From a virus, in the IMG/VR virus record IMGVR_UViG_3300031576_000073, positions 1 through 49,197 of that record: a stretch of 49,197 nt of DNA, one strand, 5' to 3'. Positions 1 to 49,197 of the stretch are shown here, piece by piece. A model generated the notes under the pieces. The model was not told the origin of the DNA. It saw only the letters and a program-made list of their open reading frames with translations, and searched no databases. Position numbers and translations under genes: made by a program. Every line of letters begins with the position of its first letter. Position 1 is the first letter of the stretch.

Positions 1-358
1 GGGGCCTCTGGGGCCGCTCCCTGGGGGCCTCTGGGGCCGCTCCCTGGGAGCCTCCGGGGTCGCTCCCTGGGAGCCTCCGGGGTCGCTCCCTGGGAGCCTC
101 CGGGGTCGCTCCCTGGGGGCCTCTGGGGCCGCTCCCTGGGGGCCTCTGGGGCCGCTCCCTGGGAGCCTCCGGGGTCGCTCCCTGGGAGCCTCCGGGGTCG
201 CTCCCTGGGAGCCTCCGGGGTCGCTCCCTGGGGGCCTCTGGGGCCGCTCCCTGGGAGCCTCCGGGGTCGCTCCCTGGGAGCCTCCGGGGTCGCTCCCTGG
301 GAGCCTCCGGGGCCGCTCCCCAGGGGCCTCCAGGGCCGCTCCCCAGGGGCCTCCAGGC
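1..358. repeat. GC-rich 23-bp tandem array, left part
   Basis: This is a head-to-tail array with a 23-bp period, seen as fifteen full units followed by a broken one that ends in CCTCCTTTTTT. Three unit types occur. Type A begins GGGGCCTCTGGGG, type B begins GGAGCCTCCGGGG, and type C begins GGGGCCTCCAGGG and ends CCCCA. The order from position 1 is A A B B B A A B B B A B B, then a B/C hybrid, then C. The first 255 bases are identical to the last 255 bases of the window, so this part and the right-hand part are one array on a circular map. The unit is over 80% GC, against an AT-rich phage. No coding role is likely because 23 is not a multiple of 3. Confidence 0.97.
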
Positions 359-380
359 CTCCTTTTTTAGGTAATATAGA

Positions 381-482
381 ATGCTAAAAAGACTATTTAA
401 GATATTAGTTTTGATCGTACTTTGTTTCATATGGTTACTAATACAACTATTACCAAAACAAAAATTTAAGTATAATAAATAA
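381..482 (+). CDS. 33-residue single-span membrane peptide
   Basis: This is a short open frame from ATG to TAA just after the repeat array. It encodes 33 residues: a basic start (MLKRLFK), one hydrophobic stretch (ILVLIVLCFIWLLIQLL) and a basic tail. That layout is typical of a small single-span inner-membrane protein. An AGG lies about ten bases upstream and could be a weak ribosome site. It is the first rightward gene after the array. No family was recognised. A lysis or superinfection role would be a guess. Confidence 0.4.
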   Translation: MLKRLFKILVLIVLCFIWLLIQLLPKQKFKYNK

Positions 483-497
483 ACCTATGATAATATA

Positions 498-1085
498 TTG
501 TATGAAAGGAAAGATATAAACTTTTGGAAAGATATAAACCTTCAGCAAATTGGCGCGACCAGCAGGCACGGGGTAGGGGAAAAATCAAAAATCCTATCAT
601 CATGCGACAAAAATTCATCCCCGGATGAAAAGTCATTTATGCCTGAAATAAAAGAATACTGGTTAAATAATACTATAAATCTTTTGTTAAATAATTCTAC
701 GTTTAAAGGTACTTTATTTCATAGTTCTTTTAGAGGAGACCCAGAACAATATACTTTAATTATTTCTAAAGAAAAAGTTTATGTTGGTAAGATAATTTAT
801 TTAGGAGCAAATCCAAAGCAATCTGAAAAACTTATAACTAAAACTAAAAGTAAAATTATAACTTGGCTTACATTAAATAAGCTGAATATAAAACGCTTGA
901 AAGATTTGCAGACTCATGTTATAGATATTTGCTCACCTTCTAAGGCAGAATCCATAATCAAAGCTATACAAGATCAATCAAAAATCACACAACAAAAAGG
1001 AGGAGAAAGACACGTATTTATTATTTCGGAAACTAATCCTTTAGACTATGTAAATTTGAGGTTCAAATATGTCACTAAAAGATGA
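498..1085 (+). CDS. Hypothetical protein, uncertain start
   Basis: The frame gives up to 195 residues if the TTG at 498 is used. The first 47 residues lie in DNA of odd, more GC-rich composition and look less protein-like than the rest. An internal ATG at 639 (MPEIKEYW) is a plausible alternative start, giving 148 residues. The remainder is lysine-rich and soluble, with no motif I recognise. It overlaps the next gene by 17 bases, which suggests translational coupling. It opens the rightward replication operon. Function unknown. Confidence 0.6.
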   Translation: MYERKDINFWKDINLQQIGATSRHGVGEKSKILSSCDKNSSPDEKSFMPEIKEYWLNNTINLLLNNSTFKGTLFHSSFRGDPEQYTLIISKEKVYVGKIIYLGANPKQSEKLITKTKSKIITWLTLNKLNIKRLKDLQTHVIDICSPSKAESIIKAIQDQSKITQQKGGERHVFIISETNPLDYVNLRFKYVTKR

Positions 1086-1683
1086 TTATATTGCAAGAAA
1101 AAAAGTTAAGAAAATAGCTGAGAAATTAGTTTACATTGAAGAAGAAGGTGAACCAGTTTTAGCTGTTGCACACGTAAAGAGTGCTGATAGTCAAGTAAAA
1201 AAGGCTTTTAGAGAATGTAAGAGTACACAAGAAATGGCTAGAAAGTTAGGTATGAGCCTATCTTATGCCTATTATAGGTTAAGAGTACTAAACTTAAAAT
1301 ATAGACTTAAAAAGAAATATAATGATCTTAACCCGACAATGAAAAAAGATATTTTATCAAGGTATAAAGGGGTAGTAAAAATGCACGATTTATCAAGAAA
1401 ATATAATATAGCACCATACAAAATATCAAGTATTTTACATGAGCAAATTAGAGTAAGGATAGAACATAGTAGAAAAGATATTCCAATACCCAAAAATTTA
1501 TGGGAAGTAAAGATAGCTAATGAAACATTAGATGATCCAACTTTTCTTAACCCACAAAATGTATATAAGTTAGCAAATTTAATTAACTGTAGACCAGTAA
1601 GAATATTAAAATATTTTAATATAAAGACTGAAGACTCAAGTTCTAAAGAACCACGTAGTATATCATGGGAGAAGGACTATTAA
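1069..1683 (+). CDS. Basic helix-turn-helix protein
   Basis: This is a 204-residue, strongly basic protein. Residues about 50-75 (STQEMARKLGMSLSYAYYRL) read as a helix-turn-helix, and a second similar segment lies near residues 105-125 (MHDLSRKYNIAPYKISSIL). Two HTH-like segments suggest DNA binding, either as a regulator or as an initiator-type accessory protein. The start is supported by GAGG eight bases upstream and by overlap with the previous gene. No named family was recognised. Confidence 0.7.
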   Translation: MSLKDDYIARKKVKKIAEKLVYIEEEGEPVLAVAHVKSADSQVKKAFRECKSTQEMARKLGMSLSYAYYRLRVLNLKYRLKKKYNDLNPTMKKDILSRYKGVVKMHDLSRKYNIAPYKISSILHEQIRVRIEHSRKDIPIPKNLWEVKIANETLDDPTFLNPQNVYKLANLINCRPVRILKYFNIKTEDSSSKEPRSISWEKDY

Positions 1684-1728
1684 CATGAGTATTAACATGA
1701 GTGTTAACATGAGTATTAACATGAGTGA
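1681..1728 (+). repeat. 12-bp tandem repeat with serial ATG codons
   Basis: Four copies of TAACATGAGTAT (third and fourth positions from the end vary) fill the space between the HTH gene stop and the helicase start at 1732. Each copy holds a TAA and an ATG. Read in frame from 1685 they give a 17-codon open frame, MSINMSVNMSINMSDICDN, which stops inside the start of the helicase gene. It could act as a leader for translational coupling, or be simple slippage expansion. Confidence 0.85.
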
Positions 1729-1731
1729 TAT

Positions 1732-3102
1732 ATGCGACAATTGATGCAACATCAAGAAGAAGCTATACAATTCCTTAGAACTAAATCATATAAAGCAGGT
1801 TTATTTTTAGCTCCTGGTACAGGTAAAACGTTAATAGCAATTAGAGTAGCTAAAGAATTCTTGCCTGCTTTGGTTATATGTAGACGAGACGATTTTCTTA
1901 CTTGGAGAAATGAATTATTTCAAGAAAGATATTATAAGGAAAATATATTATGTATTTTATCTGAAAATAGTCTTAAAAATTTAACTCACGCTTGGCCTTG
2001 GACTATAGTAACTTATGATTTATTAAAAAACAAAGAGATATATAATTATATATCCAACAAACAATACGGTATAGTTTTTGGTGATGAAAGTCATGCAATA
2101 AAGCATTGGGAATCTCAAAGAACTAAAGTAGTTTATGCAGCTACTCGTCACATAGATAAAAGAATCCTTATGACAGGTAGCCCTATAACAAATGAAATAT
2201 TAGACGTATATTCTCAATGTTTATTTATAGATAACGGGGAAACATTTGGCACTAGTCAATGGAAGTTTAGAAACAATTATTATATACAAAGTGGGCCAGG
2301 ATGGTACCCAAAAAAAGAAGCTAGGAGCATAATAGCTGAAAAGTTAAAGACAATATCCTATCATGTGCACGAAGATGATGTTCTAGATCTGCCACCTATA
2401 AGAACCGTGATAAAAGCTGTTCCTTTAACTATGGAACAAAGAAGATATTATAGTAAGCTAGTGACTAATTGGGAAATAGAATTAAAAAATGGAAAAGTAC
2501 TAGACATAAATTACATTATAGTTAGATTAGCTAAATTAAAACAAATGGCTGCTGGATTTTTCTACATAGAAAAAGAGCCAATATATATCAAAGAAAATAA
2601 AATAAGTTTATTACTAGACCTATTAACTGATAATGCTTATCTTGCCAAGAAGCAAAAAATAGTTATATGGGCATCTTATAGAGCTGAGATACGTAGAATC
2701 TTTCACAATCTAGAAAAAAATGGCTTGAGAACAGTAACATATTATGGAAATATGACCACACCACAGAAGAATGCAGCTAGAGAAAGGTTCAGAGATGATC
2801 CTAGTTGTAGGTTCTTCATAGGCCAGGTGGACTCAGGTGTTGGTATGAACGAACTGGTGGTAAGTGATTCTGCTGTTTATATGTCAAATAGTTTTAAAAT
2901 AGTTTCTCGCCAACAGTCTGAACGACGTATAAGACGTTATGGCTCAGAAAGACACGATAATATAACTTACTATGACATAGTAGCAGAAAAAACTGTTGAT
3001 TTTCCTATTCTAAAATCAATTAAGAAAGGAATGAACATAGCTCAAGACATTCTAAATCAAATAAAGCTCGGTACTTCCATAAAAAAACTGATAGGGTATT
3101 GA
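1732..3102 (+). CDS. SF2 DNA helicase, SNF2-like
   Basis: This 456-residue protein has the motif set of superfamily 2 helicases in order. The Q/N-terminal region is LMQHQEEAI. Walker A is APGTGKT (residues 27-33). Motif II is DESH (about 118-121) and motif III TGSPITN (about 148). Motif V is VDSGVGMN, and motif VI is QQSERRIRRYGS (about 394-404). The DESH box and the motif VI spacing match the SNF2-like helicases common in phages. Such proteins hydrolyse ATP to move along duplex DNA and are thought to help replication, recombination or protein removal. It lies directly upstream of a RecB-like nuclease, so the two may cooperate. Confidence 0.93.
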   Translation: MRQLMQHQEEAIQFLRTKSYKAGLFLAPGTGKTLIAIRVAKEFLPALVICRRDDFLTWRNELFQERYYKENILCILSENSLKNLTHAWPWTIVTYDLLKNKEIYNYISNKQYGIVFGDESHAIKHWESQRTKVVYAATRHIDKRILMTGSPITNEILDVYSQCLFIDNGETFGTSQWKFRNNYYIQSGPGWYPKKEARSIIAEKLKTISYHVHEDDVLDLPPIRTVIKAVPLTMEQRRYYSKLVTNWEIELKNGKVLDINYIIVRLAKLKQMAAGFFYIEKEPIYIKENKISLLLDLLTDNAYLAKKQKIVIWASYRAEIRRIFHNLEKNGLRTVTYYGNMTTPQKNAARERFRDDPSCRFFIGQVDSGVGMNELVVSDSAVYMSNSFKIVSRQQSERRIRRYGSERHDNITYYDIVAEKTVDFPILKSIKKGMNIAQDILNQIKLGTSIKKLIGY

Positions 3103-3150
3103 TTCCGTTTTTCATTCATGCTATGGTGATTTGACTAAGGAAAAGCAGCT

Positions 3151-4137
3151 ATGAAAACACCCTTACCTTTACTTAGAGAATATCCTTTCCAAGAAAAAAT
3201 CCCTCCTCGACGTGAAGATTGGGTCTGGACAGTTTCATCTTTAAAATTATTTAGAAACTGCAAACGAAAATTTTATTGGAAATATATTTTAGGTCTTAAG
3301 CCTAGAAAACTTTCTTCTTCTCTTTATATAGGAAGTTTTGTCCATAGAATATTAGCTGACTGGTATACATTAAAGAATACTAGTATGGAAAATATTTTAG
3401 ATGAACATTTGCCTAAGATAGAAAAAGACATAGAAGGAAAGATTTGGGATCAAGATGAGTTAGATAAGATAGTAATAGCCTTAGAAACATTAAATGGGAT
3501 ATTCAGGGCTTATGAACAAGTTTATAAACAAGATCGTAAAAAATTGCAAATTGTTCATGTTGAAAAGAAATTAGAATTTATAGAAAATAATTTTAGCTTA
3601 GCTGGCAAGATAGACCTTATAGTTAAGAGTAATAAATTTTTTAATGTATGGGATCATAAAACAAGTTCTTTCATAGATAGCTCTTACCTAAATAGGTTAC
3701 CACTAGATACACAACTTAGGGGTTATGCTTACTTAGCGTATAAAAATAAGATGCCTGTAAATGAAGTTACTTACAACTGTATAAAAAAGTGTGCTCTTAG
3801 AAGAAAGTCAGGAGAATCAAGAGAAGATTTTTGTGATAGAATAGCTAAAGATTATATAAAAAGGAGTAGAATATATTTTCATAGAGAAAAAGTTGTAATC
3901 AGTATGGAGGACCTAAGAAGTTTTGAATATGAATTATTGCAAACCAATGATGAATTTCTTAGAATTTTTGAAAGTGGAGGTGTATTAGAGCCTAGAAACT
4001 GGGGTATAAATTGTAGTCATTGTTCAGCTTTCTTTAGGGACTGTGAATATTTAACTTTGTGCACACAAGGGGTAGATAAAACTGCTAAACTTATGTATGA
4101 AGAAGCAGAATTACATGAAGAGTTAGAAAATGAATAA
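3151..4137 (+). CDS. PD-(D/E)XK nuclease, RecB/Cas4-like, Fe-S
   Basis: The 328-residue protein shows the RecB/Cas4 nuclease layout (PDDEXK_1 superfamily). GSFVHR near residue 61 carries the helix histidine. The catalytic triplet follows as GKIDL (about 152), WDHKT (about 168) and QLRGYAYL (about 188). A cysteine at 37 (RNCKRKFYWKY) and three to four cysteines near the C terminus (CSHCSAFFRDCEYLTLC) match the four-cysteine iron-sulfur cluster of Cas4 and AddB nucleases. It probably resects or trims DNA ends in recombination. It follows the helicase closely and overlaps the next gene by eight bases. Confidence 0.9.
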   Translation: MKTPLPLLREYPFQEKIPPRREDWVWTVSSLKLFRNCKRKFYWKYILGLKPRKLSSSLYIGSFVHRILADWYTLKNTSMENILDEHLPKIEKDIEGKIWDQDELDKIVIALETLNGIFRAYEQVYKQDRKKLQIVHVEKKLEFIENNFSLAGKIDLIVKSNKFFNVWDHKTSSFIDSSYLNRLPLDTQLRGYAYLAYKNKMPVNEVTYNCIKKCALRRKSGESREDFCDRIAKDYIKRSRIYFHREKVVISMEDLRSFEYELLQTNDEFLRIFESGGVLEPRNWGINCSHCSAFFRDCEYLTLCTQGVDKTAKLMYEEAELHEELENE

Positions 4138-4381
4138 CTACATATGTAAAAGAAACAAAAATAATAATATAATAATGGGTCTTGGATTAACACAAAAAAC
4201 GTTACAAGAGCTACAAAATGGTTTACAATGGATAATGTCTATTTCAGATAAAAATGGTAAACCTCATAGCGTAATAGTATTTGGTCTTATTGATGATTTT
4301 AAAGATAATATTATAGCTATAGAAGAATTATTTAACTTAGCAATGGAAAGATTCATGGAAGAGGAGGCAAAACATAACTAA
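4130..4381 (+). CDS. Hypothetical 83-residue protein
   Basis: This small gene overlaps the end of the nuclease gene. The protein begins with an Asn/Lys-rich stretch and then has an amphipathic, mixed alpha/beta-like body with an acidic C-terminal helix (IEELFNLAMERFMEEEAKHN). The ATG at 4175 (MGLGLTQKTL) is an alternative start giving 68 residues. No family was recognised. It shares the AT-rich composition of the neighbouring replication genes, unlike the next gene. Confidence 0.65.
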   Translation: MNNYICKRNKNNNIIMGLGLTQKTLQELQNGLQWIMSISDKNGKPHSVIVFGLIDDFKDNIIAIEELFNLAMERFMEEEAKHN

Positions 4382-4411
4382 TGTTATCCATCGCAACCAA
4401 AGGAGGATGAG

Positions 4412-4825
4412 ATGATCGATTTGCCCAATAAACTCTCAGACCTGGTCGACGCGGCCCTCGACGACCTTGAGGCCGTCGAGCGCGACCCCGCCTATCTGGT
4501 TGACATGGAGGTATTCTACAAACCGGGAAAGAATGGAGTGTGCCACGTCTGCCTGGCAGGCGCCGTCATGGTCAGGCGACTCGGGATCAGGCCTGACAAA
4601 GAAATGCTTCTTAAAAATTTCGGGAACTCTGACACCAGAGGCAAGCTGTACGCGCTTGACTATTTCGCCTACGGGTACATCTCCGACGCGCTATCCTCTA
4701 TGGGGCTCTACAACCTTGAGGAGCCTGACTGTCCTGACTGGCAGGATTACGATCACACGGACCCTAAGATTTTCAAGACTCAAGCTCGGGCCGCCGCGGC
4801 GACGCTGAGGGCCAAAGGATTATAG
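4412..4825 (+). CDS. GC-rich accessory protein with CxVCLAGAVM motif
   Basis: The 137-residue protein starts after a strong ribosome site (AAAGGAGGATGAG). Its codons are GC-rich (GAC, GCC, CTC, GTC), in sharp contrast with the genes on both sides, which points to recent transfer. Residues 43-53 read VCHVCLAGAVM. That is a cysteine-glycine motif like those in the small accessory proteins at 8825, 45229, 46285 and 47706. The protein is acidic, with no membrane segment. The function is unknown; a moron-type cargo gene is the best description. Confidence 0.8.
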   Translation: MIDLPNKLSDLVDAALDDLEAVERDPAYLVDMEVFYKPGKNGVCHVCLAGAVMVRRLGIRPDKEMLLKNFGNSDTRGKLYALDYFAYGYISDALSSMGLYNLEEPDCPDWQDYDHTDPKIFKTQARAAAATLRAKGL

Positions 4826-4944
4826 GCGTGAGCGTCCATGTTCTGTTTTCTTTAATAAAGATACTATATGGGAGCATGAAAAACTTAAATGGAATCTATC
4901 TCTGAAGATACTTTTAAGAATCAATGCAATTATAACAAAAACCA

Positions 4945-5682
4945 ATGATAACTAAAACAATACAATTAGATTTAAAACTTCCAACCGAGCCGACTAAGAG
5001 CAAATCGACATTTAAGGGATGCTTATGTTTATTTTATGGTGCGCCAGGGGTTGGTAAAACTACTTTTGTAAATAATCTTACAGCCAAAAAAGTTTTATTT
5101 ATATCTACAGATAGAGGCACAAGATATTTAGAAACCATGCGAGTGGAATGCAACTCTTGGAAGAAGTTACAACAAATACTTACTGCACTTAAAAAGGATC
5201 ATAAAACTTATGATTTTATTTGCTTGGATCATGTAGATGATATATGTAACTTAGCAGAGTCTAACGTTTGCGAAGAAATGAATATAGAGGCTTTAGGTGA
5301 TGCAGATTGGGGTAAAGGTTGGAAATTATATGAATCTAAAATTAGAAAGTTAGTGCAAGATTTACTCTCTTTAAGTTTAGGTGTTGTCTTTATTTCTCAT
5401 GAAGTTACAAGAACTAACAGGAGTAGAACTTTAGAATTAGAAGTTACTATGCCAGCTTTGAGTAAAGCTGCTGGTAAAGTAATAATTCCTATGTGTGAAA
5501 TTGTTGGGTACATATCAGTTAGAGTAATGAGGAATGCTGAAAAACAAAAAGTAAATAGACATGTTTTACAAACGCAACCAAAGGAGGAACTGTATTGTAA
5601 AGACAGAACAGATAGAAGGAAGAATAGTAAGGACTATGAGTTATTAAATGCAGAAGAATTCTTAAAAACTTTTGAGGTCTAA
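4945..5682 (+). CDS. Sak4-like RecA-fold ATPase, phage recombinase
   Basis: This 245-residue protein has a RecA/AAA_24-type core. Walker A is GAPGVGKTT at residues 32-40, Walker B is FICLDHVDD near 91-99, and a sensor-like strand (VVFISHE) lies near residue 149. This is the pattern of the phage Sak4 family and the related AAA_24 nucleotide-binding proteins. Sak4 proteins promote single-strand annealing and usually work with a phage ssDNA-binding protein. The next gene, two bases downstream, fits that partner. The start at 4945 has only a weak ribosome site. Confidence 0.85.
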   Translation: MITKTIQLDLKLPTEPTKSKSTFKGCLCLFYGAPGVGKTTFVNNLTAKKVLFISTDRGTRYLETMRVECNSWKKLQQILTALKKDHKTYDFICLDHVDDICNLAESNVCEEMNIEALGDADWGKGWKLYESKIRKLVQDLLSLSLGVVFISHEVTRTNRSRTLELEVTMPALSKAAGKVIIPMCEIVGYISVRVMRNAEKQKVNRHVLQTQPKEELYCKDRTDRRKNSKDYELLNAEEFLKTFEV

Positions 5683-5684
5683 TC

Positions 5685-6422
5685 ATGAAAATAGAAGGTA
5701 AGAAAAATATTAGTAGCTTACTTAAGAAATTAGAAGAATTTTGGGATACTCCAGAAAAAACATGGGGCGATGTTCCGGATGGTCCTTATCAAGTTAAAAT
5801 TGAAAGTGCTGTATTAAATGAAAGTAAAGCATCAGGTAGGTTACAAGTTTCTTTTCAATTTAATGTTTTAGAAGGTGATTTTATAAATAGAAAGATATTT
5901 AAACACTCAGGATTAGATAATGAGAGCAATATAGCATATTTTAGAGGGGATATAGGAAAATTAGGACACGAATGGCCTGAAACTCCTGAAGGATTAGAGC
6001 CTATATTAAATGAATTACTAGACTCTTGTGCTGAAATTAAGGTAAAAACTTCTGCAAGGGATGGTCAAGAGTATACAAATGTCTATATAACGAGAGCAAT
6101 TGATCCTATTCAAACTGAAGAAGAAGAACAGCAAGATATTGATGAAGTACAGATACAAAAAACCCCTAAGACTAAAAAATTCATACTGAAAAAGGAAGAG
6201 GAAGGGGAGAAGGAATTAACAATTTCATATCATTTTGAAGAGGACGATATAAACGATGCCCAGAAAGAAAAAATTATGAACATGGCCGAAAAAATGGAGA
6301 TGAATTTAGACTTATATAATGAATATATACAGATTTTAAAAGATATGTGTGAAGCTAATGAGCTTTCGGGTGCCTATGAATCTCCAAAAGCTGTTATACG
6401 TGCTATAGAGGCTGCTATGTAG
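5685..6422 (+). CDS. Putative ssDNA-binding protein, DUF669-like
   Basis: The 245-residue protein has a beta-rich N-terminal half (GPYQVKIESAVLNESKASGR, then LQVSFQFNVLEGDFINRKIF). This resembles the DUF669/OB-fold proteins that commonly sit beside Sak4 or RecA-like phage ATPases. A charged, glutamate-rich linker near residues 145-185 leads to a helical C-terminal domain. Acidic stretches of this kind often contact partner proteins in ssDNA-binding proteins. Position and spacing argue for co-expression with the ATPase. The family call is made from pattern and context only. Confidence 0.65.
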   Translation: MKIEGKKNISSLLKKLEEFWDTPEKTWGDVPDGPYQVKIESAVLNESKASGRLQVSFQFNVLEGDFINRKIFKHSGLDNESNIAYFRGDIGKLGHEWPETPEGLEPILNELLDSCAEIKVKTSARDGQEYTNVYITRAIDPIQTEEEEQQDIDEVQIQKTPKTKKFILKKEEEGEKELTISYHFEEDDINDAQKEKIMNMAEKMEMNLDLYNEYIQILKDMCEANELSGAYESPKAVIRAIEAAM

Positions 6423-6573
6423 GCCATTATCTAAGTTAGGAGGTGTTGCTTATTGTGATTAACCAATAATTAGGGGGATAAGAAGACTCACTTGGTTCTC
6501 TTATCCTGAAGGTACATTATACCATAGCTGATAAACTTCACATTATCAGCTATGGTTTATAAGAAAAATAAAT
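6423..6573 (+). other. Structured intergenic region with two hairpins
   Basis: This gap contains no gene but holds two strong inverted repeats. The first is GGATAAGA at 6476-6483 pairing with TCTTATCC at 6499-6506. The second is ACCATAGCTGATAA at 6521-6534, pairing perfectly over 14 bases with 6543-6556 around an 8-base loop. The second is followed by TTATAAGAAAAA rather than a T-run, so it is not a classic rho-independent terminator. It may be an RNA processing or stabilising structure, or an operator, between the recombination genes and the next small genes. Confidence 0.75.
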
Positions 6574-6906
6574 ATGAACCTAAAAGAAGCTACAAAAAAT
6601 ATAGAGTATTATTTTTCTTTATTCACTTTAGAAGAAAAAGAAAATTTAAAATATCACTTAAAAAATAATACTGGAATTCTTTGTGGTCTAGATGCTTACA
6701 TGTACACTAAAGAAGATAAAGGCTGACCTACTTGGCTAGCTTGTAGCCGTGAGCTGCCAAAAACTAGAAGATATGTGGCTTGCAACTCGATTCTAAAAAG
6801 ATTTAATGTTAATAATCATGGGTACTCTAATAATTATTTAAAATCTCTAGAAAGACTAGACGAAGAAACAATAAAAAAAATATTAGCAATTATTGTGGGT
6901 ATGTAA
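6574..6906 (+). pseudogene. Small gene interrupted by in-frame TGA
   Basis: From ATG at 6574 a frame of 50 codons ends at TGA (6724-6726). The same frame then stays open for another 59 codons to TAA at 6904. Both halves look protein-like (MNLKEATKNIEYYFSL before, PTWLACSRELPKTRRYVACN after), so the whole would be about 110 residues with one TGA inside. Elsewhere in this genome TGA is used as a normal stop, so general recoding is unlikely. Just after the TGA lies a hairpin, GGCTA-GCTTG-TAGCC. This is either a nonsense-mutated gene, a sequencing error, or read-through. Confidence 0.55.
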
Positions 6907-6922
6907 AAGAAGGATTGTAATT

Positions 6923-7075
6923 ATGAATATTGTAGAATTTAGAGATACCTTAGAACACCTTATTAATCGTACAAATATGGAAGCTGGATCAAATACACCA
7001 GATTTTATTCTAGCTAATTATCTTCTTGAATGTTTACAAGCTTTTGATAGAGCATCTAACTTGAGAGAAGAATAG
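6923..7075 (+). CDS. Hypothetical 50-residue protein
   Basis: The ATG at 6923 lies eight bases after AGAAGGA, a good ribosome site, so I prefer it to an upstream TTG at 6893. The peptide (MNIVEFRDTLEHLINRTNME and on) is acidic and helical, with no membrane segment. It sits between the TGA-interrupted gene and the GC-richer block that begins at 7111. No family was recognised. Confidence 0.65.
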   Translation: MNIVEFRDTLEHLINRTNMEAGSNTPDFILANYLLECLQAFDRASNLREE

Positions 7076-7110
7076 TATAGTAAAAAACATGTGCCAGGAG
7101 AAGTGCAAAG

Positions 7111-7395
7111 ATGATTGATGAAGAAATCCGCGCTCAACTGAAACGCATAGACGAAGCTGAAGACCTGAGAGTGTCAAGCTGGGAAGCTGGGTTCATTCAG
7201 AACATTCTCTATGGGTGGCCTACGAAGAACTTCCCAGAGAGATCAACAGAAATGGTTTCTTTTAGGCTTTCAAAGAAACAGCACATTAAGGCAATGGAAA
7301 TCATTAAACGGTACAAAATAGATGCTTCTGGCGGACAAGAAACAATCACGAAGCTGCCACCCGGAACGGAGCGGCACTTTAGAAAGAGGATATAA
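7111..7395 (+). CDS. Hypothetical protein, accessory block
   Basis: The 94-residue protein opens a run of small genes with higher GC content than the replication genes around them. AGGAGAAG lies upstream of the ATG. The sequence (RVSSWEAGFIQNILYGWPTK, then LSKKQHIKAMEIIKRYKI) resembles a group of small phage proteins of unknown role found near replication genes. It has no catalytic signature. The stop and the next start overlap by one base (TAATG), so translation is likely coupled. Confidence 0.75.
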   Translation: MIDEEIRAQLKRIDEAEDLRVSSWEAGFIQNILYGWPTKNFPERSTEMVSFRLSKKQHIKAMEIIKRYKIDASGGQETITKLPPGTERHFRKRI

Positions 7396-7697
7396 TGGGC
7401 TCAGAACATCACGGTTCACGAGCAGATGATAAGTACTTCAGAGAGCGGTTTATGGAGCAAATGGAAAAGGATTCCGAGAGAACATGGCCCAATGGAAGAA
7501 TTAGTGGAGAAGACGATGGAGAACTGGCCTTTATGGTTAGCTTTGATCCAGTGCATAAAACGATCCGCATCGACTTTCCGATGAAGGTTGATTGGCTTAG
7601 AATGTCACCAGAAAGAGCAAGAGGCTTGGCAGCTATACTTCTGGAAGAGGCTCAGAAAATCGACAACATCGTTAAAACAGAGATTGATAAACTTTGA
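7395..7697 (+). CDS. Conserved small phage protein
   Basis: The 100-residue protein is soluble and acidic at the N terminus. The core (DDGELAFMVSFDPVHKTIRI, then DFPMKVDWLRMSPERARGLA) recalls a widespread phage hypothetical family. That family pairs a short beta-hairpin with an amphipathic helix around a V-x-W-L-x-(M/L)-x-P pattern. Function unknown. It is tightly coupled to the gene before it and lies ahead of the alanine-rich gene. Confidence 0.8.
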   Translation: MGSEHHGSRADDKYFRERFMEQMEKDSERTWPNGRISGEDDGELAFMVSFDPVHKTIRIDFPMKVDWLRMSPERARGLAAILLEEAQKIDNIVKTEIDKL

Positions 7698-7755
7698 TCC
7701 GAAAGAGCTATAACAGAAGAAAATAATAAATAACTCCTAACATGAAAGGAAAGCC

Positions 7756-8550
7756 ATGCGTCTAGTAAGCGGTATAGGATCTGAAGCTAGCGGGGCTTGC
7801 TGGATGTCAGCATTGCATTGGTACACCAGGATTGATCACTCCTGGAGTGATAACCCGCAATGTGTGTCACTAGTGGTACGCGAACTTTGTCTTGCACTGA
7901 ATGATATGTGCCATGACGATGAGCGTGAGGAGTTCATCGGCCCACACTTGTTTACTCCGATTGGTACTAATGTTGGGCATAAGGCTGAGCAGTTGCGAGC
8001 TTATCTTTGTGCCGATTATGCCGTGCGGGTGTTTGCTCCATATGCCCTTGAAGTTATTGGGCTAAATATGGAGGCTGCTAAACTTCGTAGTCTTAAGCCG
8101 ATCTGTGGCAAAATTTCTTCGGCGGCGGCAGCGGAGGCGATGGCGAAGGTGGCGATGATGAAGGCGGCAGCGGCGGATTCGGCGGCTCCGGCGGCATGGG
8201 CGACGGCGGCATGGGCGATGGCGACGGCGGCAGCATGGACGGCGGCGGCGAAGGCGATGGCGAAGACGATGGCGGCGGCGGCGATGGCGGCGGCGATGGC
8301 GACGACGGCGATGAATGTGGCGAATGCGGCGAGTGCGGCGGCGGAGGATGCGATGGAGACGGCGGCGGCAATGGCGGAGAAGGCAGTGGCGGTCAAAATG
8401 ATGGACCATGATCGACTAGCTATGGGGCGGAAAATAAAATCTTCGTTGCTCCGGTTGATCCTTGAATGTTGCGCAATCGGTACACGAAGGGAAATCCAGA
8501 CGACTAAAACAAAAGAAGAAGTGTTCGCAATGCTCGAAGCTGGAAAGTGA
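7756..8550 (+). CDS. Phage protein with alanine-rich repeat domain
   Basis: The 264-residue protein has a folded N-terminal domain (residues 1-120). Segments such as SGACWMSALHWYTRIDHSWS and IGPHLFTPIGTNVGHKAEQL match a conserved phage family of unknown function that often carries Ala-rich tails. Residues about 121-215 are almost entirely alanine with spaced Met, Trp, Thr and Lys, encoded by GCG/ACG/ATG triplet repeats. A charged C-terminal helix (KTKEEVFAMLEAGK) follows. The triplet repeat leaves all six frames open over 8117-8400, but only this frame has sensible flanks and a ribosome site (AAAGGA). Confidence 0.85.
   Translation: MRLVSGIGSEASGACWMSALHWYTRIDHSWSDNPQCVSLVVRELCLALNDMCHDDEREEFIGPHLFTPIGTNVGHKAEQLRAYLCADYAVRVFAPYALEVIGLNMEAAKLRSLKPICGKISSAAAAEAMAKVAMMKAAAADSAAPAAWATAAWAMATAAAWTAAAKAMAKTMAAAAMAAAMATTAMNVANAASAAAEDAMETAAAMAEKAVAVKMMDHDRLAMGRKIKSSLLRLILECCAIGTRREIQTTKTKEEVFAMLEAGK
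8117..8395 (+). repeat. GCG-rich triplet repeat tract
   Basis: About 280 bases of degenerate triplet repeat, mostly GCG mixed with ATG, ACG and AAG, lie inside the alanine-rich gene. The G at every third position makes spurious long frames on both strands. The tract is far more GC-rich than the phage average. It looks like slippage expansion or an acquired low-complexity segment kept in frame. Confidence 0.9.
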
Positions 8551-8553
8551 GAA

Positions 8554-8745
8554 ATGACAACCCCACATCGCTGTCCATTGTGTCTAGGCAAAGGAACCAT
8601 AACATGCCTTGATGTGCCGACCGAAGTACCCAGTACCAATATGAACAAGCGTACATGTCATGCTTGCAACGGGTTGGGAATCGTTTGGGAGCCGGTAAAA
8701 GACACTGGCACCGTTAGAACCGATTGGAATGAAACACGCCCTTAA
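8554..8745 (+). CDS. DnaJ-like zinc-finger miniprotein
   Basis: The 63-residue protein contains two CxxCxGxG elements, CPLCLGKG near residue 8 and CHACNGLG near residue 35. These are the zinc-binding repeats of the DnaJ central domain. Two such motifs can build one zinc site. Small proteins of this kind occur in many phages, and their partners are unknown. It follows the alanine-rich gene by three bases and ends just before a strong terminator. Confidence 0.85.
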   Translation: MTTPHRCPLCLGKGTITCLDVPTEVPSTNMNKRTCHACNGLGIVWEPVKDTGTVRTDWNETRP

Positions 8746-8756
8746 ATTTAAAGATT

Positions 8757-8809
8757 TCTCTTCATTTCTTTTCTTGGGGCCGGTGGCAACTTCGCTATCG
8801 GCCCTTTTT
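8757..8809 (+). terminator. Rho-independent terminator with pyrimidine tract
   Basis: An 18-base pyrimidine-rich tract (TCTCTTCATTTCTTTTCT, 8757-8774) precedes a hairpin with an 11-bp stem (8777-8787 with 8794-8804, two G-T pairs, loop AACTTC). A T-run follows at 8805-8809. The same 18 bases and a similar hairpin recur at 47637-47690. It would end the accessory transcript before the gene at 8825. Confidence 0.9.
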
Positions 8810-8824
8810 AATAAAGGATACACA

Positions 8825-9280
8825 ATGGACCGAAGTGGATACTATGATGATGATTGTGAAGCGACAAATTTGTGGAGAGGAGCAGTTCTTCAGACTATGA
8901 GCAGTAAAAGAGGAGTGGCATTGTTACGCGAACTATATACATATCTATTGCAGCTTAAATCAAAGAGGCTGTCGTATGGATTTCTATTTGACCAATACGG
9001 AGAAATGTGTACCGTCGGGGCGCTTTGTGCGAGTAAGGGTATAACAGCCGAAGACCTTAAGGATGACACGTCGGCTGAAGCTATAGCTGAAAAACTCAAC
9101 TGTAAGGCCACATTTCTTCGTGAAATAATGTACAACAATGACAGGTATGGAGAAACCGAAACGAATGAAAGACGATACGAAAGGATTCTAAAATGCCTGG
9201 ATAGCAAAACGATATGTCAGACGAATACCAAAGAGATCAAATGCGCAAGTATCATAAGAGATTTGAAGAACAAAATGTAG
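8825..9280 (+). CDS. Accessory phage protein with CTVGALC motif
   Basis: The ATG at 8825 (MDRSGYYDDD) lies after AAAGGATACACA and downstream of the terminator. I prefer it to an earlier ATG at 8729 that would run through the terminator hairpin. The 151-residue protein has a helical N-terminal part (LLRELYTYLLQLKSKRLSYG), the motif GEMCTVGALCASKG, and the segment FLREIMYNNDRYGETETNER. This pattern matches a phage-associated family of unknown function that I know only as hypothetical. It lies in a terminator-plus-gene unit like the one at 47637. Confidence 0.8.
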   Translation: MDRSGYYDDDCEATNLWRGAVLQTMSSKRGVALLRELYTYLLQLKSKRLSYGFLFDQYGEMCTVGALCASKGITAEDLKDDTSAEAIAEKLNCKATFLREIMYNNDRYGETETNERRYERILKCLDSKTICQTNTKEIKCASIIRDLKNKM

Positions 9281-9360
9281 CAACTATATTACGTAAGAAT
9301 CCTAACATTGGGCAGTATATATTGGCAAGTGATCTATCACAGACACGGAGGGTTCTTTAA
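9241..9360 (+). CDS. Possible 39-residue basic peptide
   Basis: An open frame of 39 codons starts with ATG at 9241, inside the end of the previous gene. It ends in TAATG, overlapping the next start. The tight stop-start overlap is typical of coupled phage genes. The peptide is basic (MRKYHKRFEEQNVATILRKN at the start). No strong ribosome site precedes it, so it may be spurious. Confidence 0.35.
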   Translation: MRKYHKRFEEQNVATILRKNPNIGQYILASDLSQTRRVL

Positions 9361-9653
9361 TGGCTGACTATAAGGCTTTCCTTGAACAACTTTTCGGCAA
9401 GGTTGGGGTCGAAAGCGATAAGTCTTTTCACCCCTTTATCTCTCACGACCCCGAGGGAGACTGCATCCAATTCTTCACGAAGCCAGATAGCTACCATGCG
9501 AAGCGCCTTAATGACCTATTAACGGTTTATCTGAGCCACGAAACCGGCGAAGTCACTGGCGCCATGATAAAGGGCGCTAAGAGATTCTGGCGCGAAACCC
9601 TCAAAAAGCTAGAAAAAGAAGATAATATATGCAACTACTGGATTACATTATAG
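9360..9653 (+). CDS. Conserved small phage protein
   Basis: The 97-residue protein has a clear ribosome site (CGGAGGG) and GC-richer codons than the primase gene that follows. Its core (HPFISHDPEGDCIQFFTKPD) and SHETGEVTGAMIKGAKRF resemble a small phage family with a DUF2283-like beta-sheet pattern, of unknown function. It overlaps the TOPRIM-MCM gene by 25 bases, so the two are probably co-translated. Confidence 0.8.
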   Translation: MADYKAFLEQLFGKVGVESDKSFHPFISHDPEGDCIQFFTKPDSYHAKRLNDLLTVYLSHETGEVTGAMIKGAKRFWRETLKKLEKEDNICNYWITL

Positions 9654-12475
9654 CTAATGTATCTCCACTACAGTTTTATAATGAATTCATAGAAAAAAAA
9701 TATAAGAGAAAAAATCAAGAAAATATAAATATACCTTGTTTATTTCACTATGATAAAAAGCCTAGTTTAAGTTTAAATGTACAAAATGGAAAATGGTATT
9801 GTCATGGATGTAAAATAGGTGAGAATTCAATAGTACATTTTCAGAGTCAACTAAATAAATGTAGTATTAAAGATGCTTGCTATTATATTTATAATAAACA
9901 TGTAAGAAAAATAATACCAAAAAGTAAAGTAATAAAATATCATAAAAATTTACTTTTAACTCCATCTATACTTAAATATTTAACACATAGAAAAATAAGT
10001 AACGAAATAATAAAAGAGCATTTAATAGGATTTGATGATAGAAGAATAACTATACCTATATATAATAAATTTGGATTTTGTATTAACATACGCAGATATA
10101 TAATCAATAGCAAAGCTAACTCAGAAGAACCTAAAGTAGTTAATTATACAGATTCAACAAGCTATAAATATGGTAGTCCTGTAGGATTATTTCCTATAAA
10201 ATCTTTATTAAATATAAGTAAAGATGAACAAATAGTTCTTTGTGAAGGAGAAATGGATACTTTGTCTCTATTAACTACGGGTGTGCCTGCTGTAACTATG
10301 ACAGGAGGTGCCGGTTCTTGGGCCAAAGAAGAGCAGTACTTGTTTGAGCTTCAAAAAGTTGTAATAGCTTATGATAATGACAAAGCAGGTACTATAGGTA
10401 AAAATATTGTATGTAAAGCTTTACAACATATAGCTAAAGAAATAAGAATATTAGAAATACCTCATAGTATAGGTAAAGATGTAAATGATTGGATTCTAAA
10501 TGACGCAAAAATGAGGAGTAGTATAGAGTGGTATAAAATTATAAATAATATACAACCAATTATAATAAACAATGAAAACAATATAACTTTTTCTAGAAAT
10601 AATTCTATACCTTTAGATAAAGCAAGTTTAGTTAAATATAGAGAGAGTGATGTAATCATCAACGGTCTAATAGCCGGAAAAGACTCTTGTATTTATAGCA
10701 TACCAAGTAAAATAGAAGTTATAGTAAAAAGAAATTGTCATAATAAAAATTGTTCTAGTAAACGTAAAGGAAAAAGTAAAGATGTATTTATAAAAGCTGG
10801 AGCAGACATATTAAATATAATTGATAAGCCAAATGATTATATTAAAAAATTTGTAACAAGAATGGCCGGTTATAGATGTACTAAATGTGAATATAGAACA
10901 ATAAAACATAATTATATAAATGTAGAACGGGTTATAGTTGTGCCAACAATAGATTCTAAGTCAGAAGAATATTTAAGAAAAATATGTTATTATACTGGGC
11001 ATGGTTTAAAAGTAAACAAAGCATATAAATTATTTGGGGTTCCTACGGAACATCCAGAAACTCAAGAATCTACACTTATATTTAGTAATCAAGAACCTCT
11101 GCAAGATCAAATAGATACTTTTAAAATAACTCCAGAAATGAAGCTTGAACTAGATTGCTTTAAGTGTAGACAAGGAAAGCCCATATTAAAACATTTATTA
11201 GAAATAGCTGAGTGGCAGTCAAAAAAAGTAACAAAAATATATGGTAGGGCAGATTTACATATAGCTATAGACTTAGTATATCATTCAGCTAAAAGTTTTA
11301 TCTTTATAAATGACATTGTAAAAAGAGGAATGTTAGACATCTTAATTATGGGGGATAGTAAATGTGGAAAGGGCGCTGTTGCTGAAGGACTAATGAAATT
11401 TTATAGTCTAGGAGACATAGCTTCAGGGGAAAACTGTTCTATTTCGGGTTTAGTAGGTGGTTGTGAGGCTACAGATAGTAAAAGATACATGATAAAATGG
11501 GGGATTATAGTTTTAAATAATAATAGATTAGTTATAATTGATGAAATATCAGCTCTAAATCATGAAGAAATAGCTCATCTTTCGAGAATTAGATCAGAAG
11601 GTGTAGCTGAAATTTTTAAAATAGCTAGAGAAGTAACAGAAGCTAACACTAGACTTATTTGGATAGGAAACCCAAAAGATGGCAAACAAATGGCATTTTA
11701 CGATCATGGAGTCAAGGCTATAAGAGATTTAATCGGTGCTTCTGAAGACATCAGCAGGTTTGATTTTGCTTTAATTGTTTCTAGTGATGAAGTTTCTTCG
11801 GACCTAATTAACTCTATACATGACAACTACTTAACTAACGAATGCAATTTTACAAAAGAAAAATGTAAGAATTTAATTCTATGGGCCTGGTCAAGAAAAC
11901 ATGAACAAATAAGATTTTCTAAGCTCGCTGTAAAAAAAGCTCTTGAAACATCTAAACTTCTAGGTACACTATACAGTGCTGAAATTCCACTGATACAAAT
12001 AGAAAATGTACGAATCAAAATAGCTAAAATTGCAGTAGCAATAGCTGCAAGATGTTTTAGTACAAATAAATCAGGTGAGTGTATAATAGTACTTAAAAAG
12101 CATATAGTAGCAGCAGTCAAATGGTTAAATAACATATATAGTAAGAAGAATACTTCATATAATACATTTAGTCAGCTAGTCAAAGAAAGGAAAATTATAT
12201 CTAACTTAAACAGTATAGAAGAAATGTTTGATAGGGAACCAAAAGAATTAGTTGACGGTTTGTTTACTCAATCTATAATAACATCAAGTTTAATAAAGGA
12301 TTATACGGGAAAAGATAATGTAGCTTCTGGAGAAATAATAGGAAGATTAGTAAGAACAAATTGTATTAAACAAATTAAACAAGGTTTCTATATGAAATCA
12401 ACAGTGTTTACAGATTGGTTAAAAGAAAGGAGATTAAATAAAGAAAAAAAGAACGGTGAGTCTATAGTGTTGTAG
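9629..12475 (+). CDS. TOPRIM primase fused to MCM-type helicase
   Basis: This 948-residue protein joins two replication enzymes. The N terminus has a primase zinc finger (C37, H40, C58, C61). A TOPRIM core follows with EGE at 206-208, DND at 249-251 and KDVNDW near 283. Residues about 340-500 carry a four-cysteine zinc site (C370, C375, C417, C420) and strands like an MCM OB-fold domain. The AAA+ part has Walker A GDSKCGKG (575-582), Walker B LVIIDEI (634-640), sensor-1 NP (681-682) and the MCM arginine-finger signature SRFD (709-712). A C-terminal winged-helix-like segment follows near 880-935. MCM helicases unwind DNA 3' to 5' as hexamers, so here MCM would replace the usual DnaB-type partner of phage TOPRIM primases. 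Confidence 0.9.
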   Translation: MQLLDYIIANVSPLQFYNEFIEKKYKRKNQENINIPCLFHYDKKPSLSLNVQNGKWYCHGCKIGENSIVHFQSQLNKCSIKDACYYIYNKHVRKIIPKSKVIKYHKNLLLTPSILKYLTHRKISNEIIKEHLIGFDDRRITIPIYNKFGFCINIRRYIINSKANSEEPKVVNYTDSTSYKYGSPVGLFPIKSLLNISKDEQIVLCEGEMDTLSLLTTGVPAVTMTGGAGSWAKEEQYLFELQKVVIAYDNDKAGTIGKNIVCKALQHIAKEIRILEIPHSIGKDVNDWILNDAKMRSSIEWYKIINNIQPIIINNENNITFSRNNSIPLDKASLVKYRESDVIINGLIAGKDSCIYSIPSKIEVIVKRNCHNKNCSSKRKGKSKDVFIKAGADILNIIDKPNDYIKKFVTRMAGYRCTKCEYRTIKHNYINVERVIVVPTIDSKSEEYLRKICYYTGHGLKVNKAYKLFGVPTEHPETQESTLIFSNQEPLQDQIDTFKITPEMKLELDCFKCRQGKPILKHLLEIAEWQSKKVTKIYGRADLHIAIDLVYHSAKSFIFINDIVKRGMLDILIMGDSKCGKGAVAEGLMKFYSLGDIASGENCSISGLVGGCEATDSKRYMIKWGIIVLNNNRLVIIDEISALNHEEIAHLSRIRSEGVAEIFKIAREVTEANTRLIWIGNPKDGKQMAFYDHGVKAIRDLIGASEDISRFDFALIVSSDEVSSDLINSIHDNYLTNECNFTKEKCKNLILWAWSRKHEQIRFSKLAVKKALETSKLLGTLYSAEIPLIQIENVRIKIAKIAVAIAARCFSTNKSGECIIVLKKHIVAAVKWLNNIYSKKNTSYNTFSQLVKERKIISNLNSIEEMFDREPKELVDGLFTQSIITSSLIKDYTGKDNVASGEIIGRLVRTNCIKQIKQGFYMKSTVFTDWLKERRLNKEKKNGESIVL

Positions 12476-12500
12476 TGTTTTTAACCCTGTAAGGATAGAT

Positions 12501-13052
12501 ATGCAAAAAGATTTAGTTCGTAGTGTTAGACTTGAAAGAGATAGGCTTAATAAGGTTTTACAACTTTTAGAAGGAACTGACCAACCACAAATTGCAGTTT
12601 CAACAAGTTTGAACAAGCCTACTCCTGTTAAACTTCTTAAGCCTACTGCACCTACAGTTTCTACTGATGGTGGTAGGGCTCCAAGAGGTCAAGTTAAAGA
12701 AGATGCTTATGTAATTGTAGCTAGAGCTAAGGGAAAACCTGTCGCTGTTGCATCTGTAGTTGAACAGACAGGAAAACCTTACTCACAAGTCTATCTTACT
12801 ATGAGTAAAGACAGCAGGCTTAAAAAAGTGGGGAAAGCTTTATTTGCTATAGCTGGTGTAGCTAGTGGGGCTGGCGTAGTTAGTGGAGCTAGTGTAGGTA
12901 CTGTAAAAAAACTAAAAAAGATAGTTAGGGCTGTACCACAAGAGGAGCCTGAAGAACCTTCTGAGGAACCTGAGGAACCTGAAGAGCCTTCTGAAGATAC
13001 TGAAATGGTAGAGTTTTCTGATGATGCTGAAGACACTCAGGTAACAGAATAA
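12501..13052 (+). CDS. Winged-helix-like protein with acidic tail
   Basis: The 183-residue protein begins with a helical segment (RSVRLERDRLNKVLQLLEGT). After a Pro/Thr-rich linker comes a winged-helix-like middle domain (KPVAVASVVEQTGKPYSQVY and on, about residues 78-118). It ends in an acidic, proline-spaced tail of EEPEEPSE repeats. A DNA-binding middle with an acidic tail would fit a replication accessory or nucleoid-type protein. No family was recognised. It is followed by a strong terminator. Confidence 0.7.
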   Translation: MQKDLVRSVRLERDRLNKVLQLLEGTDQPQIAVSTSLNKPTPVKLLKPTAPTVSTDGGRAPRGQVKEDAYVIVARAKGKPVAVASVVEQTGKPYSQVYLTMSKDSRLKKVGKALFAIAGVASGAGVVSGASVGTVKKLKKIVRAVPQEEPEEPSEEPEEPEEPSEDTEMVEFSDDAEDTQVTE

Positions 13053-13069
13053 TTCTATTAACCTTGGCT

Positions 13070-13140
13070 GTTTTTCCTTTCTTTTTCTATTGCACCGTGT
13101 TCTTTACCTCTTCAGAAGACACGGTGCTTTTTTATTTTTA
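13070..13140 (+). terminator. Rho-independent terminator
   Basis: A perfect 9-bp stem, GCACCGTGT at 13092-13100 with ACACGGTGC at 13119-13127, is followed at once by TTTTTTATTTTT. A pyrimidine-rich tract (TTTTTCCTTTCTTTTTCT) lies just before it, as with the terminators at 8777 and 47657. It separates the primase-helicase transcript from the uracil-DNA glycosylase and polymerase genes. Confidence 0.92.
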
Positions 13141-13151
13141 GAATATATAAT

Positions 13152-13367
13152 ATGGCTGAATCAATAGCTCTTTTTTGGATTTTAGCATGTGTAGTATATT
13201 CTATATTTATACTTTTATTGCCAATATTTGTATACCTATGTTATGCTATGCTAAAAGATTGTAGTAGATCATTGATTAAAATTCATGATGCAATTATTAG
13301 ACAGACAAATATACTTGAAGTTGAAACTATTACGAAACGCGAATTGTCAAAAATGTCTACTACATAA
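13152..13367 (+). CDS. Small membrane protein
   Basis: The 71-residue protein has a long hydrophobic segment at residues 5-34 (IALFWILACVVYSIFILLLP and on). A short, charged cytoplasmic-type tail follows. It overlaps the next gene by 83 bases in another frame. It would sit in the inner membrane. No family was recognised, and a link to DNA replication at the membrane would be speculation. Confidence 0.55.
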   Translation: MAESIALFWILACVVYSIFILLLPIFVYLCYAMLKDCSRSLIKIHDAIIRQTNILEVETITKRELSKMSTT

Positions 13368-13860
13368 AGGGGTAAAATCAGTATGTATTATTGGTAGAGG
13401 TTATGGTAAGATAATGCTTGTGGGAGAGGCCCCTGGAGAAACTGAAGATAGATTGGGTTTACCTTTTATTGGTAGGTCTGGAAAATGGCTTCAAAAATGT
13501 ATAAACGTTTTAGGGCTAAAAAATAATGTCTATATAACCAATGTAGTAAAATGTAAGCCACCAAATAATAGAAAACCAAAATGGAAGGAAATAGGTGCGT
13601 GTTCTAAATATCTAATGTCCGAAATAAAGCTATTAAATCCTAAAGTAATAGTAGCTATGGGAAAAGTAGCTACAGAAGCTTTAGCATTTAAAAGTATTAG
13701 AGGTTCAGAAGGAGCATTCTTTAGAAATTCTGAATTAGGAAATTATTATTGTATTTCTACTTGGCATCCAGCTTATTGTTTACGAACTGGAAGGCCGACA
13801 ACCACAGAATTTTTTGAGCATTTAAAATTAGCCAAGAGATTTATATGGAAGGTAACATAA
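13285..13860 (+). CDS. Family-4 type uracil-DNA glycosylase
   Basis: The 191-residue protein has the hallmarks of iron-sulfur uracil-DNA glycosylases. Motif A is GEAPGETED and is followed by FIGRSG. ITNVVKCKPPNNRKP and TWHPAY (motif B) come next. Cluster cysteines are C21 and C24, plus a CxxxC-type pair spaced by 15 residues in the middle (KC...AC). These enzymes remove uracil from DNA. Its place just before the polymerase, overlapping that gene by 16 bases, suggests a role in keeping uracil out during copying or in acting beside the polymerase. The start is uncertain because the frame overlaps the membrane-protein gene. Confidence 0.9.
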   Translation: MMQLLDRQIYLKLKLLRNANCQKCLLHKGVKSVCIIGRGYGKIMLVGEAPGETEDRLGLPFIGRSGKWLQKCINVLGLKNNVYITNVVKCKPPNNRKPKWKEIGACSKYLMSEIKLLNPKVIVAMGKVATEALAFKSIRGSEGAFFRNSELGNYYCISTWHPAYCLRTGRPTTTEFFEHLKLAKRFIWKVT

Positions 13861-15737
13861 TAACCGTTGATACAGAAACTACAGGATTAAATCCATATAG
13901 AGGTCATAGAATTTTCTGTTGGGGTTATATGACAGATAAAGGTGAGTATGGATTTTGTTCTAAGTCTAAAGAATCTATAGCATGGTTAAAAAAGCTACTA
14001 AATGATTCCACTAAAACCATAGTATTTCATAATGCTAAATTTGATCTTAAGATGCTTATGTTTGAAGGTATTGATATATTTAATCTTAAAGCAGATATAC
14101 ATTGCACACTAATATTATCTAAACTATATAGTATAAGTGGAAAATATAATCTTAGAAGCTTAGCTCAACAATATTGTAATAGAGATACTACCGACAAAGA
14201 TGAAATTATACTTTGGCTAAAAAGAAATGGTAGGCAGTTTGTAAAAGAAAATGGGAGGCCCCCTAATTTTAAAGATGCCCCTATAGAGCTAGTAAAAAAA
14301 AGGTGCTTGTGGGATGTAGAATCTACTTTACTCCTATTTATAGCCCTAAGAAAAAAGGTAACTTGGGATAAAGAATTATCTAAATTATACGATACAGAAA
14401 GAAAAATAATGTATGTATGCATAGATATGGAAAATACTGGTGTAAAAGTAGATAGAGCTAGAGCAATAAAATTAAAACAAGAATGTAAATGGGGAGTAAG
14501 AACTCTTCAAAAACTATTAAATTCTATAGTTTGTCCTTTACAAATAAGAGAAGAAAAAGTTATAGATTTTAAAGCTAATAGTAGTGCGCTTCATTTACCA
14601 GCAGCATTTAAAAAATTAGGTATAAGACTAGAATACAGAACAAAACCAAAAATAATAGGAAAAAACGAAGGTAAATGGTCTTTTGATCGTTATTCTATGT
14701 TACAGTATACTCATAAACATTTAATAAAATTGATGAGGGTATCTAGTGAAAAAGGATGGAAAATAAAAGACTTTTATAAAATCTTTGCAGCCCAAGTTAA
14801 AAAATATAGACTAAAAAAGAAAGATTGTTTTCCTGCTATAGTTCTAAAGATAAGAGAGCAAATAAAACTTATATCTACTTATTATGATAATATACTAAAT
14901 GAATCTATAGTAAATACAGGAATACTACATGGAACATTTAATCCTTCTCAAGCTATAACAGGAAGATTTAGTTCTAGTAATCCAATTAACTTACAAAATA
15001 TTCCAAGGCTTTCGGGTCCAAGAGAATGTTTCATTTGTAGAGATAATACAGTTAATGTATACTTTGATTATAAACAAGTAGAAATGAAATTCTTTGTTCA
15101 TTTTGCTAAAGATAAGTTAATGGCTAAGGCCATAGAGGAAGATATACATATTTATGTGGCTACTCAAATATATAAACTTCCTAAAGAACAAATAACTAAA
15201 GAACAGCGCCAACGAGCAAAAGGTATAAATTTCGGTATTATTTATGGAGCAGGACCAAATAAAATTGCAGAGACTCTAACAAAAGATGGATTACCTACAA
15301 ATGAATATGAAGCAAGGGTACTGTTTGAAAGTTACCATGAATCATTCCCATCTGTGCAAGAAACTACAAATAAAATAAGATTAAAGCTTCTTCGCGAAGG
15401 ATACATCTCCAACCCTTTCGGTAGAAGGTACCACATTCCCACGCATTTGGCCTACAAGGGGCTCAACTACCTCTGCCAGGGTACCTCAGCAGACCTCATG
15501 AAAGAGAGCATGGCGAGGATCTGGAGCTTCTTAAACGTGAATGGTCTTAAATCTAAAATAATCCAGACAATCCACGATGAGCTTATTGTAGAGATTGCCA
15601 TGGATGAGCAAGAAATCATACCTAGAATAAAATCTCTTATGGAAGACCATAAGAGATTTTTCTTACCAATTACTGTAGATATTTCTGTATCTACAAGCAG
15701 ATGGAGTGAAAAAGAAGAATGGAAAATAACATTATAA
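13845..15737 (+). CDS. polA: Family-A DNA polymerase with 3'-5' exonuclease
   Basis: The 630-residue protein has an N-terminal DnaQ-like exonuclease (DTETTGL at residues 9-15, HNAKFDLKML near 63) and a PolA-type polymerase domain. Motif A is FDYKQVEMKFF (about 405), motif B is RAKGINFGIIYG (about 459-470) and motif C is IHDE (about 577). The template-binding HGTFNPSQAITGRFSSSNP and LQNIP segments are intact. It would be the replicative polymerase, as in T7-like phages. The stretch 15385-15545, covering the segment after motif B, uses GC-rich codons unlike the rest of the gene, suggesting a recombined patch. Confidence 0.97.
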   Translation: MEGNIITVDTETTGLNPYRGHRIFCWGYMTDKGEYGFCSKSKESIAWLKKLLNDSTKTIVFHNAKFDLKMLMFEGIDIFNLKADIHCTLILSKLYSISGKYNLRSLAQQYCNRDTTDKDEIILWLKRNGRQFVKENGRPPNFKDAPIELVKKRCLWDVESTLLLFIALRKKVTWDKELSKLYDTERKIMYVCIDMENTGVKVDRARAIKLKQECKWGVRTLQKLLNSIVCPLQIREEKVIDFKANSSALHLPAAFKKLGIRLEYRTKPKIIGKNEGKWSFDRYSMLQYTHKHLIKLMRVSSEKGWKIKDFYKIFAAQVKKYRLKKKDCFPAIVLKIREQIKLISTYYDNILNESIVNTGILHGTFNPSQAITGRFSSSNPINLQNIPRLSGPRECFICRDNTVNVYFDYKQVEMKFFVHFAKDKLMAKAIEEDIHIYVATQIYKLPKEQITKEQRQRAKGINFGIIYGAGPNKIAETLTKDGLPTNEYEARVLFESYHESFPSVQETTNKIRLKLLREGYISNPFGRRYHIPTHLAYKGLNYLCQGTSADLMKESMARIWSFLNVNGLKSKIIQTIHDELIVEIAMDEQEIIPRIKSLMEDHKRFFLPITVDISVSTSRWSEKEEWKITL

Positions 15738-15750
15738 ATGGGGTGTCTAC

Positions 15751-16215
15751 TTAAGCTCGAAGAATACCTATAGTTCTTAGTCCATCTAAAAGACTATTAA
15801 CTTTATTATAAATAGCTAGTACTTCTGCTTGAACATAAGTGGCAGATATTCCACCTGTAAGATTAACTATAGTACCAGCATTTCCCCAAGCAGTTCCATC
15901 ATAAAAGAAAAATCCATTTAGGACACCATTTTTAACATGCACAAAAAACCCTTTTTTAGGGGTAACAAAGACCCATCCACTATAGTAACAAGCTATTTTA
16001 TTTTCTTTCCCTGTCCATGCTCCAGTTGCTCCACTAGCAGCTACTATATATCTATCTCCATTAACAGGAGTCAATGGAGGTGTAGCTTGTATCTCTAAAC
16101 AATGAATATGCACAAGGGCATCTAGTACATTAAGTGCTTCATTGTGTGTAATTTCTCCGCGTACTTGCCCCTCTTCAATATACCCTAAAACTAAGTTTGG
16201 TGTATTACTTGCCAT
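15751..16215 (-). CDS. DUF2793 tail-associated protein
   Basis: The 154-residue protein matches the DUF2793 pattern (ATPPLTPVNGDRYIVAASGA, then TGAWTGKENKIACYYSGWVF). It is known from GTA-type and related phage tails, where it probably forms part of a fibre or cell-contact structure. The C-terminal segment is helical (YVQAEVLAIYNKVNSLLDGL) and could trimerise. It is the last gene of the leftward virion operon and faces the polymerase gene tail to tail with a gap of only 13 bases. Confidence 0.85.
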   Translation of the reverse strand: MASNTPNLVLGYIEEGQVRGEITHNEALNVLDALVHIHCLEIQATPPLTPVNGDRYIVAASGATGAWTGKENKIACYYSGWVFVTPKKGFFVHVKNGVLNGFFFYDGTAWGNAGTIVNLTGGISATYVQAEVLAIYNKVNSLLDGLRTIGILRA

Positions 16216-16218
16216 GTA

Positions 16219-19200
16219 TTATACTGTTGCTATTTTAGTTATAACAGCTCCATTACCTATCCCATATCTTACACTTTGTTGATATACTGTAAATTCTATA
16301 GTTTGTCCAGTTAAAATACCATCTATATTTTGCTCTTCATTTGTATAAATAAAAGAACTGGCTAGTATATTAAACTCTCGCTTTAATACTTTATTTTGAT
16401 TTCTAATTTGAATGTGAAATGATCCAAAGTCTGCACCAACTGGTTGCCAAACAGAAGTATTTAAAACTCTAGATATAGCTCTAGTTCTAAAAAAATAAGC
16501 AACTTTTATTCCTGTATTAAATCCAGCCTTCATGTCATTGTCAGCAGTTATTCTAGCTGGAGAAAACGGCCTAAGAGTACTTCCAACTAAAGTTTGTTGC
16601 TGCGCTGCTACATCGGCAACAATTTGTCCTGGAGCAGCAACTTTAAAATATTTGGTTACTCCAACTTCAGATATATCTATAGGTTGAAAGTTTAGCACAT
16701 TCTGATCTAACAAAACGAAGCGCTCTCCAGCAACATGAGTACTAACAAAAGGTTCTGTATCTCTTAAACCTCTTAACAAGTTAGATAGAGTATAAGTAAG
16801 AGTAGCTGTAAGAGTAGCCGTACGAAAACCTATAATCTCACTACCAATAACAGCTATATTTTGACCTTGCATTACTTCATCTTCAGTTTTACTTTCTAGT
16901 GTTCCAGAATTTATTCTAACACTTACTGTATTGATTCTATCCCAATAACCTACCGGGCCGGCTAAGAGTCTATTTGATGAATCTATTTTAAAAATACGTA
17001 TAGCATCCCCACAAGTAGATCCATCATCTTGTGCAGTAAGAATTACATTTTTAACACCAGCTACAGTAACAACATGTTCACCTAAAAATATCCATTTATC
17101 CCATAAAAACTCATTAGATTGATCTAGTGTTGTTGTAATCGTGCCAGTATCATGATTAACTTCATATTTAGCTTTTTTAGTTCGTCCTGACCCACCAGTA
17201 AATCTAGTGAACACTCTGTAAATTCCTACAGAAGAATATGTAACATCCCATTTAATTGTAGCCCCATTTGTTACAGTAATTCTAGAACTACCGCCATGGG
17301 GAGCAGTTCCAGAAGTAGATAATAACCAAGGACCAGTGAGCATAACTCCACTATCTTCATTATCTACTATTATTTCTGTTTGATTTATTTGAACAACAGT
17401 ATCTCCTAAAATAGCTTCCTCTACAATTGTATTTTCAAACTCTACAGCATCAGAATTTATACCTTTGTATAAAACCGCTCCTTGCCATTTTTCGTTAGGA
17501 TTATAATTAGCTGCTAAAAAATAATAACCAGCCGTATCTAAATCAATATCACGCAATGGAGCAATATCTACAATTTCTAATTGAACAGTAGAAGGTCTAG
17601 TTATTTTTGGAACTGTTTGTACTGTAGATGCACCAGGGGCAGAGAAATCTGATATATCCTCTACAACTCCAGTAAATTCTGCAATATTATCATTTCCACG
17701 AGATACCTTTTGAATCATGATAGAAAAATTTTGCCCAAATGCTGTAACAGTAACTAAATCACCTTCTTCTATTTGTATATAATGAGGAGGTAATTTAAAA
17801 GTTATTAGCTGTTGATTTCTCCAAGAATTCCATAAAATTCTACCAGCAATACTTCTTGCTTCTGTAGCATTTAATGTCATTCCTAAATCAAAAGATTGTA
17901 CACTATCTACAGCAAATTTAATTCTTCTCTCACCTTGAGTAGCTTTTTGCCAATCTAGTGCAGGATCTATGTAATTGATATTTATTTCAGCAGGTAAATT
18001 AAATTCCTCTATCTCATCGAATTCTACAGGTCTAGAAGTATCTTGTCCAAATATATGAGCAGCTAAATCCGAAGATGTTACAGTTAATAAAGATTGAGTA
18101 TTTCTTAGTTTAAAAACTAGTTTGCCATTACTTTCTTGAACAATTAGATTATTAGCTATAAGTAAAGGTTCTAAAGCTATTCTTCCAACCGTAGGCCCAG
18201 GTAATATATAACCTCTTAAATTTCCTGTGACAGCAGATACATCATAATCTGTTGCTGTAAATCCGTAAAGCTGTAAAATTTTTCCTATAGCTGTAGAAAG
18301 TAAGTATGGACTAGCATCGGCTTCAATTAAAAATTCAAACTGTGGTATTCTGTTTCCATATTCTTGTAGAGCCAGCTCTTCTAAGACTACGTAAGCAGTC
18401 CCACGAAAACCTGGTACAGAACCTTCATAAGCATCTATCAAAGGATCAGCATTTTGAGTCTCTGTACCTGTATAGAAAGTAAAAGCTTTAACTTGTCTAG
18501 GATCAAATTTTTCATTATCTTGAGATACAGTGACTAACGCTCCAGCAGCTTCAGTTTTTGCCGGTCCTATATTATCTTCGCTTGTAGCACTCAAAATAAA
18601 ATGTATACATGAAGCAGTAGTAGTGAAATCAGCATTTTTACGAGTACTAAATATAACCCAAAAATTAGTATTATTACCTGCGGTAACAAATCCACTAACA
18701 CGAAGAAGAGGTTTAGCACCACCTCTAAATTTGGTAAAATCAATAATTGTTTCTGGAGCAGTAAACTCTATATACTTAGAAAAAGTTCTATCAAAAATAT
18801 TATTACTTCTTCTTCTTTCAGTTTTAGTTCTTATAATTACTTTAGCAGATATTTGATTACTAGTAAATGAAAAGTCAGGTTGGTCATCATAAAGAAGTTT
18901 ACTATCTGCCCAGATTTTTTTAATCTTAGATATAGGCCCTTTAGCCATAGCTACAGCTACATTAGCATAATATTTATACTTTATTACTTTATCTCCCCCA
19001 CTAACACCTTTACCACCTCGATCAGCTTTCTTTTGAATAGGCGGACCTATCCAGATAACTGTGCCAGTTGTACGGCATTCTGGACCTATACATATATTTA
19101 TAGGACCACCTTCACTAAAATTCTGTAAGTTAAGCTCTCTAAGTTTGCCTACTTTTATTGCTGGGGTAGGAAATAAAGCAGGATATAAATATTTAGAATC

Positions 19201-19287
19201 AACATATCCTCCTATAGTTGCGCCAATTGCGGCGCCAACAGGACCACCAATTGCAGCACCAACAATAGTAAGAGCTACAGTAGCCAT
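16219..19287 (-). CDS. Tail hub / host-specificity protein, Phage-tail_3
   Basis: This large protein has about 1,022 residues from the ATG at 19287; an ATG-proximal extension from 19323 would overlap the peptidase gene. It starts with a glycine-zipper hydrophobic segment (VGAAIGGPVGAAIGATIGGY) typical of GTA-like central hub proteins. The body contains the Phage-tail_3 type region (GPTVGRIALEPLLIANNLIV, then QESNGKLVFKLR) and later beta-rich domains. It should form the tip of the tail and carry host-recognition parts. Order and partners match the GTA-type module. Confidence 0.88.
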   Translation of the reverse strand: MATVALTIVGAAIGGPVGAAIGATIGGYVDSKYLYPALFPTPAIKVGKLRELNLQNFSEGGPINICIGPECRTTGTVIWIGPPIQKKADRGGKGVSGGDKVIKYKYYANVAVAMAKGPISKIKKIWADSKLLYDDQPDFSFTSNQISAKVIIRTKTERRRSNNIFDRTFSKYIEFTAPETIIDFTKFRGGAKPLLRVSGFVTAGNNTNFWVIFSTRKNADFTTTASCIHFILSATSEDNIGPAKTEAAGALVTVSQDNEKFDPRQVKAFTFYTGTETQNADPLIDAYEGSVPGFRGTAYVVLEELALQEYGNRIPQFEFLIEADASPYLLSTAIGKILQLYGFTATDYDVSAVTGNLRGYILPGPTVGRIALEPLLIANNLIVQESNGKLVFKLRNTQSLLTVTSSDLAAHIFGQDTSRPVEFDEIEEFNLPAEININYIDPALDWQKATQGERRIKFAVDSVQSFDLGMTLNATEARSIAGRILWNSWRNQQLITFKLPPHYIQIEEGDLVTVTAFGQNFSIMIQKVSRGNDNIAEFTGVVEDISDFSAPGASTVQTVPKITRPSTVQLEIVDIAPLRDIDLDTAGYYFLAANYNPNEKWQGAVLYKGINSDAVEFENTIVEEAILGDTVVQINQTEIIVDNEDSGVMLTGPWLLSTSGTAPHGGSSRITVTNGATIKWDVTYSSVGIYRVFTRFTGGSGRTKKAKYEVNHDTGTITTTLDQSNEFLWDKWIFLGEHVVTVAGVKNVILTAQDDGSTCGDAIRIFKIDSSNRLLAGPVGYWDRINTVSVRINSGTLESKTEDEVMQGQNIAVIGSEIIGFRTATLTATLTYTLSNLLRGLRDTEPFVSTHVAGERFVLLDQNVLNFQPIDISEVGVTKYFKVAAPGQIVADVAAQQQTLVGSTLRPFSPARITADNDMKAGFNTGIKVAYFFRTRAISRVLNTSVWQPVGADFGSFHIQIRNQNKVLKREFNILASSFIYTNEEQNIDGILTGQTIEFTVYQQSVRYGIGNGAVITKIATV

Positions 19288-19292
19288 GATAA

Positions 19293-19721
19293 TTAAGAAA
19301 CTCCAGGAACTTGATAAGCGCAAATAAACTTAGCTAACCAAGCTTCATCTAAGACATTCTCTACTACTTTACCTACTGAAGAATGAGTATGTATAATACC
19401 ATAATCTGTTGCCATAGCTATGTGCTGAGGTCTCTTAGTTGTATCATTTATCCAAAAGACTAATAAATCTGCCGGTTTATAATTATAACCTACAGATATA
19501 GTCAGCTCATCAAAGTATTTTAACATACCTTTACCACGAGGAGGGCACCTTCCATACTCTTGAAATTCTTGGCGATCTAAATTGCTTATACCAACCTCCA
19601 TTAGTGCTCCTATAATAAATCCAATACAGTCTACTCCTATTCCTTTTATTCTCCCTTGGTGATGATAAGGTGTACCTAGCCATGTTCTAGCTTGTTCTAT
19701 TACTTGTTGTCTAGAAATCAT
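19293..19721 (-). CDS. NlpC/P60 tail peptidase
   Basis: The 142-residue protein is a cysteine peptidase of the NlpC/P60 family as found in GTA-type tails. Cys32 lies in GVDCIGF and the catalytic His100 in RPQHIAM. A third polar residue is offered by IIHTHS. Such enzymes cut peptidoglycan stem peptides to help the tail cross the wall. Its position between DUF2163 and the tail hub is the canonical one. Confidence 0.92.
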   Translation of the reverse strand: MISRQQVIEQARTWLGTPYHHQGRIKGIGVDCIGFIIGALMEVGISNLDRQEFQEYGRCPPRGKGMLKYFDELTISVGYNYKPADLLVFWINDTTKRPQHIAMATDYGIIHTHSSVGKVVENVLDEAWLAKFICAYQVPGVS

Positions 19722-19726
19722 AACTA

Positions 19727-20596
19727 TTAAAAGTTTGTAATCTGTGAAGCTTTATCAAGACCAGAAATGAATGGAAAACCACCAAAATTTATAACATTAG
19801 CAAATTTACTCAAACATGTTGCTAATAATTTATCGCATCCTGGAGTAATCTCAAATGTTCCACTTACTGATATATCAAAAGTAGTTCTAAGTAATAAAGA
19901 AAATGTTATAACATTACCAACAGCAGCCGTAGAAGTCCTAACTTCACTAAATAAAGTATTGTTAACTCCACTAGTCCATTTTATAAGACCAAATGCAAAA
20001 TAACCTAATGCTTTACCAGCAAATCCAGTATGACTAGCTGTAAAATTAACCCTGTCTACAACAGAATCAACACTAACACCAATAATTTTTAAAGTAGGCA
20101 AGTCAAATTTACAACCGGCATCACCCAGTTCATATCTACAACCACCTTTAAAAATATCTCCAACAGAAAATCCTAAAAGATATGTTAAACCTTCTATTTC
20201 AGCTTCCCAAAATTCTTTATTAAACTTAGTTTTTCTAACAAAATATTTAGTTGTTCTAATAGCACCTACCCAAGGATACATCCAATCTACTAAAAGTTCT
20301 TCTATAATAGCTCCTCTATATTTACCCTCACGTAAATTTTCTGCTGTTATACTTGCACTAGAAATCATACCCGAAAATTCTACATTCTGCCCATTTAAAC
20401 TATCTTCTTTCTCTCTTGCTGTAGCATTAAAACCACCAATTGGTGTAAATGTTTCTACACCAAAGATTATTTTACTATTATGGTCTGTAAACCTAAATAT
20501 AATACCGTCTTTTCTAGTAATTCTCCAACAAGTACATAATCTATGTGTTCTACTACTATAAATATGTTGTTCAACATTTTTATTTATAGTTAGCAT
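19727..20596 (-). CDS. DUF2163 tail protein
   Basis: The 289-residue protein matches the DUF2163/TIGR02218 family (also called BR0599-like). Seen features are an N-terminal CTCWRITRKDGIIFRFTDH, the central EIEGLTYLLGFSVGDIFKGG, and the cysteine-rich RYELGDAGC. Near the C terminus comes PGCDKLLATCLSKFANVINF. In GTA-type tails this protein joins the distal tail ring to the hub and may bind an iron-sulfur cluster through its cysteines. It overlaps the tailspike gene start by one base. Confidence 0.93.
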   Translation of the reverse strand: MLTINKNVEQHIYSSRTHRLCTCWRITRKDGIIFRFTDHNSKIIFGVETFTPIGGFNATAREKEDSLNGQNVEFSGMISSASITAENLREGKYRGAIIEELLVDWMYPWVGAIRTTKYFVRKTKFNKEFWEAEIEGLTYLLGFSVGDIFKGGCRYELGDAGCKFDLPTLKIIGVSVDSVVDRVNFTASHTGFAGKALGYFAFGLIKWTSGVNNTLFSEVRTSTAAVGNVITFSLLLRTTFDISVSGTFEITPGCDKLLATCLSKFANVINFGGFPFISGLDKASQITNF

Positions 20597-23505
20597 TAAG
20601 CACCTATGAAAACAGAGGTATCTCTACCAATTATTTCATCAAGAAATAAAGTTCCAGTAGTTCCAATGTCAATACCTTGTGTTGCACCAATTCTACAATT
20701 TGAAGGACGAGCTTGATCGAATACATCCTGACCACTTACAGTATCTTGTAAAACTCCATCCACCCATAATTTTGTCGTAGCATCTAGAGACACCGCTGTA
20801 GTTGATCGTTTAAGTTCTATTTCTATATAATGAGGAGCATCACTGATAGTTATTTCTGCTGTCTTTACTAGACCTGCTGGAGCATCATTTCTAAAGGCAC
20901 CAAGAACCTTATAAACACCAGAAGTTCTATGTAGTCTTAGGTAAGCTGCTTCAGCATCTCCAGGAGTATAGAAAGAAACAAAATTAAATTCATCACCATT
21001 AGCCATAGTAAGAGTATTCGGATCAATATATATCCTAATTCGTAAATAATCTGTAGTCCAGTTTATGTCCTTTCGACCATAAATAACTCCAGTATCATTT
21101 AAAAGAACACTTAAGCCCCTAGTCGTACCATTTAAAGCTGATGCAGCCGTAACAGATAAATCCCCACCACCTGTAACACTACTAGTATATTCTGAAAAAT
21201 TACCTACCTCATGAGTTATAGTAAATAAATCACCCTTTACAAACTGCCCTGCAAATGCAGTTGCTACCGTAGTAGTACCTCTAAAGCCTTCAGTAACATA
21301 AGTTAATCTATTGACTATAAATGTTGTTCCAATAGTAGTACTACCAGCAAATGTTTTATCAACTCCCATTCCTGGCATAAGTCCTATATCCGGAGTTATA
21401 GTCATTTTCTCTAGATATATTTTATCATTTAGTACTACAGTTATAGCAGGAGTAACTGTTATGTGTGTAGCATCAGTAATGCTAGTAATAGTTACTAAAG
21501 CATTAGCACCAATAAATACTTTATCGCCAGCATAATGATTTGTTGCCCCCATAAACCAATAAGAATCATCTACAGTAATACTAGTTATGGCTGTTCCAGC
21601 AAGAGTAACCTTAGCTAATTCCATTCCTTGATCTACACCAGAAGATCCTGGAACCTCTTTAAAAGCAATAAAAAATTCTCCGAGTCTTTTTTGACTAAAC
21701 AAAGCAGGATTAGCATCGAATGTATCATATAGAGCTGGATTTGTAAAAACAGGAGCGTTAATTATATTACTTTTAAATACTGTTCCATGAGTATTCTGGG
21801 CTTCTGTAACAGTAAAATCCTGAACAGGTTCACCTTTTATAAAGATTGTTTTTGTTTTTGTACTATCTGCTATACGATTTTTTTCAAACAACCAATCTTC
21901 CCAAGGAAGAAAAGCATCATGAATACGAATAGCATAACTAGGAGATTCAGATATGCTATTGTTCCTAAACTTATGTTTAGCTGCTGTAATAACTCCAGCA
22001 GAAGTATTATATAAAAAAGCTATGCCATTTAATTTACATTTATGAATGACATTATTATATACTTTTATATGACTGTGATCTTTATATATATCAAAATAAT
22101 GAATCTCAAATCCATTAGTATACTCAGCAGGTAAACCAGTAGAAAATATTTGTCCTGAGTTAGCCCCTATAATTAAGCAATTTCTGAGAATAGATTTCTC
22201 AGACATAAACCGAACAACTTCAGTATCGCCTTTATTTCCTTCACTATCCCCAGGATGTTCATCCGTACCATTCCAGTTACAATCTAAGAAAGCACAATCT
22301 TCTACAAGTATTCTACTTGAAGCAGTTCTAGTTCTAAGGACTATAGACCTACTCCAAGGATTTCTAAATAAACTATTTCTAACTATAACATTAGAACATT
22401 CAGTAAAAGCTAAGTTAAGGTGAGGAGCAGAAGATTGACTAAAATCACAATCTTCTACAAATATATGTGAGGCATCCTTAATATGAATTTCATCTCCATT
22501 ATACCATTTATTACATATACAACGTGTAAACCTATAATCCTGACCCCATTGAAACTCTATACCAGTAGATGCTCCTAATCCTTGAGTAGCATCAAAAGTA
22601 CAATCATAAAATTCTATGTTTCTTTGACTACCATTAGTACCAGTTGTTCTAAGCCAAGCATGTCCTATAGAGGTCCATTTAATTCCTCTAAAAGTAACAT
22701 AACTAACATTTAATACTCTACAAGGTCCAGTAATTATTGGAATTTCTCCAGGGTAGTTTTGGTAAGTAATCAAATTACCGGCCGTACCAGACAAGACAGT
22801 ACTATTTATACTATCTAAAATGTGATTAGAACTATTAGGATAAGTACCTCCCCTAAGAGTAATCTTTCCTCCAGCAGTTACTAAAGAGGCAGCTTGTTTT
22901 AAAGTATAAGGATCAGCTAAACTACCTGTGCCTGAACCTGTAGCAGTAGAACTAACTATATTAGCTGTAGCAAATACTCCAAAATCACTTTTAAAAGAAG
23001 TACTAGTCTGTAATAAAGCTGAAAACGTCTTAATATTTGGAGATCGAATGATTCCTGCAAAACTAGTTCCTATAGTTGTAATTCCAGCAAATGTTTTAGA
23101 TGTTCTACTTTCCATAGTAGACATCCAAGGCATAGCTATAATTGTTGCTCCAGCTATAGTTACTATATTTTTATTAGGACTACCTTGCATAGCTTTAGTA
23201 TGAATAATCCATTGACCTGCCACAGTAGAATTATCAACTAATAATAATATAGCTAGTTGATTTTCTGTTAGAGTACCTATAGTAACTCCATTATTGTCTG
23301 CTACCGTAATGACTCTAATTCCTATGTTACAAATATGAAACATAGGACCACCAATTTTTAACTTAGTGGCATCTGGCATTTTCACTTTTAAGCCAAGAAC
23401 AGTAGCTTCAATACTTCTAATTCTATTACCCTTATGAGTAAGAGTTAAATCTGCTGATATATTATTATAAGCAGCATTACCATAGAATTCAGCTTCAGTT
23501 ATCAT
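20596..23505 (-). CDS. Tailspike / receptor-binding protein, beta-helix
   Basis: The 969-residue protein has an N-terminal domain (about residues 15-110) that resembles the C-terminal domain of the adjoining distal tail protein. Residues about 190-560 are a right-handed parallel beta-helix, with recurring strands such as NIEFYDCTFD, IFVEDCDFSQ, VIVRNSLFRN and ILVEDCAFLD. Short FAG(I/S)TTIGT(S/T)F elements recur near 140 and 720. The last 200 residues look like a concanavalin-type lectin or LamG domain (FVSFYTPGDAEAAYLRLHRT). It probably binds, and possibly cuts, surface polysaccharide. It is inserted between two genes that are usually adjacent. Confidence 0.85.
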   Translation of the reverse strand: MITEAEFYGNAAYNNISADLTLTHKGNRIRSIEATVLGLKVKMPDATKLKIGGPMFHICNIGIRVITVADNNGVTIGTLTENQLAILLLVDNSTVAGQWIIHTKAMQGSPNKNIVTIAGATIIAMPWMSTMESRTSKTFAGITTIGTSFAGIIRSPNIKTFSALLQTSTSFKSDFGVFATANIVSSTATGSGTGSLADPYTLKQAASLVTAGGKITLRGGTYPNSSNHILDSINSTVLSGTAGNLITYQNYPGEIPIITGPCRVLNVSYVTFRGIKWTSIGHAWLRTTGTNGSQRNIEFYDCTFDATQGLGASTGIEFQWGQDYRFTRCICNKWYNGDEIHIKDASHIFVEDCDFSQSSAPHLNLAFTECSNVIVRNSLFRNPWSRSIVLRTRTASSRILVEDCAFLDCNWNGTDEHPGDSEGNKGDTEVVRFMSEKSILRNCLIIGANSGQIFSTGLPAEYTNGFEIHYFDIYKDHSHIKVYNNVIHKCKLNGIAFLYNTSAGVITAAKHKFRNNSISESPSYAIRIHDAFLPWEDWLFEKNRIADSTKTKTIFIKGEPVQDFTVTEAQNTHGTVFKSNIINAPVFTNPALYDTFDANPALFSQKRLGEFFIAFKEVPGSSGVDQGMELAKVTLAGTAITSITVDDSYWFMGATNHYAGDKVFIGANALVTITSITDATHITVTPAITVVLNDKIYLEKMTITPDIGLMPGMGVDKTFAGSTTIGTTFIVNRLTYVTEGFRGTTTVATAFAGQFVKGDLFTITHEVGNFSEYTSSVTGGGDLSVTAASALNGTTRGLSVLLNDTGVIYGRKDINWTTDYLRIRIYIDPNTLTMANGDEFNFVSFYTPGDAEAAYLRLHRTSGVYKVLGAFRNDAPAGLVKTAEITISDAPHYIEIELKRSTTAVSLDATTKLWVDGVLQDTVSGQDVFDQARPSNCRIGATQGIDIGTTGTLFLDEIIGRDTSVFIGA

Positions 23506-24458
23506 GCAAGTAACCAGATTTTAGAACCAGAAGAATTTATTGACAAAACAATTACTCCAATAATTCCAGCAGCAATAGTACCTACAGTAGTCCCCGTTGA
23601 TGTACGTACTTCTACAAGTGCGGAACCTTGATTTACTAAATAAAAATGTGGGCCACCTGTAGGTATATTAGTGGTAACAGGAAGATTTATTTTCCACCCA
23701 GCAGCATTGGCTTGAAAAGTATGTACTCTACCTTGGTTAATAGAAATACTTATGCTTGCTGATAATATTCCATGGTCTGTAGCGCCACCAAAAAAGAATT
23801 CATCTTGTATCTCTGTACCATCCTCATTTATTTCTATAATAGGTATATTATCTAAACCACCTGATTCAAAACTATCTATACTAAGATCAAATACCTCGTC
23901 TATTTCAGCTCCAAATCTAACAGAAGTATCAAATGCACAACCGGCAGATACTACAACACTTGTTGCTGGTGCTGTAGTAAATGTCACTATTCCATTTGTA
24001 GTATTGACTGACCAACCACTACCTTGACTAACTCCACCCAAGCCTACAACAGTAGTTCCAGCTACAGGTTTAGTTATATTCCTTGTTCTTGTAATACCAC
24101 CACTAACATATTTTTTAATTATTTGAAATGTTGTTTTAGTAGCATCACCTGTTCCTATATCTACATCACCAAAAGCTGGAGCTGATCTATGATCGCTAGC
24201 TGTAGTAAAATCTAAAAAATCTTTATATCTAAATCCAAATGCTGGCCCTTGTCTAGCAACATAAAAACTAAGTAAAGTAGATAAATCAGCAAAAGTTTTT
24301 ACACCGTATTTAGCATTGTATTGCCGTCTAGCAGAACTCCATCTAGCGACTCTTTCTTCTGCTCCAGAGTCCGTTTCTATGATAGACGTAGAAAAACCAG
24401 GACCACCAGAAGAACCATACGATATATTAGTCGGAAATAAAACTTCATGGAAACCTAT
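23502..24458 (-). CDS. Distal tail protein DUF2460, likely ATA start
   Basis: A continuous frame encodes a DUF2460/TIGR02217 protein. The characteristic N terminus GFHEVLFPTNISYGSSGGPG is followed by FGFRYKDFLDFTTASDHRSA and RNITKPVAGTTVV. Known homologues begin M-x-GFHEV, but here no ATG, GTG or TTG lies in frame upstream. The only fitting codon is ATA at 24458-24456, seven bases after TAGG. With it the product is 318 residues. The TTG at 24041 would cut off the conserved half. The C-terminal 100 residues are extra compared with the usual family length and resemble the tailspike N-terminal domain. It should form the ring below the tail tube. Confidence 0.85.
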   Translation of the reverse strand: MGFHEVLFPTNISYGSSGGPGFSTSIIETDSGAEERVARWSSARRQYNAKYGVKTFADLSTLLSFYVARQGPAFGFRYKDFLDFTTASDHRSAPAFGDVDIGTGDATKTTFQIIKKYVSGGITRTRNITKPVAGTTVVGLGGVSQGSGWSVNTTNGIVTFTTAPATSVVVSAGCAFDTSVRFGAEIDEVFDLSIDSFESGGLDNIPIIEINEDGTEIQDEFFFGGATDHGILSASISISINQGRVHTFQANAAGWKINLPVTTNIPTGGPHFYLVNQGSALVEVRTSTGTTVGTIAAGIIGVIVLSINSSGSKIWLLA

Positions 24459-24466
24459 GACAGCAC

Positions 24467-27136
24467 CTACTCTCTTCCAGCACTAATTCTTCTAAGACTA
24501 GACACTATTTGTCTTTTAGATCGTCTAAAGCTATTGGCATCAGGGGTATTAACATATATATTTATTATAGAAGCCCCACCGCCAGAAGTATGCACACCTA
24601 ATCTACCACTGGAGTCTCTAGCTAAAGGTAGAATACCTTCAGTTTCAGTTTCAGACATCATACCTCTTTTACCAGAAGCAGAATATAAACTTGTAGGTTC
24701 AGATATAATGCTACCATACTGATATTTTACTGGTCGCGGACCAGAACCAGTGTCTATTGTAGCCACACCATCAGCCTCATCACCAACTCCTCCACTAAAA
24801 ATACTTGTACCTATTTGAGTTACTAAATTTGCTACTAGTTGTCCAGCAGGTTCAGTAACAGCTTTTCTAATTACTGCTGTACTAAGACTTCTTAGTAAAT
24901 CTCTTAAAATATCTTTAAGCTTAGCTGTTTGAAATATAAGTTTATCTAAAGCATCAGTAAAAGCATTACCTATCTCATCAGCAGTTTGTCTTAATTTATT
25001 TAATGTCTGTAATGTAGATATAAGCTTACCAAGAGCTTTTACTTCTGCATCTACAGCAATTTTTTCCTTATCACTTAAATCTCTAGTAAGATCATATAAT
25101 TGAAGCTGTTTTTCTCTTTCATTATTAGATAAACTTAAAACATCTATTTCTTTTCGTATTCTCTTTGCTATATTTTCAATTTCCCTTTGTTTATTTAATG
25201 TCTGTAATGTAGATATAAGCTTACCAAGAGCTTTTACTTCTGCATCTACAGCAATTTTTTCCTTATCACTTAAATCTCTAGTAAGATCATATAATTGAAG
25301 CTGTTTTTCTCTTTCATTATTAGATAAACTTAAAACATCTATTTCTTTTCGTGTTCTCTTTGCTATATCAGCAATTTCCCTTTGTTTATTACCTATATTT
25401 ACCAATCTCAATAATTCTGTGTATTTATCTATTTGTTCCTGAGTAATAATAGCATCATTCTGTGCAGCTATTCTTTTTACATCATATAATTCAAGTTCCA
25501 CTTCTCTAGCATTATTAACTAATTTAATGACGTTTAATTCTGCCTGTTTTCTACTAATTAAATCCTGTATTCTAAATTCTGCTGCTTCTTGTTGTCTTGT
25601 CTTTGGTCGATATGGTTCTTCTATTTGTAATGGTCCAACAAAATCAGGAGGATACGGTACTGATGGTGCTACATAATTTTCTGGTAATGGAGGCCCTTGA
25701 TCTACGTATGGTTTAAGTATACCTAAACCTATTCTTATTCTATCAGCTCCTCTTTTAGAAATTTCATTTACATCATTCCAATAATCTACCCATAACTTTT
25801 TAGTTTCTCTAACATCATGAGAACTAAAAAAATCTACTAGAAATTTACCAAACCTAGCAGCTTCCTCTATATGTGTACTAGTTACATCTTTCAATATAGC
25901 GGTTCCTGGCATAAGTCTATAACGTACTCTATTTAATGTAGTACTTATTTTCTCCCACTCTTGTCCCCATCCAGCTAAAGCTCTTATACCAGCATTTATT
26001 ACAGTAAGTAAATCCTTGATAGCACCAATAAGACCAGCTTCACCAGTATCTACAGCTATTTGCTGAAATGTAGAACTAAGCTTATTAAGTTTAGCATTTA
26101 TAGATTCATCTAGCATGCCTGAAAATTCTCGTACAGTACCACCTGCATTTTTTAGTAAGCTAATAAATTCTTCTATTTTAGTTGTAGATTTAAGCATGTT
26201 AATTACATCTACAACATTTCTACGCTCGAATAAAAATGGAGCTTTACCTATGTCTATTTGTACCTTATTATATGCTTTTAGTACATCTACAAATTTATGT
26301 GTTATAGGACTAGCTTCATCAACATTCTCTATTAACTCTTCTAATACTCTTCGTTGCTCTTGAGTTGGTCTTATCATAGTTATTAGTGTACTTCTAAGAG
26401 CCGTACCAGCAGATTCTCCAACTCTTCCAGCATCAGCTAAAACCACTAATAAAGCAGCTACTTCCTCTATTTGATTACCAGCAGCAGAAAATATAGGTCC
26501 AGCTTTTTGAAATGCTTCAGTTATCTCACCAATATTTGTTTTACTAAGTCCAGCAGCTAAAGCAAAAACATCTGTGACTCTCTCAGTTTGATCTATACCT
26601 AAACTAAATTGTACAAGCGCATCTGTAACAGATTTTACAGCTTGTTCCATACCAATCATACCTACAGAAGCAAATTTCATTATAGGCGCAAGAGCTACCA
26701 TTACATCTTTAGCACTAAAACCAGCTTTAACTAAAGTAGTTAAACCTTCTGTAGCTTGTATAGCAGAAAACCTTGTTGCATTGCCCATTTCAAAAGCAAC
26801 ATCTTTTAACTCATTAAAACTTCGTATTTGTTCTTGTACAGGTACCCTAGGATCTATTAAATGACCTCTTAATCTAATAAGAGCTTCATCCATTTCTCTA
26901 ATAGTATCTATGCTAGCTTTTATACCGCGCAAGGCAGCAAAAGCAGCTCCAAAGGCTAAAAAGCGTGTAGTGAACGCCGCTAAATAACTAGAGCTACCTA
27001 TAAGCTTTCTATCTAAGCTCCCCATAGAAAGATTAAGACGATTAACCGTTCCAATAGTTATACCCATCTGAGTTGAAAGCTGAGCTAAAGCAGTCTGTGC
27101 TTGCTTACTTTGTATAGCGAGACTTAGCGTAGCCAT
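24467..27136 (-). CDS. Tape measure protein
   Basis: The 889-residue protein has the TIGR01760-type N-terminal half, with GNATRFSAIQATEGLTTLVK, AAGLSKTNIGEITEAFQKAG and VGESAGTALRSTLI, a long coiled-coil middle, and a glycine-rich end. It sets tail length and passes through the membrane on DNA injection. The middle contains two nearly identical 65-residue repeats (NNEREKQLQLYDLTRDLSDK in both), so the tail may be longer by one unit. It lies between the tail chaperones and the distal tail gene, as expected. Confidence 0.95.
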   Translation of the reverse strand: MATLSLAIQSKQAQTALAQLSTQMGITIGTVNRLNLSMGSLDRKLIGSSSYLAAFTTRFLAFGAAFAALRGIKASIDTIREMDEALIRLRGHLIDPRVPVQEQIRSFNELKDVAFEMGNATRFSAIQATEGLTTLVKAGFSAKDVMVALAPIMKFASVGMIGMEQAVKSVTDALVQFSLGIDQTERVTDVFALAAGLSKTNIGEITEAFQKAGPIFSAAGNQIEEVAALLVVLADAGRVGESAGTALRSTLITMIRPTQEQRRVLEELIENVDEASPITHKFVDVLKAYNKVQIDIGKAPFLFERRNVVDVINMLKSTTKIEEFISLLKNAGGTVREFSGMLDESINAKLNKLSSTFQQIAVDTGEAGLIGAIKDLLTVINAGIRALAGWGQEWEKISTTLNRVRYRLMPGTAILKDVTSTHIEEAARFGKFLVDFFSSHDVRETKKLWVDYWNDVNEISKRGADRIRIGLGILKPYVDQGPPLPENYVAPSVPYPPDFVGPLQIEEPYRPKTRQQEAAEFRIQDLISRKQAELNVIKLVNNAREVELELYDVKRIAAQNDAIITQEQIDKYTELLRLVNIGNKQREIADIAKRTRKEIDVLSLSNNEREKQLQLYDLTRDLSDKEKIAVDAEVKALGKLISTLQTLNKQREIENIAKRIRKEIDVLSLSNNEREKQLQLYDLTRDLSDKEKIAVDAEVKALGKLISTLQTLNKLRQTADEIGNAFTDALDKLIFQTAKLKDILRDLLRSLSTAVIRKAVTEPAGQLVANLVTQIGTSIFSGGVGDEADGVATIDTGSGPRPVKYQYGSIISEPTSLYSASGKRGMMSETETEGILPLARDSSGRLGVHTSGGGASIINIYVNTPDANSFRRSKRQIVSSLRRISAGRE
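24995..25388 (-). repeat. 195-bp tandem duplication in tape measure gene
   Basis: Two copies of a 195-bp segment lie head to tail; for example TAATGTCTGT is found at 25001 and again at 25196. They differ at only a few positions near the ends. The period is exactly 65 codons, so the frame is kept. The near identity suggests a recent duplication. Confidence 0.93.
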
Positions 27137-27451
27137 TTATTTCTTAATAGAAGCAGAGTAGTATTTTAACCATTCTGTGTCTAAGCACAGAATATAATCT
27201 AAATATTCTCTTCTTTCTTCCAAGTCTATTATACCAAAAAAATCTAAAGTATTTTTTATATCTGTAATACTCAATGAACAAGGAGAAAATCCTACTTGTC
27301 TTGTACCACAAAGCACTAAAAAAATCTCCCATACTATAATCAAATCATTATATAGTATAGGAGCATTATTTAGTACCTCAGATTTACCAATCCTTATATA
27401 TTTTTTAGCATGTCTACCTATGGAGAATTCCCATTTGAAGAACTCAACAAG
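27137..27451 (-). CDS. Tail assembly chaperone T part, -1 frameshift product
   Basis: This frame is open from the slippery site to 27137 and has no good start of its own; only a TTG at 27343 would do. After a -1 shift it adds 104 residues (LVEFFKWEFSIGRHAKKYIR and on) to the first 135 residues of the chaperone, giving about 239 residues. This matches the G/GT arrangement of lambda-like tails, in which the T extension recruits the tail tube protein. It ends one base before the tape measure gene starts. Confidence 0.85.
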   Translation of the reverse strand, partial: LVEFFKWEFSIGRHAKKYIRIGKSEVLNNAPILYNDLIIVWEIFLVLCGTRQVGFSPCSLSITDIKNTLDFFGIIDLEERREYLDYILCLDTEWLKYYSASIKK

Positions 27452-27855
27452 TTTCCCAAGGATTCGCTTCTCTCTTCCACTTTAAAATTAGTTGCATCAC
27501 TAGAAAGTTCTATGACTCCTCTATAAAACTCGGGAATGGACTCAAATAATTCTAGTGCCTTTTCATAAGAATATTGTATAGTTTTTCCCTCATCATCTTC
27601 CATATTCTTCCAATCTAAAAGAATATGTCTAGCCATAGCCTTGCGTCTAAAAGATTCTATTAAATCTATAGTCTTAGGATCATCATTTAATCTGATTTGA
27701 CTTATATGACCCTTCGACAATTTTCTAAGACAGCTAAGATAATTTATATTATCCATCCTAGCAATTTTAACCATTAAGTCAGCCCCAAAAGTAACCCAAC
27801 CACCTTCTTCCTCCTTTAACTTATCTGTCTTCAGGCTACTTATTTTAAACGCCAT
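27418..27855 (-). CDS. Tail assembly chaperone G-like
   Basis: The 145-residue acidic protein lies between the tail tube and tape measure genes, the fixed place of the tail chaperone. A G GGA AAC heptamer at 27457-27451 falls near its C terminus (SLGNLLSSSNGNSP). Most ribosomes would stop at 27418, and a fraction would slip into the T frame. It likely coats the tape measure before the tube polymerises around it. Confidence 0.85.
   Translation of the reverse strand: MAFKISSLKTDKLKEEEGGWVTFGADLMVKIARMDNINYLSCLRKLSKGHISQIRLNDDPKTIDLIESFRRKAMARHILLDWKNMEDDEGKTIQYSYEKALELFESIPEFYRGVIELSSDATNFKVEERSESLGNLLSSSNGNSP
27451..27457 (-). promoter_or_regulatory. -1 ribosomal slippery heptamer GGGAAAC
   Basis: On the minus strand the chaperone frame reads TTG GGA AAC, giving the X XXY YYZ heptamer G GGA AAC. 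The lambda G/GT site is G GGA AAG. After the shift the -1 frame has no stop until 27137. Position, frame and gene order all agree with programmed frameshifting. Confidence 0.85.
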
Positions 27856-27864
27856 ATAACTCCT

Positions 27865-27906
27865 TAAAAATTACCGGGTTATCTCAAGGAAGAGTAACCC
27901 GGTAAT
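27865..27906 (-). terminator. Terminator-like hairpin between tail tube and chaperone
   Basis: A perfect 12-bp inverted repeat (ATTACCGGGTTA at 27870-27881, TAACCCGGTAAT at 27895-27906) is followed on the minus strand by a short T-run (TTTTTAAGG). It lies just after the tail tube gene. It probably lowers transcription into the chaperone and tape measure genes, which need less product. Confidence 0.85.
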
Positions 27907-27931
27907 ACAGCCAAGAGCATTAACACTAATA

Positions 27932-29092
27932 TTATGCAGCAAATCGGGTAATACTACAAGTTAATGTTTCTGTAGCATCCATAAAAGCACTAAAATTCAA
28001 GTCTGCTATGATATCTTGATTTTGGCCTCCAGCCACACGTTGCCCACTAGTAATTTTTACTTTTGGGAAATCAACTACGTAAGCATTACCAGCAGTATCT
28101 TTAGCCACTAAACCAAGTCTAGTATTTGTAAAATTTAAGTATTTATCAAAAAGCACTTTAGTATTAAAATAAGCTTGCAAACTACCAGTAACATCTATTT
28201 TTCCAGTACCTAAAGAAATAGCGCCAAGGGTACCTATCTGTGTTCTAGCTCGTAAATTATTCTTGAGTTGAAAACTAAATGCAGTTACTTGAGCTAAAGA
28301 AACATTATTTTCTAGTAAAGCTACAATATTATCTACAGCATTCATAACATCATTAGTCGGAGCAGCAGTATAACCAACTCCAGACGATGCTGTAGCAGAT
28401 GCTTCTTTAACTCCCATAAATTCAAAAGAACCTGTCAAAACCTGATCTAGAGCAACATTTAGTCCTATCTGTTCTACAGCCATACCAGTATATATAACAA
28501 ACTCACTTGTAAGATCAACATACCTACGTTCAATAGCTCTTGTTTTAAGAGTAGTACCATTCTTAATACGAGCCCCTTGAACAAGAGTTACAGAAGGTCC
28601 AGCAGCTTCAGTAGCAACAGTTCCACCTACTAAAGTAAGCTTTAAAGCAGCAACAACACTTATCTTAAAAAATCCATTGTTGGCCGCAGTAGCAAAACCA
28701 GAAGTCTTAACCCATTGATTTACAAGGAAACCATCTGTAACAAAACTACCAGCCGTTTTATTAAGAGAATTATCCCCAACGGCCATAGAGAATGTTGTAA
28801 GTGTTTGTGTAATTAAAGTAGTCCAAACAGCCGATAGAAGACCATCTTCTAGTAAATCATCATAAGCAGCATAACTAACTTCAGTATTTATGCCACCAGA
28901 TGCTTTTAAATCAGTTCTAGCTACATAAGTAACTTGTCTATCTGATCTAATTTCAGCACTAGTAACAACAGAAGTTTCTTGCTTTAAAGACTCACTAGTA
29001 AGTCTTAAGTCTTTTAAAGTTCCCGCAGGATGCACCCCAAAAGTAACTTCAGGTATAGAATAAGATACTTGTACTCTATCACTGTCACTCAT
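27932..29092 (-). CDS. Major tail tube protein
   Basis: The 386-residue beta-rich protein matches the tail tube family of siphoviruses of this type, with TLKDLRLTSESLKQETSVVT, SAEIRSDRQVTYVARTDLKA and later GQRVAGGQNQDIIADLNF. Residues about 100-180 look like an inserted domain (TAGSFVTDGFLVNQWVKTSG). It should be one of the most abundant virion proteins. It is followed by a terminator hairpin. Confidence 0.88.
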   Translation of the reverse strand: MSDSDRVQVSYSIPEVTFGVHPAGTLKDLRLTSESLKQETSVVTSAEIRSDRQVTYVARTDLKASGGINTEVSYAAYDDLLEDGLLSAVWTTLITQTLTTFSMAVGDNSLNKTAGSFVTDGFLVNQWVKTSGFATAANNGFFKISVVAALKLTLVGGTVATEAAGPSVTLVQGARIKNGTTLKTRAIERRYVDLTSEFVIYTGMAVEQIGLNVALDQVLTGSFEFMGVKEASATASSGVGYTAAPTNDVMNAVDNIVALLENNVSLAQVTAFSFQLKNNLRARTQIGTLGAISLGTGKIDVTGSLQAYFNTKVLFDKYLNFTNTRLGLVAKDTAGNAYVVDFPKVKITSGQRVAGGQNQDIIADLNFSAFMDATETLTCSITRFAA

Positions 29093-29108
29093 AATTTATT
29101 CCTTATTT

Positions 29109-29513
29109 TCAAGCAATGTCATCTGCATAAAACGGACATTGTACATTTATTTGCCACTCATTTTCCATTCTACCAAGCGTAATAACAGATGGTGTTTTAA
29201 ATACAACACCTGTATCTGTTACTCTCCTAAATGCACTTTTTATAACGTCTACTATAACTAAAATAGCTTTGTCCCCTGCTTCTATAGGACCAAATATTTG
29301 AGCTATAGCTACTCCTGATGTTCTAAATCTATTAGTTTGTCCGCCTGTAGATGCTTGAAAAGACACTCCTGTTAGTATAGACCATCTAGCCCATATAGCA
29401 TTGTTAGGTCTAACAAAAGGAGCATTATCATAAGCTACTTTAATACTCTGAGGCGTCTCTACTTGGTCCTTAAATCGTTTTCTAATTGTGTTATGTAAAG
29501 TTTCATGATTCAT
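29109..29513 (-). CDS. Tail terminator-like, DUF4128
   Basis: The 134-residue protein resembles the DUF4128 family. It has an N-terminal helix (LHNTIRKRFKDQV), a central YDNAPFVRPNNAIWARWSIL and a closing NEWQINVQCPFYADD. Members sit before the tail tube gene and are thought to cap the tail, as lambda gpU does. Gene order supports this. Confidence 0.8.
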   Translation of the reverse strand: MNHETLHNTIRKRFKDQVETPQSIKVAYDNAPFVRPNNAIWARWSILTGVSFQASTGGQTNRFRTSGVAIAQIFGPIEAGDKAILVIVDVIKSAFRRVTDTGVVFKTPSVITLGRMENEWQINVQCPFYADDIA

Positions 29514-29527
29514 TATATACGAAAGAA

Positions 29528-29980
29528 TTAAATTCTTACTAAGTCCGGGTATTTAGTTACTAAAGATTCTACAGTTACAGCTAACATTCCTGCTGGAGCT
29601 TGATGACTAGAACCATCCTCCAGTCTTTTAATATAATCTACATTGTTAGTTATAAAAATAGTTTCATTCGGACTAGCTCTAGTAATTTCTGGTGTCTCTC
29701 TGCCTAAAGGAATAAGTCCGCCTACTTCTAGACTAGGAACATTTGTTTTATCTGCCCAGATTACTTGATCTTTATTATAACTAAGAGTACCAGTAGCAGG
29801 ATTGCCTACAGTTATTTGCCAATTAAACCTAGCATTACCACTTTCTACTGGAGTCCTACTAATCAATTGTTGCAAAGCATCTAGAGTTATTATTTTTCTA
29901 TATGCATCAAAGTCTTTTCGCATAGCCACAGTAAAAGCTTGTAATGATGCAATAAAAGGTTGTAATCCTACTACAGCCAT
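29528..29980 (-). CDS. HK97 gp10-like neck protein
   Basis: The 150-residue protein has the HK97-gp10 pattern: an N-terminal helix, RTPVESGNARFNWQITVGNP, and FITNNVDYIKRLEDGSSHQA with PAGMLAVT. Members of this family act at the head-tail joint. It lies in the connector cluster, 15 bases before the DUF4128 gene. Confidence 0.88.
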   Translation of the reverse strand: MAVVGLQPFIASLQAFTVAMRKDFDAYRKIITLDALQQLISRTPVESGNARFNWQITVGNPATGTLSYNKDQVIWADKTNVPSLEVGGLIPLGRETPEITRASPNETIFITNNVDYIKRLEDGSSHQAPAGMLAVTVESLVTKYPDLVRI

Positions 29981-29984
29981 AAAC

Positions 29985-30347
29985 TTATTCTCTTAGTTGT
30001 ATGTTATACATACCAACTAAATCACCAGTATACACTTTTTCTAGCGCTACAGTTCTATATATCTTAGAATCTATGGTTATTTTCATACCAACAGCAGGAG
30101 TAAACTTCAAGCTCTTAGCCGCTAAACTAATTAAAAGGTCTTCTTTTCGAATAAGATCATTATTTACATATCTAATATCAAAAGACTGAGGAGGTGTTAC
30201 AAATTCAGTATATGTCTTAGACGTTGTAGTTGTTAGTCCTGTAGCAGGGTCAAAAGTATTTGTATCTACAGTAAATATTACCTTTTTACCATACTTAGCT
30301 ATGGTATCTTTTATTTTAGGAACTAAAGTATCATCTAGTACTGTCAT
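29985..30347 (-). CDS. Head-tail connector protein (stopper-like)
   Basis: The 120-residue, beta-rich protein starts with MTVLDDTLVPKIKDTIAKYG. It contains a central VTPPQSFDIRYVNNDLIRKE typical of phage head closure or connector proteins placed between the DnaT_2-like and gp10-like genes. It overlaps the preceding gene by four bases. The name rests on position and general fold pattern. Confidence 0.7.
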   Translation of the reverse strand: MTVLDDTLVPKIKDTIAKYGKKVIFTVDTNTFDPATGLTTTTSKTYTEFVTPPQSFDIRYVNNDLIRKEDLLISLAAKSLKFTPAVGMKITIDSKIYRTVALEKVYTGDLVGMYNIQLRE

Positions 30348-30862
30348 CCGCGTTCAACAAAACCAACAGGCTGTACTATTCCACGAAGAAAACTATGTAA
30401 AAGAGTAAACTTTTTAAGTCCGGTCTTACCTCCAGAATATACTATTTTTTCTCGTACAGATCCTACTTCTATTTCAGTACTTTCTATAAGCCCTATATCC
30501 GAAATGTCTGGAGATAAACTACCAGAAGACTCTAGTTCCTTTAGAGCAGCTACAGCTACAGCATTTTTTAATGCCACAGGAATAACTGTACCAGAAATTA
30601 AGTACCCATCAACAGTATAAGCAGCTATTCTAGGCCAAGCCAAAGCTTGAAGCTCACTAGCTTTTAAACCAATCCATGACCCATGGTAAAAAGAATCTAA
30701 ATACTGAGTAGCAATGCGTAACGCTATCTCTTTCTCATTATCTCTAGCTTCTTTCCAAGCAGCAGGACATCCATGAGCATCATGATAGGTATTAGCACTA
30801 GCTACAGATATATAAGATTCAGAAGCAGTCTTTCCTGTACCATCTTCTACTACTAGAGCCAT
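30344..30862 (-). CDS. Head-tail adaptor, DnaT_2-like
   Basis: The 172-residue protein matches the DnaT_2-type adaptor pattern: VEDGTGKTASESYISVASAN at the start, then RIATQYLDSFYHGSWIGLKA and LAWPRI. The family is annotated as DnaT-like, but in phages it belongs to the neck. The first part binds the portal and the rest is helical. It lies between the coat region and the connector genes. Confidence 0.85.
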   Translation of the reverse strand: MALVVEDGTGKTASESYISVASANTYHDAHGCPAAWKEARDNEKEIALRIATQYLDSFYHGSWIGLKASELQALAWPRIAAYTVDGYLISGTVIPVALKNAVAVAALKELESSGSLSPDISDIGLIESTEIEVGSVREKIVYSGGKTGLKKFTLLHSFLRGIVQPVGFVERG

Positions 30863-30874
30863 AGCTATACAAGC

Positions 30875-31072
30875 TTAGTTAGATTTAAATTTAGGAATAG
30901 GCTTAATAGTAGGAGGACTAGAGGCACCGATTGCCGGTGGTTGTGGGGTGGCTTCAGTTAACAATTGATACCCCTTTGCCCTCCATACTAATAAATCTTT
31001 CTGAGCAATAATAATTTTACCTTTAGGCCCGATTACCTCAACAGTAGGATATACTTCGAAATAATCAGCCAT
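30875..31072 (-). CDS. Small protein after the coat gene
   Basis: The 65-residue protein has a short beta-strand region (VEVIGPKGKIIIAQKDLLVW) and a proline-rich tail (PQPPAIGASSPPTIKPIPKF). Its stop-start contact with the coat gene suggests coupled translation. It may be a minor head protein. No family was recognised. Confidence 0.75.
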   Translation of the reverse strand: MADYFEVYPTVEVIGPKGKIIIAQKDLLVWRAKGYQLLTEATPQPPAIGASSPPTIKPIPKFKSN

Positions 31073-32256
31073 TATTCGTGATAAGTCCTAACAGCCATTT
31101 GTCTATTAAGAACTTTTACACCATAAAGTACATCCAGAGCTACTCTTACTTCGCTACTATCTCCAATATAGAAGAGTCTAGACCTAAGAGCAAGTCCAGT
31201 AATAGGATCTGTAACAGTAGCTATTTTCGCCCCAAGCTCACCACCCATTTCAGAAAGAGGAGCCATAGCAAGACACATAGCATCACGATGAAAAAACAAA
31301 TTCTGAAACCTAACCTTTGCCGTTCCATCTCCAGTTGTAGCAGTAATAACCTCAGCACTTGCAACAGCAGCAACTAATCCAGGTTCAAAAGCAAGACCGC
31401 CTGTGACAAGTCCAGTTGTTACTTCCACATTTTTTGCAGCAGTTAAGACATAGCTTTGAGAATGTCCGGCAAACTTAATAGTATCCCCAGCTCTAAAGAA
31501 ATTAGTGACTGCTGTAGCACCAAACCCATTAGCAGTAATTGTTTTATCCCCTACAACGCCAGCAGCAGTAGTAGCACCAGTAACATCGGCTCCACCAACA
31601 CCAGTAGTAAAACTTCGCACATTCTGGTTAGCAAAAACTTCAGTGCCAAATCTTTTTCCAATTGTTCCACGCAATTGAGACTCAGCGCCCATTGGGCCAG
31701 CACCTTGGTATTGCGTAAATGCTGTCTGCCCAAGAAGATTCTGCTCTACAGTACCACTAACCATGTAATGAAGATTACCATCGGTAACGGGTACTTTATT
31801 ATCAAACAAAGTTTTTCTTGGAGCAGTAATATCTGCTATAGCAGAACCAGGAGTAGCATTTAAAGAATACTGATATGGAAAGTCTAAATAAAGATCAGCT
31901 AATGTCATATCAATGTCATCAGCTAGAGCTACCGCAGCAGGTCGAATGTGATCGCTAATAATACGATCCCCAGTAATAGTAAGCTCCTTATCAGTAAGCT
32001 TAAATTTAACCTCCTTCCATTTATTAAGAGTTACGGCAACTGTTTCCGTAGCCAAGTCCGATACGGTAGCAGGGGCATCTGCTGCCGTAAAAGACGAAGG
32101 TCTACGAATGTTAATAACGTCACCACGTCCAAAAGCTCTTCGCTCTTCATCAATTCCACGAAATACCCGTGCAGCTAAACCCATAGCATCTTCTAGCTGT
32201 ATAAGAGCATTTACAGCATAAAAAACTGGATTATAAGTATTAAGCGTATTAGCCAT
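31072..32256 (-). CDS. Major capsid protein, P22 coat type
   Basis: The 394-residue protein matches the P22 coat family. It has an N-terminal helix (ANTLNTYNPVFYAVNALIQL), RGDVINIRRPSSF, LNKWKEVKFKLTDKELTI, and an inserted beta-rich I-domain-like region near residues 215-300. This family forms HK97-fold shells. Codon use is less AT-rich here than in neighbours, as is common in highly expressed genes. Confidence 0.93.
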   Translation of the reverse strand: MANTLNTYNPVFYAVNALIQLEDAMGLAARVFRGIDEERRAFGRGDVINIRRPSSFTAADAPATVSDLATETVAVTLNKWKEVKFKLTDKELTITGDRIISDHIRPAAVALADDIDMTLADLYLDFPYQYSLNATPGSAIADITAPRKTLFDNKVPVTDGNLHYMVSGTVEQNLLGQTAFTQYQGAGPMGAESQLRGTIGKRFGTEVFANQNVRSFTTGVGGADVTGATTAAGVVGDKTITANGFGATAVTNFFRAGDTIKFAGHSQSYVLTAAKNVEVTTGLVTGGLAFEPGLVAAVASAEVITATTGDGTAKVRFQNLFFHRDAMCLAMAPLSEMGGELGAKIATVTDPITGLALRSRLFYIGDSSEVRVALDVLYGVKVLNRQMAVRTYHE

Positions 32257-32266
32257 ATTTTATTTT

Positions 32267-33061
32267 TTAAGAGCTAATTTCAAGAGATACTCCTGCTTTA
32301 GCAGCAGCCTCTTTAGCAGCCCTATACTTTCTTATATCTCTAGCGTCCCCAGCAGAAATAACATGATCTTTTCCAATACCTTTAGTTGGCTTTCCTGTCT
32401 CAGCCCCAATACCAGTTACACCAGAACTATCAAAAGCTCTAGCATAAACTTCTTTTTGAGACATTTCATCAACTAATTCAGCAATGGACATAGCCTCTGT
32501 TGATCCCTGCTTAGAACTAATTCTAGGTTGATTTTTTTCATCTAAAACTTCCACGATAGCCTTATTGCCATCTACTCGCCGGATTCTTGTCATTTTAGAA
32601 ACTATAGGGAGAAGCAGTTCTACAGAACCTTTTTTACTAGCAATAGCTTGAGTAGCTGAAGCAGTAATCAATTGCTCTTCAAGCTGATTAGTTAACTCCT
32701 TAAGCGTATTATCTTTTTGTTCTACTTCTTTCTTATGCTTAGTAGTTAACTGATCTTCTCGTAGTTTAAATTGTTCTTCAAACTTTTTTTCAGGAGGAGA
32801 ATCTTGATATTCTTTAACTTTCCGAAGAGCTTCCTTAGCAGCATCTACATCTATATCACCAAGAGTTTTAAGCTTATCCTTTGCCTCTCTAGCTGCTTCT
32901 CGCTCACTAGATAAAGCACTCTTTAAGCTTCGTACATCTTCTAAAGCATACCCTTCAGTTTCAGTTACATCAAGATAGTACTTATCTCCCTTTTGTTTAT
33001 ACTCCTTCTTAATATCTTCAGACAAACCATCCAATGAGTTAACAATAGCTTTAAGGCTCAT
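32267..33061 (-). CDS. Scaffolding protein
   Basis: The 264-residue protein is charged and mostly helical. A coiled coil spans about residues 45-135 (SLKSALSSEREAAREAKDKL and on), and the C terminus is basic (DARDIRKYRAAKEAAAKAGV). The place between portal and coat genes and this composition are typical of phage scaffolds, which guide coat assembly and then leave the head. Confidence 0.85.
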   Translation of the reverse strand: MSLKAIVNSLDGLSEDIKKEYKQKGDKYYLDVTETEGYALEDVRSLKSALSSEREAAREAKDKLKTLGDIDVDAAKEALRKVKEYQDSPPEKKFEEQFKLREDQLTTKHKKEVEQKDNTLKELTNQLEEQLITASATQAIASKKGSVELLLPIVSKMTRIRRVDGNKAIVEVLDEKNQPRISSKQGSTEAMSIAELVDEMSQKEVYARAFDSSGVTGIGAETGKPTKGIGKDHVISAGDARDIRKYRAAKEAAAKAGVSLEISS

Positions 33062-33177
33062 AACTTTTCTAGGCCTCCCGCCTAACTAACATCCCGTTAG
33101 ATTTTTCGTATAATTTAAATATCCCATTATAAATTATACTATTATGTAACACATTATACATTAGAATTTTCTAAAGA
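33062..33177 (-). promoter_or_regulatory. Spacer with AT inverted repeat, possible promoter
   Basis: The gap between portal and scaffold is 116 bases. It holds a 10-bp inverted repeat (GTATAATTTA at 33108-33117, TAAATTATAC at 33130-33139) and TATAAT-like boxes on the minus strand. A GGGAGG-type sequence lies before the scaffold start. It could be a secondary promoter for scaffold and coat, or a weak processing hairpin. A -35 box is not clear. Confidence 0.45.
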
Positions 33178-34554
33178 TCAACTATTTTCTTTTGCTATAG
33201 CGCCAATTTCCTCGTCCACATCAATATTGTCTGACAATAAACCTCTTCGTTTGACTTCTCTTAAGAGCGTTTTTTGACTAAGGTCTTTTTCTTTCCTCAA
33301 ACCAGTTAATATTTCAAGATCAGTAGTAGATTTAATTGACAAACTAAAATCATTAAAAATATCCACATTAAAACTCTTAGGTAGCTCGGTTCTTATCCAT
33401 TTAGCTGCATATTCAAAAGCAAATCTTAAACCACTTTCTATAGATCGAATCCATTCTTGTATATCACTATCTGATTTAGCTTCGTCTATAGACTTTGCTG
33501 TAGCTGTAGCATCACCACTTTTTTCTACTAAAGGTTGAAGCCCTAGTCGTTCCATTCTATCCTCTAAGTCTAATAAATCTTGTCTTCCAGATTCTATAGC
33601 TTTTCCTGTATGTTCAACATAACCTAATTTAGCTTCTGGATTTTGACAAGTAGTTACACGATTAGGCGATATAATTACTTGTCTAGCTTCATCTTCGCTA
33701 AAACCTGAACCAAATAAAATGCCTATACGACTAAACCGTAAAGCATTTCTCTGGTCTGACTGACTCTGCCAATGAGCAAGATTAAGCCAAGCTAAAGATT
33801 CCATACAAGGATCAGCCGTCAAATACCCTGTTCTATTTAAATATACAGTCACTAATGGAACCTCGCCAAAAGTATGATCTCCACTGTCTATCAAAACATA
33901 AGCTTTATCTCGTTCTTCCCATAACTCCCATCCATTAGTAGTAATAACCCTTACATAATTTACTTCTTTTTCACCATATTTACCTTCTGACTGTACTTTA
34001 CTTTCTTTAATCCGTATCTCTTCCAGTCTAATATCACTGCCCCCATAATCCACAGTTTTCCACCCTATTAACCTAGGAGGAGCAATATGTATAAATAAAG
34101 GTCTAGCATCTAATTTATTCTCGTCTTCCTTAGTTAATATATTACTACTAAGAGAAGGGTAATCTATCAAAATATGAGTAAGACCATAATCAATAGCAGA
34201 ACCAAATAACTCTTTACCAAACTGAGTTAAATTCTGTTTGGTTTTATTTACATCTGCTATAATCTTCTTTAACTGCCCAGGTAAGTTATTTTCATCAGTT
34301 ACTATAATAGACCTACTAAATGGTTTAGAGGATAGTTTTCTTTTTGTGGCTTTATATGCATCATATAATACACTTCTACCAAGCCTAATTTCGTATTGAA
34401 TTTCTTCTTCTCTTGGTTCTTTAGGCAACCATTTTTTAGCTGCTGACCTCATACTTAATGTCCCACCAAGAAGATCATGTATAAGATCCCACTTAGGATA
34501 CATATCTCTCCAGGCTAAACCTGGTGTACTGACATTATCATCATTATGAAGCAT
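33178..34554 (-). CDS. Portal protein, DUF4055
   Basis: The 458-residue protein matches the DUF4055 portal family. Examples are LHNDDNVSTPGLAWRDMYPK at the start, GSAIDYGLTHILIDYP, RPLFIHIAPPRLIGWKTVDY and the stem-like PLVTVYLNRTGYLTADPCME. It forms the dodecameric DNA gate of the head. It precedes the scaffold and coat genes in transcription order. Confidence 0.93.
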   Translation of the reverse strand: MLHNDDNVSTPGLAWRDMYPKWDLIHDLLGGTLSMRSAAKKWLPKEPREEEIQYEIRLGRSVLYDAYKATKRKLSSKPFSRSIIVTDENNLPGQLKKIIADVNKTKQNLTQFGKELFGSAIDYGLTHILIDYPSLSSNILTKEDENKLDARPLFIHIAPPRLIGWKTVDYGGSDIRLEEIRIKESKVQSEGKYGEKEVNYVRVITTNGWELWEERDKAYVLIDSGDHTFGEVPLVTVYLNRTGYLTADPCMESLAWLNLAHWQSQSDQRNALRFSRIGILFGSGFSEDEARQVIISPNRVTTCQNPEAKLGYVEHTGKAIESGRQDLLDLEDRMERLGLQPLVEKSGDATATAKSIDEAKSDSDIQEWIRSIESGLRFAFEYAAKWIRTELPKSFNVDIFNDFSLSIKSTTDLEILTGLRKEKDLSQKTLLREVKRRGLLSDNIDVDEEIGAIAKENS

Positions 34555-34881
34555 TTATGGTGATCCAACTAATAAAGTACCAGCACCAATCAATGTTTGA
34601 CCATTGCTAGTAGTTATTTTTGCTGTTAGCTTATAAACTTTGTCTGCAATTCCAGCAACACAATTAACAGTTAGTTGTAAAACTAAACCAGTAAACGAAG
34701 TAGCTGTTATAGTAACTTCTCCTGTAGGATCTACAGTAGTACTAACAACAGAGGCTATAGTTTCTCCAATAGCCACATCGTCACCAGCAAAATCTAATTC
34801 TTTTTTTACTATCTCACCTACAGCAGCAGTTAAAGCAGCCGCAGCAGTTTTTACTTCACATGCACACATGACACTTTGCAA
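34555..34881 (-). CDS. Ig-like small virion protein
   Basis: The 108-residue protein is beta-rich. Its core (DVAIGETIASVVSTTVDPTG, then EVTITATSFTGLVLQLTVNC) resembles small Ig-like phage structural proteins. It may decorate or stabilise the head. Its gene abuts the portal gene directly. No named family is certain. Confidence 0.7.
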   Translation of the reverse strand: MQSVMCACEVKTAAAALTAAVGEIVKKELDFAGDDVAIGETIASVVSTTVDPTGEVTITATSFTGLVLQLTVNCVAGIADKVYKLTAKITTSNGQTLIGAGTLLVGSP

Positions 34882-35188
34882 TCTCTTTAGTCAAAACTAA
34901 TAATCTATCTTGCATTCGTTTAGCTTCAGACAATAAGTAATCTTTTTTCTTTGTGTTTGTGCTATTAGCAAGACTAGATAGTGTCTCAAAACTAGCTAAT
35001 GTCTCAAACCTATCTGCATCATAACTTACAGCTATACTTTCCTCTGTCAAATCGCGCCATTCTCGAATATTACGCATCATATATGACGAAGGAACAGTGT
35101 CTAGTTTTAACTGCCTATATCTTTGGTCAAGTCTGTAAATATCTATTACATACTCTTCTTTACGTCGCTCTAAATCCTCACATATCAT
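34856..35188 (-). CDS. Helical protein upstream of the portal cluster
   Basis: The 110-residue protein is charged and helical (ICEDLERRKEEYVIDIYRLD, later AKRMQDRLLVLTKEIAKCHV). It overlaps the next gene by 26 bases. A 14-bp repeat lies directly before its start, and no clear ribosome site is seen. Function unknown; a minor structural or assembly role fits its place. Confidence 0.65.
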   Translation of the reverse strand: MICEDLERRKEEYVIDIYRLDQRYRQLKLDTVPSSYMMRNIREWRDLTEESIAVSYDADRFETLASFETLSSLANSTNTKKKDYLLSEAKRMQDRLLVLTKEIAKCHVCM

Positions 35189-35243
35189 TAAAGGTATTTT
35201 ATTAAAGGTATTTTATTAAAGGTATTTCATTAAAAGTATTTCA
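35188..35243. repeat. 14-bp tandem repeat, four copies
   Basis: Four head-to-tail copies of TTAAAGGTATTTTA (the last two with small changes) fill the gap between two leftward genes. They are AT-rich and could be slippage products. They displace the usual ribosome-site position of the gene that starts at 35188. Confidence 0.9.
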
Positions 35244-35246
35244 TTA

Positions 35247-35660
35247 TCATTCACCAATAACTAAATCTAATTCATCAATAAGAATTTTAGCAGTATCAGC
35301 ATTAAGTACAGCCCTAGGCGTAGTAATAGGGGCAAAACCTAAGAATACTCCTAACGTAAGAGCATCATATAAAACCATGTGAGTAAAGTTTACTCCTGCT
35401 GACCAATCCGCTATTGCTGTAGGAAATGTTTTTTCAGTATTATTTGCTACAGCACTATTAACAGCAGCACTCCATTGTGCAGCCGTAATCTGCTGTCTAG
35501 CATACGCTCCAGTATTTGGTTCCGTAACGTTTGTCCCTGTAGTTGTAGGAGTAGTAGTGCTAAAACCAACCCAAGTTGCATTTAGTGTTCTAGCTGCCCA
35601 TGTAGTCTTGGTTGTAAAATGATCTAAAATAGAATTGTTAATAGTCCTAGCGAATGGCAT
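35247..35660 (-). CDS. Minor virion protein, Gp80-like pattern
   Basis: The 137-residue protein has the layout of a common phage structural family: TWVGFSTTTPTTTGTNVTEP near residue 30, GAYARQQITAAQWSAAV, then FPTAIADWSAGVNFTHMVLY. Members are beta-sandwich proteins attached to the virion. It overlaps the start of the previous gene by one base. Confidence 0.75.
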   Translation of the reverse strand: MPFARTINNSILDHFTTKTTWAARTLNATWVGFSTTTPTTTGTNVTEPNTGAYARQQITAAQWSAAVNSAVANNTEKTFPTAIADWSAGVNFTHMVLYDALTLGVFLGFAPITTPRAVLNADTAKILIDELDLVIGE

Positions 35661-35941
35661 TATTTAGCATCTCCCATAGCTAAGTTTTCTTTTAAGTTCT
35701 TTTGTATCATAATAGTAACTATAATAGCAGCATTTACATGTTTAACTTGTCCACATCCTGAGCAAATAAAGGAGTGCTCTTTACAATCATTTGATAATTT
35801 ATCTATATAATCTGTAAAGTTTTTGCCACATCCAGGAGTAGTACAATACCATTTACCTTTCCTTTCACCTCGTTTAGTAAGAGTTTTAAAATCTTTAACA
35901 GTCTCAATATCTTTGAGACCTATAATAGCAGGTAAATTCAT
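35660..35941 (-). CDS. Zinc-binding small protein
   Basis: The 93-residue protein has cysteine pairs WYCTTPGCG near residue 33 and FICSGCGQ near residue 60, plus nearby histidines, giving a likely single zinc site. The rest is basic at the N terminus and helical at the C terminus. It lies among minor virion genes. No family was recognised. Confidence 0.7.
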   Translation of the reverse strand: MNLPAIIGLKDIETVKDFKTLTKRGERKGKWYCTTPGCGKNFTDYIDKLSNDCKEHSFICSGCGQVKHVNAAIIVTIMIQKNLKENLAMGDAK

Positions 35942-35961
35942 AAGTATTCATAATTACAATA

Positions 35962-36441
35962 TTATGTACTAGCATAACCAATGCCTGTAGCCGCAAATTG
36001 TACAGTTAGATCATTCCCACCAGGATTAACATTAGCAAATCCTAAGTTGATAAGCACTGGCGAAGAAACATCATTAGTAATCTCTTTTACTAATGTTGCT
36101 TGACCTAAAAGATTAGTAGCAGAAGTTATAGCTGTCCAAGTTAAATCGTTTGCATCAAACTGTACGTTAACACCAGAAATAGCTACAGTAGTAGCTACTA
36201 ATACTTTTCTTCCGGCTCCTCCAAAGCCACCTGTGTAGCCTGTAATACCGCCTTCACCGTCAGCTAGGTCATCTGTTCCAGCATCATCTACCTTTTCATC
36301 GGTAGTTTTAGCAGGCACATGAAGAACATTTGACAAGGCCATTTTCATAGTTGTAGTATCTGAGTCAAAATCTAATGCATAGTTTATTCTATCTAATGTA
36401 TTTTTAACATTCTTAGTATACCAAAAACTTCCAACTGGCAT
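35962..36441 (-). CDS. Minor virion protein
   Basis: The 159-residue, beta-rich protein has MPVGSFWYTKNVKNTLDRIN at the start and a glycine-rich middle (GITGYTGGFGGAGRKVLVAT) followed by VQFDANDLTWTAI. The pattern recalls Gp80-like structural proteins, like the gene at 35247. It is probably attached to the head or a fibre. Confidence 0.7.
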   Translation of the reverse strand: MPVGSFWYTKNVKNTLDRINYALDFDSDTTTMKMALSNVLHVPAKTTDEKVDDAGTDDLADGEGGITGYTGGFGGAGRKVLVATTVAISGVNVQFDANDLTWTAITSATNLLGQATLVKEITNDVSSPVLINLGFANVNPGGNDLTVQFAATGIGYAST

Positions 36442-36477
36442 ATAAATCTCCTATATATAGTAATATATAGTGTATAG

Positions 36478-37269
36478 TTAATTAAGCTTCCAAGTTTTTC
36501 CACCTTCTGGAATATCCCAAGTTATACCACTTTCTGGAATGTCCCATTTTATACCTGAAGACGGAATTTTCCAACGCTCAACTCCTATTATTGTAGTCAA
36601 AATTGTGGGATTGTCCACTAAAAATTGCAAAATTGCTGAGGCTGGAAGAGCAATAACACTAGGGCCTATAATATTAGGATCAGTAGATAAGAACTGAGAT
36701 AGAGCACTAGCTGGTGCTACTTTTATAAGTATCGTAGAATTGTCACTAAGAAATGAAATTATTCCACTACCAGGTGTAACATCTATCTTAGCTATAGGAT
36801 CGTTTACTAAATAAGAAAGTATAGCTGATGTAGGTAATGTTATAAGACGTATTGTAGGATCAGTGGCTAAATAAGAAAGTATAGCACTACCAGGAGTTAC
36901 TATTGTAATTCCTCCTACTATTGTAGTAGGATTGTCTACTAAATAAGAAAGTATAGCACTAGATTGTACAACTGTAACTTTTACAGTCGGATTGTCTACT
37001 AAATAAGATATTATAGCAGAAGCTATATCAGCTTTTATGTTAACTGTAGGAGTATCTACAGTAAAAGTAGTTATAGCACTTCCTGGAAGTACCCTTACAT
37101 TGATTACAGAAGTATCTATAGTAAATGCAGCTATAGCACTGACCGGAAGAGTTATTATGCTAAATATAAATGCATCTACGGTAAAAGCTACTATAGCACT
37201 AGCAGGTGTTACTGTAGTAACACCTCCTGCTGGGGGTTTAAATAATATTTGTCGTCGAATAGAAAGCAT
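36478..37269 (-). CDS. Repeat-built virion protein
   Basis: The 263-residue protein is made almost entirely of about eleven degenerate repeats of some 20 residues. The pattern is (L/T)P(A/G/T)SAI(L/I)SYLVDNPT, seen for example as SAILSYLVNDP and SAILQFLVDNP. The C terminus switches to a 10-residue repeat around WDIPESGITW, with four copies. Alternating hydrophobic residues suggest stacked beta-strands, as in a fibre or solenoid. The DNA is repeated with a period of about 60 bases. No enzyme motif is present. Confidence 0.8.
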   Translation of the reverse strand: MLSIRRQILFKPPAGGVTTVTPASAIVAFTVDAFIFSIITLPVSAIAAFTIDTSVINVRVLPGSAITTFTVDTPTVNIKADIASAIISYLVDNPTVKVTVVQSSAILSYLVDNPTTIVGGITIVTPGSAILSYLATDPTIRLITLPTSAILSYLVNDPIAKIDVTPGSGIISFLSDNSTILIKVAPASALSQFLSTDPNIIGPSVIALPASAILQFLVDNPTILTTIIGVERWKIPSSGIKWDIPESGITWDIPEGGKTWKLN

Positions 37270-37275
37270 AATTTA

Positions 37276-37602
37276 TTATGGACTAAGTATTTTCCATTCA
37301 AACGTTCGACCTGTACCAAGAGTCTGTTTAAGTGTATAACGAGTACTTATATCACTCATAAGTGGATCACTACTTGCGATTATCTCTCCTTGAGCATTTG
37401 CATAAGTAACAACAGAATATAAGCGCTCTGTACTCGCAGACAATACCTTATAATAAGTACGAACTTCTACTGTATCGCCATTAACTAAATTAAAGTTATT
37501 TAAAAATAACTGTAGTGTTTTATTAACTGTTAAAGTAGTAAGATCCGTTTCAGTATTTATTACAAGCGTAGCTGTAGTTCCGCTTGCTTCCAGCGTAGGC
37601 AT
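37276..37602 (-). CDS. Minor virion protein, beta-rich
   Basis: The 108-residue protein reads as a single beta-sandwich (TTATLVINTETDLTTLTVNK, later FEWKILSP). It has a tryptophan-containing C-terminal strand, as in small phage decoration or fibre-adaptor proteins. It lies between the repeat protein and a larger duplicated beta protein. Function unknown. Confidence 0.7.
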   Translation of the reverse strand: MPTLEASGTTATLVINTETDLTTLTVNKTLQLFLNNFNLVNGDTVEVRTYYKVLSASTERLYSVVTYANAQGEIIASSDPLMSDISTRYTLKQTLGTGRTFEWKILSP

Positions 37603-37615
37603 TTATTTTATACTC

Positions 37616-38455
37616 CTAATAGATTCCATATAATATAATATCAAATAACCTAGCTGTGGCGCTTGTTGTACTTGATCTAGCTCTAGCGGCAAGCCGTGTT
37701 GCTGTAGGAACAGAGAACGGTAAAGGTCCTATAACATGTGGATTTAAATAATCTACAGTAACTTCAGTTCTAAAATAAAGATCAGATAAAACTAATTCTG
37801 TTGTACCTATGCCAATATCTAAAAGAAAATCAGCAGCTACTCTAGCAACTTGTTGGGGTCCAACATATGCACTAAGTTGTCTAATGGGATTTGTAGATGA
37901 AGCAATTATTTCGAACCATGCCCCTTCTGTATGTGCTGTAGCTCCTGGATCTATACTTGTACCACCAGAATCTGCCGTATTATGCCCATAAGTTGTTACA
38001 CCATTAAATGCACCACTACCAAAAAAGCTACCTTGCAGTAAAATAACTTGACATTTTGGATTTGAACCACCTGTAGTAGCTCTAGCATTTGCAGAAATTC
38101 GTGATCCGGATTTTATTCTAATAGGAAAATAATAAGTACTAGTTCCTTCTGCGGACTGTCTATACCATCCTAATGATTCTAAGATAACCACTTCTGAAGA
38201 AGCAGCACCTATAGCAATATTTAATAATCCATCTATGTCAGCACCACCATCTCTATGAATATTAACTACAATCCCAGTAGCGTCAAAAGCTGTAGAAGCT
38301 ATAATTTGAGTATAAGTACCATTTAAAGCGTTTGCAGTAGCACCACCAGTTATTATTACTGGAGCACTAGTTGCTAAATCAACTCCAGCAGCTTCAAATC
38401 TAGAAGCAATTTGTAATAAAGTAGGAAAATTAGGCATAGAACCTAAAATCTCCAA
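37616..38455 (-). CDS. Virion protein with duplicated beta domain
   Basis: The 279-residue protein seems to contain two related beta domains. FPIRIKSGSRISANARATTG ending in VILLQGSFFG near residue 140 resembles GPLPFSVPTATRLAARARSS ending in DIILYGIY at the C terminus. Each is preceded by a stretch of alternating hydrophobic residues. It is probably a head fibre or minor tail protein. No named family was recognised. Confidence 0.7.
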   Translation of the reverse strand: MEILGSMPNFPTLLQIASRFEAAGVDLATSAPVIITGGATANALNGTYTQIIASTAFDATGIVVNIHRDGGADIDGLLNIAIGAASSEVVILESLGWYRQSAEGTSTYYFPIRIKSGSRISANARATTGGSNPKCQVILLQGSFFGSGAFNGVTTYGHNTADSGGTSIDPGATAHTEGAWFEIIASSTNPIRQLSAYVGPQQVARVAADFLLDIGIGTTELVLSDLYFRTEVTVDYLNPHVIGPLPFSVPTATRLAARARSSTTSATARLFDIILYGIY

Positions 38456-38744
38456 AATGTTTACTAATAACGTCTCTTAGTCTTTGGCGCTGAATGGAAG
38501 TTAAGGTTGCAAGAAAAACAGATATATCCGGATCATCTATAATGTCTTGTATCCTATCTTTAATAATAGGTAAAGGGCGAGCTATAAGAGTTTTCGTAGC
38601 AGCATTCCACATTACATCCGTGTCCGGTTGTTTCGTTATAAGGATAGCTTCTAGAGAATTATCTATAAGAGCTGGAGGAGAATCCTGTTGAGTATAGCTT
38701 TTAGCTATCCCTGTAACTTTTTCTACTATTGCATACCAAGACAT
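38430..38744 (-). CDS. Hypothetical protein, minor virion cluster
   Basis: The ATG at 38744 (MSWYAIVEKVTG) is preferred to one at 38807, which would add a run of residues encoded by short repeats. The product is 104 residues. It has a beta-strand start, an ALIDNSLEAILITKQPD segment and a helical end (DPDISVFLATLTSIQRQRLR). It overlaps the next gene by 26 bases. It could be an attachment or assembly protein. Confidence 0.65.
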   Translation of the reverse strand: MSWYAIVEKVTGIAKSYTQQDSPPALIDNSLEAILITKQPDTDVMWNAATKTLIARPLPIIKDRIQDIIDDPDISVFLATLTSIQRQRLRDVISKHFGDFRFYA

Positions 38745-38810
38745 ATTAGACCTATTAGACCTATGGTATAAATAAAGTAAATAGTAGGGGTGCCGAACGG
38801 TCTCCAAAAA

Positions 38811-38865
38811 CCGAGTGTATAGGGCGTTGAATAACTACAACAAATAGTTAACACTATACACTCGG
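38811..38865 (-). other. Nested hairpin, 12-bp outer stem
   Basis: CCGAGTGTATAG at 38811-38822 pairs perfectly with CTATACACTCGG at 38854-38865. Inside the loop TAACTA pairs with TAGTTA around CAACAAA. No T-run follows. It lies between two leftward genes and could be a structured leader or RNA processing site. Confidence 0.8.
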
Positions 38866-38903
38866 CGTTATACATGTTTTGGTGCTCTTGTAAAACTTAT
38901 AGT

Positions 38904-39287
38904 TTAAACATCATAACTTCCTTGAGATTCATTTATAACTCGAAGAGTAAGTAACTTACTAACAGTTTCTTTATTATTATGTTTCAGACATAAAGACCAT
39001 ACACCATATATCGGTAATACTTCTGCAAAATGTAATGTAGGTTCATTGCATATAGCGCAAGTTGGTGCCAATTTTGCTTGTGCAGATACATCTGCACGTA
39101 CACCAAAAACTAAACTATTATTTAAAAGATATTCTTTATAGCATTGTTTGGCTTCTTCTGCTGTTTCATGTAAACAGTTATTTCTATAGCAATAACCAAT
39201 AGCATAAGTACTATGCAACTTATCATTAAAGCATGTATAACGCCATTTATTACTACCTTCTATTTGCCTAGCAGATAAGAAATTCAT
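38904..39287 (-). CDS. Cysteine-rich protein, likely zinc-binding
   Basis: The 127-residue protein has many paired cysteines (YTCF, GYCYRNNCLHE, AKQCYKEYL, PTCAICNEP). The last pair, with a following WSLCLKHN, looks like a zinc finger. The GYC...CLHETAEEAKQC segment resembles small treble-clef motifs. It is flanked on both sides by nested hairpins. The gene lies between the lysis-like cluster and the minor virion genes. Function unknown. Confidence 0.7.
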   Translation of the reverse strand: MNFLSARQIEGSNKWRYTCFNDKLHSTYAIGYCYRNNCLHETAEEAKQCYKEYLLNNSLVFGVRADVSAQAKLAPTCAICNEPTLHFAEVLPIYGVWSLCLKHNNKETVSKLLTLRVINESQGSYDV

Positions 39288-39289
39288 AA

Positions 39290-39357
39290 AAAGGATGCCA
39301 AGTAGTCGTCTCTAATAATGAGACCATAAAAGGCATAATAAAAACCTGGCATCCTTT
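39290..39357 (-). other. Nested hairpin touching a start codon
   Basis: AAAGGATGCCA at 39290-39300 pairs perfectly with TGGCATCCTTT at 39347-39357. An inner hairpin, GTCTC-TAATAAT-GAGAC, lies inside. On the minus strand the outer stem ends in CCTTTTT directly before the ATG at 39287. No clear ribosome site is free, so the structure may control translation of the cysteine-rich protein or act as a partial terminator. Confidence 0.8.
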
Positions 39358-39395
39358 CGAGGTGGTAATCTCTAATTGGGCTTAAGGTTTAAGGC

Positions 39396-39749
39396 TTAAG
39401 GTTTAAGTTCATTGCGTTCAATGAGCTGGAGGAGTTTTCGATCGAATTCTTCTCTTGGGAGAAGGTGCTTGGTCTCTGCTTGGATGGTGTTATTAAGAGC
39501 TGAACGAATTCTGCCGTCGCGAAACCCATCAGGACCGAAAGAAGTGCGAGACTCAGTACCATCTTCAAGCACTTTAATGCGGCTTGAGTTGATAGAGGCG
39601 CGTTCTTCCAGAAGCATAATCCGTTCCGATATTTGATAGTATCCTCCGGCAACAACCAAGGCGGCGGAAACAATGGGGGCGATCCATCGAATGGAAGAAT
39701 GGATAATGCTCGCGATTTTAGCATCCTTCTCTTGATCTTTTTGACCCAC
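39396..39749 (-). CDS. Membrane coiled-coil protein, spanin/holin-like
   Basis: The 117-residue protein has a charged start (MGQKDQEKDAK), one transmembrane segment (IRWIAPIVSAALVVAGGYYQ, about residues 20-39), then a coiled coil (ISERIMLLEERASINSSRIK). This is the topology of inner-membrane spanins and of some holin accessory proteins. A second frame on the same strand (39389-39757) is open, but its product looks unnatural. The lysis role is inferred from topology and from the nearby lipoprotein. Confidence 0.65.
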   Translation of the reverse strand: MGQKDQEKDAKIASIIHSSIRWIAPIVSAALVVAGGYYQISERIMLLEERASINSSRIKVLEDGTESRTSFGPDGFRDGRIRSALNNTIQAETKHLLPREEFDRKLLQLIERNELKP

Positions 39750-39758
39750 ATTAGCATT

Positions 39759-40040
39759 TCACTCCTTCAGAGAGGGTACTACCTCAGCACTTATAAATGG
39801 CTTTATAAATGGCGGAAATGTCGGCGATTCCACCTGTAATAGTTGTGGTTGTAGCTTTTGAGCAAACGTAAGTTGGTGTAACCAGAGCTTCCCTGTGAAT
39901 AATACTCGTAATCGTTCTTTCCAAGTTAAATACCAGCAACTAATTACCCGATTGCCATCTGTATATGCCGGAAGAGGAAGATATTCCGGCTGATCTTTTG
40001 CAAAAACAGTATTAACCTCCTTGAACTGAATTGGTTCCAT
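39759..40040 (-). CDS. Conserved phage protein FAKDQPEYLPLPA family
   Basis: The 93-residue protein belongs to a widespread small phage family of unknown function. It is recognised by FAKDQPEYLPLPAYTDGNRV, VISCWYLTWKERLRVLFTGK and LWLHQLTFAQKLQPQLL. No enzyme motif is visible. It often lies near lysis or packaging genes, and does so here. Confidence 0.88.
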   Translation of the reverse strand: MEPIQFKEVNTVFAKDQPEYLPLPAYTDGNRVISCWYLTWKERLRVLFTGKLWLHQLTFAQKLQPQLLQVESPTFPPFIKPFISAEVVPSLKE

Positions 40041-40100
40041 AGTATTATAGCGCAGTTATCCTTTCAGGCGATACAGTGCACACTACTTGAGCACAGTGTC

Positions 40101-40358
40101 CTACACCTTTTTCTTTGTTGTCTGGTAATCTGAATACATACGGGCGGCGGATTTACCTGCTGTGAGAAGCAAAGCTAAAGCTCCTGCCCAAAGCCCACCA
40201 GTTTCCATACTCGTAAGCCCTGTAGAAACCGCTTCTCCGACAGCAGTGACTAGAGGAGCTTGTCCATTATCGCCCTGCAAGGCCCAGGACAAAAAACCAC
40301 AGCCAGAACATGTCAATGTCAGTGCTAAAAGTGCTAAACTAAAAGAAATCTTTGTCAT
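40101..40358 (-). CDS. Small lipoprotein-like membrane protein
   Basis: The 85-residue protein has a basic start and a hydrophobic signal segment (MTKISFSLALLALTLTCSGC), with cysteines placed like a lipobox. A second hydrophobic stretch follows near residues 52-70 (GGLWAGALALLLTAGKSA), and the tail is basic. It could be a lipoprotein of the lysis system or a small holin-like protein. It is downstream of the terminase genes in the leftward operon. Confidence 0.6.
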   Translation of the reverse strand: MTKISFSLALLALTLTCSGCGFLSWALQGDNGQAPLVTAVGEAVSTGLTSMETGGLWAGALALLLTAGKSAARMYSDYQTTKKKV

Positions 40359-40462
40359 AGAAAACTTTCTTCTCTGTATAATATATATATATAATATATA
40401 ATATATAGATAGTAATAGTGTTATGGATTTTTTAAGATATGGCGCTTATGCATATGCCTGAT

Positions 40463-40484
40463 TTCTCAGGCGTATGCCTGAGAA
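40463..40484 (-). terminator. Hairpin overlapping the terminase stop
   Basis: TTCTCAGGC (40463-40471) pairs perfectly with GCCTGAGAA (40476-40484). The stem includes the last codons and the TGA stop of the large terminase gene. A third copy of the arm (GCATATGCCTGA, 40450-40461) allows an alternative stem. No strong T-run follows. It may slow transcription or protect the mRNA end. Confidence 0.6.
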
Positions 40485-41923
40485 GTAATGCTCCTTAAGA
40501 CTATAGGATATTTCTCAGCAATGTAATATCCAACAGCATCGCTCAGGTGAGTGAGTTTCTTGTCTGCATTTTTATCTATCTCTCCAGAAGTGCCTTCTAT
40601 AACTGTCACTCCCTCGAAATCTTTTATAAGACGGGGGCAACCCACGGGGTCTACGAGAAACCTAACGGTATTGTCCATGGAGAGCAAACGAGAGTTCATA
40701 GCGTTTATTCTCGGTCGCTGGTTTGGATTTTGTCTGGGATAACTAAAGTGAAATTGTCCTTGATTATAAGCTTCGCGATAATGTTCAGCAAAATATCTAC
40801 GGATAATATCCCAGTCCGACCCCGCTATTTTAGCGGAGCCAGAAGCTCCTCCTGTAGAGTCACCATAAAAGTATATATGCCCACCTCGGTCTATATGAGG
40901 AGTCGTATATGTGAGAGAACGGAGTTTCTCACATACACGAAGTGTATTAGATATTTTGGGTATGTAAACTTCCTGGATGGCGTGTGAGCGGGAGACTCCA
41001 CTGCTTTGAGTGGAGTCTCCTCTCAGAGTGGAGGAGTCTCCTCCACTCAGAGCAGCGGAGACTCCGCTGAGTACACCGGAGTCTCCCATCTCCTGTATTA
41101 CCACAGCCACTCCAGGGTCCCTATTAAAATCAAAACAAAATATTAAATCCTGCTCGGGGGTGTAATATAGACGAGTAGAGGCATGTAGCTCACGAGAGAA
41201 GGGGGGATACGCCCGTCCCTGAAAGGATATAAAACTTGCTTCATATTCTTGCGCGTAGGTCAAAGCGTCCAGGCTCGACTTAGCTGAGAGTATCTCCTCC
41301 GGGGGTAAAATATCTTCAGACTTCCAGGTGAAAGCGGCCCAGTCGGAGGCTCCGCCCCGCTGAGCGGAGGAGCCTCCGCTCAGAGCAGCGGAGGCTCCCT
41401 CTGCCTGTCTCTCCTGAGCCTCCTGATATAGATCATAAAAGTGATTCCGACCCTCTGGAACTCCTATGATAATAGCCCAGCCTGGAGGACGTCCTTCTGT
41501 GAACAAAGCTGGACGTACATGCTCCGGCCAGACAGAAGGTTTCATGTTAGCATACTCATCTAGAATTATACCATCCAGAGGGGTGCCTTCTATACGTTCT
41601 GGCATATCCATGCCTGTAACTGTAATAGCGGAGCTAACAATGGTATGAACAGTTAAATCTGCCTCAGCTATCTTTCGGACTAAAGAATGAGGTAGTAACC
41701 TCTTCATATCTCGCCAAAATATTCTTTTTGATTGGGAATATGTTGGTGCTGAACATACATAATTGGCGTCTAATATTGGAGGATTGAGGGCTCTCTGTAT
41801 CAGAAGTTTTTTAGCTATATCTGTCTTACCGGAGCGCCTCCCTGCGGCTACCACAATGAATCTTGCTAGGCAAGCTATAAGTTGTTGTTGTATTTTATGA
41901 TATCTATATTTATTCCATAACAT
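40466..41923 (-). CDS. Terminase large subunit
   Basis: The 485-residue protein has an N-terminal ATPase with Walker A GRRSGKT (28-34) and Walker B GIILDEYA (118-125). The C-terminal RNase H-fold nuclease has Asp residues in FCFDFNRDPG (about 265), FYGDSTGG (355) and THLSDAVGYY. It cuts and pumps DNA into the head. Two glycine-serine-rich inserts, residues 176-193 and 280-313, interrupt the usual family sequence. They are encoded by GC-rich GGAGNCTCC palindrome repeats. The nearby codons are also GC-richer than in neighbours. Packaging should not be blocked because the inserts fall outside the motifs. Confidence 0.95.
   Translation of the reverse strand: MLWNKYRYHKIQQQLIACLARFIVVAAGRRSGKTDIAKKLLIQRALNPPILDANYVCSAPTYSQSKRIFWRDMKRLLPHSLVRKIAEADLTVHTIVSSAITVTGMDMPERIEGTPLDGIILDEYANMKPSVWPEHVRPALFTEGRPPGWAIIIGVPEGRNHFYDLYQEAQERQAEGASAALSGGSSAQRGGASDWAAFTWKSEDILPPEEILSAKSSLDALTYAQEYEASFISFQGRAYPPFSRELHASTRLYYTPEQDLIFCFDFNRDPGVAVVIQEMGDSGVLSGVSAALSGGDSSTLRGDSTQSSGVSRSHAIQEVYIPKISNTLRVCEKLRSLTYTTPHIDRGGHIYFYGDSTGGASGSAKIAGSDWDIIRRYFAEHYREAYNQGQFHFSYPRQNPNQRPRINAMNSRLLSMDNTVRFLVDPVGCPRLIKDFEGVTVIEGTSGEIDKNADKKLTHLSDAVGYYIAEKYPIVLRSITSQAYA
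40991..41086. repeat. GGAGNCTCC palindrome array inside terminase (five cores)
   Basis: Five palindromic cores GGAG(A/T)CTCC begin at 40991, 41012, 41033, 41057 and 41078. The spacing is 21, 21, 24 and 21 bases, always a multiple of three, so the reading frame is kept. The protein reads GDSGVLS, GVSAALSG, GDSSTLR, GDSTQSS, GVSRS. Between the cores, TCAGAG and CACTC elements recur. Confidence 0.93.
41345..41398. repeat. GGAGNCTCC palindrome array inside terminase (three cores)
   Basis: Three cores, GGAGGCTCC, GGAGCCTCC and GGAGGCTCC, begin at 41345, 41369 and 41390, spaced 24 and 21 bases. They encode GASAALSG, GSSAQRG and GAS. The element CTCAGAGCAGCGGAG is shared with the array at 40991, so the two have a common origin. 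Confidence 0.93.
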
Positions 41924-42065
41924 ACATATATATATATATATGTATATATATATAGGGGGTTAATATATGTTTTTTAGAGGATAGCCTAGGGGGGTACTGG
42001 GCAACGTTCCCACAGTATAAAATTTCACCCTCGGCACATTTTGTACTTCTGACAATATATTTCCA
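41924..42065 (-). promoter_or_regulatory. Terminase intergenic region with (TA)n tract
   Basis: The 142-base gap between the small and large terminase genes begins with an alternating TA tract (41928-41954), interrupted by TG. A G-rich stretch (GATAGCCTAGGGGGGTACTG) follows. The tract can form a cruciform and holds TATA-type boxes. A promoter or a packaging signal is possible, but neither can be shown from sequence. Confidence 0.4.
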
Positions 42066-42536
42066 TTAGTTATTCGTTTGCATAGAAGACATAGCTTGCC
42101 TTTGAAACACTACTAGAGCTTTGGCTTGTTCCTCCAGTGTCGGACCGTTTTGTACTTCTGGCAAGTTATATACCTTCGGCCTTCTCATTTTTAGAAGGAA
42201 CATCATAAGATGAGGAGAATATACTTTCTTATAGGAAAATATTTGCCCTTTATAATGTATAGGCTCGTCCCACCCATGGATTGCTTTATGGATAGTATTG
42301 TACTCTAGGTGAGAGGTTAACCTTTCTTCTACTTCATCATAAGCTTCAGCAAATTCCGGGTCTATCTTTTTGTATCTTAAGACAGTAGAATGCGAACAAG
42401 AACACTTACGGCAAGCTTCTGCCTTAGAAAGAGTTTTCTCAAACTCATATATAAATTTATTCGGATCGAATGCATCCCAACGAGACTTATAACGACCGCG
42501 AGAATATCTTTTTAGTTTTGTTAGTCTTAAGATCAT
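42066..42536 (-). CDS. Terminase small subunit
   Basis: The 156-residue protein has a helix-turn-helix near residues 38-58 (KAEACRKCSCSHSTVLRYKK) and the family-typical end PHLMMFLLKMRRPKVY. Small terminases bind the packaging start site and recruit the large subunit, encoded next. It overlaps the RuvC-like gene by four bases. Confidence 0.88.
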   Translation of the reverse strand: MILRLTKLKRYSRGRYKSRWDAFDPNKFIYEFEKTLSKAEACRKCSCSHSTVLRYKKIDPEFAEAYDEVEERLTSHLEYNTIHKAIHGWDEPIHYKGQIFSYKKVYSPHLMMFLLKMRRPKVYNLPEVQNGPTLEEQAKALVVFQRQAMSSMQTNN

Positions 42537-43114
42537 ATGTCTTTAATATGTTTATATAGTAATGTCCTTGCTATACTCAAAATATAATACTCTCCTATGC
42601 CTATTGCATCTGCTATATTATCATCGGTGCCATTATAATTCCAACGTTCTTGTGCACGTCGCATAGTAACTTCTTTTGGTGCTTGTCCTTTCCAATTACT
42701 AACTGGTAACAGACAGATGTTATTTATAGTACATATATTACCAGAAATTAAAGCTTGACGCAAGGAAAAAACCAAAGAAAAAAGCTTGGTCAAAGCACCT
42801 GAATTTAACGCAGCCTGCCCGCGAGAAGATTGATAACATTCTGGCAATTCTATTACTATCTTATTAGGCTTAACTTCTGTTGATAAAACCAGAACTCTTT
42901 TTATCATATAATCAAGTTTATCTACCCAACTCATTTTATTAACAGAAAAATTCTTTACTGCACCATAATATAATAATTCCATATCAGGCGTGACTTTAAT
43001 AGCAGAAATTTCCTTAAAGAAACTTTTATTATATGTTAAAGGTATTTTCCTTTTGACTAAAAAGATAGCATAACCCAAATGCTGTATGGAAGGGTCTATG
43101 GATAGTATTTTCAT
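42533..43114 (-). CDS. RuvC-like Holliday junction resolvase
   Basis: The 193-residue protein has RuvC/RNase H-fold signatures: an N-terminal LSIDPSIQHLGYAIF with the first catalytic Asp (residue 7), a central KIVIELPE with a catalytic Glu, and a C-terminal TDDNIADAIGIGEYY with the last Asp residues. Phage enzymes of this kind clear branched DNA before packaging, which fits its place directly ahead of the terminase genes. It is the first gene of the leftward operon. Confidence 0.9.
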   Translation of the reverse strand: MKILSIDPSIQHLGYAIFLVKRKIPLTYNKSFFKEISAIKVTPDMELLYYGAVKNFSVNKMSWVDKLDYMIKRVLVLSTEVKPNKIVIELPECYQSSRGQAALNSGALTKLFSLVFSLRQALISGNICTINNICLLPVSNWKGQAPKEVTMRRAQERWNYNGTDDNIADAIGIGEYYILSIARTLLYKHIKDI

Positions 43115-43145
43115 GTATTATATTATAATAATAGAATAGCAAAAC

Positions 43146-43211
43146 ACAAGATTTTTATTTTTGTTATTCTATATATAAACAAGGTTTTTATTTTTGTTAT
43201 TCTATATATAA
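43146..43211. repeat. 33-bp tandem duplication
   Basis: Two head-to-tail 33-base copies (ACAAG, then TTTTTATTTTTGTTATTCTA) differ at one base. They lie just upstream of the RuvC-like gene on its promoter side and contain TATATATAA-like boxes. They could double a promoter or protein-binding site. Confidence 0.93.
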
Positions 43212-43254
43212 GGCGGGAGAAGACGCATTTAACCTTCTATAAAAATTGCTCTAA

Positions 43255-43290
43255 AAATTTCCTTTCTCTAATAAATTTCCTTTCTCTAAT
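43255..43290. repeat. 18-bp tandem repeat
   Basis: The sequence AAATTTCCTTTCTCTAAT occurs twice head to tail with no mismatch. It is in the divergent regulatory region, close to the 33-bp duplication. Function unknown. Confidence 0.93.
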
Positions 43291-43862
43291 ATATTAGCAA
43301 AACTAATAATGCAAACTTGTAGAATTTCGGAAAATTCATGCAACCGTGATAATTATCTAGCCCATCTGAAATCCAAAACACCTAATTTTTTTTCACTACA
43401 CAAGAAATCACTTGCAACTTCGATTTTTTTTTCGGTCTATACGTGGGGGAAACGGGAGTCCACACCCAGTTCTTCTCTCTTCTCTTCTATATTTCTTCCA
43501 CTATTACTATTTATATATTATAACTATACCCTATTTCTATAATAAATCCGCATTCTCTTCCTGTTTTCTTCCCCGTTTTTTTCTCATGAAAATACAGGCA
43601 AAAATAACGTGAGTCTATTATAGTTCCCTTTTGTTAGGCATAGCGAACAATCAGCTTTTTCTTGCAGTTTTCAAATTTTTGTATTTTTTTTATCCCCTGC
43701 AACAGGCGGCCTTTATGACTTTTAGCTATATTATAAACTTAGGGAAACGGTCCCTGAAGAGTCTATAGAAATAGGCTAAAATGCATTTTTTATGTTATAA
43801 ACCCCCAAAAAAAGCCCCAAAAAGCCATAAAACTGATTTCGACATTTTGAACTTCGAACAAA

Positions 43863-43900
43863 GACGCATCCTATGTATCTACAAGTACATAGGACGCGTC
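43863..43900. other. Long hairpin in the divergent region
   Basis: GACGCATCCTATGTA at 43863-43877 pairs with TACATAGGACGCGTC at 43886-43900, with one imperfect pair and an eight-base loop. No T-run follows on either strand. It could be an RNA structure, a protein-binding site or an origin hairpin. Confidence 0.85.
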
Positions 43901-44718
43901 TACGTTAGAATAAAAAAATTTTGAGTTTGTGCGGACCCTATTTCCATAGGCTTTCATGCAAAACACGACAAGAATTCTGGTAATTTAAAAGCTGTCCTAA
44001 CTTCTTATATACTCATGACTTAGTTTTTTGGTCACAAAACAGAAAGATGTCTGACAAGTTCCCTTACATCGCACTAACATTTTTTCACACAATATGCTAT
44101 ATGGGCTAGATGGTCTATACTAAGCTGCACCTCTTACTCCACGGCACCTATAGCATATAACCATTCTTCTCCCCAAATTCCTCTCGTTTTCAAATTTTCA
44201 TCATCCAGGCAAGGAAATCTAATTTAATCCCAAAGTGTCTTTTAGCAGTATTATAAACGTGAGTCAAATTCGATTCTTGTCCGTTTTGAAAAAAGCCAAA
44301 AGTCATAAGTCACTGTTACAATCAACAGCGCAACCTCCCAGCCCTGCCATTTTCAACTTTTTCACGTCAAAAACCCCACAAGAAAACCATCTAATCTTGC
44401 AAGATTTTCATAATAACAGTTCCCAGAATCGTAAGTCCTTATGGCGTATAGACATCTTTGCCCTTTTTGTATACTATCCCTAGCAGTATGATTTTTCTGT
44501 AAAACTCTACAGCGTATACCTTTACAGCAAAAATCTTATCTACAAGAAAACACCACAATAATAGTATTCTGAACAGAAATCGCTAATTATTTTTGTTTTT
44601 ATCACCTAACTCCTTCTCTTTTCATAACTTAGCGGAATTTTATTGTGTTAATCTAACGCCTCGCATACAATGCGCCTCGCGTAGTACCCTAGGGAGTATC
44701 TTAGAAGGAGTAGAACTT

Positions 44719-44910
44719 ATGCGCATTACTTTGTTGCTTACTCGATACACGAACAAGGCTGCCTCTAGTAGAGACATCGCTATCCCCAATCCGGACGGGT
44801 ACGATGCTTTTGCTAGAGCGCATAGGATCGGTCACAACTGGCGCGAGCGAAACAAGGAAGGAGAGAACAACTACTATAATTATCACGTAAAGTTTCTGCG
44901 CATCGATTAG
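44719..44910 (+). CDS. Hypothetical 63-residue protein
   Basis: The ATG at 44719 lies eight bases after AGAAGGAG, a strong ribosome site, so it is preferred over upstream starts. The peptide is basic (MRITLLLTRYTNKAASSRDI, then RAHRIGHNWRERNKEGENNY). It is the first rightward gene after the divergent region, so it is probably expressed early. No family was recognised. Its last 40 bases belong to a repeated DNA element. Confidence 0.7.
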   Translation: MRITLLLTRYTNKAASSRDIAIPNPDGYDAFARAHRIGHNWRERNKEGENNYYNYHVKFLRID

Positions 44911-44993
44911 TACAGAGGATCGGTCATAAGGAAGGAAAGGAGGACAACTATTATAACTATCACGTAGAGTTTCAGCGCATCTAGTACGGAGGA
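44869..44993 (+). repeat. Imperfect 50-bp direct repeat
   Basis: The stretch 44869-44919 (ACAACTACTATAATTATCAC and on) recurs at 44944-44993 with a few changes. The first copy codes for the end of the 63-residue protein, and the second lies between genes. Both end in the linker GTTTC(A/T)GCGCATC...TAGTAC with a GAGGA ribosome site. Confidence 0.9.
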
Positions 44994-44996
44994 CAG
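44969..44996 (+). promoter_or_regulatory. Repeated gene-start linker with ribosome site
   Basis: The element GTTTCAGCGCATCTAGTA followed by CGGAGGACAG ends directly before the ATG at 44998. Related copies occur at 44892, 46250, 46606 (weaker) and 47596. GGAGGA is the ribosome site. The repeated stop-plus-ribosome-site linker marks junctions between accessory genes. Confidence 0.8.
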
Positions 44997-44997
44997 T

Positions 44998-45174
44998 ATG
45001 ACAGAATTACACTCGGCCTGGCGCAAATGGCTTAGAACGAAACGCGCATTAGAGAAAGCGCAAATCCTACTGCGCACCCTGAAAGAGGAAGAGAAGAAAG
45101 CTAACATCGTCTGGAGAGCAATGTGGAGGCGAAGAAAGATAACGGGAAAGACTCATTTGCACTCGAAAAGGTAA
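44998..45174 (+). CDS. Basic helical 58-residue protein
   Basis: The frame begins at ATG 44998, two bases after the repeated linker with GGAGGACAG. It encodes 58 residues, strongly basic and helical (MTELHSAWRKWLRTKRALEK, then LRTLKEEEKKANIVWRAMWR). It could bind nucleic acid or a host protein. The good ribosome site makes it likely real despite its size. Confidence 0.7.
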   Translation: MTELHSAWRKWLRTKRALEKAQILLRTLKEEEKKANIVWRAMWRRRKITGKTHLHSKR

Positions 45175-45187
45175 CAAGGAACACAGT

Positions 45188-45232
45188 ATGATCCAAGTAG
45201 GAGAGCCAATCCTCATAATGGAGCAAATATGA
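45188..45232 (+). CDS. Possible 14-residue leader peptide
   Basis: A short frame (MIQVGEPILIMEQI) starts at 45188 and ends with the TGA that overlaps the ATG of the next gene (ATGA). Such overlap often couples translation. Its size makes it doubtful. Confidence 0.25.
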   Translation: MIQVGEPILIMEQI

Positions 45233-45570
45233 ACATGAAACTATCTGAAGCACTACGTAAAGGTGCAGAGATGATCAACTGGCGACAGTGTTTTGGTAAT
45301 ATGTTTACTTGGCATATTATAAAAGAAAAGGTTAATATCAATTCTGCTTGTGCTATAGGATGCATAGCACTAGGAATGGGTCGGAGTCCAGAACAACAGG
45401 GACCGGGATGGTGGGGATGGTCTATGGAAGATTGTGTACCGAATGAAAATATGCGACATCTTTTGATGTACAGGAATGATATAGCTAGAGATAGTCTTGA
45501 GGAAATCTTACATCTTTTAGAACTCATGGAGAGCGAAGACGAGATTAGTACGAAGGAGGTGTCATGCTGA
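45229..45570 (+). CDS. Small accessory protein, CAIGCIALG family
   Basis: The 113-residue protein begins MNMKLSEALRKGAEMINWRQ and contains the motif SACAIGCIALGMG. It is very similar to the first 110 residues of the protein at 47706 and related to the one at 46285. All three share SEALRKGAE-type starts and the Cys-Gly motif. The C-terminal half (PNENMRHLLMYRNDIARDSL) is a helical repeat-like region. The family occurs in phages without known function. Confidence 0.8.
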   Translation: MNMKLSEALRKGAEMINWRQCFGNMFTWHIIKEKVNINSACAIGCIALGMGRSPEQQGPGWWGWSMEDCVPNENMRHLLMYRNDIARDSLEEILHLLELMESEDEISTKEVSC

Positions 45571-46265
45571 TTCTTCCTTCTGTCTTACAAGGGCTTGCCT
45601 TGACTGCCGCTGAGGCACCTAAACATCATATCCTCCAGGGGGTTTACTTTAAGAGCTACGATGGCTACGTCGTGGCAATCGCTAGTGACGGCTGGATACT
45701 CGTCAGGATCAAATGGCACTCGAACCTAGATAACGAGTATCCCGAACGGGGCGAGCTCCGGGCTACTTCTTTGTCTGAATGGTCCGCAATCCTGCCCTAT
45801 GGCGCTTGCCTTTTGGCCGCACGGGCCGCGCCCAAGCGACCGACCCATGACATACTTCGATACGTCGCCATTGACGAGTCCACCACTAATGGTCTTGTTA
45901 CGATCGGCTCGACGGACTTGAACACGGATCACGTCCAGCGAGTAACTCCTATCCAGGGAAAGTATGTTGATGTAGACTCAGTATTTTCAGCCTTATCGAC
46001 AAGTGAACATGGACACTTTGCTACCTTCCTCCCAGCCAAACTCTTAAAGGCAGTAACTATTGTCGAGACTGTCTTCCCGCCTGTGCATCCTTCTCCCCGA
46101 GAGGAGAAGGGTCGCCTGTCCGTGGATTTTATGGTCGGCGCGGAAGGGGTCCCTTCTGTCCTCCATTCGGAGCGGGATGGAATCACACTCGAAGTCCTTG
46201 TAATGCCCCTCTTTCCCAGTAAACGAATTGCTAATCCATCATTACTCACGTTTCAGCGCATCTAG
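45564..46265 (+). CDS. Sliding-clamp-like protein
   Basis: The 233-residue protein shows weak but suggestive likeness to bacterial beta clamps. ILQGVYFKSYDGYVVAIASD with GWILVRIKW looks like a clamp-domain strand-helix unit. FLPAKLLKAVTIV looks like the second helix, and VLVMPLF near the C terminus matches the (V)VMP end of DnaN. It is shorter than a full clamp monomer (about 370 residues), so it may hold two domains. If so, it could help the phage polymerase or bind host clamp partners. Codons are GC-rich. It overlaps the previous gene by seven bases. Confidence 0.5.
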   Translation: MLILPSVLQGLALTAAEAPKHHILQGVYFKSYDGYVVAIASDGWILVRIKWHSNLDNEYPERGELRATSLSEWSAILPYGACLLAARAAPKRPTHDILRYVAIDESTTNGLVTIGSTDLNTDHVQRVTPIQGKYVDVDSVFSALSTSEHGHFATFLPAKLLKAVTIVETVFPPVHPSPREEKGRLSVDFMVGAEGVPSVLHSERDGITLEVLVMPLFPSKRIANPSLLTFQRI

Positions 46266-46284
46266 TAAAAGAAAGGAACCCATC

Positions 46285-46602
46285 ATGAAATTTTCTGACG
46301 CACTACGCAAGGGAGCGGAGCAGGTAGACTGGCGGCAGGCACATGGCCAACTGTTTCTCGATACTCCTATTGGTATGTCTGCATGTGGGCTAGGTTGCCT
46401 TATACTCGGACTCGGTTTAGTTAAGGCTGATGATCTTGAAAACTTGACAGTAGAATACGAATATTTGGCTGAAGATGCTCTTCAAAAGATAGTACCCGGA
46501 ACGATATGGGCCAAAATCTTGCATTGGAATGACGGAGACCGGCTTCTCCTGGAGCAAATCGCAAAGAATCTCGAAGCGTACGAATCGGGAATAGATGCTT
46601 AA
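46285..46602 (+). CDS. Small accessory protein, CGLGCLILG paralogue
   Basis: The 105-residue protein starts at ATG 46285 after GAAAGGAACCCATC. MKFSDALRKGAEQVDWRQAH and SACGLGCLILGLGL make it a divergent paralogue of the proteins at 45229 and 47706. The C-terminal half differs. It is preceded by a copy of the repeated linker TTTCAGCGCATCTAGTA. Function unknown. Confidence 0.8.
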   Translation: MKFSDALRKGAEQVDWRQAHGQLFLDTPIGMSACGLGCLILGLGLVKADDLENLTVEYEYLAEDALQKIVPGTIWAKILHWNDGDRLLLEQIAKNLEAYESGIDA

Positions 46603-46643
46603 AGATTTCGTATCTAGTGTAGGAAAAAAGAAAGGAACCGATT

Positions 46644-47594
46644 ATGTCTCATGAATTTGAATCTGGACTTTTTGTCGGTACTGCTGCATGGCATGGTCTA
46701 GGTGTTACTCTAGAAAACGCTCCTGATAATATAGAAGAAGCCCTTAGAATAGCCGGTCTAGACTGGAGCGTGGAGTTAGAGCCTATTTTTCTACGGGACG
46801 GCACGTTAGTTGAGGAGAAAAAAGCAGTTATACGGTCTACCGATCGTAGCATATTGGGAGTAGTAGGAAATCGTTTTCGTCCACTACAAAACCTAGAAGC
46901 ATTCCGGTTTTTTAATAGCTTTTTAGAAGTAGGACAAGCTCGTATCGAAACTTGTGGTAGTCTATATAACGGCCGTAGAATTTTTGTTTTAGTGCGCCTA
47001 TTAGTAGATGATGTCGACGTGGCAAAAGGGGACACTATTCGACCGTACCTTGCCTTGGCTCACGGACACGATGGTACTCTCGTAGTAACTGTAATGTTTA
47101 CTGCTGTCAGGATTGTCTGTGCAAATACCTTGGGGGCAGCCTTATCATCTACGTCAAACGACGGTTCGAGCATTCGCCTTCGTCATACTAAAAGTCTTCC
47201 TATAGGTCTTGAAAAAGCACAAGATACTATTTCTCTAGCAAAGCAGAGTTGGGATATTTCCGTCGATGCATTTAAGCGTATGGCTAAAACCGCTATGACA
47301 GGAAAGGAGTTTGCCACCTATGCTAAGAAAGTTTTTTCTGTAAACGAAGATATTGAAGAGCTCCCTAAGAAAACTCAAAATATGCTAGATATTTTGACAG
47401 AGACATACGATAACGGACCTGGTTTAACTTCCCACACTCGTGGTACTATTTGGGCCGGGTATAACGCAATTACGTCCTATCTGGATCATACTCGTGGTCG
47501 CACGGCGGAGAGTAGGCTAGATTCTACTTGGTTCGGTGCATCTAGTCAGACTAGAGCCCGTGCTCTAGAAATAGCGTTTGCTTCGCAGAATTAG
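46644..47594 (+). CDS. DUF932 protein
   Basis: The 316-residue protein matches DUF932 (phage/plasmid-like TIGR03299). It starts with a GTAAWHGLGVTLENAPDNIE segment. GVVGNRFRPLQNLEAFRFFN follows, then VRIVCANTLGAAL. The helical end contains TRGTIWAGYNAITSYLDH. The family is common on phages and plasmids, and its biochemical role is not settled. GAAAGGAACC precedes the ATG. Confidence 0.93.
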   Translation: MSHEFESGLFVGTAAWHGLGVTLENAPDNIEEALRIAGLDWSVELEPIFLRDGTLVEEKKAVIRSTDRSILGVVGNRFRPLQNLEAFRFFNSFLEVGQARIETCGSLYNGRRIFVLVRLLVDDVDVAKGDTIRPYLALAHGHDGTLVVTVMFTAVRIVCANTLGAALSSTSNDGSSIRLRHTKSLPIGLEKAQDTISLAKQSWDISVDAFKRMAKTAMTGKEFATYAKKVFSVNEDIEELPKKTQNMLDILTETYDNGPGLTSHTRGTIWAGYNAITSYLDHTRGRTAESRLDSTWFGASSQTRARALEIAFASQN

Positions 47595-47636
47595 ATTTCA
47601 AGCGCAGATCTAGTACGGAGGACAGGACAATTTGAA

Positions 47637-47690
47637 TCTCTTCATTTCTTTTCTATGGACCGGGAGCACTTCGCTTCCGGTCCGTTTTTA
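47637..47690 (+). terminator. Rho-independent terminator with pyrimidine tract
   Basis: TCTCTTCATTTCTTTTCT (47637-47654) is identical to the tract at 8757. It precedes an 11-bp hairpin (GGACCGGGAGC at 47657-47667 with GCTTCCGGTCC at 47673-47683, loop ACTTC) and a T-rich tail (GTTTTTAGTTTT). It ends the DUF932 transcript before the next accessory gene. Confidence 0.92.
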
Positions 47691-47705
47691 GTTTTAGGAG
47701 CAAAT

Positions 47706-48257
47706 ATGAACATGAAACTATCTGAAGCGCTACGTAAAGGTGCAGAGATGATCGGATGGCAACAAGCCCATGGGTACCTTTTTTTGTTCAATTATGAAGG
47801 TAACGTACAACAAGATGTACGTGCCGCTTGTGCTATAGGATGCATAGCACTAGGAATGGGCTGGGACCCAAAAAAAGAGGGAAGGGAATGGTTTATAAAA
47901 GATTGTATACCGAATGAAAATATGCGACATTTTTTGATAGACAAAAATGATATGGATAGAAATAGTCTTGAAGAAATCTTACAGCTTTTAGAACTCATGG
48001 AGAAAGAAAATGAATCTGAATCACTACCACGATGCTCTAGTTGTGGTGAACGAGAAGAAGATTTGCTAGATGATACCGTCCGAACTCTCTTGTGGGTAGA
48101 TGGTTTTCTACTTTGTGAAGGCTGCATAGATGATCTTCTGCTATGTCCTTCATGTGAAAAACCTACAATGACACGAGGTCTTTGCAAAAAGTGTCAAAGC
48201 GTTTACGATTCTCGTCCAACGTGGGCAAAGCTTACTATAGAATCTCAAGAGGACTAA
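47706..48257 (+). CDS. CAIGCIALG paralogue fused to zinc fingers
   Basis: The ATG at 47706 follows TTTTAGGAGCAAAT. The 183-residue protein repeats the family start (MNMKLSEALRKGAEMIGWQQ) and motif (AACAIGCIALGMG) of the gene at 45229. It then adds a C-terminal zinc-binding region with four cysteine pairs (CSSCG, LCEGC, LCPSC, LCKKC) over residues about 108-165. The extension could bind nucleic acid or another protein. It is the longest of the three paralogues and comes right after a terminator. Confidence 0.85.
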   Translation: MNMKLSEALRKGAEMIGWQQAHGYLFLFNYEGNVQQDVRAACAIGCIALGMGWDPKKEGREWFIKDCIPNENMRHFLIDKNDMDRNSLEEILQLLELMEKENESESLPRCSSCGEREEDLLDDTVRTLLWVDGFLLCEGCIDDLLLCPSCEKPTMTRGLCKKCQSVYDSRPTWAKLTIESQED

Positions 48258-48262
48258 CAGAA

Positions 48263-48454
48263 ATGGTAACTAAGATAACAGAATATAAAGGTAGGCCAAT
48301 TTTCGGCATCTATAAGACAACGGAGGAAACATATCCGGTTGTTTCATTCGGTCTAGAAAAAGCAAAGGTTATTCTTGCTCATATAGATGGCATTAAAAGT
48401 TTTGTTCTAACAGCAGGAAAGGAGACTCATAATGACAAGCAAAGAGTACGTTAG
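48263..48454 (+). CDS. Hypothetical 63-residue protein
   Basis: The ATG at 48263 (MVTKITEYKGRPIFGIYKTT) follows AGAGGACTAACAGAA, a good ribosome site, so it replaces an upstream start inside the zinc-finger gene. The protein is a small alpha/beta unit (KVILAHIDGIKSFV). It overlaps the next gene by 23 bases. No family was recognised. Confidence 0.75.
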   Translation: MVTKITEYKGRPIFGIYKTTEETYPVVSFGLEKAKVILAHIDGIKSFVLTAGKETHNDKQRVR

Positions 48455-48629
48455 AGCTACCTTTGATGCGGAAGGGCCGTTAGGTGTTTTGAAATATCTA
48501 GAAGAAATACTTTTAGAATTACGAGACACCTGGAACGATAAAGACATGCGCGCAGTATGCATTAGGGATGCGAAAATACTTGCCGATGCAGCAGAAGAAA
48601 TAGCCAAGCCTCTTGGCCGCAATGCCTAA
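48432..48629 (+). CDS. Hypothetical acidic 65-residue protein
   Basis: The ATG at 48432 has AAGGAG nearby. The protein is helical and acidic (EYVRATFDAEGPLGVLKYLE, later AVCIRDAKILADAAEEIAKP). It is the last gene before the GC-rich array. No family was recognised. Confidence 0.75.
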   Translation: MTSKEYVRATFDAEGPLGVLKYLEEILLELRDTWNDKDMRAVCIRDAKILADAAEEIAKPLGRNA

Positions 48630-48642
48630 CCGGATGTACTTC

Positions 48643-49197
48643 GGGAGCCTCTGGGGCCACTCCCTGGGGGCCTCTGGGGCCGCTCCCCAGGGGCCTCCAG
48701 GGCCGCTCCCCAGGGGCCTCTGGGGCCGCTCCCCAGAGGCCTCCAGGGCCGCTCCCCAGAGGCCTCCAGGGCCGCTCCCCAGGGGCCTCCAGGGCCACTC
48801 CCCAGGGGCCTCCAGGGCCGCTCCCCAGGGGCCTCCAGGGCCGCTCCCCAGGGGCCTCCAGGGCCACTCCCCAGGGGCCTCCAGGGCCGCTCCCCAGGGG
48901 CCTCCAGGGCCGCTCCCCAGGGGCCTCCAGGGCCGCTCCCCAGGGGCCTCTGGGGCCGCTCCCTGGGGGCCTCTGGGGCCGCTCCCTGGGAGCCTCCGGG
49001 GTCGCTCCCTGGGAGCCTCCGGGGTCGCTCCCTGGGAGCCTCCGGGGTCGCTCCCTGGGGGCCTCTGGGGCCGCTCCCTGGGGGCCTCTGGGGCCGCTCC
49101 CTGGGAGCCTCCGGGGTCGCTCCCTGGGAGCCTCCGGGGTCGCTCCCTGGGAGCCTCCGGGGTCGCTCCCTGGGGGCCTCTGGGGCCGCTCCCTGGG
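48643..49197. repeat. GC-rich 23-bp tandem array, right part
   Basis: The array continues with about 24 units of 23 bp. It starts with a hybrid unit, then units mostly of type C (GGGGCCTCCAGGG..., ending CCCCA). From 48943 it switches to A A B B B A A B B B A. The stretch 48943-49197 equals 1-255 exactly. Joined on a circle, the array has about 28 full units plus a partial one. A units carry G-runs that fit a G-quadruplex pattern, and unit junctions such as GCTCCCTGGGAGC are palindromic. Confidence 0.97.

Follow-up and report, generated by a model that had tools for sequence, protein, structure and literature searches.

Why does a virus contig of 49,197 nucleotides (IMG/VR record IMGVR_UViG_3300031576_000073, the whole stretch of DNA that we analysed and refer to here as the window) begin and end with the same 255 bases, and does this identity reflect the biology of the virus or the way in which the contig was assembled? 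In a suffix-prefix comparison of the 49,197-base record, bases 1-255 were exactly identical to bases 48943-49197, confirming what the preliminary description had claimed and giving the exact agreement of contig start and contig end, here over 255 bp, that characterizes a terminal repeat made by assembly overlap. Shorter exact suffix-prefix overlaps of 140 and 25 bp are also present, and the members of the 25, 140 and 255 bp series are spaced by 115 bp. Closure on the 255-bp overlap gives a circle of 48,942 bp with its junction inside a tandem array. An identity of 255 bp is too long to have arisen by chance. In a periodic array, however, such an identity by itself neither fixes the copy number nor proves that both ends are the same DNA. 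The parts of the locus at the two contig ends are:

1..358, no strand assigned: left-end part of the array, 15 unit cores followed by a truncated unit
48642..49197, no strand assigned: right-end part of the same array, 24 unit cores
1..255, no strand assigned: stretch with a period of 115 bp (AABBB AABBB A plus two bases), equal to 48943-49197, its borders being the contig ends
48943..49197, no strand assigned: second copy of the 255-bp stretch at the right contig end, exactly identical to 1-255

Once the circle is closed, the array measures 659 bp and comprises exactly 28 complete units of 23 bp, the number given in the preliminary description, and a truncated last unit. The 28 complete units are arranged in tandem, head to tail, as in a minisatellite or VNTR. 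The main unit types are A, with four exact copies, B, with eight, and C, with seven, while the remaining nine units represent seven other types. The first half of the array consists of C units and their variants, after which the units follow in the order x A B B B A A B B B A B B x C; the x that opens this series is an A unit with a different first base. The A and B units make a higher-order repeat of five units, or 115 bp, which matches itself exactly over 140 bp. Shuffling the order of the units produced a self-match of 140 bp in only 2 of 2000 trials, which indicates that the higher-order repeat is real. Eight of the 23 unit columns are variable, the differences are transitions throughout, not one indel separates the 28 units and the units are graded at both edges of the array. 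The graded edges, the lack of indels and the transition-only columns are in keeping with a real minisatellite that has been homogenised. The fixed spacing and the restriction of the variation to transitions hint mildly at constraint, or may simply be those of a young, homogenised array. A CRISPR array was rejected, as the units stand head to tail without spacers. A coding repeat was also rejected: after closure the six frames are open for 228-268 codons, as expected of a stop-free GC-rich repeat, and 23 is not a multiple of three. The array looks non-coding.

The array had been described as very GC-rich within an AT-rich phage, and its GC content of 80.6%, against 35.9% for the rest of the genome, bears this out; the most GC-rich 600 bp outside the array reach 59.7%. 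The unit core, allowing up to three mismatches, occurs 39 times, always within the array, with 15 occurrences at the left contig end and 24 at the right, compared with a mean of 0.05 in shuffled sequence. In composition the array thus stands as an extreme island within an AT-rich phage, and it offers a convenient test case for the dynamics of repeats in phage genomes. Its placement between accessory and replication genes was likewise as first described, with cargo genes, that is, a DUF932 protein and small paralogs, on one side (the last ORF ending at 48629) and replication genes on the other, where the helicase begins at 1732. The flanking genes are:

46644..47594, + strand: DUF932 protein, in the cargo region on one side of the array
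48432..48629, + strand: last ORF before the array, its stop codon 12 bases from the array
498..1085, + strand: first ORF of at least 60 aa past the array, with a TTG start and no PHROG or Pfam match
1732..3102, + strand: SNF2-type helicase, the first recognised replication gene past the array

Three cargo ORFs on the + strand (45229-45570, 46228-46602 and 47655-48257) have a region in common; the first two are 54% identical over 90 columns and 52% identical over 50 columns, respectively, to the third, and none of the three has a Pfam match. The DUF932 gene is followed, ahead of the next cargo gene, by a strong terminator-like hairpin with 13 pairs and a T run (47655-47685), and an alignment of the paralogs suggests that the cargo gene after DUF932 probably starts at about 47706. 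On the other side, within the AT-rich replication region, an alanine-rich ORF of 56% GC with internal tandem repeats lies at 7756-8550, and the opposite strand of this stretch also has open ORFs. A search of the window gave no RNA family match at the gathering threshold.

The position of the contig ends is informative. In the closed circle the stretch with the period of 115 bp spans offsets 0 to 255, that is, from the first base of the contig to the last base of the repeated end. Since its borders are both contig ends, a cut made at an arbitrary point of the circle would not have met them. In a de Bruijn model with 127-base k-mers, built for one strand first and then in a two-strand version that had the same branch places, the array gives a 140-bp unitig that occurs twice and a loop, and one pass through the loop yields 140 + 115 = 255 bp. 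The contig therefore ends at branch points of the graph, the graph in question being our model and not the original one. The only other branches in the k=127 model are found at one feature:

24977-25390: 195-bp tandem repeat, 2.1 copies, in the tape measure gene

The real assembler passed this repeat, which is a second spot where a short-read assembly could miscount. The addition of one or three copies of the 115-bp repeat left the branch structure of the model the same, which means that the contig cannot give the copy number, and the suggestion that the real number may be greater than 28 is supported. An alternative model with 255-bp overlaps and one or three extra 115-bp copies also yields a contig of 49,197 bases, so the contig is consistent with more than one assembler setting. 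The model with 255-bp overlaps, however, needs a chance match of overlap length to repeat phase, and by our own reckoning the k=127 version is therefore to be preferred. Under both graph models the 28 units would be a floor, and the copy number would change in steps of 115 bp.

We conclude, with a probability of roughly 0.8, that the identity of the ends stems from an assembly overlap within a phage minisatellite and is not a biological terminal repeat, and that the map closes. The earlier proposal that the contig closes on itself within the array is supported, as the borders of the 115-bp higher-order repeat are the contig ends. The proposal of a circular genome of about 48.9 kb stands in so far as the map closes, but it does not extend to physical circularity or to 48.9 kb as the true length, since other templates give the same graph. 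The virus would be a siphovirus with a circular map of about 48.9 kb and a single non-coding minisatellite made up of 28 or more 23-bp units. The exact part of the five-unit, 115-bp higher-order repeat would exceed the length that the assembler could resolve, the graph would loop at this repeat, and the contig would be cut at the borders of the stretch with the stretch kept on both ends. Both contig ends would then be one locus, and the array may expand and shrink by slippage or unequal recombination. A higher-order tandem array can in this way yield a long contig-end ‘terminal repeat’ of biological appearance, and such records may pass as complete with a fixed length even though the array may be longer than the record shows.

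Circularly permuted DNA, the concatemers of a fixed-end phage and a linear genome ending in the array all give the same graph, and a fixed-end phage with the array inside its terminal repeat would look identical to what we see. It is therefore possible to read the array as marking the physical ends of linear virion DNA whose fixed ends would lie in the array or next to it, the repeat being active in replication or packaging. There is a precedent in the variable tandem repeat described at the right terminus of kayvirus 812 (PMC6445280), and linear genomes replicated via concatemers are also stated to yield terminal repeats (CheckV, PMC8116208). We nevertheless regard fixed ends as unlikely, because the graph model accounts for the contig ends without biology, about 6 kb separate the array from the small terminase gene (42066-42536), and the array sits within a run of ORFs of one direction. 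Related records also provide no parallel. Terminase and capsid queries gave 88 loci, from which 30 records were searched and eight related records taken for the comparison of ends; in the 16 end stretches (3 kb each) of these eight distant relatives, TRF found no array of more than 2.6 copies. Exact end overlaps occur in five of the eight (144, 97, 127, 127 and 127 bp) and are absent from the other three, but k-mer-like end overlaps of this kind cannot tell a circularly permuted genome from one with fixed ends. With phages of the Manatee Spring records the terminase shares 44% and 42% identity, and PaMx25/NP1-like phages come next at about 30%. For a relative of these phages, a comparison of terminases is described as having failed to predict packaging (PMC7472734).

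The right border of the array resembles a terminator:

346..368, + strand: terminator-like array end, with a hairpin at 346-361 (6 pairs, 5 of them G-C, loop of 4) and T at 363-368, a consensus match only

None of the 28 complete units contains a T run, and the resemblance to a terminator is confined to the last, truncated unit. Terminator-like sites are not in excess over shuffles at 1-8000 (4 found, 5.1 expected) or at 42000-49197 (5 found, 6.8 expected). With a stop codon 12 bases before the array and a terminator-like hairpin and six T at its end, an origin from an operon-end terminator is plausible. We also note a possible 33-aa hydrophobic peptide at 381-482, with its start codon 12 bases past the T run of the array; an ORF from 381, right after the T run, would fit transcription through the array, which would go against a terminator role. 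We commit ourselves only weakly, at a little short of even odds, to the suggestion that the array is largely passive and may have grown from a terminator where the cargo genes meet the replication genes.

Measured against ordinary shuffles, the folding of parts of the array appears stronger than expected, with z scores of -2.7 (+ strand) and -2.0 (- strand) for 1-120 and -4.25 for 48600-48720, a stretch that includes 42 flank bases. The right edge (300-380) has a z score of +0.4 on both strands, and five single-unit strings range from -0.7 to +1.1. As a control that keeps the architecture of the array, we applied an identical column permutation to all units. Column-permuted arrays fold as well in 18 of 200 cases on the + strand and 54 of 200 on the - strand, and their dyads are as good in 43 of 500 (13 bp) and 51 of 500 (18 bp), the lowest counts among 11 widths. 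An array of specific hairpins or palindromes is not supported, given that the fold signal vanishes against these controls, and this result also weighs against the terminator origin.

It appears improbable that the array is a functional cis element of variable length, made of regularly spaced protein-binding or terminator units whose copy number is tuned by recombination at the time of infection; the units might then stop transcription or replication, or start packaging. Equally doubtful is a cis-acting site in the form of origin iterons, a partition site or another array to which a phage protein would bind. The strict 23-bp spacing over 28 units with no indels and with transitions only, at eight columns, would suit such a site, as would the position of the array next to replication genes. 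Replication origins, however, are not usually GC-rich in the way that the array is (81% GC, with an AT-rich flank past 368), and the best dyads are no better than those of column-permuted controls. Among the ORFs scanned, a subset of the total, neither a replication initiator nor a partition protein was recognised, the absence of the latter arguing against a partition site. The cumulative GC skew also reaches its minimum elsewhere, at about 44-45 kb, in the vicinity of AT-rich repeats that lie between divergent genes. Here, at 43129-45200, approximately 2 kb separate divergent gene sets and hold only small ORFs, and there are AT-rich direct repeats (33 bp twice at 43146 and 18 bp twice at 43255). 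This region is a better candidate for the origin than the array.

The recognised virion genes include both terminase subunits, portal, scaffold, capsid, tape measure and tail proteins, and the recognised replication genes encode a primase, helicase, nuclease, Sak4-like annealing protein, single-strand binding protein, uracil-DNA glycosylase, PolA and a RuvC-like resolvase, a content that fits a whole siphovirus genome. The idea that the two ends are different loci, and the 49-kb stretch a portion of a larger element carrying two arrays, is compatible with the periodic sequence but highly improbable in the face of the complete complement of genes for head, tail, packaging and replication recognised within 49 kb and the same 255-bp variant order at both ends, which is unlikely for two independent arrays.

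Searches for relatives of the array were negative. TRF found no similar array in the 88 related loci; with a filter of score at least 60, period at least 8 and GC at least 0.12 above that of the locus, six rows passed, the largest being 5.5 copies of a 15-bp unit in a locus of 60% GC. No similar array was found by BLAST or in plasmids, in searches that may leave out near records. The same holds for scans that detect near-identical units only and may also leave out near records, which returned no stretch in viral contigs with two patterns and none in genome contigs with the long pattern. The shorter pattern gave 14 loci in genome contigs with one match each, and the sole match in the phage search was a 42-bp place in 85 mycobacteriophage records; we read both as chance. 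As for the neighbouring genes, the DUF932 and primase queries had no match in 16 related records, nor had the primase query in the viral-contig scan. The polymerase query matches 4 of the 16 related records and the helicase query 6 of 30, all distantly. In MW202621 a TIGR03299 phage/plasmid-like protein, a family that we take to be DUF932, adjoins a helicase, but in the opposite order.

Tandem repeats are found in other phages, reportedly including those of Brevibacterium (De Melo 2020). On the side of assembly, terminal repeats are described as often equal in length to assembler k-mers, with highly repetitive ones likely to be false positives (CheckV, PMC8116208), and assemblies fragmented by repeats as sharing end sequences of the largest k-mer length (COBRA, PMC10914622). 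The present case resembles these in that the identity of the ends would be made by the assembler at a circular or unresolved template. The cases described there, however, are usually k-mer-long and at a random place, whereas here a tandem array forms the overlap and the 115-bp repeat sets the overlap length. The assembler used for the siphovirus P-SS2 is likewise reported to have collapsed its tandem repeats (PMC2816706). On the side of biology, the unit genome of kayvirus 812 is described as closing with a tandem array of 35-bp units, which number from four to more than twenty, next to a long terminal repeat (PMC6445280). Like our array it is a single tandem array in a phage genome, one that varies and for which a role in replication or packaging was suggested, but its unit is AT-rich and it lies beside a mapped terminal repeat of 8.5 kb, while here the unit is GC-rich and known from one record. 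Corynephage CL31 has a 42-bp minisatellite, resolved by Sanger sequencing, that similarly defeated the initial assembly and differed in copy number between plaques (PMC8002715); it is located in a tail gene with the frame kept, whereas the array here is intergenic and its unit length of 23 bp is not divisible by three. Borg elements, too, are described as having intergenic arrays in which the length of most units is no multiple of three (PMC9879509), although those repeats are A-biased and occur in 460 regions of ten genomes, in contrast to one GC-rich array here. The array thus differs from known variable phage arrays in its GC content and higher-order repeat and, unlike that of CL31, is intergenic. 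We read the phage minisatellite as an ordinary kind of feature that is here extreme in GC; the new point is the reason for the position of the contig ends, namely the borders of the 115-bp higher-order repeat.

Follow-up and report, generated by a model that had tools for sequence, protein, structure and literature searches.

Gene content of the locus

The window, by which we mean the whole stretch of 49,197 nucleotides that was analysed (IMG/VR virus record IMGVR_UViG_3300031576_000073), carries an open reading frame (ORF) on the plus strand at 9629-12475. It begins with ATG at 9629, ends with a stop codon at 12475 and has no internal stop. The encoded TOPRIM-MCM fusion protein (9629-12475, +, stop included) has 948 aa, and its AlphaFold2 (AF2) model had a mean pLDDT of 89.6. 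In this one chain, a DnaG zinc ribbon and a TOPRIM primase core are followed by a full MCM, that is, a zinc/OB N-tier, an AAA+ motor with helix-2 insert and pre-sensor-1 hairpin, and a C-terminal winged helix. The observation of a TOPRIM primase and a full MCM in one frame, made in a sequence-only reading of the window, was thus confirmed, with both halves correctly assigned according to Pfam, profile and structure evidence.

The fusion gene sits in a conserved replication cassette, all of it on the plus strand. Before it are genes for an SNF2/UvsW-type SF2 helicase (1732-3102; PF00176, E = 4e-14; synteny in 34 loci), a PD-(D/E)XK (Cas4/RecB-like) exonuclease (3151-4137; PF12705, E = 4.5e-24; synteny in 35 loci), a Sak4-like AAA_24 RecA-fold ATPase (4945-5682; PF13479, E = 2.5e-34; the homologue in relative L074 matches the Sak4 PHROG) and a DUF669 protein (5685-6422; PF05037, E = 7e-7), which has the same cassette position as a gene of the B. 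subtilis phage BSTP12 annotated as putative SSB. After it are genes for a uracil-DNA glycosylase (UDG) superfamily protein (13285-13860; PF03167, E = 1.9e-29) and a family A DNA polymerase (PolA) with a 3′-5′ exonuclease domain (13845-15737; PF00476, E = 5e-65; PF01612, E = 3e-14).

The DnaB_C profile, which detected T7 at 7e-20 as a positive control, had no match in the window's own record, and no DnaB was found in the records of 47 relatives. The earlier statement that the genome shows no DnaB-like helicase therefore held. When a second helicase was sought in the record, only the SNF2/UvsW-type helicase was found besides the fusion; the only other RecA-fold ATPase noted there was the Sak4-like protein. 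No Cdc6/ORC-like protein, the usual type of MCM loader, was seen either, so helicase loading remains unexplained.

Domains of the fusion protein

The zinc ribbon, TOPRIM and MCM domains each scored above their Pfam cut-offs. The chain begins with a DnaG-type CHC2 zinc ribbon (aa 27-90, 9707-9898, +; PF01807, Zn_ribbon_DnaG, E = 1.8e-8), with C37, H40, C58 and C61 as ligands from the column counts; PF01807 was matched in 37 of 51 relatives. A DnaG-like RNA-polymerase N-terminal subdomain follows (about aa 98-195, 9920-10213, +). It was recognized by a weak DNAG_N match, by the alignment and by matches of PDB DnaG profiles, which span profile positions of about 132-295; its K169 is conserved in 49/51. 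The TOPRIM catalytic domain (aa 203-288, 10235-10492, +; PF13155, Toprim_2, E = 3.9e-12) has the motifs EGE at aa 206-208 and DND at aa 249-251, and its metal-site residues E208, D249 and D251 are present in all 51 aligned members. The best PDB sequence matches of this half were DnaG structures (2au3, profile E = 2e-27). The N-terminal half thus carries the DnaG/TOPRIM primase features, the CHC2 ribbon and the E/DxD metal site; primer synthesis is inferred. The two halves are joined by a flexible linker (aa 315-323, 10571-10597, +), the sole segment with pLDDT below 50.

The MCM half opens with an N-tier (about aa 325-500, 10601-11128, +) consisting of an OB fold and a zinc site (C366, C370, C375, C420), as judged from hhalign, the strands of the model and cysteine conservation. 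The AAA+ P-loop domain (aa 534-719, 11228-11785, +) matched PF00493 at E = 4.4e-10, with 39.5 bits against a cut-off of 23.3. Within it are Walker A (GDSKCGKG, aa 575-582, 11351-11374, +), where K581 is invariant, and a helix-2 insert of strand, helix and two strands (about aa 596-624, 11414-11500, +), which was assigned by DSSP on the model and aligned with the MCM insert. Walker B (LVIIDE, aa 634-639, 11528-11545, +) has D638 and E639 each conserved in 50/51. In the pre-sensor-1 beta-hairpin (aa 659-671, 11603-11641, +), strands 659-663 and 667-671 precede the sensor-1 strand, and K664 is conserved in 41/51. Sensor 1 (N681, 11669-11671, +), which with P682 forms the sensor NP, and R710 of the arginine finger SRFD (aa 709-712, 11753-11764, +) are each found in 51/51. 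Sensor 2 (R795, 12011-12013, +; 49/51) aligned with the MCM sensor-2 helix. In the C-terminal winged helix (about aa 860-925, 12206-12403, +), the model (pLDDT about 92) shows helices and then a wing of two strands, and the hhalign alignment extends to the MCM C-terminus.

We assigned this half to MCM because Pfam, profile-profile comparison with archaeal MCMs and AlphaFold2/Foldseek agreed. Against archaeal MCMs, hhalign gave 99.4% probability (E = 8.8e-22) over 538 columns, from the OB fold to the winged helix. Since this alignment begins at archaeal MCM residue 98, the helical A-domain is absent from the fusion protein. We did not treat this lack as disqualifying, with the reservation that mobile-element MCMs were not surveyed for the A-domain. 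PF17207 (MCM_OB) had no match at the sequence level, but the OB/zinc domain is present in the AF2 model and in the profile-profile alignment. The model of the MCM half alone had a pLDDT of 92.3 and a pTM of 0.88. All 50 best Foldseek matches in PDB were MCMs for the whole-chain and the MCM-half models alike, with moderate whole-chain TM-scores (up to 0.66). In the opposite direction, a search started from an archaeal plasmid MCM found phages of the same MCM family (E = 6e-6 to 1e-5). Sequence identity to archaeal MCM is only about 15%, and the MCM signatures IDE-FDKM and KAGI are altered to LVIIDEISA and FKIA. A hexameric ring and 3′-5′ unwinding are inferred for this half.

All the motifs quoted in the sequence-only reading (EGE, DND, GDSKCGKG, LVIIDE, NP and SRFD) held. 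Of the checks it suggested, the searches with PF00493 and TOPRIM profiles matched, the one with PF17207 did not at the sequence level, and the structure search had only MCMs among its 50 best matches. It would have been refuted by a C-terminal half placed in another AAA+ family without MCM pre-sensor features, or by a DnaB-type helicase in the genome; the pre-sensor features were present and no DnaB was found, and both refutations failed.

A phage family and its Walker A sub-clade

The fusion is not unique to the window, a qualification to the earlier reading. It belongs to a large, widespread and misannotated phage family, with relatives in Bacillus, Weizmannia, Paenibacillus, Microbacterium and Arthrobacter phages annotated as "DNA primase". 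It is not a chance frame, because 49 of 51 aligned relatives matched Toprim_2 and 47 matched MCM. All eight tested catalytic residues, from both halves, were intact in 49 of the 51 aligned members, a degree of conservation reached by only 4.8% of alignment columns. The two halves have diverged in parallel (Mantel r = 0.81; 0 of 2000 permutations). A single-sequence scan of IMG/VR returned nothing, but an alignment query did find relatives. The scan of genome contigs gave only two loci, which suggests a family of phages and not of bacteria. Listeria "phage" matches of the archaeal MCM query were read as a MoxR-type ATPase and set aside.

The same phage MCM lineage bears a TOPRIM primase, an unrelated AEP primase (Bacillus phage vB_BboS-125 and a Fermentibacteria contig) or no primase. 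Phage MCMs formed a branch separate from archaeal MCMs (100/100 in the second tree, from which the Paenibacillus API480 protein was omitted as its long branch joined the outgroup). In both trees, the MCM-only members clustered with the window's TOPRIM-fused sub-clade inside the phage branch; nested in this way, they give no support to MCM-only as the ancestral state. The MCM-only contigs are short, and a separate primase gene cannot be excluded there.

The sequence-only reading did not flag that Walker A ends in GKG instead of GKS/GKT. The usual Mg-binding Ser/Thr is replaced by Gly (G582 in the window) in seven of seven members of one sub-clade, namely the window, L007, L009, L010, L024, L074 and L088. 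None of the other aligned relatives shows this change; the remaining 46 have GKS/GKT, among them the GKS-type proteins of BSTP12 and Krampus. These carriers form one clade (100/98 in the second tree; 98 in the tree with L009 included), and all seven retain K581, the Walker B DE, the sensor 1 N, the arginine finger and sensor 2. A complete Walker A (K-S/T) is thus not met, as a sub-clade deviation within a family that otherwise meets this feature. With the Mg-coordinating Ser/Thr missing, the ATPase activity of the CGKG sub-clade is left to be shown.

Proposed role and comparison with known systems

The fusion is likely (probability about 0.77) the phage's own replicative helicase-primase, moving 3′-5′ like BcMCM and carrying its primase on the MCM N-tier. 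The domain content, the conserved catalytic residues of both halves, the MCM fold from OB to winged helix, the cassette context and the absence of DnaB are shown. Both activities are inferred, and we found no biochemistry on any TOPRIM-MCM member. The earlier suggestion of a likely replicative helicase is thus supported, with a qualification for the CGKG ATPase. In the proposed mechanism, the C-terminal half would form an MCM-type AAA+ hexamer around one strand, which homology suggests to be the leading-strand template, and move 3′-5′ with the OB/zinc N-tier turned towards the fork. To this N-tier the short flexible linker would tether the DnaG-type TOPRIM primase, in the place taken by the helical A-domain in archaeal MCM and by the docking of Pol alpha-primase on eukaryotic CMG. 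In CMG, primase sits where the lagging strand exits, on the N-tier face of MCM (PMC10501992). The TOPRIM primase may then prime the excluded lagging strand with RNA, and the phage PolA would extend these primers. Origin loading by the fusion protein is likewise inferred.

The MCM half might be a true MCM fold with a weak or dead ATPase in the CGKG sub-clade, serving as ring scaffold or origin binder while host DnaB unwinds the fork. The restriction of GKG to seven members of one clade speaks for this. We consider it unlikely, as the other motor residues are kept in all seven, MCM-only members of the same clade retain the motor though they lack a primase, and neither a DnaB nor a helicase-loader gene was identified for recruiting host machinery. 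The fusion might instead be an accessory helicase-primase in recombination-dependent replication or in restart, with bulk replication by host DnaB and DnaG, which would fit the adjoining recombination genes (Sak4-like ATPase, exonuclease, SNF2/UvsW helicase). This too seems improbable, given that a phage polymerase is encoded within the same cluster, that DnaB was found in 0 of the 47 relatives' records searched, and that T7-like systems use such a fusion as their fork motor.

Less probable still are readings that change the identity of either half. The AAA+ half could come from another pre-sensor-1-hairpin family (Mg-chelatase, MoxR or SF3) and be merely MCM-like, as the low identity and altered signatures would allow. 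These identities were rejected on Pfam and fold evidence: the Pfam match above cut-off was MCM, with no Mg-chelatase or MoxR match, and the likeness to MCM runs from OB to winged helix, with only MCMs among the top 50 PDB folds. OLD nucleases and topoisomerases also have TOPRIM domains, and the TOPRIM half could be of such a type without primase function. Against this very unlikely reading, a DnaG zinc ribbon stands N-terminal of TOPRIM, the best PDB sequence matches are DnaG (2au3), and the half aligns with the T7 gp4 primase.

Beyond the helicase-primase role, a bolder reading seems to us slightly more likely to fail than to hold. The phage-specific MCM lineage would serve as a universal fork motor with a primase head that can be swapped between two non-homologous enzymes (TOPRIM/DnaG or AEP) or lost; the TOPRIM form would ride the leading face of a 3′-5′ helicase and prime the excluded strand, in a geometry opposite to DnaB-DnaG and T7 gp4, and the window's sub-clade would do so without the Mg-coordinating Ser/Thr in its P-loop.

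MCM is the ring motor copying DNA in archaea and eukaryotes. In the textbook scheme, bacteria pair DnaB with DnaG, and archaea and eukaryotes pair MCM with an AEP primase. The family crosses these pairs within one chain and swaps primases on one helicase backbone, which gives single-protein, bacterial-host models of the MCM fork. Whether strand polarity, the position of the tether or mere proximity governs priming could be tested cleanly in this family, whose carriers include cultured phages with easily handled hosts (Bacillus subtilis, Microbacterium, Arthrobacter). The finding also puts right the annotation of many phages credited with only a "DNA primase" and no helicase. No description of TOPRIM-MCM was found in the literature searched; an earlier mention in Kazlauskas et al. 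2016 (viral replication protein survey) or Samuels et al. 2009 (BcMCM) cannot be excluded.

The sequence-only reading had set the fusion apart from T7-type TOPRIM-DnaB and from AEP-MCM proteins, and this contrast held. T7 gp4 and Twinkle likewise have a DnaG-type zinc ribbon and TOPRIM N-terminal to a hexameric helicase. The TOPRIM half of gp4 is homologous to the window's (hhalign 92.7%, E = 4e-7), whereas its helicase half is unrelated (0.2%); the gp4 motor is a RecA-fold DnaB moving 5′-3′. AEP-MCM proteins of the BcMCM type, such as that of vB_BboS-125, share the single-chain order of primase, MCM zinc/OB, AAA+ and winged helix. Over 551 aa, the vB_BboS-125 MCM half shares 29% identity with that of the window (E = 3e-56), and its gene adjoins a UvsW-type helicase and PolA. 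Its primase has the unrelated AEP fold (DNA_primase_S, E = 4e-10) instead of TOPRIM/DnaG, the N-termini of the two proteins could not be aligned, and its Walker A has GKS where the window has GKG. BcMCM, the AEP-MCM of a B. cereus prophage, is a demonstrated 3′-5′ helicase and primase (PMC4538821); its own membership in the AEP-MCM group found here was not confirmed by sequence. The staphylococcal cassette MCM-like helicases Cch/Cch2 of SCCmec are also 3′-5′ AAA+ helicases of a mobile element, but they are encoded as separate genes with a separate primase or none; the primase of the Cch2 operon is the polymerase-type CCPol-MP, with no fused TOPRIM (PMC7581432). Archaeal and archaeal-virus MCMs share with the window's protein the OB/zinc N-tier, helix-2 insert, pre-sensor-1 hairpin, SRFD finger, sensor 2 and winged helix, and differ in the N-terminal helical A-domain, whose place is occupied by the primase.

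A TOPRIM primase joined to an MCM helicase

The reading frame at 9629-12475 (forward strand) is uninterrupted over 948 codons, and its product has three Pfam domains above the curated cut-offs: Zn_ribbon_DnaG (aa 27-90), Toprim_2 (aa 203-288) and MCM (aa 534-719). The identification made in the sequence-only reading, a TOPRIM primase fused to a full MCM-type helicase, held. The first 337 residues match PHROGs 'DNA primase' families, and the best PHROGs match, phrog_18685 ('unknown function'), covers the MCM half.

An AlphaFold2 model built from a 51-sequence alignment of relatives had a mean pLDDT of 89.6; only the linker joining the two halves (aa 315-323) fell below 50. The C-terminal 624 residues, modeled separately, gave a pLDDT of 92.3 and a pTM of 0.88. 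When the whole and MCM-half models were compared with the PDB by Foldseek, the 50 best matches of each were all MCM (E from ~2e-25), with TM of at most 0.66 for the MCM half. The model contains a zinc-bearing OB fold, a helix-2 insert and a C-terminal winged helix; strands 659-663 and 667-671 form a pre-sensor-1 hairpin that precedes the sensor-1 strand.

Profile-profile comparison with archaeal MCMs (eight sequences of viral and plasmid origin) supported this relation (99.4%, E 8.8e-22, 538 columns). The alignment spans archaeal MCM residue 98 to the C-terminus. The first ~97 residues of the archaeal MCM, which correspond to the helical A-domain, were unmatched; therefore, the primase occupies the place of the A-domain. 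With an archaeal MCM as query, the top matches were archaeal viruses, and the best true bacteriophage matches were the present phage MCM family (E 6e-6 to 1e-5). The helicase of T7 gp4, a TOPRIM-DnaB protein, was unrelated to our helicase half (0.2%), whereas its primase aligned with the TOPRIM half (92.7%, E 4e-7).

Both halves are conserved. Among the 51 relatives (mean identity about 34-38%), TOPRIM residues E208, D249 and D251 and MCM residues K581, N681 and R710 were invariant, and Walker B D638/E639 was kept in 50. All eight catalytic residues tested were retained in 49 of 51, while only 4.8% of columns were equally conserved. Distances of the two halves were correlated (r 0.81; 0 of 2000 permutations as high), so the halves were co-inherited. 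From this conservation we infer that selection acts on both activities.

The Walker A motif (11351-11374) is CGKG in this protein, in four fused relatives (loci L007, L009, L010 and L024) and in two proteins with MCM only (L074 and L088), and GKS or GKT in the remaining 46 rows. The missing residue usually binds Mg together with the nucleotide. With the remaining motor residues all intact and CGKG present in every member (7 of 7) of a single supported clade, MCM-only proteins included, the substitution is a fixed trait rather than a sequencing error.

Distribution, neighborhood and features of the record

A tblastn search of IMG/VR gave 356 loci past the filter, some possibly through the TOPRIM half only; the best 80 were retained. 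Among the 51 aligned members, Pfam matched Toprim_2 in 49, MCM in 47 and Zn_ribbon_DnaG in 37. Relatives occur in Bacillus phages BSTP5/8/10/12 and BSP7, Weizmannia phage Youna2, Paenibacillus phages API480 and SV21, Arthrobacter phage Wollypog and the Krampus group (36 Microbacterium records). The Pfam MCM match passed the cut-off for Youna2, BSTP12 and Wollypog, whereas those of API480 and Krampus fell short of it. Their labels include 'DNA primase', 'primase/helicase', 'DNA primase small subunit' and 'DNA directed DNA polymerase'. The paper describing the Krampus group names a DNA primase only and contains no instance of the word helicase (PMC7302621).

The gene order SNF2/UvsW helicase, PD-(D/E)XK exonuclease, Sak4-like ATPase, DUF669, TOPRIM-MCM, UDG and PolA recurs in relatives. 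No DnaB_C was detected in this record, in 47 relatives' records or in six further records bearing the AEP or TOPRIM version; T7, the positive control, was detected (E 7e-20). Just upstream of the fusion gene, 7756-9653 has raised GC (0.44 at 8-10 kb versus 0.30-0.37 nearby) and three ORFs without a counterpart in any fetched relative. The small ORF immediately downstream (12501-13052) also lacks one and contains a Glu/Pro-rich repetitive stretch (12930-13001).

The 49197-base record carries tailed-phage structural genes. GC-rich 23-bp tandem repeats, identical in unit and orientation, lie at 1-354 (~15 copies) and 48642-49197 (~24 copies) in this AT-rich genome. Because both ends fall within the same repeat, the record is probably complete except for array length, and the assembly likely broke inside a single array, which might be an origin, packaging or terminal element. 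GGAG/CTCC-rich repeats of similar composition occur in the large terminase gene (41012-41398). An AT-rich noncoding region of 1.1 kb (43115-44234), in which a 33-bp stretch is directly duplicated and several inverted repeats occur, lies near the cumulative GC skew minimum (about 44-46 kb) and is a possible replication origin. A gene block is duplicated at 45220-48013: stretches of 67-130 bp share 84-93% identity between 45.2-45.5 kb and 47.7-48.0 kb, and a third copy, at 46.27 kb, has diverged. The tape-measure gene has a near-perfect tandem duplication (24977-25390) of 195 bp, divisible by three.

Exchange of the primase head and comparison with known systems

In Bacillus phage vB_BboS-125 and a B. 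velezensis plasmid, the MCM half carries an AEP primase (DNA_primase_S, E 4e-10), a fold unrelated to TOPRIM. The nearest other phage relatives of their MCM half are TOPRIM-MCM proteins (E ~1e-57). BboS-125 and our protein share 29% identity over 551 aa of the MCM half (E 3e-56), but their N-termini gave no significant alignment. AEP-MCM proteins 56-100% identical were found in 21 IMG/VR loci, BboS-125 itself among them. A Fermentibacteria MAG contig (L089:4644-8828) encodes an AEP-MCM of the same MCM lineage; its primase half is 32% identical to that of BboS-125 (E 3e-50), and its MCM part contains an intein-like LAGLIDADG insert. The MCM half without a fused primase occurs in the same cassette on a Candidatus Gracilibacteria MAG contig and on IMG/VR contigs (L088:2435-4354 and L074:8777-10639), near Sak4 and DUF669 and, in L074, also SNF2 and PolA.

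In the IQ-TREE tree, phage MCMs formed a single branch against archaeal MCMs (100/100), and the sub-clade of our protein included MCM-only members (100/98). At least three changes among TOPRIM, AEP and MCM-only heads are required. The direction and exact number of swaps could not be determined because deep branches were unresolved and the Fermentibacteria row was long.

TOPRIM-MCM is a widespread variant of known primase-helicase fusions, unrecognized within the literature searched, whose scope left out one key survey. Its newness is limited, since AEP-MCM and TOPRIM-DnaB fusions were already known; the primase-swap history and the P-loop oddity lift its interest beyond that of a single odd gene.

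BcMCM, the AEP-MCM of a B. cereus prophage, shows 3'-5' unwinding, ssDNA-stimulated ATPase and primer synthesis (PMC4538821). In CMG, the primase is held on the N-tier face of MCM, over the inter-zinc-finger channel through which the lagging strand exits (PMC10501992). By homology, the covalent tether in the phage protein would place a DnaG-type primase at a CMG-like N-tier site; polarity, oligomeric state, priming and loading are inferred here. The T7 gp4 helicase travels 5'-3' on the lagging strand, and its primase acts on the strand extruded. This geometry differs from that of the N-tier-tethered primase proposed for phage TOPRIM-MCM.
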